Positions 1-38,688 of a DNA stretch of 38,688 nt are shown here, piece after piece. Source of the stretch: Chlorobiota bacterium (GTDB lineage Bacteria > Bacteroidota > Bacteroidia > Bacteroidales > VadinHA17); the NCBI GenBank assembly GCA_013152085.1, contig JAADHC010000073.1, forward strand, positions 1 to 38,688, given 5' to 3'. The position numbers and the translations under genes were made by a program. The notes beneath the pieces are model-generated. The model had not been told where the DNA came from, did not search any database, and saw only the letters and a list, made by a program, of their open reading frames with translations. The first letter of the stretch is position 1. Every line of letters starts with the position of its first letter.

Positions 1-196
1 AGTATGTACATTACAATCTCAAATTCGTCTTTTTCTATAATATTTCTGGCATTTCAAAGGACGGCACACCTTGTGTATCCCTTTTAACGAATGATCCGGC
101 AGTAATCTTATAATTTTTCTTCCGAACCATTCGACTTGTTTTTTTCCATAGTGGTTTTAAAATCCTGATTTTTTATTATCGTTATTCAGGTTTTAT

Positions 197-1201
197 TTAT
201 TCTGCAAACCCATGATTTGATTTATGGTCCAGCACATCGGGATTCACACAGTACACAGGATCTTTTCCGCCAAAATATTCTATAATATTTAATGCGGCCC
301 TGCGACCTATGTCCACACGTGTTTCCCAGGTTGCCGTGCCGACATGAGGAGCAACCACTACCTGATCCATTTTCAACAATGCTTCGGGAATTTCGGGTTC
401 ATTTTCAAAAACATCCAGGGCTGCTCCCGCGATCTGTCCTGAACGGAGTGCATCTATTAATGCCTTTTCGTCAATTACGGCTCCACGGGCCGTATTTACA
501 ATCAAAACCCCGGGTTTCATCCTCCCGAATGCATTCTTGTCAATCAGGTGATGTGTTTCAGGGGTTAGCGGGATATGTAATGAGATAACTTCTGAATTTT
601 CCAGTAACGCCTCCAGCGTAATATACTTTGCATCCAGTTGTTTTTCCGTTTTTTTTCCGGCACGATGCCGGTTATGATAAACGATTTTCATTCCCAGGGC
701 CAGCGCCCGGCGGGCTGTAGCCTTGCCGATACGTCCCAGCCCTATGATTCCGAGCGTCTTGCCGCGGAGTGTTGTTCCCAGGTTTTCCATAATCCCCCAC
801 CGGATATCGCAATGACTCCGCAACCTGCGGTCCATCTCCGGTATCCTTCTGGCCAGGGCCAGCATAAGCGCCACTGCCATCTCTGCCGTTGGTTCGGTAA
901 CTTCATCGGGTGTATTGGTTACAACTATTCCTTTGTCTGTAGCAAACGGTATATTGATATTGTCCACACCCGCCCCGTAATTGCTGATTATTCTCAAATG
1001 ATCTGCGATCTCCATCGCTTTATCCGGGAGAGGTGTAGCGAATACCGAAACCACAGCAATACATTCCGGGATCTTCTCCACAATTTCCGCCTCAGACATA
1101 CTGACACCTTCCGGCCAGATCAGGGTATAGCCTTCGTTTTCCAGTATCGTCAGGCTTTCTTCCGGTATCCGGTAAGTTACAAGAATCTTTCCTTTCATCA
1201 T
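197..1201 (-). CDS. D-2-hydroxyacid dehydrogenase (glyoxylate reductase / D-glycerate dehydrogenase-like)
   Basis: A 334-residue cytosolic NAD(P)H-dependent dehydrogenase that should interconvert a 2-oxoacid and a D-2-hydroxyacid. The Rossmann motif GLGRIG is at residues 154-159, and the catalytic triad of the family is visible: Arg239 in NTARG, Glu268 in FENEP and His286 in PHVGTAT. The length is normal for the family, and the close match around NYGAGVDNI favours the glyoxylate/hydroxypyruvate reductase subgroup, but the substrate cannot be fixed from motifs. Two ATG codons stand in tandem at the start (1201 or 1198). It begins 11 bases after the stop of the alpha-L-rhamnosidase, so it is the last gene of a three-gene operon with that enzyme and the AEC permease. 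A role in handling a product of sugar breakdown, or just co-transcription, is inference. Confidence 0.9.
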   Translation of the reverse strand: MMKGKILVTYRIPEESLTILENEGYTLIWPEGVSMSEAEIVEKIPECIAVVSVFATPLPDKAMEIADHLRIISNYGAGVDNINIPFATDKGIVVTNTPDEVTEPTAEMAVALMLALARRIPEMDRRLRSHCDIRWGIMENLGTTLRGKTLGIIGLGRIGKATARRALALGMKIVYHNRHRAGKKTEKQLDAKYITLEALLENSEVISLHIPLTPETHHLIDKNAFGRMKPGVLIVNTARGAVIDEKALIDALRSGQIAGAALDVFENEPEIPEALLKMDQVVVAPHVGTATWETRVDIGRRAALNIIEYFGGKDPVYCVNPDVLDHKSNHGFAE

Positions 1202-1212
1202 TGATGGTTTTA

Positions 1213-3972
1213 TTATTCAGTTACCGGGTAGGTAAATTTATAATTTCCGGATCCGGTTTCCAGCGTGACCCCATTTCCTTCCTGACGGATATTCTTCAGG
1301 AATCTGCTTTTTACGGCAGGTTTCCCTCCTACACGGATTTTACCTGTGGTAGTACCGGGGAGTTTGACCGTTGCCGTGGTATTGGCCGGGACTGTGATCT
1401 CCACCGTCATTTGTCCGTTCGTTTTTTTCCATGATATCGCTACGCTGCCATACACGGATTCCGTTGATGCCGATGCCCGGGTAAGACCGCCACCCGGCCG
1501 GGGTGCAAAAATGATATGCTTATATCCGGGATGTTCTTCATCAATCCGGATTCCAGCCACAGTGTTATAAAGCCATTCCCCGATTGCACCATAAGCATAG
1601 TGATTAAAGGAATTCATCCCGGGATCCTGGAAGGTACTGTCCGGCTTTATTCCATCCCAGCGCTCCCAGATGGTTGTAGCGCCGCGGGTTACGGGATACA
1701 GCCAGGAGGGGTAATCCTTTCTGTTCAGGAGCATATAGGCAACATCGGTGTATCCGTTATCCGAGAGCACAGGACACAACAATGACGCACCCAGGAAACC
1801 GGTAGTAAGGTGGCCGAATTTCTTCACATCATCAGCCAGCCGTTTGGCGGCCGATGCTTTCAGTTCATCAGGAATCAAATTGAGGTACAGTGCCAGGGCA
1901 TAAGCAGTCTGTGTATTGGGAGATAACCTGCCGGCGGGTGTAAGAAACTCGTGCCGGAAAACTTCCGTTATGTGGCGGCGGAGGTCCTGAAAATGCTTTT
2001 CATCCTCACTTTTTCCCAGGACTCCTGCAATTTTGGCCATCAATCCAACCGACCGGGCAAAATAGACCTGGGTAATGAAATCCTTGTCGGTAGTAGCCCC
2101 GGGATAATCAGACCGGTTGGTGCTGAAAGCCAGCCAGTCGCCAAAAGTAAAATCCTGCTTCCAGAAATAGCTGTCACCGGCCTGTTTCTCCTGGTACCCA
2201 ACCCATTTTTTCATACAGTCATACTGCTGTTCCAGAATTCTTTTATCGCCATACGCCTTATAAACCGTCCATGGTACAATAACGGCAGCATCCGCCCACC
2301 CGGCAGAAGCAGAAGAACCCTTATGCCCGTTCTTAATTGACAGAACATCCGGGATCACATGGGGTATCTGGCCCTGATCCTGCTGGTCGGCCGTAAAATC
2401 TTTCATCCATCGGGTATAAAAAGCAGCCACATCACCGTTAAAACAGGCTGTCGGAGCAAAGACCTGGGCATCACCCGTCCAGCCCAGGCGTTCGTCACGC
2501 TGGGGACAATCGGTAGGTACTTCAAGGAAATTCCCTTTCTGGCCCCAGATGATATTATGCTGAAGACGGTTGATGAGCGAATCGGAACAAACAAAGTTTC
2601 CGGTCTGCCTGAAGCCGGTATGGAGTACAATTCCGGTCAGGTTTTCCGGTTTAACTTCGCCGGGAAACCCCGAAACGGCAACATATCGAAATCCCTGGAA
2701 GGTAAAATGTGGTTCGAAAATCTCTTCTTTCCCGCCTTTCAGAATATAGGTAATGGTTTGCTTTGCCGACCGGAGGTTTTCGGTATAGAAATTTCCGTAT
2801 TTATCGAGTACTTCGGCATGTCGCAGTATCACGGTTCTCCCGCCGGGTCCGGAAACTTTCAGCCTTATCCATCCTACCATATTCTGCCCCATATCCACCA
2901 CGGTATCTCCCTGGGGTGTTACCAGGACAGAGACGGGAACGACCTCTTCCATCTTTCGCACCGGCAGGGATTCCGGAGCAATGAGGATGTTTTTATTATG
3001 TGTAAAAGTTTTCACCGGCTTCCAGGCAGTATCTTCAAACCCGGGCATATCCCATCCATCCTGTTCCAGGCGGGCATCATAGGTTTCCCCGTCATAGATT
3101 TCCGACATCAGGATGGGTCCTGTAGATGCTTTCCACTGTTCGTCTGTGCCCCAAACCTTAGATGAGCCGTCTTCATAAATAACCAGGACCTGCACCAACA
3201 ATCCCGGGCGGGCGCCATATTTGTTCCTGCTGCCGTTCCAACCGATACGGCCCCGGTACCAGCCGTCACCGACAATGGCGCCAATGGCATTTTGTCCCTG
3301 GTGTATCAGGCCGGTTACATCATAGGTCTGATATTGCAACCGTTTGTTATAGGAGGTCCAGCCCGGTGTAAAATAAGCATCTCCTACCCTCTTACCATTC
3401 ATATGAAGTTCATAAAGGCCCAACGATGTAACATAGGCCCTGGCAGATTTAATCCTGCCTGTAATATTCACTTCACTTCTAAAATACTGTGCAGGATTGG
3501 ATGTGGTTGTATCCTCCGGAAGATCACCCCTGATCCATCTGGCCTGCCAGTCATCCGGAGAAAGCAGGCCGGTTTCAAACCATGCCGGATCGCTCCAGGC
3601 AGACTTTTGTCCGTAATTATCCCAAATCCTCACCTGCCAGTAGATTCGTTCGGAAGAATGTAAAGCGGAACCCTTCCATACGACATGAGCCGATTGATCA
3701 TTATTCACTTTCCCGCTTGACCAAACCAGATTTGTTCCTGCTTTTAAATCTGCAGTTAAATGTGCTGCCCTTACTTCCCAGGCTGTTTGTGTCACATTTT
3801 TTTTAACGGACTGCATCTGCCAGCTGAGGCGTGGTGCACGGATATCTATCCCCAGGGGATTTTGTTTGTACTCACAGCGGAGTGCCGTAACTTTTAAAGA
3901 AGAGGCTGCCAGGGTAAACGGACTCACCAGAATCAACAGTAAAAATGCAGTAAGAAAAGTTTTGTGTGACAT
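1213..3972 (-). CDS. secreted alpha-L-rhamnosidase, GH78
   Basis: A 919-residue exported glycoside hydrolase expected to release terminal alpha-L-rhamnose from plant or microbial glycans. A signal peptide is clear (MSHKTFLTAFLLLILVSPFT, then LAAS). The family order follows: an N-terminal fibronectin-like beta domain (about 28-135), the rhamnosidase N domain with LYELHMNGKRVGDAYFTPGW (about 186-205), a concanavalin-like domain (about 345-450), the (alpha/alpha)6 catalytic barrel and a C-terminal beta domain. The GH78 hallmark QRDERLGWTGD is at 491-501, with Glu494 and Asp501 in the acidic motif around the general acid. Length is typical. It sits 13 bases after the AEC permease and 11 before the dehydrogenase. 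No SusC/SusD genes lie next to it, so this is not a classic polysaccharide utilisation locus. Confidence 0.95.
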   Translation of the reverse strand: MSHKTFLTAFLLLILVSPFTLAASSLKVTALRCEYKQNPLGIDIRAPRLSWQMQSVKKNVTQTAWEVRAAHLTADLKAGTNLVWSSGKVNNDQSAHVVWKGSALHSSERIYWQVRIWDNYGQKSAWSDPAWFETGLLSPDDWQARWIRGDLPEDTTTSNPAQYFRSEVNITGRIKSARAYVTSLGLYELHMNGKRVGDAYFTPGWTSYNKRLQYQTYDVTGLIHQGQNAIGAIVGDGWYRGRIGWNGSRNKYGARPGLLVQVLVIYEDGSSKVWGTDEQWKASTGPILMSEIYDGETYDARLEQDGWDMPGFEDTAWKPVKTFTHNKNILIAPESLPVRKMEEVVPVSVLVTPQGDTVVDMGQNMVGWIRLKVSGPGGRTVILRHAEVLDKYGNFYTENLRSAKQTITYILKGGKEEIFEPHFTFQGFRYVAVSGFPGEVKPENLTGIVLHTGFRQTGNFVCSDSLINRLQHNIIWGQKGNFLEVPTDCPQRDERLGWTGDAQVFAPTACFNGDVAAFYTRWMKDFTADQQDQGQIPHVIPDVLSIKNGHKGSSASAGWADAAVIVPWTVYKAYGDKRILEQQYDCMKKWVGYQEKQAGDSYFWKQDFTFGDWLAFSTNRSDYPGATTDKDFITQVYFARSVGLMAKIAGVLGKSEDEKHFQDLRRHITEVFRHEFLTPAGRLSPNTQTAYALALYLNLIPDELKASAAKRLADDVKKFGHLTTGFLGASLLCPVLSDNGYTDVAYMLLNRKDYPSWLYPVTRGATTIWERWDGIKPDSTFQDPGMNSFNHYAYGAIGEWLYNTVAGIRIDEEHPGYKHIIFAPRPGGGLTRASASTESVYGSVAISWKKTNGQMTVEITVPANTTATVKLPGTTTGKIRVGGKPAVKSRFLKNIRQEGNGVTLETGSGNYKFTYPVTE

Positions 3973-3985
3973 TTGCGTAGATTTT

Positions 3986-4951
3986 TTATGGATTAAAAAG
4001 AATGAGGTTCATAAGCCAATGTATGAGAGGCAGGGAAAGAATACTCAGGATCGTAGTCAGGAATACATTTTCCATAGCCAGGTGGTCATCGCTGCCAAAC
4101 ACTTTGGCCAGAATGACAATATTCGCCATACAGGGCATCGCTGTTTCGAGGATCAGTACGGAACGGGCGGTTTCGCCCATGTACAGGCTGAAGAAATGTG
4201 CCAGCAGGAAAAGAACCATGATCATCAGAAATGGTACCAACAGCAGCTTATTCAAAGAAAGCAGGTACGTAGACCTGCGACGGATTACCGCACCGGGAGA
4301 AAGCGCAGACAGCAGGATGCCGATATAAAGCAGGGAGAGGTAAAGGGTCGTATCCCCCAGTTTACCAAAGGTATCATAAAACAAACGTGGCAATTTCAGA
4401 GAAAAAGCGGCTACCACAAGTCCGGTAAAAAAAGCCAGGGTGTTGGGATTAAACAGCTTTTTCAGGAATTCTTTACCGGAAGTTGAATGGCCTTTGTTGA
4501 GCAAATACACCCCTGCGGTCCAAAGAATGGTACTGGAAACAAGGTGATACAGGGTAACGAAGAGTATTCCTTCACCTCCGGGAAAAAGGGCATCCATTAA
4601 CGGGAATCCGAGGAAAATAATATTGCCAAACATACTGTGTGCCAGAAAGACCTGTTCGCCACGTGGCGGCAACTTTAACAAACGTGTCGACAGCCAGGCA
4701 ACTACGTACATCAGCAGGAAAGCGACATAAACCAGGACAATGTACCGGATGCTGTCACTTAATAACGAAAGGGAAAGCTCCAGTCTGGAAATCTTTGAAA
4801 AAATCAGCAGCGGTAAGGTAATGTTGAAAACAAGCTTGGCCAGGCCTTCTTTTACTTCGTTACTAATCAATTTGAACTTTACGCCTAAAAATCCGGTAAC
4901 TGCCAGAATGGTAAGTACAAGAACCTGATAAATGATAATCCGTCCGGCCAT
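3986..4951 (-). CDS. AEC-family (auxin efflux carrier) permease
   Basis: A 321-residue inner-membrane protein with about ten hydrophobic segments across its length. Two family hallmarks are visible: NITLPLLIFSKIS near residue 43, and the half-repeat motif GNIIFLGFPL near 109. Bacterial AEC members export or exchange small organic acids such as malate or lactate; the substrate here is unknown. Its stop is 13 bases from the start of the rhamnosidase, so it heads the operon. Coupling of an organic-acid carrier with a 2-hydroxyacid dehydrogenase suggests that a hydroxyacid or oxoacid might be moved, but that is inference. The ATG at 4951 gives a first membrane segment right after a short positive N-terminus, so I kept it. 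Confidence 0.9.
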   Translation of the reverse strand: MAGRIIIYQVLVLTILAVTGFLGVKFKLISNEVKEGLAKLVFNITLPLLIFSKISRLELSLSLLSDSIRYIVLVYVAFLLMYVVAWLSTRLLKLPPRGEQVFLAHSMFGNIIFLGFPLMDALFPGGEGILFVTLYHLVSSTILWTAGVYLLNKGHSTSGKEFLKKLFNPNTLAFFTGLVVAAFSLKLPRLFYDTFGKLGDTTLYLSLLYIGILLSALSPGAVIRRRSTYLLSLNKLLLVPFLMIMVLFLLAHFFSLYMGETARSVLILETAMPCMANIVILAKVFGSDDHLAMENVFLTTILSILSLPLIHWLMNLILFNP

Positions 4952-5075
4952 AGGGTTAATATTGCCTGAAAAAGATGAAAAACTTACATGTTTTCAAAGC
5001 TACATAAAAACATGAAAAGTTCACCGGGGGGACGGGAGAAAAACGGTAAGATGTTGTTTCCGGTTCCTGGTTCCT

Positions 5076-5168
5076 GGTCCCGAAAAACAGAAAATCTTCG
5101 ATTCTCGTTGTTTTTCGTGGATGCTCGAAAAACTAAGCAAATCTCAGATTTGCAGTTTTTCGGCATTC
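5076..5168 (+). repeat. 93-nt double-hairpin repeat, copy 1
   Basis: The element holds two hairpins in a row. Hairpin A (5081-5117) pairs CGAAAAACA-GAAAATC with GATTCTC-TGTTTTTCG. Hairpin B (5126-5162) pairs CGAAAAACT...CAAATCT with AGATTTG...AGTTTTTCG. Both share the outer arms CGAAAAAC/GTTTTTCG. A second copy at 15903-15995, in the same orientation, differs at one base (5104, C here and T there). GGTTCCTGG-like units flank the element on both sides. It resembles a REP/MITE-like intergenic repeat without a coding capacity of its own. Confidence 0.85.
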
Positions 5169-5273
5169 CTGGTTCCTGGTTCCCGGCCTTGGAAGCTCGA
5201 TTATTGACTGCTAACGTCTTATTGCTGACTGCCGATTGAAGACTGGTGATGCATTGTCAGGTCCAGGGAGATT

Positions 5274-5295
5274 GCCTGCCTGTCGGCAGGCAGGC
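5274..5295. repeat. 22-bp palindrome, intergenic
   Basis: GCCTGCCTG, a TCGG loop and CAGGCAGGC form perfect 9-bp arms. It is far more GC-rich than its surroundings. It is followed by a stretch with CTTGCGATTC and CTTCGTTCATG that looks like the debris of other short repeats. It may be a dispersed repeat unit; only one copy is in the window. Confidence 0.6.
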
Positions 5296-5568
5296 TTCTG
5301 CTTGCGATTCACTTCGTTCATGTCAGGCTTTTTGTTTTTCATTCAAAAAATGGAGACTCGCAATGATCCGGTATTGGCCGATAAAAAATCAAGCCTGTAA
5401 TTGAAAGACATTTATAAAACGATTAAAATATAATAAATGACGCTTGCGAAGCAAACAAATCACCCGTTCGTACATTCGTGGTTTCATATCAACAGGAACG
5501 ATAAACAAAACAAAATCCAGTAAGTAATTTTTAAAATAACTCGTAGATAATTCTCACCGTTTTTTCAG

Positions 5569-5596
5569 ACAGGAATTCCGAACATACGATTCCTGT
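5569..5596 (-). other. hairpin at the 3' end of the bat operon
   Basis: ACAGGAAT and ATTCCTGT form perfect 8-bp arms around a 12-base loop, 8 bases past the stop of the last gene of the bat operon. On the transcript the hairpin is not followed by a U-run, so it is more likely a 3'-end stabiliser or a weak terminator than a classical one. Confidence 0.35.
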
Positions 5597-5603
5597 AAAC
5601 AGG

Positions 5604-5996
5604 TTAATCCAGCGGGGCTTCGGCAATGACGTGGATGGAGAGGGTATGGTTTACCGTGTCTGCAAGGTTCAGTTCGTAGGTAAATTTCCCCTGTCCCAGG
5701 GTGATCTCATAGGTATAATCAACCGGAACCATTTCGTAGGCAACGCCATTGGCCGTAAGGGTAATATGTGCCTGGCGGTATGCCTTATCAAAACGATGGT
5801 AATCGGTAACTTTACCGGGTTGGATCTGACCATAGTTATATTCGCCGGCCGAAGTGTCAACGAATACATCATCAAAAACCTTAGTACTCAGATTCCTTAT
5901 TCTGATATCCGAAGGCCCTTCAGGACTTTTACGACATGAGTTTGTAACCGATATCAGCATAACGGTTACCAGGGCAATGAATAGTTTTTGCATCAT
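5604..5996 (-). CDS. small lipoprotein, last gene of the bat operon
   Basis: A 130-residue protein I do not recognise. The N-terminus is a lipoprotein signal: MMQKLFIALVTVMLISVTNS and then Cys21, so it should be lipid-anchored in the envelope. The rest alternates short polar and hydrophobic strands (IRIRNLSTKVFDDVFVDT, then KFTYELNLADT) and looks like a single beta-sandwich domain; there is no repeat, metal site or further membrane segment. It begins 10 bases after the stop of batE, so it is very likely transcribed with the bat genes. Small lipoproteins are not part of the canonical bat set, so it may be an accessory partner or merely the tail of the operon. Two ATG codons stand in tandem at the start. 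Confidence 0.75.
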   Translation of the reverse strand: MMQKLFIALVTVMLISVTNSCRKSPEGPSDIRIRNLSTKVFDDVFVDTSAGEYNYGQIQPGKVTDYHRFDKAYRQAHITLTANGVAYEMVPVDYTYEITLGQGKFTYELNLADTVNHTLSIHVIAEAPLD

Positions 5997-6006
5997 ATTT
6001 GGTAGT

Positions 6007-6771
6007 TTAAATGATCTCTACAGCTTTTTTTATCAACCAGCCCTTGCTGCCATCCGACAGCCGGATCTCATACCAGTTATCCAATGATTCATCCACCTTA
6101 ACTTTTGTGCCCTCATGTATCACAAAGAGCACCGTTCCTGACTCATCCGGAGCACTGGTCACAGTGACTGACGGTTGAACCACAATTGCATGATCATGAG
6201 CGGTAAGCATTTTCCGGCTTTCCAGGGCAAAAAACAATGCCAGCAATGAAAAGGCCAGGATAATGATCCCGCTGATAAAACCACTGCGACGCAATGCAAT
6301 CCGGTGGCCATACAGGAATAAAGATAGTAAAAACAATGCAATCACAAAAGCTGCCAGGCTGATTTTCGCCCAGGTATCCGTAGAAAACCGTTCCAGAAAC
6401 CAGTGATACCACTGTACCAGAAAAAAGCTGGGCAGTACATCAATCTTGTCGGTAACATAAGTCCGGGCAAGTTCAAGGTTAAACCGGATATCTTCATTTC
6501 CGGGATCAAGCAACAGTGCCCGTTCATAATTCAGTATGGCATGGGCAATGTCATGTGATTTAAAATAAGCATTCCCCAGGTTATAATAGAGATCGGATGC
6601 CACCAGGCCCGAATCGGCAACCTGCTGATATAAAGCGGCGGCATCTTCGTACATTTTATTTGCATAAAAAAGATTAGCCCTTACGATGAGGCTATCCGGG
6701 GCTTCCGCCCGGAGGGCTGATGTAATCCCTGCAAATAGCAGCCATACGATCCAAATTTTTTTCAGCAACAT
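6007..6771 (-). CDS. batE: BatE: TPR and SH3-domain membrane protein
   Basis: A 254-residue envelope protein, normal for BatE. A signal peptide (1-23) is followed by TPR helices with YYNLGNAYFKSHDIAHAIL (62-80) and NYERALLLDPGN, then two membrane segments (about 136-156 and 163-184) and a C-terminal bacterial SH3 domain (about 198-251, ending GSKGWLIKKAVEII). The TPR part should face the periplasm and bind a partner protein. The gene starts 3 bases after the stop of batD. In Bacteroides fragilis the bat genes were reported to affect aerotolerance; the molecular role of BatE is unknown. The tail-end position in the operon is canonical. Confidence 0.88.
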   Translation of the reverse strand: MLLKKIWIVWLLFAGITSALRAEAPDSLIVRANLFYANKMYEDAAALYQQVADSGLVASDLYYNLGNAYFKSHDIAHAILNYERALLLDPGNEDIRFNLELARTYVTDKIDVLPSFFLVQWYHWFLERFSTDTWAKISLAAFVIALFLLSLFLYGHRIALRRSGFISGIIILAFSLLALFFALESRKMLTAHDHAIVVQPSVTVTSAPDESGTVLFVIHEGTKVKVDESLDNWYEIRLSDGSKGWLIKKAVEII

Positions 6772-6774
6772 CTT

Positions 6775-8637
6775 TTACAGCTTTTGTTCAAGGTTACTAA
6801 TGATTTCAAGGGTCTCCCGGTACAGCTTATCATGCTGCAATTTTTTGCCTTCGGGAGCATAACGGGCAAACTCGCATTGATCAAGGACAAAAATGAGTTG
6901 CTGGATCAGATCGGCAGGTACATGGTATGATTGCAAAATCTTTTCAGCTTTCTCCCGTGTAAGGTCAGAGACCGGGAGCCCGAGCTTATCGCTCAGGTAG
7001 CCCCATATTGCTTTTAAGGTTTCCTCATAAAAAGCGCCCTCCTCTCCTTTCTTGAGATAATATCCGGCTGTCTTCAGCCGCTTGCGGGCAATCCTGTTGG
7101 CTTTCCGGTTCCTGAGCCGGACAATGTCACTGCGCTGTTTAACCCTTACACGGTAGATTACATAAGCCAAAACATAGATTACGATAAGGATCAGCCAGAC
7201 CAGTTTAAAAACGAAACTGTTCAGTATGGTTTTATCCTGAGGTTTTAACCTGAAAGGTTTGTTATGAATGTATCGGATATCTTTTCCCAGATACTTCAGC
7301 GCTTCCCTGGACACACCTGAAACAACCGGTACGGATCCCGATTCATTCGACTTGTTTACGGTAAGATTTACGGCAGGCGTACGCAATGTCCGGTAAATTT
7401 TTGCCTGAGGATCAAAATATGCAAAGGTTATGGGTGATATCCGGTAATTTCCCGCATGTCGCGGGATCATCAGGTATTCGAATTTCTTATAACCCGTAGC
7501 TCCGGTAACACCGTTCTTAATATTACTTGTGATCCTGGGATCATAGACTTCAAAATCGGGGGGGAAATCTATGGACGGGGGTTCGATAAGCTTCAGGTTT
7601 CCGGTTCCTGAAATTTTCACGGTAAGGTTTACCGCATCGTTAACTTTCAATGTGCTTTTATCCGCAGATACATCCAGGCCAAAAGAGCCGACAGCACCTT
7701 TAAATCCAGGGGGAGCTCCCACAGGCAGGGGATCTACCGTAATTTTCACACTCCGGCTTTGTATGGGCTGGCGCACCGTCCGGTAAGAATCAAAAAAGTC
7801 GCCGAAAAAACCTTCCGGTCCGGAACGTACCCGTTGTTGTACCAGACAGATAATCTTTACGGGATCGATCGCCACCTCACCTGTTTTCTGCGGAAAGAGC
7901 AGGTATCTTCCGAGAACGCCGGTACCGTATGCCTGTCCGTTAATATATTCCCGCTGCAGGGACTGTAACTGCGGGGTGGGAATTTCCTGTTTCAGGAATC
8001 CGTCAAATTCGGGCATGTCAATCTCCTCAAAACCCGAAAGGTTCATCCGGGAATAAATTTTTACCGTAGCGGTCACCGGTTCGCCCTGTACAACATGTGT
8101 TTTATTCACGATCAGTTTTACAAACAGATTTTCTCCCGGTGACGGTGCTGTATTAGCCTTCGGCGTTCCGGTTCCGGCCGTTCTTTTTTGTTGCCGTACC
8201 TGAACCTGTCCTGCTACCACTTTGATCCGAAGCGCATTGGAATGAATGGTTTCCTTTTTAAGTTTCAGGGTAGCCTGACCAATGGTAAAAGTTCCCTCTT
8301 TCCTTGCCTGAAGAATGTATGTATAAGTATAACTTACACTACTGCTGATCCGTCCGTTAATGATCTGTGTGCTCTGGCTGTATGATGTACTGGGCCCCAT
8401 AAGCACATCAAAATCACTTAAATCGGGAGGGCTGAACTTTCCGTCACGTGTATTGATCTCAAAGACAAGTCTGAATTGTTGTCCTACGGAGACCACACCG
8501 GGGGCGGAGGCATTGATATGGATGCCCTGTGCCCGGGCAGGCAATTGAAAACCTGTCAGGAAAAACCCAAAGATCACCAGTATCCTGATGACCCGTATTT
8601 GTGAACCTGATGCGCGTATGTTGTGAAACCGTTTCAT
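6775..8637 (-). CDS. batD: BatD: large periplasmic oxygen-tolerance protein
   Basis: A 620-residue membrane-anchored protein of the BatD family. It has a signal peptide ending at QLPARAQ, a long periplasmic part made of repeated beta-sandwich domains (the family feature VKLIVNKTHVVQGEPV near 177 and a second copy KSTLKVNDAVNLTVKISG near 330), a single membrane helix (about 470-495, VWLILIVIYVLAYVIY) and a basic, helical cytoplasmic tail. ATG 8637 is preferred; a GTG at 8643 would overlap the TGA of batC. The protein is thought to work with the VWA proteins BatA and BatB in the envelope, but its ligand is unknown. Family length is typical. Confidence 0.92.
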   Translation of the reverse strand: MKRFHNIRASGSQIRVIRILVIFGFFLTGFQLPARAQGIHINASAPGVVSVGQQFRLVFEINTRDGKFSPPDLSDFDVLMGPSTSYSQSTQIINGRISSSVSYTYTYILQARKEGTFTIGQATLKLKKETIHSNALRIKVVAGQVQVRQQKRTAGTGTPKANTAPSPGENLFVKLIVNKTHVVQGEPVTATVKIYSRMNLSGFEEIDMPEFDGFLKQEIPTPQLQSLQREYINGQAYGTGVLGRYLLFPQKTGEVAIDPVKIICLVQQRVRSGPEGFFGDFFDSYRTVRQPIQSRSVKITVDPLPVGAPPGFKGAVGSFGLDVSADKSTLKVNDAVNLTVKISGTGNLKLIEPPSIDFPPDFEVYDPRITSNIKNGVTGATGYKKFEYLMIPRHAGNYRISPITFAYFDPQAKIYRTLRTPAVNLTVNKSNESGSVPVVSGVSREALKYLGKDIRYIHNKPFRLKPQDKTILNSFVFKLVWLILIVIYVLAYVIYRVRVKQRSDIVRLRNRKANRIARKRLKTAGYYLKKGEEGAFYEETLKAIWGYLSDKLGLPVSDLTREKAEKILQSYHVPADLIQQLIFVLDQCEFARYAPEGKKLQHDKLYRETLEIISNLEQKL

Positions 8638-8639
8638 TT

Positions 8640-9395
8640 TCACCAGTTGATCACTGTTTTCGTTTTATGTGCCTGTGCTTTTGCTTTTTTTACTTTTTCC
8701 TGGACTTTCTTTTCATCATTGGCCAGGGCCTGCAGGAGACGCTCGGCAGTTTCCTTTGAGATTTTTCCTTCACGGGGCTGCATTTGTTGCCGGTTCTTGT
8801 CCTGTTGATTTTGTTGTTGCTTTTTCTGTTGGTTCTGTTGATTCTGTTGATTTTGTTGATTTTGCTGATTTTGCTGCTGGTTCTGTTTGTTCTGTTGCTG
8901 CTTATCCTCCTGATTCTTATTTTTATCCTGCTTTTGCCGTTGCTTCTGTTGTTGTTGCTGTTTTTTCAATCGCAGTGCATAGGAAAGATTGTATTTTGCA
9001 TCCCTGTCACCGGGATTCAGGCGCAATGCATTTTTATAAGCCTCAATGCTTTCGTCAATCTTACCGGCCTGAATCATGGTGTTCCCGAGGTTATAAAAAG
9101 CATCTGCTTTTTGTATATTTTCATCCGTTTTTCCTGCTACCGAGAGGAAATTCGTAGCGGCCTTGTTGTATTTTTTTTGTTTGTATAAAGCATCCCCCAG
9201 ATTAAAATCGGGTTTGACGGGATCTTTAGCCTCTTCACGGGCCTTCCGGTAAGCAAGTTCGGCCTGGTCATATTGTTTTTTTTCAAAAGCCTTATTTCCT
9301 TCGCGCAGATATTTTACATCACGCTGGGCCACAACTTTTACCGGAACCAGTAAAGCAACAGTCATCAGAAACCCCATAAAACGTTTATTTTTCAT
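8640..9395 (-). CDS. batC: BatC: TPR protein with a long Gln/Asn tract
   Basis: A 251-residue exported TPR protein. The signal sequence MKNKRFMGFLMTVALLVPVK is followed by three TPR units (for example FYNLGNTMIQAGKIDESIEA and YKNALRLNPGDRDAKYNLSY), then a very low-complexity stretch rich in Gln, Asn and Lys (about residues 145-210, repeated QQN units), then a charged C-terminus. ATG 9395 is preferred over a GTG at 9407; it overlaps the end of batB by 11 bases, which suggests translational coupling. Q/N tracts in BatC are common in the family, but here the underlying DNA is a near-perfect short tandem repeat (about 8800-8960), so its length may vary between strains. Confidence 0.88.
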   Translation of the reverse strand: MKNKRFMGFLMTVALLVPVKVVAQRDVKYLREGNKAFEKKQYDQAELAYRKAREEAKDPVKPDFNLGDALYKQKKYNKAATNFLSVAGKTDENIQKADAFYNLGNTMIQAGKIDESIEAYKNALRLNPGDRDAKYNLSYALRLKKQQQQQKQRQKQDKNKNQEDKQQQNKQNQQQNQQNQQNQQNQQNQQKKQQQNQQDKNRQQMQPREGKISKETAERLLQALANDEKKVQEKVKKAKAQAHKTKTVINW

Positions 9396-10434
9396 CTTCT
9401 TTTTCACCTTTAAATAAACGAATTCTTTGTAAAAATCTGTTTTTCTTTTCGAGGATCATCCATTCAATGATCAGGAAAAACAGCGCCATTCCGATAAAAT
9501 ACCGGAAAATATCATTGTAGTCCGAATATACGCGTGTTTCCATTTCGGTCTGGTCCATACCCTTGATCTTCTCATAGATCCTGTTCAGGCCCATAGAAGT
9601 ATTGTTTGCCTGAACATAGATCCCGCCGCCGGCCACTGCAATTTTGTTCAGTATTTTTTCATCCAGGCGTGTAATCACCGTATGACCCTGCTTATCTTTC
9701 AGGTAAGTCCGTTGTCCGCCTGCTGTTCCGATGGGAATCGGGGCACCTTCGGGACGGCCGATACCTATGGTATGAATGGTTATTCCCTGATCGTGTGCTT
9801 TTTCGGCAGCTGCCACCGGATCCGCTTCATGATTTTCCCCGTCGGTAATAATGATAAGGGCTTTGCTCTTGTTATCCCCCGGCGTAAATGATTTTGCAGC
9901 CAGTTCAATGGCCTTTCCGATAGCCGTACCCTGTACGGGAACGATATCGGGTCCCAGGGTGGAAAGGAACATTTTTGCCGAAAGATAATCGGAAGTCACG
10001 GGCACCTGCACAAAAGCATCTCCGGCAAAGACAATTAACCCGATCCTGTCATTTTCCATCCTGTCGACCATCCGTGAGATGGCCTGTTTGGCTCTTTCGA
10101 GGCGGTTAGGCTGGATATCTTCTGCAAGCATGGAATTGGAGACATCCAGGGCCACGATGATCTCCACACCCGAGCGTTTTACCGTTTCGAGTTTTGCCCC
10201 GAGCTGAGGCCTGGCAATACCCCCGACCAGAAAAACATAAGCCAGCGAAAACAGGATTGCTTTCAGTACCGGCCTGCTAAAGGAAATATCCGGCATCAGC
10301 CCGGCAAGCAATCCGGGATCACCCATTTTCCGGATATTTCTTTTACGCACATGCCATGCCCGGAGGAACAGCGCCCAGATCACGGGGAGTGCCAGGAGCG
10401 CATACAGAAATTCATGCTGTGCAAATCTAAACAT
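9385..10434 (-). CDS. batB: BatB: VWA-domain membrane protein
   Basis: A 349-residue inner-membrane protein with a von Willebrand factor A domain. Two N-terminal membrane segments (about 10-28 and 57-75) are followed by the VWA domain, with the MIDAS motif DVSNS near 97-101 (metal binding through DxSxS), the strand RIGLIVFAGDAF and the third MIDAS loop ITDGENHE. A last membrane helix (IFRYFIGMALFFLIIEWMIL) is near the C-terminus. Length is typical. ATG 10434 is preferred over an adjacent GTG at 10437. With BatA, which has the same fold, it is thought to form a membrane complex that the MoxR ATPase acts on; that is drawn from the gene family, not from this sequence. Confidence 0.92.
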   Translation of the reverse strand: MFRFAQHEFLYALLALPVIWALFLRAWHVRKRNIRKMGDPGLLAGLMPDISFSRPVLKAILFSLAYVFLVGGIARPQLGAKLETVKRSGVEIIVALDVSNSMLAEDIQPNRLERAKQAISRMVDRMENDRIGLIVFAGDAFVQVPVTSDYLSAKMFLSTLGPDIVPVQGTAIGKAIELAAKSFTPGDNKSKALIIITDGENHEADPVAAAEKAHDQGITIHTIGIGRPEGAPIPIGTAGGQRTYLKDKQGHTVITRLDEKILNKIAVAGGGIYVQANNTSMGLNRIYEKIKGMDQTEMETRVYSDYNDIFRYFIGMALFFLIIEWMILEKKNRFLQRIRLFKGEKEDEK

Positions 10435-10444
10435 CACAACGATT

Positions 10445-11437
10445 TTAAGGTCCTGCCCGGAGAAATGTCAGCCTTAACAATACTTCCAGTAAAACAAACA
10501 GACCGGCCAGCAAGGCAAAAGGAAGGTATTCTTCCTCTTTTTTACTGAATTGTTTTACATCGATCTTTGATTTTTCAAGCTGATCAATTTCACGGTATAT
10601 TTCCTGTAATTTTTTATTATCCGTAGCCCTGAAATAGCGGCCTCCGGTCATGGAAGCAATATCCTGCAGCACCTTTTCATCAATCTGCACCTTCATCTGC
10701 TGGTAACGGATACCAAAGGGTGTCTGTACCGGATAGGGCGCCGTTCCGTGAGTACCTACACCAATGGTATAAACACGTATTCCGAATGTTTGTGCGATTT
10801 CAGCAGCTGTCATCGGGGCTATTTCTCCGCGGTTGTTCATCCCGTCGGTAAGCAGGATAATTACTTTGCTTTTGGCTTTACTGTCTTTCAGCCTGTTTAC
10901 TGCGGTGGCAAGTCCATCGCCAATGGCCGTTCCGTCTTCTATCATTCCGCTCTTCACATCCCTGAAGAGGTTGATCAGTACGGCATGATCCGTTGTCAGC
11001 GGACACTGTGTAAAGCTTTCCCCGCTGAAGACCACCAGTCCGATCCTGTCGTCGGGACGGCCGGAAATAAACCGGATGGCTACGTCTTTTGAAGCTTCCA
11101 GCCGGTTAGGTTGAAAATCCTGTGCCAGCATACTGCTGGAAATATCCAGGTCGAGGATAATATCAATACCTTCTGTAGAAACTTCCTGCCAGCGGTTTAC
11201 CGATTGTGGCCGTGCCATTACCATGATCAGCAGTGCAAGGGCCAGCAGACGGAAAACGAACAGCAAATGTCGCAGGTATTGGCGAACAGGTTTTTTAATC
11301 CCTTCGAAGGGCCGGAAACTGCTGTACTGCAATCCGGCCGTAAGCTTATGTTGCCGCCATACGTACCAGGCAATGATTACCAGCAATAATGGCAACAGAT
11401 ACAACCATTCCGGATTGGCAAACCGAAGATTATTCAT
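10445..11437 (-). CDS. batA: BatA: VWA-domain membrane protein
   Basis: A 330-residue paralogue of BatB with the same plan: two N-terminal membrane segments (about 10-27 and 56-74), a periplasm- or cytoplasm-facing VWA domain with an intact MIDAS motif (Asp98, Ser100, Ser102 in DISSS), LTDGMNNRGE for the distal metal loop, and a C-terminal membrane helix (about 306-323). The opening NLRFANPEWLYLLPLLLV is the classic BatA start. It overlaps the preceding gene by 8 bases and lies about 10 bases before batB. The retained metal site suggests that partner binding through Mg2+ is intact. Confidence 0.92.
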   Translation of the reverse strand: MNNLRFANPEWLYLLPLLLVIIAWYVWRQHKLTAGLQYSSFRPFEGIKKPVRQYLRHLLFVFRLLALALLIMVMARPQSVNRWQEVSTEGIDIILDLDISSSMLAQDFQPNRLEASKDVAIRFISGRPDDRIGLVVFSGESFTQCPLTTDHAVLINLFRDVKSGMIEDGTAIGDGLATAVNRLKDSKAKSKVIILLTDGMNNRGEIAPMTAAEIAQTFGIRVYTIGVGTHGTAPYPVQTPFGIRYQQMKVQIDEKVLQDIASMTGGRYFRATDNKKLQEIYREIDQLEKSKIDVKQFSKKEEEYLPFALLAGLFVLLEVLLRLTFLRAGP

Positions 11438-12464
11438 GATCCGTTCCCTCCTCTCCTTTCAGTTCCGGTTCAGCTAAAGCCGTTTCAGGCTTTTCAGTCC
11501 CCTCAGGTTTGCCCGTTTCGTCTGATGCTTCCTTATTCCATGCTTCACGTGTTCCGTTGACAAACACCACGGCATCCAGTAAAACGGATTCATTTTTGTC
11601 CGGAAGCGGTTTGTATTTGGCAAACTTTACAAGATCGGCTGTCCGGAGAATATCACGCAGGGTCTCGAAAAGCCTTTTGTCATTAAAGCCTTTACTTTTT
11701 AATGCATTAAGACTCTCGGATGTTGTCATTTCCATAGCCATGACTTCGTAACGATGATCCAGGTATGTCCTCAGGATATCGGAGAGCCTGGTATAGAAAA
11801 CTTTTAATTCTCCTTTTTGCCAGAGTTTTTCATCGCGCAGTTTATTCAGCCCGCGCAGTGCAATCACATGTGCCGGTTCCCGGGGTTTTTGTTTTACCGG
11901 TTTTGTTTCTTCCGGCTTTTTCCTGTTGAACAGATAGCGGTATACTGCCCAGGCGATGGCCAGCAGGATCAGCAGGCCGATCAGGAAGGGTAACACCTCA
12001 GCCAACGTTAACGGGGCCTTGTAAGGGGCTTTAATATCGGCTATGGTTTTTGCCGTATCGACGGGCATGGGTTTTACATAAAGCGCCACAGGAGACGTTG
12101 CCAGCCTTACATGCAGGCTGTCCTTGTCATAAGCAACTTCAAGCGGGGGAACGGTAACTTCAGTCGTATCAAAACTGGTCACCAGGTATCTGCGTGTAAT
12201 TTCCAGTCTGTTGCCATCCACCGGTATCGTGTCGATACCCAGGGTTTTCAGTATTTCCACACCTCCGGGAAGTGAATCTTTAAATTCAGGCACGGATAAG
12301 CTGAGGCCGGCAGGCTGTTGGAGTTTGAACTGAAATTCAACCTGGTCTCCGATTAAAATAGTATCCCTGCTGAAAGAGGCGTGAAGAGAAACTTCCTGGC
12401 CACTTGATCTGAGCATGGAAAGGATCATCATCATGGACACCATGAACAGGGATGGCTTCCTCAT
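11430..12464 (-). CDS. BatD-like bitopic protein between DUF58 and batA
   Basis: A 344-residue protein with a signal peptide (MRKPSLFMVSMMMILSMLRSSGQ), a periplasmic beta-sandwich domain that resembles one BatD repeat (SRDTILIGDQVEFQFKLQQP, about 32-51), one membrane helix (about 157-178) and a cytoplasmic helical domain (KVFYTRLSDILRTYLDHRY) of the kind also found at the C-terminus of BatD and DUF4381 proteins. The last 40 residues are acidic and low in complexity. ATG 12464 is chosen because it starts an ideal signal peptide; ATG 12518, one base after the DUF58 stop, would give 362 residues, and the longest frame starts at 12584. A protein of this kind occupies the same place in many Bacteroidota bat operons, and probably couples the VWA proteins to MoxR/DUF58, which is inference. 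Confidence 0.85.
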   Translation of the reverse strand: MRKPSLFMVSMMMILSMLRSSGQEVSLHASFSRDTILIGDQVEFQFKLQQPAGLSLSVPEFKDSLPGGVEILKTLGIDTIPVDGNRLEITRRYLVTSFDTTEVTVPPLEVAYDKDSLHVRLATSPVALYVKPMPVDTAKTIADIKAPYKAPLTLAEVLPFLIGLLILLAIAWAVYRYLFNRKKPEETKPVKQKPREPAHVIALRGLNKLRDEKLWQKGELKVFYTRLSDILRTYLDHRYEVMAMEMTTSESLNALKSKGFNDKRLFETLRDILRTADLVKFAKYKPLPDKNESVLLDAVVFVNGTREAWNKEASDETGKPEGTEKPETALAEPELKGEEGTDHE

Positions 12465-12519
12465 GAGGGGAAGCCGGCCTGAGTTCAAACGCCTGTATAT
12501 GAATAATCCCGGAGACATG

Positions 12520-13383
12520 TTATCTTTTTTTAAAGAGTTGAACCAGTGGTTTGATATAATCCTCATCCGTAGAGAGCCGGACATTATCCACCCCGGTTAA
12601 TAAAAAAGTCTCTTCAAGACGGTGGTCATGATTTTTCCACCATGACTCAAACTGCTCATGCACCGGTTTTGAAGCGGTGTCCACCCAACGTTCCTCGCCG
12701 GTTTCGGCATCACGTAGTTTCAGGAGTCCTACCTGCGGTATTTCCCTTTCACGCTTATCGAAGATCTGCAATGCCACGATATCATGTTTATTGGAGGCTA
12801 TGCGCAGACTGTCACGGAAAGGGTCCCCGATAAAATCAGAGATCACAAAAGCGATAGACCGCTTTTTTATAGCATTGGTGAGGTATCGCAACGGCTCGGC
12901 AAAATCCGTATTCTCGGATTCGGGTTGAAATTCAAGAAGCTCACGAATGATATGCAGAATATGTTTCCTGTTTTTTTTCGGCGGAATAAACTTCTCTACC
13001 CGGTCACTGAAAAAGATAACGCCAACCTTATCATTATTCTGGATAGCGGAAAAAGCAAGTACGGCAGCCACTTCGGTGATCAGGTCACGTTTAAGCATGA
13101 CACGTGAGCCGAAATTCCTCGAACCGCTGACATCGATCAGTAACATTACCGTCAGTTCACGTTCTTCTTCAAAGACCTTGACATAGGGATGATTGAACCG
13201 GGCGGTTACATTCCAGTCAATCGTTCTGATATCATCGCCATACTGGTATTCACGCACTTCGCTGAAGGCAATTCCACGGCCTTTGAAAGCGCTGTGATAC
13301 TCGCCGGCAAAAATATGCCTGGAGAGGTGTCTGGTTTTAATCTCGATTTTACGTACCCTTTTCAGCAATTCTGCTGCATCCAT
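12520..13383 (-). CDS. DUF58 protein (VWA-like, MoxR partner)
   Basis: A 287-residue cytosolic protein. The DUF58 signature is at 36-57 (GRGIAFSEVREYQYGDDIRT, then IDW), followed by a VWA-like fold whose first MIDAS segment is DVSGS (84-88) and a second strand with VGVIFFSDRVEKF. ATG 13383 (MDAAELLKRV) is the normal family start; a longer frame from 13419 would overlap nothing useful. DUF58 proteins almost always sit next to MoxR AAA+ ATPases, as here, and are assumed to be the adaptor that links the ATPase to membrane VWA proteins. Here a small secreted protein separates the two. Confidence 0.92.
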   Translation of the reverse strand: MDAAELLKRVRKIEIKTRHLSRHIFAGEYHSAFKGRGIAFSEVREYQYGDDIRTIDWNVTARFNHPYVKVFEEERELTVMLLIDVSGSRNFGSRVMLKRDLITEVAAVLAFSAIQNNDKVGVIFFSDRVEKFIPPKKNRKHILHIIRELLEFQPESENTDFAEPLRYLTNAIKKRSIAFVISDFIGDPFRDSLRIASNKHDIVALQIFDKREREIPQVGLLKLRDAETGEERWVDTASKPVHEQFESWWKNHDHRLEETFLLTGVDNVRLSTDEDYIKPLVQLFKKR

Positions 13384-13396
13384 AGCATTCCGTTTT

Positions 13397-13828
13397 TTAT
13401 TTACGGCCACCGGATTCACCGGCCGGCCGTGTTGTCACAGAAAAGAACCAGTCAGTCTTTTTCAATACTTTCCGGTAATGTTCATCACCGATAACTTCGA
13501 TCCAGGAAGTATCGCTTTCGCGTTTGCAGCATGTATCCAGACTTTCCACAATACTATCATACAAATCCGCATCATAGACGATCTTATACCAGCTACAGGT
13601 GTCCTGGTCAGAGAGGAAGACGAGCAAGGTTTTATAACCCATCTGATCAACAAATTTAAGATACCGGTATGCGGTATTCCGTGTGGTCTGATCCAGCGAA
13701 AACTCCCGCTGGTGGGTACGAATATATTGCTTCACATCTCCGGCGTGCCTGCCGATATAGGGCTGGGCCTCTGATCTGAGAACGGTCAGAAGCATTAATA
13801 ACAGGAATATGGATCGTATATTTTTCAT
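13397..13828 (-). CDS. small secreted protein between moxR and DUF58
   Basis: A 143-residue protein I cannot name. It has a clear signal peptide (MKNIRSIFLLLMLLTVLRSEAQ). The mature part reads like an alpha/beta domain: helix HAGDVKQYIRTHQREF, a strand YKTLLVFLS, the sequence DQDTCSWYKIVYDADLYDSI, then ESLDTCCKRESD and the C-terminal SWIEVIGDEHYRKVLKKTDW. Three cysteines (78, 100, 101) could form a disulfide in the periplasm. ATG 13828 is chosen for the signal peptide; an earlier frame starts at 13858, where it would overlap the moxR stop. It sits 13 bases before DUF58, inside the operon, so it is probably part of the system rather than a bystander. Confidence 0.75.
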   Translation of the reverse strand: MKNIRSIFLLLMLLTVLRSEAQPYIGRHAGDVKQYIRTHQREFSLDQTTRNTAYRYLKFVDQMGYKTLLVFLSDQDTCSWYKIVYDADLYDSIVESLDTCCKRESDTSWIEVIGDEHYRKVLKKTDWFFSVTTRPAGESGGRK

Positions 13829-13857
13829 TTGGTTTACATGCAGCAAAGATCGAACCA

Positions 13858-14853
13858 TTAAGGAACTTCCACGGTATCCAGGACGGCGGTAATCACATCT
13901 TCGGTAGTTATATTCTCTGCTTCGGCTTCATAGGTCAATCCGATACGGTGGCGCATTACATCGTAACATACCGCCCGGATGTCTTCGGGAATGACATACC
14001 CACGCCGCCGGATAAAGGCAAAAGCTTTGGCAGCCATGGCCAGGTTAATACTTGCCCGCGGTGATCCGCCATAATTGATCAACGGTTTATATTTCTCCAG
14101 TGCATACTGTTCGGGATAACGAGTGCTGAAAACGATGTCCAGGATATACCTTTCAATCTTTTCATCCATATACACCTCTTTTACCACATCACATGCCCGC
14201 AGGATGTCTTCCGGTTTGATCACGGCATTTGCCGACGGAAATTTTTTCTGCAGGTTCTCACGGATGATCTGCCTTTCTTCCTCTTTTTCGGGATAGTCTA
14301 TTTTTATCTTCAGCATAAAACGGTCTACCTGGGCTTCCGGCAGCGGGTAAGTTCCTTCCTGCTCGATCGGGTTTTGTGTAGCCAGTACCAGGAAAGGTTC
14401 TTCAAGCGGAAAAGTTTCCCGGCCGATGGTAACCTGTCTTTCCTGCATAGCTTCCAGTAAAGCACTCTGCACCTTGGCCGGCGAACGGTTGATTTCATCT
14501 GCCAGCACAAAGTTGGTAAAGACAGGACCCTTCTTCACATGAAACGTTTCCTCTTTCTGGCTATACACCATGGTTCCGATCAGGTCGGCAGGCAGCAGGT
14601 CCGGGGTAAACTGAATCCTGCTGAAGCCGGCATCCACGGTATCCGCCAGTGTGCGAATAGCCAGGGTTTTGGCCAGGCCGGGAAGGCCTTCGAGCAGGAC
14701 ATGGCCGCTTGATAACAACCCGATTAGCAGGCTGTCCAGTAAATGCTTCTGTCCCACAATGACCTTTTTCATCTCCAGGTTAACCAGATCGATAAAAGCA
14801 CTTTCCTTTTCGATCTTCTCGTTGATCTCCCGAATGTTTATCTGTTCATTCAT
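13858..14853 (-). CDS. MoxR-family AAA+ ATPase heading the bat operon
   Basis: A 331-residue cytosolic AAA+ ATPase, probably a chaperone for VWA-domain partners. Walker A is GLPGLAKT (56-63), Walker B ends in LADE (Asp119, Glu120) and sensor 1 is in LATQNP (Asn161); the segment NRSPAKVQSALLEAMQERQV is the MoxR hallmark. The family start is MNEQINIREINEKI (ATG 14853); two upstream ATG codons in the same frame (14922, 14877) would add an N-terminus not seen in the family. It is the first gene of the operon. The divergent truA lies on the other side of the 14.9-15.1 kb promoter region. Confidence 0.93.
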   Translation of the reverse strand: MNEQINIREINEKIEKESAFIDLVNLEMKKVIVGQKHLLDSLLIGLLSSGHVLLEGLPGLAKTLAIRTLADTVDAGFSRIQFTPDLLPADLIGTMVYSQKEETFHVKKGPVFTNFVLADEINRSPAKVQSALLEAMQERQVTIGRETFPLEEPFLVLATQNPIEQEGTYPLPEAQVDRFMLKIKIDYPEKEEERQIIRENLQKKFPSANAVIKPEDILRACDVVKEVYMDEKIERYILDIVFSTRYPEQYALEKYKPLINYGGSPRASINLAMAAKAFAFIRRRGYVIPEDIRAVCYDVMRHRIGLTYEAEAENITTEDVITAVLDTVEVP

Positions 14854-14938
14854 GCTTTGGTTTTTAAAAATATTTATCATATCGGAAACATACCGGAAAT
14901 TTCCCCGGTAATTGTTTTCCATCTCCCTTTAAATTAAA

Positions 14939-14950
14939 TGCAAATTTGCA
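14939..14950. promoter_or_regulatory. 12-bp palindrome in the moxR/truA divergent promoter region
   Basis: TGCAAATTTGCA is a perfect 12-bp palindrome, 86 bases upstream of the preferred moxR start and 163 before truA. On the minus strand it contains CAAATTTG, which fits the Bacteroidota -7 box TAnnTTTG at seven of eight positions, so it may be the -7 box of the bat operon promoter, an operator, or both. Confidence 0.35.
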
Positions 14951-15099
14951 GATATTTTTTTTGTATTGCTGTTAAAAAATGTTAAAGGGTATGATGAATC
15001 TTTTGGATACTCCCGAAACAGAGCATTTTCTCCCTGTTCATAAGGTTTCTTACAGGTGTTATTTTTCCGGTTTTCACAACAGCCTGCAGGAAAAAATAT

Positions 15100-15107
15100 T
15101 AATTTTG
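15100..15107 (+). promoter_or_regulatory. -7 box of truA
   Basis: TAATTTTG matches the Bacteroidota consensus TAnnTTTG at all fixed positions and ends 5 bases before the chosen truA ATG (15113). Transcription would start at or next to the ATG, giving a leaderless or nearly leaderless message. No good TTTG -33 box lies at the expected distance. Confidence 0.4.
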
Positions 15108-15112
15108 TTTAC

Positions 15113-15886
15113 ATGAACGAAACGTCACTGCACCGTTATTTTATCAAAATGGCATACCGCGGAACACGGTATCACGGCTGGCAGATACAACCCAATGCCC
15201 ATACGGTTCAGGCTGAGGTAAATAAGGCCATTTCCACGGTACTGCAGGAAGCTGTTGAAACCACCGGTGCCGGCCGTACAGACACCGGGGTTCATGCCCG
15301 TTTTTACATTGCCCATTTTGATTCGGCACAAAAAAATCTTGAAAAGGATGAACAATTCCTGTTTAAATTAAACAACATTCTTCCCCCGGATATTGCTGCA
15401 TCCGGTATATACAGTGTCCCGCATACGGCACATGCCCGCTTTGATGCCTTATCGCGCACATATAAATATGTCATATCTACACGTAAGGATCCTTTCCTTG
15501 AAGAGTTTGCCTTTCACTATTATCAGAAACCGGATATACTTCAGCTCAACAGGGCCTGTAAGATTCTGAAAGGAAACCGAGATTTCTGCAGCTTCAGCAA
15601 ACTCCATTCGGATGTGGCCACATACCACTGCAATATTATGGAAGCATCCTGGAAAGAAGAAGGCGGGAAGTACATTTTTACGATCAAAGCCGACCGGTTT
15701 TTACGAAATATGGTGCGGGCCATTGTCGGCACGATGATGGATATCGGGTTGCATAAAATTTCCCTGGATGATTTCAGAGACATTATTGAAAAGAAAGACC
15801 GCAGCGCTGCCGGAACTTCCGTACCGCCGCAGGGGCTTTTTCTCACCAGGATTGATTATCCGGCGCATATTTTACCGCATGGGTAA
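15113..15886 (+). CDS. truA: tRNA pseudouridine(38-40) synthase TruA
   Basis: A 257-residue enzyme that isomerises uridines 38-40 in the anticodon stem of many tRNAs. The TruA signatures are there: FIKMAYRGTRYHGWQIQPN near the N-terminus, the catalytic aspartate in GAGRTDTGVHA, the region ARFDALSRTYKYVI and the C-terminal RFLRNMVRAIVGTMMDIG. ATG 15113 (MNETSLHRYF) fits family length; an upstream frame start at 15056 would add 19 residues with no homology and would leave the -7 box inside the gene. The gene is on its own, divergent from the bat operon, and a repeat copy follows 16 bases after its stop. Confidence 0.95.
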   Translation: MNETSLHRYFIKMAYRGTRYHGWQIQPNAHTVQAEVNKAISTVLQEAVETTGAGRTDTGVHARFYIAHFDSAQKNLEKDEQFLFKLNNILPPDIAASGIYSVPHTAHARFDALSRTYKYVISTRKDPFLEEFAFHYYQKPDILQLNRACKILKGNRDFCSFSKLHSDVATYHCNIMEASWKEEGGKYIFTIKADRFLRNMVRAIVGTMMDIGLHKISLDDFRDIIEKKDRSAAGTSVPPQGLFLTRIDYPAHILPHG

Positions 15887-15902
15887 AGGTTCCTTGGTTC
15901 TG

Positions 15903-15995
15903 GGTCCCGAAAAACAGAAAATCTTCGATTTTCGTTGTTTTTCGTGGATGCTCGAAAAACTAAGCAAATCTCAGATTTGCAGTTTTTCGGCATTC
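15903..15995 (+). repeat. 93-nt double-hairpin repeat, copy 2
   Basis: The second copy of the element at 5076-5168, in the same orientation, with one base different out of 93. Hairpin A is at 15908-15944 and hairpin B at 15953-15989. In this copy hairpin A pairs better (GAAAATC with GATTTTC). Degraded GGTTCCTTGG and ATGGTTCTT units flank it. It stands between the convergent truA and the outer-membrane protein gene, where it could also act as a bidirectional transcription or RNA-stability element. Confidence 0.85.
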
Positions 15996-16010
15996 ATGGT
16001 TCTTAAGGAT

Positions 16011-16673
16011 TTAAAAAACCAGTGTAAACCCGAATGCCAGTCCTAATGTATTGTTATGTGACGAAGAACTGTCCTGACTGTCCTTTTCTTTAGAGATCAA
16101 AGATTCATATCCTGCCAGGATATCTATACTTATTTTATCAGATATATAAAATGCTAATCCGGCGCCTCCGCTCCACGAGATAATACTATTTTTTCCCCTA
16201 TATGTATTCGCTCCAAAAGAAGATTTGGTTTTCCAGCTGCCAACCGATCCTTTTGCTTCCAAAAAAGGAACCACTTTTTTTTCTCCTGAAAAGTAAAACC
16301 TCACAAAGGGACCATAAGCTGTCAAAGTCATTATACTTTTATAATCACCGGAACTATATGATTGTTTCGAAGTCCACAGGGTTAAATCCAAACCTATTAC
16401 CAGACGATTTGAAATGAAATAACCGACTCTGGGCGTAAAATTAAGAAATGTTGTTTTTTCCTTTACGGAATTTTGTGAGTCGGCGCTTGTATTAATAAAA
16501 GAAGTTCTCAAAGCAATTCCTGCAGAATTGCCACTTCCTCCACCTGTCAAACCGGCCATACTGTTACTTAAATCAGTAGTCGTTGCAATAAGGAATGAAC
16601 CTTTGCCGGTTTGTGCTCCGGCAATGGGAATAAGCAGAATTAAAATAACATAAATTGCGATAGATCTTTTCAT
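16011..16673 (-). CDS. outer-membrane beta-barrel protein
   Basis: A 220-residue protein with a signal peptide (MKRSIAIYVILILLIPIAGAQ). The rest shows alternating strands with aromatic residues and ends in a strand finishing with Phe (SHNNTLGLAFGFTLVF), which is typical for an outer-membrane barrel recognised by the Bam machinery. About eight strands can be counted, for example FTPRVGYFISNRLVIGLDLT and ISWSGGAGLAFYISDKISID. No catalytic motif is visible, so it is best called an OmpA/OmpW-like small barrel (porin family). It is a single gene, facing truA. Confidence 0.8.
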   Translation of the reverse strand: MKRSIAIYVILILLIPIAGAQTGKGSFLIATTTDLSNSMAGLTGGGSGNSAGIALRTSFINTSADSQNSVKEKTTFLNFTPRVGYFISNRLVIGLDLTLWTSKQSYSSGDYKSIMTLTAYGPFVRFYFSGEKKVVPFLEAKGSVGSWKTKSSFGANTYRGKNSIISWSGGAGLAFYISDKISIDILAGYESLISKEKDSQDSSSSHNNTLGLAFGFTLVF

Positions 16674-16848
16674 TAGTATGAATTTTTATAATGAATAAAG
16701 TTATATAGTGGATGTTTACAGCTTAAGATTTGCTTTTCTTTTTACTGCCATTAAAATGGGTGATCCTTTCGTACGAATTTACTCAACTTTTCACAAAAAG
16801 TTAATATGTTATACATCATTCACGTGAAAAAAAATATCCGGGGGGCAT

Positions 16849-16881
16849 AAAAAAACCGCCATCTAATCAGACAGCGGTTTT
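16849..16881 (-). terminator. intrinsic terminator of the BNR-propeller gene
   Basis: On the minus strand, AACCGC and GCGGTT form a stem with an inner TCT/AGA pairing and a small loop, followed directly by a run of seven T. It lies about 20 bases after the stop of the propeller gene, the normal position for a Rho-independent terminator. Confidence 0.8.
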
Positions 16882-16899
16882 CAAGATTATCATAGGCAT

Positions 16900-19800
16900 T
16901 TATTTTTCTTCATTTTCTTTATTAAAATCTTCGCGGGTAATGAGCGTGATTTCCTTCAATCCGGCCTTTTTCAGTCTCTGATTCACACTTTTCATATCCT
17001 CACTAAAGAGTTTTGCAGCCTTTTGATGCCAGGATTCCATTTCTTTCTGAAGCACATCAAGCCGGTTAATCTGTGAGTTGGTGGGCCTGCCCATAAAACT
17101 AACCACTCCACCGTAAATTTCCGCAATTTTTTCACGGAGTTGTTCCTCAGAAGAAAATAATCCTTCACTGCGCGTTGCCACCAGCTTTTTATGAATATCC
17201 AGCAGCGACGTTTGCAAAGTTTTCAATTGCTTTTTAAGAGATTTTGAGATCTTTTCTTTTTGTCTTACAGATGCTGCTTTGGCAACATCCGTAATGATTC
17301 TGTCAAGATAGGCCAGATCCTCGAGCATGTTATATGCCCGCATTACGGTTTTTTGCTGCAATGCCCGGTCTTGTGCAGAATAGGGCAGATCAGGATCATC
17401 CACCACGGTAAAATATCCGGGATATTCCTTCCCGTTCTTCATAATCTTCACCGTATATTCCCCCGGCGCCATCAGCGGACCAAAAAATCCGGCAAAACTC
17501 AGTGTACGTGAAGTCGGTACACGCGGTGGTTTAAGTCGCATATTCACCGCAACCCGGTTAATTCCTTTTCTCTTACCGGCAGGAAGGGTTTTAATTTTCT
17601 CTCCGTCAGGGCCGAATACCTCAATATACATATCACCAAAGATATGCCGTTTACGCATAAAATAAGTAAGCATAGCGGCTTCGGGAGGATTGGGTCCCAC
17701 AAATTCATCGTATCCGGCAAATTCCTGTACACTACCCTGGTTACTACGAACGTAGGGTCTTGACGGCAGGAAGGCAACCTCTTCATCCAGAATGTCCGGA
17801 GTGATTGAACGTAGCGGAGTGATATCGTCAAGGATCAGAATCCCGCGGCCATGGGTTGCCACCACGAGATCGTTTTCACGTGTCTGTATCACCATATCCC
17901 TGACCGACACTTTCGGGAAATTTCCGGTAAACCTTGCCCAGGAATGCCCGCCATCCACCGAAAGATAGAGGCCGAACTCCGTACCGAGAAACAACAGGTT
18001 CCCAGCTACGGGATCTTCCAGTATTTTATGACAGTATCCTTCGATATTCTCATCAACCAGTGATTTCCATCCACTGCCAAAACCGGTAGTTTTATAAATA
18101 TACGGATGCATATCCCCGTTACGGTGGCCGTCAAAAGTAATGTATGCCGTACCGGCATCATACGCACTGGCCAGTACGGAAGAACACCAGGTAGCCGGCG
18201 GCAGGCCCGGAACCTTTGGGGTCAGGTTGGTCCAGGTTTTCCCGCCATCACGGGTCAATTGCAGGTTACCGTCATCCGTACCCACCCAGATGATATCCGG
18301 ATCCAGTGGTGATTCGTTAATGGTGATGATCGTACAATGATTCTCGGCAGTAGTGTTATCAATGGTTATGCCTCCTGATTTTTCCTGCTGCTGTTTGGCG
18401 GGATCGTCTGTAGTCAGGTCCGGAGATATCCGCTCCCAGGAATCGCCTTTATCCTGAGAACGGTACAGGTATTGGGCCCCGATATACAAAGCGCCGCTGT
18501 GACCGAATACCATCGGGGTATTCCAGTTAAAACGAAGGTCTTCTGTGGTTTCGTCGGCATAGGGTTTGATGGTTTTTACCTCGTTACTACGCAGGTATAG
18601 CCGGTTTATTTCGCCTCCCTGCGACTGTGAATAGACAATCCCGGGATCATCCGGATCGGGAAAGGAATAGAAACCGTCACCACCGCCGACATTCTTCCAG
18701 TCGTGATTGGTTACCCCTCCGGGTGCGGCCGAAGGACCGGTCCATGATCCATTGTCCTGCAAACCACCGTAAACATGGTAAGGTCGCTGATCATCCACGC
18801 TGACATGATAAAACTGCGATACCGGCAGGTTGCGCAGAATGCGCCATGTTTTCCCCTGGTCATTGGAAACATAAACCCCTCCGTCTGTTCCGAGATACAT
18901 ATCGTTATTATTTTTTGGGCTGATCCACATGGCATGTAAATCGGAATGTACCCCGCCACCGAAACTCATCAGGTTGCCGCGATCGAATGTTTTACCACCG
19001 TCTTTGCTCACCGACAACATCAGGCCGGGTTTATACACAATACCGGTATCCAGCGGATCGGCAATAATATTGGCAAAATAAAAAGGCCGCTCTCCCACTA
19101 CGGATGTTTTATTCGTCAATTTCCAGGTTTCTCCGTGATCATCAGAACGGTACAGGCCTGATTTTTTAGCTTCTATCAGCGCATAAATCCGCGCAGGGTT
19201 CGCCGGGGATACATCCAGGGCAATACGCCCTATCGTACCTTCAGGCAACCATCCGGTTACCTTTGTCCAGGAAGTTCCGCCGTCGGTAGATTTATACAGT
19301 CCGCTGCCCGGCCCTCCCGATCTGAAAGTATAGGCTTTACGCCGGAAATCCCACATGGCGGCAAACATCACATCCGGATTGTCCGGAAGGATGATCACAT
19401 CCGAACAACCGGTATTTTCATCAACATACAAAACCTTGTCCCAGGTTACACCACCGTTGGTCGAGCGATAAAGGCCACGGTCGGTATTGGCATCCCAGAG
19501 ATGTCCGAGGGCTGCCACAAAAACGGTATCAGGATGTTCGGGATGGATAACAATCCGGCCGATACGCTCGGTATTCTCCAGTCCGACAGCTTCCCAGTTA
19601 TCCCCGCCATCAGTGGTTTTAAATACGCCTTTACCAACGGAAGTGCTGTTCCGTGTCCAGGGTTCACCGGTTCCGACATAAACCGTATCCGGATGCAGTT
19701 GGTCTATGGCTATGGCTCCAATGGACATCACATATTTATCAAAAACCGGCGAACAGGTTGTTCCACCGTTAATGCTTTTCCAGACACCGCCGGAGGCGGT

Positions 19801-19995
19801 ACCGATATAAACGATGCGCGGGTCGGATTCAACGGCATCAATAGCGGCAATACGTCCGCTCATCCGTGCCGGACCGATCTGCCGGGCCGAAATGGCCCCG
19901 AAGGTTGAGGAAGAAACCCCGGGTGGCTCCTGGGTATAAGAATTTCCCTGTGCCAGAATAATTCCAAGCACAACAATAAAAAATACTTTTTTCAT
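16900..19995 (-). CDS. secreted BNR/Asp-box propeller protein (sortilin-VPS10-like, WD40/YVTN type)
   Basis: A 1031-residue exported protein with a signal peptide (MKKVFFIVVLGIILAQGNSY). Residues from about 30 to 730 form beta-propellers built from BNR/Asp-box repeats of the form S-x-D-x-G-x-T-W; about ten are visible, such as TTDGGDNW, STDGGTSW, SDDHGETW, SNDQGKTW and SVDGGHSW. A beta-rich domain and a helical, basic C-terminal region of about 250 residues follow. This plan is that of the large VPS10/sortilin-like glycosyl-hydrolase-type proteins common in Bacteroidota; actual hydrolase activity is not shown by any motif here. The LolA-like gene starts 26 bases upstream on the same strand, so the two are probably co-transcribed. 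Confidence 0.85.
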   Translation of the reverse strand: MKKVFFIVVLGIILAQGNSYTQEPPGVSSSTFGAISARQIGPARMSGRIAAIDAVESDPRIVYIGTASGGVWKSINGGTTCSPVFDKYVMSIGAIAIDQLHPDTVYVGTGEPWTRNSTSVGKGVFKTTDGGDNWEAVGLENTERIGRIVIHPEHPDTVFVAALGHLWDANTDRGLYRSTNGGVTWDKVLYVDENTGCSDVIILPDNPDVMFAAMWDFRRKAYTFRSGGPGSGLYKSTDGGTSWTKVTGWLPEGTIGRIALDVSPANPARIYALIEAKKSGLYRSDDHGETWKLTNKTSVVGERPFYFANIIADPLDTGIVYKPGLMLSVSKDGGKTFDRGNLMSFGGGVHSDLHAMWISPKNNNDMYLGTDGGVYVSNDQGKTWRILRNLPVSQFYHVSVDDQRPYHVYGGLQDNGSWTGPSAAPGGVTNHDWKNVGGGDGFYSFPDPDDPGIVYSQSQGGEINRLYLRSNEVKTIKPYADETTEDLRFNWNTPMVFGHSGALYIGAQYLYRSQDKGDSWERISPDLTTDDPAKQQQEKSGGITIDNTTAENHCTIITINESPLDPDIIWVGTDDGNLQLTRDGGKTWTNLTPKVPGLPPATWCSSVLASAYDAGTAYITFDGHRNGDMHPYIYKTTGFGSGWKSLVDENIEGYCHKILEDPVAGNLLFLGTEFGLYLSVDGGHSWARFTGNFPKVSVRDMVIQTRENDLVVATHGRGILILDDITPLRSITPDILDEEVAFLPSRPYVRSNQGSVQEFAGYDEFVGPNPPEAAMLTYFMRKRHIFGDMYIEVFGPDGEKIKTLPAGKRKGINRVAVNMRLKPPRVPTSRTLSFAGFFGPLMAPGEYTVKIMKNGKEYPGYFTVVDDPDLPYSAQDRALQQKTVMRAYNMLEDLAYLDRIITDVAKAASVRQKEKISKSLKKQLKTLQTSLLDIHKKLVATRSEGLFSSEEQLREKIAEIYGGVVSFMGRPTNSQINRLDVLQKEMESWHQKAAKLFSEDMKSVNQRLKKAGLKEITLITREDFNKENEEK

Positions 19996-20021
19996 CTTAT
20001 TTGCTTTTACAGGCCGGGTTC

Positions 20022-20732
20022 CTACTTCTCAGGTTTTGTAAACAGAGAATCGGGAAGGTCAATGTTAAACTGAACAGAATCAAAAACAATCTGACTGGAT
20101 TGGCCCATAACCTTTGTTTCAATACTCATGGGCATGGCTACTCCGTTAATCATCTTGTAATTACCGAAAATATTCTCTACCTCCAGTTCATTGCCCTGAC
20201 GCTGGGTTTTGGTTGTTACTTTTAAAAGAATGTACGAATCTGCATCGATATAATAATACTGTGTATCACCATTCTTTTTATTCAATTGGATTTTGTAAAC
20301 CTCGGTACCTTCCATATCCTCTTTCCCCAGAAGTTTGGCGGTATGGCCTTTTTCTGCATAATGATAAAGATCACCATCGATATCGGCCTGTTCTTTGGCC
20401 TGTTTGAGTTGTTCACCGGCAAGGTCCTGCGGGTCGGGACTTATCCAGGGGGCGATCATCCAACCGTTTTCACCGTCAAAGGCCGTGATCATTTTTTGTC
20501 CCTGCATTTCCGCTTCCATCCGGAATTTTTTGGGACGTTTGATTTTCATTACCATGGGTAATTCCATTCCCATCTGGACTACTTTTCCGGAGATCCGGAT
20601 GGTTTTGGCCGCAGAGAGGTTTTTCTGCCCGGAGGCTTCAAAATGTTTCGCAAGAACTTCATCGAGCGTCTGTGCCTGTCCCGAAACAAAAGCCAGGCTT
20701 ACAATCGTTAGTAAAAGTGTCAGTTTTTTCAT
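20022..20732 (-). CDS. LolA-like outer-membrane lipoprotein-sorting family protein
   Basis: A 236-residue exported protein with a signal peptide (MKKLTLLLTIVSLAFVSGQAQ). The mature part fits the LolA/LolB/LppX-like half-barrel: it starts LDEVLAKHFEASGQKNLSAA, followed by beta strands (MVMKIKRPKKFRMEAEMQGQ, MITAFDGENGWMIAPW) that would form a lipid-binding pocket. Such proteins bind acyl chains in the periplasm; whether it sorts lipoproteins is not known. It is the first gene of a pair with the propeller protein, suggesting shared regulation or function. Length is typical. Confidence 0.8.
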   Translation of the reverse strand: MKKLTLLLTIVSLAFVSGQAQTLDEVLAKHFEASGQKNLSAAKTIRISGKVVQMGMELPMVMKIKRPKKFRMEAEMQGQKMITAFDGENGWMIAPWISPDPQDLAGEQLKQAKEQADIDGDLYHYAEKGHTAKLLGKEDMEGTEVYKIQLNKKNGDTQYYYIDADSYILLKVTTKTQRQGNELEVENIFGNYKMINGVAMPMSIETKVMGQSSQIVFDSVQFNIDLPDSLFTKPEK

Positions 20733-21097
20733 CTTTTAAATATTTGTTTTGAATAAAGGGGATTTTATTCCCGCAATATATAATTTTTAACGGGAATATT
20801 TATTGAAAACAATCATACCGGAATTTCCGGGGCAACCACTTCCATTCATGCCATTACACAGGATATGCAAAACCGGTTCAGGGAACTTACGGAAATCCTG
20901 CAAGAGAAATAACCAACACGATGATGTCCGAAAAACATGATTACGGAAAGAAGCTTTGAGGAATCAAGGAACCACTGAATCAGAACTACTTTTCTTACGC
21001 TGATATCCAATCGACTATGGCAATATTTCTCGATGGTTATCAGCCCGAAAGTGAAAAAGTTTGAAAAAAAGTATACGGAAAAGTAACGCAAGACATT
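20733..21097. other. gap of about 365 bases with possible gene remnant
   Basis: No intact gene is visible between the LolA-like gene and the receiver. On the plus strand short open runs in shifting frames read QDMQNRFRELTEILQEK (about 20863-20911) and QNYFSYADIQSTMAIFLDGY (about 20978-21040) before stops; they look protein-like but lie in different frames and lack starts. This could be a decayed gene. I could not name the family. A minus-strand frame at 20846-21091 looks like a shadow of the same stretch. Confidence 0.3.
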
Positions 21098-21469
21098 TTA
21101 ATGAGTTTTATTCGTTAAGTATTTTTCGATCATCTGCCTTAAAGTATCCTTCAGGATGGGTTTGGTAAGATAATCGTTACAACCCGCCCGGAATGCTGTT
21201 TCTTTGTTTTCCGTCATCGCGTGAGCTGTCTGAGCGATAACCGGTAATTCGGGATACAACTTCCTGATCTGGCGGGTAGCCTCATATCCATCCATCACCG
21301 GCATTTTAATATCCATGAGCACCAGAGCGATTTCCGGATGGGTTTTACAATATTCCACGGCTTCTTTCCCGTTTTCGGCACGGATTACCGAAGCATCAAT
21401 CACAGCCTGTAGTAACCGCTCCAGTATCATATAATTCAGATCATTATCTTCAGCAATTAAGATTTTCAT
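21098..21469 (-). CDS. stand-alone CheY-like response regulator receiver
   Basis: A 123-residue single-domain receiver with no output domain. The conserved set is intact: acidic residues Glu7/Asp8, the phosphoacceptor Asp53 in LVLMDIKMPVMDG, Thr81 in VIAQTAHAM and Lys103 in YLTKP. It follows the multi-PAS kinase by 21 bases on the same strand, so it is most likely the partner that the kinase phosphorylates; effectively the kinase/receiver pair is a split hybrid kinase. The target of the receiver is not encoded next door. Confidence 0.92.
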   Translation of the reverse strand: MKILIAEDNDLNYMILERLLQAVIDASVIRAENGKEAVEYCKTHPEIALVLMDIKMPVMDGYEATRQIRKLYPELPVIAQTAHAMTENKETAFRAGCNDYLTKPILKDTLRQMIEKYLTNKTH

Positions 21470-21490
21470 CTCTGAACACTCCTCTTTTGT

Positions 21491-24262
21491 TCATGAATTA
21501 ATTTTATTTTTAATCTTTTTCGCCGGATTTACCGGCAGGGTAAAATAGAAGGTTGAACCACTTCCGGGTGTAGATACAACCCATATCTTTCCTCCCATCA
21601 TCTCCACATAGGATTTACATATTGCCAAACCCAGCCCACTCCCTTCATACTCACGTGTAAGCCTGTTATCTGCCTGCCTGAATCGTTCGAATATTGATTC
21701 TTTCAGGTCATCAGGGATCCCGATACCGGAATCTTTAACATAAAATGTCAAGATATCCTCACTTGCTTGTGCGTAACCGAAATGAATACATCCGGTATGG
21801 GTAAATTTTATGGCGTTACCAATAAGGTTGGCAAAAATTTCCTTGATTCTTACCGGATTTCCCATGATCATTTTTTCCTGCTTATGATCAATATCCAGAA
21901 TAAAGGAGATCTTTTTCACTTTCAACCGGTTATCAGCGAAAAAAGACTGGTGGACATCATACAGCAACTTGTTGATATCCAGCAGTTGGTATTTAATCTG
22001 CACTATTCCCGCCTCAATTTTTGCCATGCTTATAATATCATCCAATAAGCTAAGGAGCTGCTGAACACTGGTGTTGATGATGCGAATGTATTCGTCGTGA
22101 TCCCCGGGATTCAGGTTCTTTTCTCCGAGTAAGGTGGAAAATCCTACGATGGCATTAATCGGTGTACGTATTTCATGCGACATATTGGTAAGAAATGCCG
22201 TTTTCAGCCGGTCGCTTTCTTCTGCCTTCTCTTTTGCACGGATCAGTTCAGCTTCATATTGCTTACGTCTGGTGATATCGAAAATATAACCGATATTTCG
22301 TTCCAACTTCCCCTGTTCATCAAAGAGACCAAAAGAATTTACCAACACATAAATTTTTCTTCCGTCTTTCCTGATAAGTTCTTCTTCATAATTGATAAAC
22401 CTTTTTTCTTTCTGAAGGTGTTTTAATATTTTTTCACGTGCTTCCGGATTTGGATATAGATCCAGCGGATTGAATGCCAAAACTTCTTCTTTTGAGTTAA
22501 AACCCAGAATATCTACAAAGGCTTGATTACAATCCAGGAATTTTCCTTCCGGCGTACTGATATAATCTCCTGTAAGGTCATTGTCAAAAAATTCTTTGTA
22601 CTGCGCTTCTCTGGACTGAAGCTTATGGTAACTTTTCTTAAGTTTATTATAATTTTTCCGTAATTCTTCCAATAACCGGATTTTTTGAAAGAAGAAGCTT
22701 AAATGATTGGCAAAGGCGATAACTTCAGGGACATTCCCTTCCGTCAACTTATCGGATAATAACTGAAAGACAGCAAAAACCTTTTGTTCCTGATTTATTA
22801 TCGGAGCAGAAATGCTATGTTGTAATCCGAATGTCCTGATGTAATTCCGAACCGGTTCCGGAGGAAGAGATGGTAATATCCTTAACAGGTCACCATTGAC
22901 GTCATCCGAAAAGACCGTTTTTCTTTCGTACAGAATTTTCCTGTACTTTTCTGACATACTGACAGGGATGTTCAATGAATCAAATTTCGCTCCTGCCATA
23001 TTGGTATATTGTTCCAACATTTTGGTTTCAAAACTGAAATAGCGAGGAACAAGAACCTTTTTCTTTTCATCCAAAAAGTATATCACCGAATGAAGATTAT
23101 TTTTCGCCAGTTCATCCCTGAAAATAACGAAACTTTCTTCCAGGCTGGATGCTTTTTCAAGTGATCTGAAAACTTTGTTCAGTATGGCAATAATCTTTTC
23201 CTTTTCTTTTCTTTGCGTAAGGTCATCGAAAACAAATACATACCTTTTATCACCGGCAATATTATCGGAAAATGACGTAATGGTCAGTTCACAATCGAAA
23301 TAGGTTCCGTCTTTTCGCAGACAACTGATTTCCGTTTTGAATACTTCTGTTCCGGAAACCAAATCCTCTATGCTGCCAATAAACGATTTTGCAAGACTTT
23401 CGTCAATATTCATCAAATGATATATTTTACGGTCCACAGCTTCGTTCAAACTCCTTCCGGTAAGTTTTGTAAATGCAGGATTCGCCCATTCCAGGGAGAA
23501 ATCATCACGGACTATGGCCATTGCGTTTGCTGCAGACTGTATTGCGGTAAGCAGCAGTATATTCTGATTCTCGGATTTTCTCAGCAAGGTAACGTCATGT
23601 AATACATACAAAAGAGCGGATTTCCCAAACCATTCCGCCTCTGTTACAGCCACTTTAAGAAAGAACCTGTCCTTACCGGGTGAGGTATAATATATTTCAC
23701 GGGTGGTACCGGCAGGTATCTTCAGTGTTGCAGGTACTTTCCTTTTTTGCCTTGAACCTTCGTCAAGCATCTTTCGGGCTACAGGATTGATAAACCGGAT
23801 CCAACCGTTTGTATCAGCCACAATAATTCCCGACGGTATGGTGTTTGTAATGTTTTTATAACTGGTAAGACTCACATTGAATACATCCCATTTTTTCATT
23901 AGCGTGGATACATCATGGAGTAACACGATGGCATGTTTAAATGCACCGGAACGGTCCATCAACGGCTCCCCTTCAATCAGGATTTGTTTCTTTGTATTAC
24001 AGACATTCAGGGTGATCCTTTGTTGTATTGATTGTCCGCTTGCAATTTTGTTAATATGTGTAGCTAAATTACAATTTTTAAACTCCGGTACGGAGGTAAT
24101 TTTTATCCCGACCAATAATTCCGGTTGCTTAAAATAATACTTAAGAGCGGGATCAACATATTCAATAACCATATCCCGGTTAACTTCAATAACACCAGTC
24201 TCTGTATTCTTCTTAATAATTGTTTTTTTCATTTTCTTTAACTTATGCTCTTTATCCACCAT
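21491..24262 (-). CDS. multi-PAS/GAF sensor histidine kinase
   Basis: A 923-residue signalling kinase with no visible membrane segment. From N to C it reads as several PAS domains (about 20-115, 130-235, 240-355), a GAF-like domain (about 360-535), a further PAS with a PAC (about 560-680), HisKA with phosphoacceptor His696 in MSHEIRTPINAI, and a HATPase_c domain with N box NLIGNAIKFTH, G1 DSGIGIPDDL and G2 GSGLGLAICKSYVEMMGGKI. The receiver domain that a hybrid kinase would carry is instead a separate gene 21 bases downstream. The start at 24262 is uncertain: ATG 24232 (MKKTIIKK) is also good and would leave the palindrome at 24261-24278 in the leader. Confidence 0.92.
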   Translation of the reverse strand: MVDKEHKLKKMKKTIIKKNTETGVIEVNRDMVIEYVDPALKYYFKQPELLVGIKITSVPEFKNCNLATHINKIASGQSIQQRITLNVCNTKKQILIEGEPLMDRSGAFKHAIVLLHDVSTLMKKWDVFNVSLTSYKNITNTIPSGIIVADTNGWIRFINPVARKMLDEGSRQKRKVPATLKIPAGTTREIYYTSPGKDRFFLKVAVTEAEWFGKSALLYVLHDVTLLRKSENQNILLLTAIQSAANAMAIVRDDFSLEWANPAFTKLTGRSLNEAVDRKIYHLMNIDESLAKSFIGSIEDLVSGTEVFKTEISCLRKDGTYFDCELTITSFSDNIAGDKRYVFVFDDLTQRKEKEKIIAILNKVFRSLEKASSLEESFVIFRDELAKNNLHSVIYFLDEKKKVLVPRYFSFETKMLEQYTNMAGAKFDSLNIPVSMSEKYRKILYERKTVFSDDVNGDLLRILPSLPPEPVRNYIRTFGLQHSISAPIINQEQKVFAVFQLLSDKLTEGNVPEVIAFANHLSFFFQKIRLLEELRKNYNKLKKSYHKLQSREAQYKEFFDNDLTGDYISTPEGKFLDCNQAFVDILGFNSKEEVLAFNPLDLYPNPEAREKILKHLQKEKRFINYEEELIRKDGRKIYVLVNSFGLFDEQGKLERNIGYIFDITRRKQYEAELIRAKEKAEESDRLKTAFLTNMSHEIRTPINAIVGFSTLLGEKNLNPGDHDEYIRIINTSVQQLLSLLDDIISMAKIEAGIVQIKYQLLDINKLLYDVHQSFFADNRLKVKKISFILDIDHKQEKMIMGNPVRIKEIFANLIGNAIKFTHTGCIHFGYAQASEDILTFYVKDSGIGIPDDLKESIFERFRQADNRLTREYEGSGLGLAICKSYVEMMGGKIWVVSTPGSGSTFYFTLPVNPAKKIKNKINS

Positions 24263-24278
24263 GCTTTAGTTAAAGCAT
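24261..24278. promoter_or_regulatory. 18-bp inverted repeat over the kinase start
   Basis: ATGCTTTA, a GT spacer and TAAAGCAT form perfect 8-bp arms. The repeat overlaps the first possible start codon of the histidine kinase (minus-strand ATG at 24262). It could be an operator or an RNA hairpin over the start site. Confidence 0.35.
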
Positions 24279-24644
24279 TCTGGTTTATCAAACATGACGC
24301 CACTCTTCCTTACAGCATGTTAAAATATGTTAATTATCCTGTTTGCGATGAACAGTACTGTTTAAAATTTCAACGGCTTTATAAATAAAAAGTTACAAGA
24401 ATTTGTGACTATATTCAATAATTCAAATAACAATATATTTTTTTGCAAAAATATTTTAAAAATCTGAAAGAAAATCTGAAAAATGTCACTCAAATTGTTA
24501 AAGTTTGTTAACCCGGATTATTCATAAACCAACAAGTAAAGGGTTTTTTAACAAATATATTCGGGATATTCATATCTAAAAGGATTCAATTAGCTCAACT
24601 GCTTAATAATAGCTCATTGCTCCTGTTTCGGATGACGAACACGT
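24279..24644. other. AT-rich leader region upstream of the kinase
   Basis: This stretch of about 365 bases is strongly AT-rich. On the minus strand TATTTTTG (24446-24453) fits the -7 consensus TAnnTTTG, but no TTTG box lies at the right distance and it is about 180 bases from the kinase start. Otherwise I see only GTTAA-type repeats and no gene. Confidence 0.3.
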
Positions 24645-25487
24645 TCACCGGTTGGTCTTCATTCCTTTTGAATGCCCATACGGCAACAACCATCCTACCC
24701 TGAATCCAAAGGTAAATGACAAAGGGTTTCCTCCTCCTGTGGTCTTAAAGACATAGGGTGCAGGGCTGCCTTCAAAATCATTGTTTTTCCCGTAGCCGCA
24801 TCCGGCATAAAGATCCAGAAGAAAACGGTCTGAAAAAACAAACTGTTTACCCGCATTGATCATCAGGGCATATTTGGTCAGTTTGTAGGACGGGTACAAG
24901 TCAGGATTTCCCGAAATGGAAGTTATGATAATTTCAGGCCTGATATAAATTCCCTTCAGCGGGTGGGCATACCGCATTTTTCGCATAAAATAATCCGGAC
25001 ATTGGATTAGTTTGTATCCTGCCTTTATGACAAAACCGGAGGCATGGTCCGGGTTATAAAATCCCAAACCTACTATTCCGGCAGTAACTTCCATGCTCCG
25101 CCCTGGGCGAAGCGCCCGTTCCCATGACAGGGACGTCGTGCCAAATACCGGGCTAATATTTTCGAGTTTCAGAGCCTGACGGCGCCGGGGTAATGAGAAT
25201 TCTGTACTACATTTTATGCGGACCGTTTTCCGGTTTTTTTTTGCCGTACGCCTGAAAATGATTACACGGCCATCGGACAAAATGACTTTTTCGATTCGAC
25301 GTATCTGCATCCTAAGTGTATCTTCCTGCTTTCCGGGCAGGGTATAGTCCACCGTGCTTTCCAGAATATCCGTGATCTCACATACAACCACACTCCCGTC
25401 TCGTTTTACAATCGTATCCTGTGCCCTGAGACACTGAAAACACATAATCAGGCTGCTGACCATGAGCATATGTATCAAACTTTTCAT
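24645..25487 (-). CDS. exported envelope protein, unrecognised
   Basis: A 280-residue protein with a signal peptide (MKSLIHMLMVSSLIMCFQCLRAQ). The first part of the mature protein (TIVKRDGSVVVCEITDILES and VDYTLPGKQEDTLRMQIRRI, about 24-65) resembles the short SH3-like strand module that begins many Bacteroidota outer-membrane proteins. The rest reads as alternating beta strands with aromatic girdle residues (SMEVTAGIVGLGFYNP, GNPLSFTFGFRVGWLLPYGH), so it is probably a small barrel. It is a single gene; there is a -7-like TAAATTTG (25537-25530) about 40 bases upstream. I do not recognise the family. Confidence 0.75.
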   Translation of the reverse strand: MKSLIHMLMVSSLIMCFQCLRAQDTIVKRDGSVVVCEITDILESTVDYTLPGKQEDTLRMQIRRIEKVILSDGRVIIFRRTAKKNRKTVRIKCSTEFSLPRRRQALKLENISPVFGTTSLSWERALRPGRSMEVTAGIVGLGFYNPDHASGFVIKAGYKLIQCPDYFMRKMRYAHPLKGIYIRPEIIITSISGNPDLYPSYKLTKYALMINAGKQFVFSDRFLLDLYAGCGYGKNNDFEGSPAPYVFKTTGGGNPLSFTFGFRVGWLLPYGHSKGMKTNR

Positions 25488-25529
25488 ATTGAGTATAAAT
25501 GGGGATCCTGAATTTGCTGAATCAAATTA

Positions 25530-25537
25530 CAAATTTA
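25530..25537 (-). promoter_or_regulatory. -7 box upstream of the envelope protein gene
   Basis: On the minus strand TAAATTTG matches TAnnTTTG fully and would start a message with a leader of about 35 bases. No clear -33 box. Confidence 0.35.
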
Positions 25538-25580
25538 TTCCCGGATTACCATGGTTGCGGAAAAAAATATCTGAAAAGCC

Positions 25581-26183
25581 TTATAATCCCGTACTTTTCC
25601 AGACCACAAAGCCATAGAGTCCGAAACGCAGGAACCGGAAAGCAGATGCGAGCAGGAACTTTCCAAAGGGATAGCGCACCGATCCCACCAGCATGCAGGA
25701 GGCGGAAAAAGGCACCGGGGTAAGTGCCGCCACAACGATCAGGAACAAACCGTATTTTTTCAGCAGGGGATTGACCCTCTGCAATTTTCCTGCAGCAAGT
25801 TTACGGTAAAAACCGGTATGGCTAAACGTACGGCCGATATAATATCCAATGATACCGGCACCATAGGATATGGCTGCCAGTAATACCACAATTTCGACAT
25901 AGATTGCCGGATTACCATACCCGCGGGCCCAGACCATATAGAATTCAGGGGGTATGATCCCGAAAAAAACTTCCGAAACCACAAAGCTGCCATACAGCCA
26001 GAATGGTTGATCATACAAGGGTGTGAGTATTTTATAATAGTCGAACTGCACCAGTTCGAGCACAAGAAAAATGCCTATAATGGCACCCAGCCATGCCCAG
26101 CCACGTGTCATATTGGTCAGGAGAAAACGTAACCTGTCCCTTTTCTTTTGCTGCTCGGCAGTATGTTTTTTCTCCTGCGTCAT
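25581..26183 (-). CDS. VTT/DedA-like integral membrane protein
   Basis: A 200-residue inner-membrane protein with four or five hydrophobic segments. The stretch EVFFGIIPPEFYMVWARGYG has the re-entrant-loop look of the VTT (SNARE-associated/DedA) family, followed by GAGIIGYYIGRTF and VVAALTPVPFSASCMLVGSV, whose proline-containing motif is also typical. DedA/VTT proteins are linked to lipid flipping and membrane homeostasis. It begins 14 bases after the stop of the truncated oxidoreductase on the same strand. The start is supported by a charged N-terminus before the first helix. Confidence 0.82.
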   Translation of the reverse strand: MTQEKKHTAEQQKKRDRLRFLLTNMTRGWAWLGAIIGIFLVLELVQFDYYKILTPLYDQPFWLYGSFVVSEVFFGIIPPEFYMVWARGYGNPAIYVEIVVLLAAISYGAGIIGYYIGRTFSHTGFYRKLAAGKLQRVNPLLKKYGLFLIVVAALTPVPFSASCMLVGSVRYPFGKFLLASAFRFLRFGLYGFVVWKSTGL

Positions 26184-26197
26184 CAGATTCCCGGTAA

Positions 26198-26659
26198 TTA
26201 TATTTTCACCACAAGTTTACCGGTATTTTTTCCTGAAAACAAGCTGATCAGTGCCTTCGGGAGGCTCTCAAAACCTTCTTGTATTTCCATAACAGGAACC
26301 AACTTATCCTGACTTACCCACTTTCGCAACTGCTCCCTTGCTTCGTCAAAACGTTGCTGATAATCATACACAATAAAACCCTTCATCAGTGCCCTGTGGA
26401 TCAGCAGGAGGGCATTCAGTATGGGCCCCATAACAATCCGGGTATTGTTATATTGCGATATTTGCCCGCACAGCACAATTCTTGCAAAATTATTCATCCG
26501 GTTTCGCATATAGGGATCAACGGAAAGAAAAAGAGTACGGATCAGAATTGCTCCCGGTTCAGGTTCCGGTACAGGTGAGGCTTCAAGCATAAAGTTGTCA
26601 GGGATTATTTCTCCCTGCGGCCGCGAAACAAAAATCCAGGTCTGGTTTTTCTGTGTCAT
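26198..26659 (-). CDS. internally deleted NADP-dependent MDR oxidoreductase remnant
   Basis: An open frame of 153 residues that joins the two ends of a medium-chain dehydrogenase/reductase of the leukotriene-B4/CurA-like type (about 330 residues when intact). The N-terminal 50 residues (FVSRPQGEIIPDNFMLEASP, then LFLSVDPYMRNRMN) are those of the GroES-like domain. The sequence then jumps directly to the C-terminal part beginning NFARIVLCGQISQYN and ending IQEGFESLPKALISLFSGKN. About 170-190 residues, including the whole NADP-binding Rossmann core, are missing without a frameshift. The junction is near 26496. Without the cofactor site it should be catalytically dead, although translation may continue. 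Confidence 0.8.
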   Translation of the reverse strand: MTQKNQTWIFVSRPQGEIIPDNFMLEASPVPEPEPGAILIRTLFLSVDPYMRNRMNNFARIVLCGQISQYNNTRIVMGPILNALLLIHRALMKGFIVYDYQQRFDEAREQLRKWVSQDKLVPVMEIQEGFESLPKALISLFSGKNTGKLVVKI

Positions 26660-26927
26660 TGAGGTACCATTCAAATAATTTATAACCCGGCAAAAAATGA
26701 ATAAGGTAAAAATAGACCTTTTTTCTATATCTTTTAAGGAATGTTATCCGTAATACAGGTAGAATTATTAATATATTTTCAGAACTTCAGGTTTAATAAT
26801 TTTTTTTTTAATAATCTTTAGCAGTCATGCCGGAAACATACAATTCCGCTTTACGTTATATTAATATTATTACTTTTTTAACGGGCATAACGGAATTTTC
26901 GGCATATTTTCATAATTTTAGCAACCT

Positions 26928-29900
26928 ATGAACCGCAGCATAACGATTCTCATATTGTGGCTTATTCTGCAATTTGTCCCGGCAACCCAGATGGCTTCCG
27001 GACAGTTGCTTCCTTTCGACAACTACACTATTCATAACGGGTTACCGCAAAATTCGGTCTTTGATATTGTCCAGGATCAACAAGGGTATTTATGGTTTGC
27101 CACTCAGGTTGGGGCTTCCCGGTTTGACGGGAAAGGTTTTAAGAACTATTATGTTGCCGATGGACTACCGGATAACTATGTGAATTGCCTTTTAACGGAT
27201 TCTAAAGGCCGGATATGGTTTGGGACGGATGGTGGCGGAGTGGGCCGTAAAGATGGGATCAACTGGATAACTTTCAGGAAAACGGATGGATTGATAGATG
27301 ACCATATCGAGAAGTTGTATGAAGACCATTCGGGACGTATCTGGGTAATGACCCATTACGGGGTAAGCTATATCACGCCACAGGATAGTATTTACAGTTA
27401 CGACCGGAAAAACGGTTTGATACATAACAATGTTATCAGTATGTACGAAGACCGTGACGGAAACATGTGGCTCGGAACACAAACGGGATTATCGGTTTTT
27501 CGTGGAGACAGTATCTGGAACAAACCTTTGAATGATGTGGTTTGGGGTATCGATGAAGACTCGCATGGAAATCTATGGTTTGCAACGCAGGGGAGCGGAA
27601 TCTACCGGTATGACGGCGAGATATTTTATCATTATACGACAAACGAAGGGCTTACCAGCAATATTGTAATATCAATCTTCGTAGACACACGGGACCAGGT
27701 CTGGTGCGGCACTTATGAAGGTGGCGTTTCCATGTATGACGGTAAACGTTTCACTTCCCACATCGAGAACGGAATCAATAAGGAAGTGATCATGAGTTTC
27801 TTTGAGGACAGCCGGGGTGTTCTCTGGGCACGACCCAATGAAAATGGAATATACAGATTAAAAAAGGGAGAATTTCATCACCTGGATAAATCCAATAACC
27901 TGATTGACAATTATGTCCTTAAGATTTATGAAGACAACCAGCATAACCTCTGGTTTGGAACTTTAGGGGGTGTTTCGGAATATGCGAAGTTTACCTTTGA
28001 GTTTTTCACCGATGCAGACGGTTTGCCGGATAACAGTATCTTCTCTGTTGCTGCCGACAGCAAAGGGAATATATGGGCAGGTACCAATATCGGACTGGCA
28101 AGGTATAACGGTAGCCGTTTCAGGATATGGAATAAGAATAATGGCCTGCCCGATTTTACCATCACCAAGATCCTGGAAGATCAAAAGGGGCGGATATGGG
28201 CTGCCAGTTATTCAACCATTTCCAGGATTTCCGGTGAACATGTAATCAACTACCGGGATACGACCATTCTTCGCCAAAGTGTTATTTACGATATGGATGA
28301 AGATGACCAGGGACGGCTGTGGTGTGCTACCGAACGCGGAATATATTTATTTGAAAATAATCATTTTGAAAATCCGGCAAAGGGAACCATTCTGGCACAG
28401 CAGGAAGCACGGGGGATTTGCTGGAACAAAGGTATTGTGTGGGTAGCCACCGGCAAAGGGTTATTCAGGTTTGATCCTGAAACAAAAGATCTGAGAGTAC
28501 TGACTACGGACCAGGGCATGCCGGACAACAAATGCCGGGACGTAGTATGCGATGAAAACGGCATCCTCTGGGTAGCAACTGACGGCGGGCTGGTAAAAAT
28601 CAACAGACAGGAAACAACCTCAAAAATTCAAACATTTACTACAAAGGACGGGCTTGAATCCAATACGCTCTATTTTGTCTTACCTGATCAACGCGGACAT
28701 CTGTGGATCGGTCATGAAAAGGGCCTGAACCGCCTTGATATCGAAACCGGAAAAATCCGGTATTACGGTGTCGAAGAAGGATTTCTGCCTCTTGAAACCA
28801 ACCAGGGGGCGATTGCACTGGATAAACATAAGAATATCTGGATCGGCACCGTAGCCGGGCTTGCTCATTATGATCCTGCTTTTGAGCGAACGGCTTCCAA
28901 TCCACCGTTTACTTTTCTTCGAAACATCCTCGTTTTTAACGAAAAGACTGACCTTGCATCCTACTGCGACAGTCTGAATCCGTCTACCGGTCTTCCGGTA
29001 AACCTGACGCTCCCTTATAACAAGAATTCCATTACGTTTCAGTATATCGGAATCCACTTCACAATACCTTCAAAAGTCACCTATCAATACAAGTTACAAA
29101 ACTATGATGCAGACTGGTCCCCGAAAACACCACTCACGGAGGTAACCTACAAAAAGATTCCTCCGGGGGATTATACCTTTCTTATAAAAGCAGCCAATGC
29201 TGATGGTGTATGGAATCCGACACCTTCATCATTCTCATTCCGGATCAAACCTCCATTCTGGCAGACAGGGTGGTTTATCACACTGTCCGTTATTGCCGGA
29301 TTATTGCTGATTTTCTGGATTATCAAGCTGCGGGAACGGCAACTGATCAGAGAAAAAAGGATCCTTGAGGAAAAGGTGCGCGAACGAACCAAAGAAATCC
29401 GTAAACAAAAGGATGAGATTGAAAAGCAGCGCGATGAAATTGAAAAACAGCGTGATGAGATCCAGCAACAAAAGGAGATTGCCGAATCCCAGCGTGATCA
29501 GATCGCCTTGCAGAACAGGGAGATCAAAGACAGTATTTTTTATGCCAAACGTATACAGTCTGCTGTACTGCCGAGTGATGAAGAAATAAAATCAATATTG
29601 AATGAGTATTTTATCCTCTTTAAGCCGCGGGATATTGTTTCGGGAGATTTTTACTGGCTGCATCGTAACCAGTCTAAAACAGTGGTTATAGCAGCCGATT
29701 GTACGGGACACGGTGTTCCGGGTGCATTTATGAGCATGCTTGGTGTAACGCTTCTGAATGAAATTATGAGTAAAGACCGTGTATATCAGGCCAACCTGAT
29801 CCTTAACCGGCTCAGGGATTACATTAAAATTACCCTCGGCCAAACCGGAAAACTCGATGAAGCCAAAGACGGGATGGATATGGCCCTGGTGGTATTGGAC

Positions 29901-30272
29901 GAGGAAAAAATGGAAATTCAGTATTCAGGGGCATATAATCCGCTGATCCTGATCCGTGACGGTGAACTGCTTGAATTCAAAGGTGATAAAATGCCTATCG
30001 GTATCCAGGTTAACGAAAAGGAATCTTTTACCAACCATGTCATTCCGGCCAAACCCGGTGACACGCTCTATATTTTCTCTGATGGTTATGCCGACCAGTT
30101 TGGCGGTGATCATGGTGGAAAATTTAAAATCCGGCCATTCAAAAATCTGTTATTGGAGATCCATGCTAATCCCCTTCCGGAACAAAAGAAAATCCTGTAT
30201 AAAACCCTTGTGGAATGGATGCAGAAAGAACAGCAGGTAGATGATATTCTTGTGATCGGGCTGAGGGTTTGA
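26928..30272 (+). CDS. propeller/Y_Y_Y sensor with SpoIIE-type PP2C phosphatase output
   Basis: A 1114-residue membrane sensor. After a signal peptide (ending ATQMASGQ) come about 14 regulator-propeller repeats (units such as GYLWFATQVGASRFDG and NLWFGTLGGVSEY), then a Y_Y_Y domain (KVTYQYKLQNYDADWSP, near 713), one membrane helix (about 779-798) and a long coiled coil (about 800-870) with three near-identical seven-residue units KQ(K/R)DEIE. The cytoplasmic end is a SpoIIE/PP2C phosphatase with metal-binding Asp907 (SGDFYW) and Asp924 (AADCTGHGVPGAF), and DGMDMA and SDGYADQFGG later. It should therefore dephosphorylate a protein in response to an envelope signal. In most Bacteroidota relatives the propeller/Y_Y_Y part is joined to a kinase instead. 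The ATG at 26928 follows a weak -7 box (TAATTTTA). Confidence 0.9.
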   Translation: MNRSITILILWLILQFVPATQMASGQLLPFDNYTIHNGLPQNSVFDIVQDQQGYLWFATQVGASRFDGKGFKNYYVADGLPDNYVNCLLTDSKGRIWFGTDGGGVGRKDGINWITFRKTDGLIDDHIEKLYEDHSGRIWVMTHYGVSYITPQDSIYSYDRKNGLIHNNVISMYEDRDGNMWLGTQTGLSVFRGDSIWNKPLNDVVWGIDEDSHGNLWFATQGSGIYRYDGEIFYHYTTNEGLTSNIVISIFVDTRDQVWCGTYEGGVSMYDGKRFTSHIENGINKEVIMSFFEDSRGVLWARPNENGIYRLKKGEFHHLDKSNNLIDNYVLKIYEDNQHNLWFGTLGGVSEYAKFTFEFFTDADGLPDNSIFSVAADSKGNIWAGTNIGLARYNGSRFRIWNKNNGLPDFTITKILEDQKGRIWAASYSTISRISGEHVINYRDTTILRQSVIYDMDEDDQGRLWCATERGIYLFENNHFENPAKGTILAQQEARGICWNKGIVWVATGKGLFRFDPETKDLRVLTTDQGMPDNKCRDVVCDENGILWVATDGGLVKINRQETTSKIQTFTTKDGLESNTLYFVLPDQRGHLWIGHEKGLNRLDIETGKIRYYGVEEGFLPLETNQGAIALDKHKNIWIGTVAGLAHYDPAFERTASNPPFTFLRNILVFNEKTDLASYCDSLNPSTGLPVNLTLPYNKNSITFQYIGIHFTIPSKVTYQYKLQNYDADWSPKTPLTEVTYKKIPPGDYTFLIKAANADGVWNPTPSSFSFRIKPPFWQTGWFITLSVIAGLLLIFWIIKLRERQLIREKRILEEKVRERTKEIRKQKDEIEKQRDEIEKQRDEIQQQKEIAESQRDQIALQNREIKDSIFYAKRIQSAVLPSDEEIKSILNEYFILFKPRDIVSGDFYWLHRNQSKTVVIAADCTGHGVPGAFMSMLGVTLLNEIMSKDRVYQANLILNRLRDYIKITLGQTGKLDEAKDGMDMALVVLDEEKMEIQYSGAYNPLILIRDGELLEFKGDKMPIGIQVNEKESFTNHVIPAKPGDTLYIFSDGYADQFGGDHGGKFKIRPFKNLLLEIHANPLPEQKKILYKTLVEWMQKEQQVDDILVIGLRV

Positions 30273-30466
30273 AGGATGATTGTTGGAGCCCCCGGACACT
30301 GAGTGCGTCGAGCATAGCGAAGCATGTATTTTTTATTCGTGAATTCGTGGCTTTAAGAAACATTATCCGAAAGTTTTTATTATAAAATGCAAGATATCCG
30401 TTACCTCATTTGGTAAACGGTCTGAGATCATTTAACTTACATGCATCAATCTTGTAGTTTACAGGG

Positions 30467-32716
30467 TTGATAAATAGGCAACAAGACCAACCACAAAATT
30501 TGCATCTCATCAGAACACAAAAAAACATCATAAAAACCTGTACAAAGAAAAGAATAAAGCTTTCCGTGATTTTCATGAATATGCTTTTATGGTTATGTCT
30601 CCCGTTTTTTGGGACTGCGGGAAACATTCCCCCTTTCACCTACAGTATTATTCAATCAATTGTCACCATTAAACAGCGTGACACGGCACGTATTCATAAG
30701 TTATGCAGCCAGGCAATCTCCCTTCGCAGGGATGATCCGGAAGGTGCCTTTGCTTATACTAAGGAAGCCCTTTCTTTAAGTGATTCCCTGGATTACCTCG
30801 CCGGGAAAGCACAGGCATGGCATACCCTTGGCAGGATTCTCCACAGCAATTTCAGGCTTGGCAAAGCAAGAGAAGCCTATCATAAGGCTGATTCATTATA
30901 CTATATACTAAATCTCCCGGAACAGCTGGCAGATACAAGAAATAAAATTGGTATCACCTATGGAATGGAAGGGTACTATGACAGTTCACTTTACTATTTT
31001 CAACAGAGTCTGGAATTGTATGCAGACCTGGGACAAAGAATAAAAGTCGCAAATTGTCAGAACAATATGGGCAATGTCTATAAATATCTTGGTAAATATG
31101 ACCTCTCTGTTGATTCCTACAATAAAGCGTTACAAAGTTATGCCGAAGTGAATGATTCCGGAGGAATTGCATCAAGTTACGACAATCTCGGTATCGTTTT
31201 TGATTTACAGGGGAATTACCGGGAAGCACTCGATTATTATTTCAAGGCACTCCGCCTGAGGGAAGCCGTTGGAGATACAGCCGAATTGACGAACTCTCTG
31301 TGCAATATTGGGATTATGTACTACTATCTCTCCGATTATGAAAAAGCCAGAGAATATCAGGAAAAAAATCTTGAACTTTCCAAAGCCATCAAAGATTTAC
31401 GTGGAGAAGGAATTGCATACAACAATCTGGGCAGCATTTCGAAGCGGCAGGGAAATGCTGAACAGGCGATCACATATTACCGGAATGCATTGAAGATTTT
31501 CGAAAGCTCCGGAGAAAGGCATGCCATTACGGATACACATATATATATGGCCGACCTGTTTATCAAGCAGGGAAAAACCGGTGAAGCGAAGTCACACCTG
31601 GATAAAGCCCTGTCTTTGGGTGAAGATATTCAATACAGTCAGGGAGTGGCAAACGCCTCTTTGGGACTCGGAAAGCTGGCACTGCTGCTGGAAGAACAAA
31701 ACAGCGCGGAAAAGTATCTTGTCAAAGCATTACGGCTGGGTGAAGAAATCGGTATGCCGGAAATTATTTTATCCGCAGCAGAACACTTAAGTGATCTTTA
31801 TAAACAAAGAGGAGATTTTAAGAATGCCTATGCATATCATGTAAAGTTTAAGAGGATGAGTGACAGTCTTATCAGCAGGGAAAACATAGAACACCTGACA
31901 CGTCTTGAGATGCAACATACGTTTGACATTAAACAGGACTCATTGCAATTGGAACAAGCCAAAAGAAATTTTTTACAGGAGATAAGATTAAAACGACAGC
32001 AAAGACAACGAAACTTACTGATCGGCGGGATCCTTGTCCTGTTTGTTGTTCTTTTGCTGGTGTACAGGATCTACCGGCAGAAAAAGAAAGCAAATACTGA
32101 AAAGGAAGTCCTGCTGAAAGAAATTCACCACCGGGTAAAAAACAACCTGCAAACGATCACCAGCCTGCTCAGCCACCAGGGATATGCCGTTGGCAATGTA
32201 GATATCCGGACAGCTATGGAAGAAAGCCAGGGAAGGGTACAGTCCATTGCACTGATCCACCAGATGCTCTATCAAAGTGAAAATCTGAAAAATATCAATA
32301 TCCAGGAGTATCTTGAAAACCTCGTACAATCCATCGGAGACATGGTTCAATCCGCAAATCAACAGATCACCTTTATCGTTAATGCACATCATGCATTTAT
32401 GGATATAGATACGGCGATCCCCATCGGGTTGATTGTAAATGAGCTGGTTACCAATGCCTGTAAGTATGCATTTATAAACCGTCATAGTGGCAAAATAAAG
32501 GTTGAGATTAATAAAACCGGAATTTCAGATTACGAGCTGATCGTGGCAGATGACGGCATAGGAATTCCTGAAATAGATCTTTCCGGAACTCCTGATACCC
32601 TGGGCCTCAAACTGGTTTTTATCCTGGCAAAGCAATTGAAAGGTAATGTTGAGTTTCATACAAACCACGGAACGGAAATCATTATCCGGTTTCATGAAAT
32701 CATGAAAAACAATTAA
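30467..32716 (+). CDS. TPR-sensor histidine kinase (HisKA_2 type)
   Basis: A 749-residue kinase. An N-terminal hydrophobic segment is followed by a long array of TPR units (about residues 65-480; for example NCQNNMGNVYKYLGKYDLSV, EGIAYNNLGSISKRQGNAEQ), which should be periplasmic, then a coiled stretch, a membrane helix (about 521-539, LLIGGILVLFVVLLLVYRIY) and the catalytic part. The phosphoacceptor region is EIHHRVKNNLQTITSLL with His554/His555, the HisKA_2 (HWE-like) class, followed by HATPase_c with NELVTNACKYAF and DDGIGIPEID. ATG 30467 gives the full frame; ATG 30575 (MNMLLWLCLPF) is an alternative start. A TTTG (30409) and TAACTTAC (30433) pair lies 20 bases apart upstream as a possible promoter. 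The LytTR regulator follows 61 bases later and is its likely partner. Confidence 0.9.
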   Translation: MINRQQDQPQNLHLIRTQKNIIKTCTKKRIKLSVIFMNMLLWLCLPFFGTAGNIPPFTYSIIQSIVTIKQRDTARIHKLCSQAISLRRDDPEGAFAYTKEALSLSDSLDYLAGKAQAWHTLGRILHSNFRLGKAREAYHKADSLYYILNLPEQLADTRNKIGITYGMEGYYDSSLYYFQQSLELYADLGQRIKVANCQNNMGNVYKYLGKYDLSVDSYNKALQSYAEVNDSGGIASSYDNLGIVFDLQGNYREALDYYFKALRLREAVGDTAELTNSLCNIGIMYYYLSDYEKAREYQEKNLELSKAIKDLRGEGIAYNNLGSISKRQGNAEQAITYYRNALKIFESSGERHAITDTHIYMADLFIKQGKTGEAKSHLDKALSLGEDIQYSQGVANASLGLGKLALLLEEQNSAEKYLVKALRLGEEIGMPEIILSAAEHLSDLYKQRGDFKNAYAYHVKFKRMSDSLISRENIEHLTRLEMQHTFDIKQDSLQLEQAKRNFLQEIRLKRQQRQRNLLIGGILVLFVVLLLVYRIYRQKKKANTEKEVLLKEIHHRVKNNLQTITSLLSHQGYAVGNVDIRTAMEESQGRVQSIALIHQMLYQSENLKNINIQEYLENLVQSIGDMVQSANQQITFIVNAHHAFMDIDTAIPIGLIVNELVTNACKYAFINRHSGKIKVEINKTGISDYELIVADDGIGIPEIDLSGTPDTLGLKLVFILAKQLKGNVEFHTNHGTEIIIRFHEIMKNN

Positions 32717-32721
32717 AAGAA

Positions 32722-32751
32722 TTTGTAAATTTAGAAATATAATTAACTTTG
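32722..32751 (+). promoter_or_regulatory. promoter of the LytTR regulator
   Basis: TTTG (32722-32725) and TAACTTTG (32744-32751) lie 18 bases apart, a full match to the Bacteroidota -33/-7 pair. The message would start about 20 bases before the ATG at 32778. The regulator therefore can be transcribed independently of the upstream kinase. Confidence 0.65.
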
Positions 32752-32777
32752 ATATCAGACTAATTTTATCCCCTTTG

Positions 32778-33518
32778 ATGAGTAAGGTTCGTATACTTAT
32801 CGTTGAAGATGAATTAATAGTGGCGGAGGACATCCGGAATTTACTGAAGCTGCTTGGGTATGAAGTTGCAGGCATTGCAACAAGTTATGATGAAGCTGAA
32901 AGGATGCTTTCCCTTCGTATGCCTGATATGGCTATTGTTGATATCAAAATATCCGGGAAAAAAGATGGTATTGAACTTGCCGAATATATCCGTTACCGGT
33001 ATCATATTGCTATTCTTTTTCTTTCTTCACATGCTGAAAAGGAAACCGTTGAGCGTGCAAAAAAGGTTCACCCGGATGGTTACTTATTGAAACCTTTCAA
33101 GAAAAAAGATCTGTACACAGCAATTGAGATAGCTTTATCCAATTTTAATCTGAGCCGGGAAACGGTTCCAGGGGAAGAACTCGATGAGGCAACCTATATC
33201 CTGAATAACAGTATTTTTATTAAAAAGGATTTTGCCTTTATTAAAGTGCATTATAGAGATATCAAATGGATACAGGCATTTGGGAATTACCTGATCCTTC
33301 ATTGCAATGGTGAAAAACATACGGTACGATCAACCTTCCGGGATATGCTGGATAAACTTCCTGAAGGTCATTTTATGCAGGTGCACCGTTCTTTTGCTGT
33401 GAATTTAAGCCAGATTAAAGTAATCAGGCAAAACTCACTGGTTATCGAGAATCATAATATCCCTATCGGCAGGACCTATCTGGACAAAGTTAAAAAGGAG
33501 CTGGAAATAAAACAATGA
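32778..33518 (+). CDS. LytTR-family response regulator
   Basis: A 246-residue DNA-binding response regulator. The receiver (1-120) has Glu10/Asp11, phosphoacceptor Asp55 in AIVDIKISG and Lys105 in LLKPF. The LytTR DNA-binding domain (about 140-246) has DIKWIQAFGNYLILHCNGEK, TFRDMLDKLP, FMQVHRSFAVNLSQI and IPIGRTYLDKVKKEL, all typical. ATG 32778 is used; a TTG codon just before it is the longer frame. It follows the HisKA_2 kinase and precedes the two surface genes, whose upstream region has a direct repeat of LytTR-operator geometry, so direct control of those genes is a testable inference. Confidence 0.93.
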   Translation: MSKVRILIVEDELIVAEDIRNLLKLLGYEVAGIATSYDEAERMLSLRMPDMAIVDIKISGKKDGIELAEYIRYRYHIAILFLSSHAEKETVERAKKVHPDGYLLKPFKKKDLYTAIEIALSNFNLSRETVPGEELDEATYILNNSIFIKKDFAFIKVHYRDIKWIQAFGNYLILHCNGEKHTVRSTFRDMLDKLPEGHFMQVHRSFAVNLSQIKVIRQNSLVIENHNIPIGRTYLDKVKKELEIKQ

Positions 33519-33600
33519 GTCATTGTCGTCATATCCGGTAAAATTTGTCCGTCTCTTGCATAATCCTTTTTTAACCCTGAAGCCTGATAATACCAGATAC

Positions 33601-33630
33601 ATTCGTCACAAATATTTGTCATTCGTCACA
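33601..33630 (+). promoter_or_regulatory. candidate LytTR operator: two direct repeats at 20-bp spacing
   Basis: ATTCGTCACA occurs at 33601-33610 and again at 33621-33630, exactly two helical turns apart in register. LytTR regulators bind tandem direct repeats about two turns apart. The repeats lie 6 bases upstream of a TTG that could be the -33 box, between the LytTR gene and the surface genes. The specific binding sequence of this regulator is unknown, so the assignment rests on geometry and location. Confidence 0.55.
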
Positions 33631-33635
33631 AAAAA

Positions 33636-33666
33636 TTGACATAGGTACAACTATGCATTAAGTTTA
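33636..33666 (+). promoter_or_regulatory. candidate promoter of the surface-gene pair
   Basis: TTG (33636-33638) and TAAGTTTA (33659-33666) are 20 bases apart; the -7 box fits TAnnTTTG at seven of eight positions. A transcript would start near 33673, giving a leader of about 35 bases. The weak boxes suit a promoter that needs an activator bound at the direct repeats immediately upstream. Confidence 0.45.
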
Positions 33667-33706
33667 TATCAAAATAACTTCTCAAATACCACAAAATCAC
33701 TGAACG

Positions 33707-34201
33707 ATGAGAAAAACAGTTAGTATTCTCCTAATAACACTGTTTATACCGGTAGTAACCGGGCAATCCCTCTCCCCCACGGTCTTAGCTACTGCAGGGT
33801 CGGTTTTCGATAATGGCTCTTTCAGTCTTTCATGGACTGCAGGCGAACTGGCGGTAGCCACGCTTACTGCAGGCGATATCATACTCACACAGGGTTTTCA
33901 GCAACCGGCCGGAATTTCAACGGGAATCAACAGAAACCGGCCTTCATGGAATATCCGTAGCTACCCGAACCCGGTAACGGATTACCTGACCATACATTTT
34001 GAGCTGGACAAACCCATTGAAATCATTATTGAAGTTACGGATATACTGGGACGTAAACAGGTCATCAGGAACCGCAGCATGATTGCTCCCGGTGAAACCA
34101 GAGAGCTGGATTTTACAGGTTTATCCGAAGGCATTTACCTCATGCAACTTATGACCCCGGATAAGAAAACCGTGCAAATATTCAAAATCATAAAAAGATA
34201 A
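33707..34201 (+). CDS. small T9SS-sorted surface protein
   Basis: A 164-residue exported protein. A signal peptide (MRKTVSILLITLFIPVVTGQ) precedes a short beta-rich domain with SFSLSWTAGELAVATLTAGD and ILTQGFQQPAG, then a linker and a C-terminal T9SS sorting domain (type A): SYPNPVTDYLTIHFEL (about 85-100), VTDILGRKQVI and LSEGIYLMQLMTPDKKTVQI, ending KIIKR. The domain should direct it through the outer membrane by the type IX machinery. The mature part before the sorting domain is only about 60 residues, so it may be a surface cap or anchor. The fibre gene starts 34 bases later and is probably in the same transcript. Confidence 0.88.
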   Translation: MRKTVSILLITLFIPVVTGQSLSPTVLATAGSVFDNGSFSLSWTAGELAVATLTAGDIILTQGFQQPAGISTGINRNRPSWNIRSYPNPVTDYLTIHFELDKPIEIIIEVTDILGRKQVIRNRSMIAPGETRELDFTGLSEGIYLMQLMTPDKKTVQIFKIIKR

Positions 34202-34235
34202 AATCAAACCTATTTCAGAAACTAAATCCACAATC

Positions 34236-36170
34236 ATGAAACTAAAAGCCAATAACCGGAAAATGTGGAACAGGAATTTTCTTTCCACTATTATTACTTT
34301 CTCCTTTTGTCTTTTGCACCCGACGATTCTCCTTCGTCGAATGCCGGGATTAGTTCGACTTTTGCATTTCGCGTCGCAAGCTCGCAAAAGGCAAGTCTCA
34401 CTAACTTTTGTCTTTTTACTTTTATCTTTTATTTTCTCCTACGCTCAGGTGCCGCAGGGATTCAATTACCTGGCGGTGGTTCGGGACGGATCAGGAAACA
34501 TCATTAAAAACCAGGACATCGGACTACAGATCAGCATTCTTCAGGGTAGTGAAACCGGTACGGTGATCTACACGGAAACACATCAGGCTACCACGACAGA
34601 CCAGGGACTTATTGTGCTTCAGGTTGGCAAGGGTACGGTAGTAACAGGAGACTTTTCGGCCGTTGACTGGAGTAATGGCCCATACTTTCTGAAAGTTGAG
34701 GCGGATGTTGCCGGCGGCACAAATTATGTATCCATGGGCAGTACGGAATTGCTCAGTGTTCCGTATGCGTTGCAGTCAGGAGGGATAAGCAACCTGGAAC
34801 GACTGACGATTCAGGGTAACGACCTTGCCCCGGACTCAGCACTATTTAAGGTTACGCGGAAAGACGGACAGACGGTATTTGCCGTTTACAATACGGGTGT
34901 ACGGATCTATGTTGATACTTCTGCCGCCAAAGGGAACAAAGGCGGGTTTGCCATTGGCGGGTTTGGCGCTGCAAAAGGCCAGGTACGGGAGTACATGCGG
35001 GTTACCCCTGACAGCACACGGATTTATATAAAAAAAAGAGGATTCAGCAAAGGTAGCAGAGGCGGGTTTGCCATCGGAGGTTTTGATGCGGCGAAAGGGG
35101 GAACTTCCAATTTCCTCGACCTGACGCCTGAAAACTATTTTATCGGCCATGAAGCCGGTTATTCAAACACTACGGGGATCTACAATACTTTCTTTGGATA
35201 CCAGGCCGGCCGCAGCAATACTACGGGAGAAAGAAACCTCTTTTTGGGATATCTTGCCGGTTTTAACAATAGTGACGGCTCGGGTAACATCTTTATCGGG
35301 GATTCAACCGGATATTCAAATAGCAGTGGTATAAGAAACATTTTTATCGGAAATCAGGCCGGACGGTTTAATACTACAGGATATCAGAATATTGCCATAG
35401 GTATGTGGGCCGGGAATGAAAACACAACGGGGAACCGGAATGTTTTTATCGGTACGGCCGCCGGATGGTCAAATTCCGAAGGGGTAACAAACGTTTTCCT
35501 GGGAAATTTTGCGGGAGCATTGAATACTACCGGAAACCAAAACGTTTTCGTGGGCAGAACAGCCGGATATTCGAACACTACCGGTGAAGATAATGTTTTC
35601 CTTGGAACGAACAGCGGACGGAAAAACAAAAGCGGATCAAGCAATCTGTTTATCGGTCTGAATGCCGGTTATGAAAATGACTCAGCCAGTGCAAATATTT
35701 TTCTCGGAAATGATGCCGGTTATTCAAATACATATGGTTATAAAAACGTTTTTATAGGACATCAGGCAGGCTATAACAACACGGAAGGTTATATCAATGC
35801 CTTTATCGGAAACATGGCCGGATACTCCAACACAACAGGTTATCTGAATATTTTTATCGGCGATTCATCCGGAACAAGCAATACTACCGGATACTGGAAT
35901 GTTTTCCTGGGCGAGAACACCGGAAAAAGCAACACCGAAGGCCGGAGTAATGTATTTATCGGCGACAAAGCAGGGAGAGACAATACGGTCGGTATAAAAA
36001 ACGTATTCGTGGCGTGGGAGCCATTGCCGGATGGAGTAATACGGAAGGAAACAACAATGTTTTCCTTGGAACGGCTACCGGCGCTAACAACCTCTCGGGA
36101 AGTAACAATTGCTTTCTCGGGAGTTATGCCGGCAGAAAAACGACAACAGGAAATACAAATATTTTCATAG
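34236..36170 (+). CDS. tandem-repeat surface fibre protein, 5' part (frameshifted)
   Basis: The first 644-residue reading frame of a large repeat protein; without a 5-nt insertion at 36009-36013 it would continue to 37378 (about 1045 residues in all). After an unusual double-hydrophobic N-terminus (see the insert at 34321-34397) comes the domain VPQGFNYLAVVRDGSGNIIK, familiar from the N-terminus of Bacteroidota tail-fibre-like proteins, then two GGFAIGGF units (about 233-293) and 17 consecutive 17-residue repeats of the pattern N-x-F-I-G-x-x-A-G-x-x-N-T-T-G from 35133. The last 55 residues of this frame, after NVFV, are out of frame with the repeat and read as unrelated residues. Such repeats are predicted to stack as a beta-roll; the function (adhesion or S-layer-like fibre) is inference. 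Confidence 0.8.
   Translation: MKLKANNRKMWNRNFLSTIITFSFCLLHPTILLRRMPGLVRLLHFASQARKRQVSLTFVFLLLSFIFSYAQVPQGFNYLAVVRDGSGNIIKNQDIGLQISILQGSETGTVIYTETHQATTTDQGLIVLQVGKGTVVTGDFSAVDWSNGPYFLKVEADVAGGTNYVSMGSTELLSVPYALQSGGISNLERLTIQGNDLAPDSALFKVTRKDGQTVFAVYNTGVRIYVDTSAAKGNKGGFAIGGFGAAKGQVREYMRVTPDSTRIYIKKRGFSKGSRGGFAIGGFDAAKGGTSNFLDLTPENYFIGHEAGYSNTTGIYNTFFGYQAGRSNTTGERNLFLGYLAGFNNSDGSGNIFIGDSTGYSNSSGIRNIFIGNQAGRFNTTGYQNIAIGMWAGNENTTGNRNVFIGTAAGWSNSEGVTNVFLGNFAGALNTTGNQNVFVGRTAGYSNTTGEDNVFLGTNSGRKNKSGSSNLFIGLNAGYENDSASANIFLGNDAGYSNTYGYKNVFIGHQAGYNNTEGYINAFIGNMAGYSNTTGYLNIFIGDSSGTSNTTGYWNVFLGENTGKSNTEGRSNVFIGDKAGRDNTVGIKNVFVAWEPLPDGVIRKETTMFSLERLPALTTSREVTIAFSGVMPAEKRQQEIQIFS
34321..34397. repeat. palindromic insert in the signal-peptide region
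   Basis: CGACGA and TCGTCG (34321-34339) form a small hairpin, and CTTTTGC and GCAAAAG (34359-34365 and 34384-34390) another; the surrounding DNA is flanked by similar CTTTTGTCTTTT stretches (about 34304 and 34404). It looks like a repeat insertion of about 75-90 bases, in frame, that separates a first hydrophobic segment (TIITFSFCLL) from the second (LTFVFLLLSFIFSYAQ). Confidence 0.45.
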
Positions 36171-37150
36171 GAAAATCCAGCGGATATTCAAACACAACCG
36201 GCTCGGATAATATTTATATCGGAAACGGTGCCGGTGTATATTCCGATACAACCTATTCAAACATTTTTATCGGCAACAACAGCGGTGAAAGCAATGTTGC
36301 CGGCCTGGGGAATGTCTTTGTGGGAAACCGTACAGGTGCCGAAAATACATTAGGCGGTAACAATACATATATCGGACATGAAAGTGCCCACTATGCGACT
36401 GAAGGTGAATTGAATGCCTTCCTGGGAGCATACAGCGGACATCATAACACTACCGGTTCCAAAAATGTATTTCTCGGTGCAAATGCCGGGGTAAACAACA
36501 ACAGCGGTTCAGACAATACACTTGTGGGGCCATATGCAGGAAATTCACTTCAAACCGGTAGCTTTAATGTGTACATCGGCGGATTTGCAGGTGGAGGCAA
36601 TACTACCGGCGACGGGAATGTCTTTGTCGGGTATTCTGCCGGTGATGCCACATCCGGTTCCAACCTGCTTTATATTGAAAATTCCCCGGTGGATTCGTCT
36701 CAGGCACTGATTTACGGAGAGTTTGACAATGATTACCTCCGCTTTAATGCAGATGTAACCATACGTGGCCGTCTTGATTTTGCAGAGACGGGTGACGACA
36801 ATATTTTTATCGGTGACTCTGCAGGGTTCTACAGGGCCGGAGGCACGGCAAATACTTTCCTCGGATCACATGCCGGTATGAATACAGGTGATGGCCTGTT
36901 GAACACATTTGTCGGTGCATGGTCCGGACAGTATAATACGGCAGGAAACAACAATACATTCATGGGCCGCACTGCAGGACTTAACAATATTGACGGCAAC
37001 GACAACACTTTTGTGGGTGCCAGTGCGGGATATTTCAATATCAGCGGGATAAACAACGTGGCTCTCGGGAGACTGGCAGGATTGAATACCCTCGGCGACG
37101 GAAACATTTTTATCGGATATAAGTCAGGATACAATGAGACCGGTTCCAAC
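35133..37150 (+). repeat. about 37 tandem repeats of 17 residues (51 nt) in the fibre gene
   Basis: Block 1 runs from 35133 to about 36660 with about 30 repeats, such as IYNTFFGYQAGRSNTTG and NRNVFIGTAAGWSNSEG. A linker with NLLYIENS and ALIYGEFDNDYLRFNA follows, then block 2 (about 36790-37140) with seven repeats, and a second LYIENS...ALIYGEFD...LRLNA cap. The codon choice differs between repeats, so the repeats are old rather than fresh copies. Confidence 0.9.
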
Positions 37151-37378
37151 AGGCTCTATATCGAAAACTCGGACTCTGACAACACCGGAGCGCTTATCTA
37201 CGGGGAATTTGATACGGATGTTCTTCGACTGAATGCGCTGACAACGGTGCGGGATGCCCTGATCCTGGAACCTCAATCTTCACCTCCCGCCAACCCGGTA
37301 GAAGGGATGATGTATATGGACAGTACAGACCACAAACTTAAGGTTTACAACGGTACTGGGTGGCAGGCTTTGTGGTAA
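36014..37378 (+). CDS. tandem-repeat surface fibre protein, 3' part (frameshifted)
   Basis: The second reading frame of the same fibre gene, beginning within repeat 18 (GAIAGWSNTEG) and running 454 residues to the true C-terminus (DHKLKVYNGTGWQALW). It holds about 12 more repeats of block 1, the first cap, the seven repeats of block 2 and the second cap. The frame opens with a GTG at 36014, with no ribosome site, so it is unlikely to be made by itself; it is shown separately because the frame is broken. The end carries no T9SS sorting domain, in contrast to the small gene before it, so export would need another route or partner. Confidence 0.75.
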   Translation: MGAIAGWSNTEGNNNVFLGTATGANNLSGSNNCFLGSYAGRKTTTGNTNIFIGKSSGYSNTTGSDNIYIGNGAGVYSDTTYSNIFIGNNSGESNVAGLGNVFVGNRTGAENTLGGNNTYIGHESAHYATEGELNAFLGAYSGHHNTTGSKNVFLGANAGVNNNSGSDNTLVGPYAGNSLQTGSFNVYIGGFAGGGNTTGDGNVFVGYSAGDATSGSNLLYIENSPVDSSQALIYGEFDNDYLRFNADVTIRGRLDFAETGDDNIFIGDSAGFYRAGGTANTFLGSHAGMNTGDGLLNTFVGAWSGQYNTAGNNNTFMGRTAGLNNIDGNDNTFVGASAGYFNISGINNVALGRLAGLNTLGDGNIFIGYKSGYNETGSNRLYIENSDSDNTGALIYGEFDTDVLRLNALTTVRDALILEPQSSPPANPVEGMMYMDSTDHKLKVYNGTGWQALW

Positions 37379-37438
37379 CCCGCCTCCCCTGAACAGGCAG
37401 GTTAAGTTTTCATACACGGGCAATATCAGGGGTAACGG

Positions 37439-37486
37439 CCGGGATCAGTCTGACACAAAAAAGTCTGATTCCGGTTATTTTTTATT
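37439..37486 (+). terminator. likely terminator of the fibre operon
   Basis: CCGGGATCAG and CTGATTCCGG form 10-bp arms (one G-T wobble) around a 16-base loop, followed directly by TTATTTTTTATT. It lies 60 bases after the fibre stop. Confidence 0.6.
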
Positions 37487-37551
37487 CGTTGCAGTGGCGT
37501 ATGGTCATTTCCCCCGGCAACAATAACTGAATATGTATTAGAAACGCTCTG

Positions 37552-38334
37552 CTAATCAAACCCCGGACGGACAAATGCACGGGCACCGGGAAAGGTTTCT
37601 TCGGTCATTCGCCGTAACCTTTCAAGATGTACCAGTATATCCAGTATTTCGTCTTCCTCCGTCGGGAAATATCCTCTTATAGCGCCCCAGGCCCCTATCG
37701 AACGGTCAATCCCGATCAGTGCCACTTTTGCCGAACCGTCCGAATCTTTCGGCATATCTTTAATGATTTCAGGAACACCTTCCAGCAGTCCTGTCATGGC
37801 ACGCATCAGTTTTACATATATCTGATACTGATGCCACCTGATAACATCTGTGGCATTTTTTAACCCTTCGGCTTCTCCAAACGGATCCGAACCGGTAAGT
37901 CCCAGTTCAACCTGTTTTTGAAGTGATTCGCCTTTTTCTACATACAGCTTCTTTTTTGTATCAAACCAGTCATCAACCCGCTTTGCATATTTGTCGGCAG
38001 CCACAACACAGGGATGTGTTTTCGCTTCTTCCAGGATCTTTTCATGTTCTTCTTCATACTCCGAAGTATCCAGGCTGTCAAGGTCAATACCCCGTTCTTC
38101 GGCCATCTCCTTGAGCATTTCCATGGTAACCCGGAAAACCTCACCAAGCTGCTCCCAGAAGCGTTCGTTATGTATACCCTGCTCTTCACTGCCGGGGAAA
38201 AACTCTTCCCCGGTCGCATAATTGGCACATCGCGAGGTTAGAGGACACCGTTCACACCACCGGTCGCAATAGTTATATACCCCGGGAATGAAACCGGGAT
38301 TGTTTATGATTCGTTTTACATCTTCTTTATCCAT
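37552..38334 (-). CDS. unrecognised protein with an N-terminal four-cysteine motif
   Basis: A 260-residue cytosolic protein with no signal peptide. Near the N-terminus it has YCDRWCERCPLTSRC (Cys23, 27, 30 and 36, a C-x3-C-x2-C-x5-C pattern), which could bind Zn or an Fe-S cluster. The rest is long and helical, with many Glu and Lys (MLKEMAEERGIDLDSL, EEEHEKILEEAKTHPCVVAA), and lacks any motif I know; one more conserved-looking stretch is VALIGIDRSIGAWGAIRGYF. ATG 38334 (MDKEDVKRII) is preferred over 38346. It faces away from the acetyltransferase gene with a 64-base gap. I do not recognise the family. Confidence 0.72.
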   Translation of the reverse strand: MDKEDVKRIINNPGFIPGVYNYCDRWCERCPLTSRCANYATGEEFFPGSEEQGIHNERFWEQLGEVFRVTMEMLKEMAEERGIDLDSLDTSEYEEEHEKILEEAKTHPCVVAADKYAKRVDDWFDTKKKLYVEKGESLQKQVELGLTGSDPFGEAEGLKNATDVIRWHQYQIYVKLMRAMTGLLEGVPEIIKDMPKDSDGSAKVALIGIDRSIGAWGAIRGYFPTEEDEILDILVHLERLRRMTEETFPGARAFVRPGFD

Positions 38335-38398
38335 AACTGATTTCAATTCTTTATTTTAACTTTAAACAATATTAATAAAAATTGATAATATATTCATA

Positions 38399-38688
38399 AT
38401 GACAGAAAAGGAAAAAATGCTGCAAGGATTGCTTTACAATGCGTCTGATCCTGAACTTACGGCAGAACGAATCCGGGTAAAAAAATTATTGTATCAGTTA
38501 AATGTTTCCGGGTATGATCCCGAAAAAGGTGATACCTATAAAAACATACTCCGCGAGTTACTTCCGCACAGTGCACCTGATCTTTTTATTGAACCTCCTT
38601 TCTATTGTGATTACGGATATAATATTGAATGCGGTAATGGGGTATATATGAATCATAATGTGATCATCCTGGACGGAACGAAGGTAAC
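38399..38688 (+). CDS. maltose O-acetyltransferase-like protein, N-terminal part
   Basis: The start (96 codons) of a left-handed beta-helix acetyltransferase; the window ends inside the gene. The N-terminal MTEKEKMLQGLLYNASDPEL and the IEPPFYCDYGYNIECGNGVY-like region with YMNHNVIILDG are the signature of the maltose/galactoside O-acetyltransferase group, which transfers acetyl from acetyl-CoA to sugars. The C-terminal catalytic histidine and hexapeptide repeats are outside the window. The frame is not listed as a complete gene because of the edge. Confidence 0.85.
   Translation, partial: MTEKEKMLQGLLYNASDPELTAERIRVKKLLYQLNVSGYDPEKGDTYKNILRELLPHSAPDLFIEPPFYCDYGYNIECGNGVYMNHNVIILDGTKV

Follow-up and report, generated by a model that had tools for sequence, protein, structure and literature searches.

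Related systems

The closest described relatives of the fibre analysed here are the mosaic adhesive trimer (MAT) fibres of Bdellovibrio bacteriovorus, which, as set out in the main text of PMC10769870, resemble it in having a signal peptide, an apparently related N-terminal domain, a long stalk and exchangeable tips, some of the tips in both groups having S74 or C1q/TNF-like folds. According to the same main text, in which the terms 'T9SS' and 'Bacteroid' are absent, the surface element that binds the MAT N-terminal domain awaits identification. Unlike the Bdellovibrio genes, the Bacteroidota fibre gene is accompanied by a gene for a small T9SS partner. To our knowledge, the signal of known T9SS cargo is part of the functional protein. 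At the present locus it is borne by a tiny partner instead, and the large fibre lacks one.

With regard to regulation, the kinase FimS of Porphyromonas has a role in surface-fibre control. The kinase of this locus is likewise a TPR sensor kinase that stands beside putative surface-fibre control, while unlike FimS it is of the HisKA_2 type and is paired with a LytTR regulator, and its score of 156.6 bits is far under the FimS equivalog cut-off of 600 (NCBIfam NF053520). The regulator resembles AgrA and HdrR, in being a REC-LytTR protein with direct repeats 12-13 bases apart just 5' of a -33/-35 box (PMC6193735, PMC4227749); unlike in those systems, the candidate targets here are fibre genes.

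Layout of the locus

The window, that is, the whole stretch of 38,688 nucleotides analysed, contains five consecutive coding regions on the + strand, identified by open reading frames (ORFs) and domain matches, and the following features.

26928-30272, + strand: sensor with Reg_prop propeller and Y_Y_Y domains and a SpoIIE-type PP2C output (Pfam matches); a neighbour judged to lie outside the unit
30467-32716, + strand: TPR sensor histidine kinase, HisKA_2 and HATPase (Pfam; homologues L019 3628-5799, 40%, and L048 11660-13813, 43%)
32775-33518, + strand: LytTR response regulator, REC (Asp55) and LytTR DNA-binding domain (homologues 52% at C75, 50-51% in G021)
33602-33629, + strand: two direct repeats TTCGTCAC with 12 bases between, candidate regulator site (from the sequence)
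33636-33666, + strand: candidate Bacteroides-type promoter, TTG(ACA), 20 bases, TAAGTTTA
33707-34201, + strand: putative fibre partner with signal peptide, TQGF domain (about residues 20-68) and T9SS type A signal (residues 86-157)
34236-36008, + strand: probable MAT-type fibre, first part, with leader, MAT N-terminal-like domain (residues about 61-165) and 17 repeats
34345-34410, + strand: dispersed repeat element within the signal-peptide region of the fibre
36009-36018, + strand: frame-change site, near-repeat GTGGC GTGGG (five bases)
36014-37378, + strand: fibre, second part, with 19 repeats in two blocks, then the C-terminal tip

The initial annotation had described five same-strand genes forming one unit. 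The ORFs and domains at 26928-37378 agree with the five genes, but the unit is drawn differently here: the PP2C sensor is judged to lie outside it, since neither of the other module copies has it alongside and it was not seen near a fibre at 21 further homologue places. The fibre and the small T9SS protein mostly occur, across the phylum, without the LytTR regulator found beside the window pair, and on balance we favour, by a modest degree, a two-gene surface-fibre unit as the core. The frame change in the fibre, its kinship with MAT fibres and the phylum-wide pairing with the T9SS protein are points absent from the initial annotation.

A probable fibre of the MAT type

Judged by profile comparison, the N-terminal domain of the fibre appears related to that of the Bdellovibrio MAT fibres. 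The profile NF053851 gave matches at E<=1e-3 in 36 of the 40 fibre ORFs, with a best value of 9.3e-16, and at E<=0.01 in 14 of the 16 domain stretches, although the window fibre itself, at 25.9-30.9 bits, was under the curated NCBIfam cut-off of 60. The 40 sequences (alignment A4) were taken from 44 closed fibre ORFs, the window fibre being represented by its first frame, which is broken and does not reach the true end. Four were left out: L036 5669-5920, which has 83 aa, and L021 8734-9585, L066 15051-16070 and L067 3819-5267, each short or broken in frame. 'Fibre-like' ORFs lacking a MAT-N match were judged by eye. The variable C-terminal tips by which MAT fibres are recognised, with S74 chaperone/protease or lectin/TNF-like folds among them, were found across these 40 ORFs: S74 in nine, collagen in six, C1q in five, Lcl_C in four, FISUMP in three and a phage collar in one. 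The fibre is probably a MAT-type adhesin composed of a signal peptide, a MAT-like N-terminal domain, about 36 repeats and a tip, and it is probably trimeric.

Neither part of the window fibre gave a Pfam match. The fibre does not fit a YadA-type trimeric autotransporter: neither its two parts in the window nor the family list of the 40 fibre ORFs showed a C-terminal YadA anchor barrel, and YadA head repeats occur in one of the 40. A phage origin was rejected, the MAT-N-like domain of the window having no match in 50,697 phage records (E<=1e-3). Among solved structures, the MAT-N profile gave only weak antibody matches (best E 0.13), and the first fibre part gave two weak matches (best E 0.036).

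A fibre of about 37 repeats in a single reading frame had been proposed for this gene; the count is right, the first frame holding 17 anchors and the second 19, at spacings of exactly 17 residues, the repeat length, bar two (61 and 16), but the single frame is not. The repeat match in the ORF at 34236-36170 ends at about 36009, from where this frame continues out of phase to 36170, and the repeats resume in the ORF at 36014-37378, each of whose repeat blocks ends with a GSNxLYIENS module. In another genus, a single open frame covers the related fibre, L048 6743-9994 (1083 aa).

It is a real possibility, though one to which we give less than even weight, that the frame change is genuine and the window locus decayed or phase-varied, so that this copy is off or dead. 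Three other fibres also change frame, namely the second one on C75, that on C29 and one of G011; by eye, these changes sit at short near-repeats or a T run. On the other hand, the promoter and upstream genes look intact, the fibre of the G021 relative is whole, and the assembly is a draft in which contigs C75, C61, C12 and C32 start or end inside fibre genes, so that an assembly error is as likely. As a frame-broken gene, the window fibre may not be made as a whole product. A programmed frameshift gained no support, no slippery site being seen by eye to be common to the four frame changes examined, and a structured RNA at the signal-peptide insert was unsupported (fold z-score -1.15).

The small T9SS partner

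The partner contains the features of T9SS type A cargo, namely a signal peptide, recognised by inspection and by the N-terminal helix of the predicted model, and a Por_Secre_tail match of 45.8 bits against a cut-off of 27, with PorU over cut-off in the same genome (G000:C18). Between the two is an unnamed domain of about 54 residues ending in LTQGFQQP, referred to here as TQGF. In the wider alignment A5, which comprises 40 of 50 TQGF ORFs with long, truncated or open forms excluded, only G46, G63 and F64 are invariant. Two structure predictions, from 14 and 40 sequences, were both of low confidence in the TQGF part (pLDDT about 46-65 per block in one of them), and the TQGF profile had no match among solved structures at E<=1. 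A fold search with the partner model placed a chitin-binding factor first (E 3e-4) and returned, with modest E-values, the T9SS signal domains of PorU, PorZ, mirolase and RemA among its matches; as the aligned part of the model was not stated, the search is uninformative on the TQGF half.

The distribution of signals between the two proteins is complementary: Por_Secre_tail was found in 39 of the 40 small TQGF proteins, a figure which, given the A5 selection, applies to the small form with solitary copies included, versus none of the 40 fibre ORFs. For 11 of these 40 small proteins no fibre was seen nearby. In four loci, L040, L144, L156 (=L139) and L157 (=L142), a type-B signal (CHU_C) takes its place on the TQGF protein, and PorP/SprF follows, a family proposed in PMC9143113 to hold type-B cargo on the surface; the partner thus resembles the T9SS cargo described there in having a standard signal, and these four loci in pairing a type-B signal with a PorP/SprF gene. 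Larger TQGF proteins also exist, one of which (L036) has PKD-like repeats, and no ORF combining TQGF and MAT-N domains was seen.

Conservation of the pair

A homology search with the partner alone as query yielded 18 contigs, and in 15 of them no more than 700 bases separate TQGF from a MAT-N fibre; the 18 had been chosen with peptide patterns including part of TQGFQQP, and most of them built the profiles used for counting. In 40 genomes (the own genome and 39 relatives), TQGF lies beside a MAT-type fibre at 34 of 47 places: at 32, including all three of the own genome, a MAT-N domain follows on the same strand no more than 1.5 kb away (chance per place 0.0008), and at two more the fibre directly precedes the TQGF gene. 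The place-row totals of 47 and 142 agree with the per-genome counts. At the C75 place, one of the 32, an extra ORF lies between and the fibre start is broken. Among 148 genomes of the phylum, outside the own genome, 11 of 17 TQGF places are beside a fibre, and 13 of 17 over longer stretches.

The two genes are closely spaced, with gaps of -31 to 70 bases in 24 of 26 adjacent cases, both orders occurring. Of 72,556 plasmid records, the window TQGF protein matches one (E<=1e-3), and the L032 MAT-N domain matches that same single record (E<=1e-5); it belongs to a named isolate, Aureispira anguillae, and encodes WP_264793647.1 and WP_264793648.1 from genes 3 bases apart. Some counts speak against the adaptor reading set out below. 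No fibre is nearby at 10 of the 47 TQGF places, several of which have a conserved unrelated neighbourhood; the own genome has seven MAT-N fibre places versus three partners; and MAT-N is present without a TQGF match in 6 of the 40 genomes, suggesting that the partner is dispensable in some cases or has diverged. No description of the pair appeared among the titles that our literature searches listed.

Regulatory genes and upstream elements

The kinase more likely starts at the in-frame ATG at 30575 or 30581 than at the TTG at 30467. The regulator has the features of a LytTR response regulator, with a REC domain, a LytTR domain and paired direct repeats as a putative binding site, and the phospho-acceptor Asp55, named in the initial annotation, is in place. 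Genes for a TPR-kinase, a LytTR regulator, a T9SS protein and a fibre follow one another in that order again on C75 of the same genome, with an extra ORF before the fibre, and in G021, a relative of another genus; the kinase homologues L019 3628-5799 and L048 11660-13813 stand in the gene order of the window. The order whose conservation the initial annotation proposed to check is found for these four genes at these places, without the PP2C sensor. The regulator is rare: of the 40 genomes, 4 gave a match at E<=1e-40, the own one among them, and in two of the four it adjoins the pair, and the kinase-regulator order with the pair was seen in just these two.

The suggested tie between the regulator and the surface pair is supported by the repeated gene order and by LytTR-type direct repeats before the T9SS gene in all three modules (window, C75 and G021); such repeats also precede an unlinked fibre gene on C29. 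In the window the direct repeats noted near 33.6 kb are real, two copies of TTCGTCAC at 33602-33609 and 33622-33629, and their half-site TTCRTCMC presumably differs from the usual LytTR consensus. TTGACA (33636) begins 6 bases past the repeats, and TAAGTTTA (33659) follows 20 bases past TTG. LytTR repeats are mostly 12 (11-13) bases apart and just 5' of the -35 (PMC6193735). The weak promoter proposed at the same position fits the Bacteroides type (consensus TTTG / TAnnTTTG, as cited in PMC7366714); a sigma-70 scan found none there (shuffles mean 1.3), and a terminator scan found nothing.

The paired motif is rare, occurring in five rows (four places) of the whole 3.4 Mb genome, with none for the reversed control; the fourth place, on C63, is upstream of an unrelated gene. 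A composite pattern of half-sites 12-13 bases apart, 6-7 bases before TTG, then 20 bases and TAnnTT, matched only C7, C75 and C29 within the DNA scanned, the pattern being ungapped and its 'shuffles' first-order Markov resamples; the G021 promoter does not fit it. The repeat pattern was defined after inspection of three of the four promoters.

Proposed mechanism and alternatives

We consider it somewhat more probable than the opposite that the small partner is the T9SS adaptor and anchor of the fibre. Both proteins would reach the periplasm, where the TQGF domain would contact the N-terminal domain of the fibre; the T9SS would then export the partner, with the fibre along or not. PorU would cut off the type A signal and link the short remaining peptide to LPS, which would fix the base of the fibre at the surface. 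The neighbouring kinase and LytTR regulator are proposed to switch the pair on through the direct repeats just 5' of the promoter, and would probably also act on the second module copy and the unlinked fibre gene.

It is less probable, although worth weighing, that the TQGF protein mainly carries the bound, signal-less fibre through the T9SS and that something else anchors it. As with the adaptor and anchor, the complementary signals speak for such an escort, and so does the finding that G031, G034 and G038, the only genomes among the 40 in which PorU gave no match, have neither TQGF nor MAT-N matches. G034 is 61% complete, and in G023 (83% complete) TQGF and MAT-N are present with a PorU match under cut-off only. 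The exchange of a type-A for a type-B signal with PorP/SprF, however, points to anchoring. MAT fibres also get to the surface in Bdellovibrio (PMC10769870). As Bdellovibrio is not known to have a T9SS, another route out would exist.

We regard as improbable a reading in which the TQGF protein acts at the surface or tip in its own right, co-produced with the fibres and having no direct contact with them. The ten solitary copies and the larger TQGF proteins would fit this, but the tight adjacency in both orders argues against it, and removal of the signal would probably leave the small form with little beyond the TQGF domain.

Returning to the partner as adaptor and anchor, a broader and tentative proposal, less likely than not, is that TQGF serves MAT-type N-terminal domains in general as a docking peptide, with the signal supplied 'in trans', an exchangeable anchor and a lineage regulon. 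If so, large signal-less Bacteroidota fibres would be exported and held by the T9SS signal of a tiny partner, through LPS with type A and through PorP/SprF with type B; TQGF would be the first receptor known to hold a MAT fibre at its base; and the pairs of this lineage would be a regulon of the TPR-kinase/LytTR system. As the MAT work, in its main text (PMC10769870), left open what holds the fibre N-terminal domain, the conserved T9SS partner is a concrete, phylum-wide candidate, the pair offers a testable answer to how such fibres get fixed on cells, and it could show the T9SS serving proteins without their own signal.

The neighbouring PP2C sensor

The five-gene unit of the initial annotation, with the PP2C sensor acting against the kinase, is already disfavoured and very improbable: the sensor adjoins the others on the same strand in the window, the only neighbourhood on which the opposing roles rest, but 302 bases separate it from the first ATG of the kinase, it was not found beside the C75 or G021 modules, and, G003 excepted, none of its homologues at 21 further places scored shared a contig with a fibre or partner (40 genomes, E<=1e-120; contigs short in some genomes and 18 candidates scored in several). 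The sensor was therefore rejected as a unit member. It scored 186.1 bits against the NCBIfam equivalog cut-off of 700 for the SiaA biofilm phosphatase. In G003, which is one single contig, the sensor homologue lies more than 400 kb from the fibre/partner place.

Conservation of the partner-fibre pair

The draft genome (3.38 Mb, 75 contigs, 99% complete), of which the window is one entire contig (C7), carries five consecutive + strand genes at 26.9-37.4 kb, as the initial annotation had described:

26928-30272, +, first gene: Reg_prop/Y_Y_Y sensor with SpoIIE-type PP2C output (domain matches)
30467-32716, +, second gene: TPR kinase of the HisKA_2 type (domain matches)
32775-33518, +, third gene: REC-LytTR regulator (domain matches)
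33707-34201, +, fourth gene: 164-residue protein with a T9SS type A signal, the partner (domain matches)
34236-37378, +, fifth gene: fibre (ORFs and profile match)

The sensor gene ends 302 bases before the first ATG of the kinase; the next gaps were 58 bases (kinase to regulator), 188 bases (regulator to the T9SS gene) and 34 bases (T9SS gene to the fibre). The five genes had been read as one signalling-to-surface module, a reading that holds for the kinase, the regulator and the partner-fibre pair and fails for the PP2C sensor. The pair itself is the stronger result: a phylum-wide protein with a T9SS signal is the partner of fibres of the mosaic adhesive trimer (MAT) type. The fibre family, the secretion system and the regulator type are already known, and their combination with a signal carried on a tiny partner seems new.

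Homology search with the window T9SS protein returned contigs from Bacteroidota groups, and the own genome probably belongs to this phylum too. When the species-genome collection was searched with no query but the partner, 18 loci were obtained. In 15 of the 18 a fibre with the MAT-like N-terminal domain (MAT-N) lay on the same strand no more than 700 bases away, with gaps of -1 to 70 bases in 13 of these; the remaining three were a locus truncated within the partner by the end of its contig (L037), one with no fibre (L024) and one with the fibre at 2.6 kb (L041). Among 40 genomes (own and 39 relatives), the TQGF domain of the partner was found in 28 and MAT-N in 33 (both 27, TQGF only 1, MAT-N only 6, neither 6; one-sided Fisher p 0.0014). 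MAT-N stood within 1.5 kb downstream of 32 of the 47 TQGF places, against a chance of 0.0008 per place (binomial 2e-87), and the other 15 comprised two where MAT-N immediately precedes the partner (L059, L065), three with a fibre-like ORF before it (L056, L057, L064) and ten solitary ones. In a phylum-wide sample of 148 genomes TQGF was present in 15, own included, and outside the own genome MAT-N adjoined 11 of 17 TQGF places, or 13 of 17 on longer stretches (L156 and L157 added); the remaining four had MAT-N with one fibre fragment between (L159), MAT-N 655 bases off (L160), fibre-like ORFs only (L158) and no MAT-N within the 3.1 kb read (L146). The same pair, 3 bases apart, is found on plasmid pAUEa of the cultured isolate Aureispira anguillae (WP_264793647.1 and WP_264793648.1), the sole record among 72,556 plasmids matched by the window partner and, separately, by the MAT-N domain of one related locus (L032).

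Probable kinship with MAT fibres

Residues 61-165 of the window fibre, after the leader, matched NCBIfam NF053851 (E 7e-6, 25.9 bits against a cut-off of 60), the family of the N-terminal domain of Bdellovibrio MAT fibres. We collected 40 of the 44 closed fibre ORFs found to match MAT-N, drawn from the own genome, its relatives and further Bacteroidota; 36 of these 40 matched NF053851 at E<=1e-3 (best 9.3e-16). Their tips were S74 (9), collagen (6), C1q (5), Lcl_C (4), FISUMP (3), YadA head (1) and phage collar (1). A putative MAT-type N-terminal domain with mosaic tips corresponds to the anatomy given for MAT fibres (PMC10769870). A search of solved structures with the MAT-N profile gave no convincing relative. 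Tandem arrays of MAT-N fibres with differing downstream parts were seen at L026 4934-7167, L036 1534-9896 and L048 3-9994, a pattern that would fit an exchange of tips on a constant base.

The partner as a candidate adaptor or anchor

The partner consists of a signal peptide, a domain of about 54 residues ending LTQGFQQP, and the T9SS type A signal (45.8 bits in Pfam against a cut-off of 27). Pfam named no family for the first half in 40 members, NCBIfam named none for that of the window protein, and the string 'GFQQP' was not found by literature text search. TQGFQQP was invariant in an alignment of 14 members and G46, G63 and F64 in one of 40; structure prediction gave low confidence for the TQGF half.

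A T9SS signal was matched in 0 of the 40 fibre ORFs versus 39 of 40 small TQGF proteins. The PorU sortase is present in the own genome, and it would remove the partner's signal as in other type A cargo, which would leave little beyond the TQGF domain on the cell. Three of the 40 genomes had no PorU match, and the same three were without TQGF and MAT-N; counting against an adaptor or anchor role, one genome (G023, 83% complete) had TQGF and MAT-N with a PorU match only below cut-off. At L040, L144, L156 and L157 the TQGF domain carries a type-B signal instead; its gene stands behind that of a MAT-N fibre, and a PorP/SprF outer-membrane protein is encoded next. According to PMC9143113, type A cargo becomes attached to LPS, and PorP-like proteins are proposed as surface holders of type-B cargo. 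The most telling point is that across type-A and type-B loci fibre and TQGF are constant and the anchor is exchanged, as expected of an adaptor with a putative TQGF-fibre contact. At L063 6197-8248 (-) a TQGF protein with no fibre nearby directly follows a PorP/SprF-OmpA fusion.

Regulatory genes and promoter repeats

The order kinase-regulator-partner-fibre, without the sensor, recurs on another contig of the genome (C75) and in another genus of the family (G021), which upholds that part of the conserved order; on C75 partner and fibre are separated by an extra ORF, which by eye resembles DUF805. The regulator was matched at E<=1e-40 in only 4 of 40 genomes, own included, and in G010 and G035 the match was not beside the pair; the putative LytTR control is therefore local to few genomes and the pair general.

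The direct repeats noted near 33.6 kb before the surface pair were confirmed. In each of the three modules the partner gene is preceded by repeats of the TTCRTCMC kind, 12-13 bases apart (C7 has two, C75 three, and G021 two clear ones plus a weaker third by eye), and the same pattern precedes an unlinked fibre gene on contig C29, about 283 bases upstream of its ATG. The whole own genome held the pattern at 4 places (5 hits), on C7, C75, C29 and C63, the last before another gene type, and the reversed-pattern control gave 0; the other 38 genomes, G021 excluded, gave 23 hits, 6 of them in G020 sharing one sequence, versus 7 for the control. No such sites were found upstream of the other fibres of the genome (C61, the S74 fibre of C75 and the second C75 fibre). 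A composite of the last half-site, 6-7 bases, TTG, 20 bases and TAnnTT is shared by C7, C75 and C29 and had no other occurrence in the 0.96 Mb scanned (overlapping loci included). It did not arise when each promoter region was resampled 20,000 times by a first-order Markov model, and the promoter of the G021 module did not fit it. LytTR repeats are described as usually spaced by 12 (11-13) bases and lying shortly before -35 (PMC6193735), and the Bacteroides promoter boxes as TTTG and TAnnTTTG (PMC7366714).

A TTCRYCCC direct-repeat pair of similar kind was seen at G000:C63:43564 (L118), G012:C15:3313 (L103) and G022:C23:40836 (L104), three genomes that represent two genera; it lies some 100 bases ahead of one and the same gene type (start LPIIQGGMGVAVSLSG) and is perhaps a candidate site of another LytTR regulator. 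In other Bacteroidota, weak profile or blast matches near the pair indicated REC-like proteins, a TPR-kinase-like protein and propeller sensors (L025 725-2773, L027 1579-1977, L029 1026-5051, L032 263-3026, L040 1-708, L041 10919-14748), and the fibre pair may recruit varied control.

The PP2C sensor

The sensor was rejected as part of the unit. Its homologues occur at at least 21 other places in the 40 genomes (E<=1e-120; in several, the best 18 candidates scored), and none of the places scored lay on the same contig as TQGF or MAT-N, apart from the one-contig genome G003, where the distance exceeds 400 kb; with short contigs in some genomes, this linkage evidence is good, not complete. The proposed opposition of kinase and phosphatase likewise found no support. 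An oxidoreductase ORF of 158 aa at window 26198-26674 (-) matched both ends of curcumin/prostaglandin reductase families without the middle, and the jump at profile position 228-229, at residue 59, resembles the outcome of an in-frame internal deletion.

Frame changes and repeats in the fibre

The fibre repeats are real, with 17 anchors in the first part and 19 in the second, counted separately, spaced by 17 residues with two exceptions; the single gene frame assumed for them is not, as a frame change had been overlooked. The repeats run in ORF 34236-36170 to about 36009 and resume in ORF 36014-37378, and the DNA at the change, GTGGCGTGGG, contains a five-base near-repeat. A related G021 fibre of 1083 residues is in a single frame, with matches to the two parts at 51% and 54%. 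Further frame changes were found in the second C75 fibre, the C29 fibre and one G011 fibre (L019 501-755 / 2-586, L021 8734-9585 / 9461-11608 and L067 3819-5267 / 5224-5964), where by eye they coincide with a T run or short near-repeats. These changes may reflect assembly error, phase variation or decay, and assembly error is possible because contigs C75, C61, C12 and C32 start or stop within fibre genes.

A dispersed repeat of about 70 bases (GGATTAGTTCGACT...AGTCTCACTAAC) occurs at window 34345-34410, L067 3928-3995 and L071 4829-4920 and at places in G002, outside recognised ORFs, and G023, within short ORFs. In three genomes it lies in frame within the signal-peptide region of MAT fibres, and the leader is lengthened thereby.
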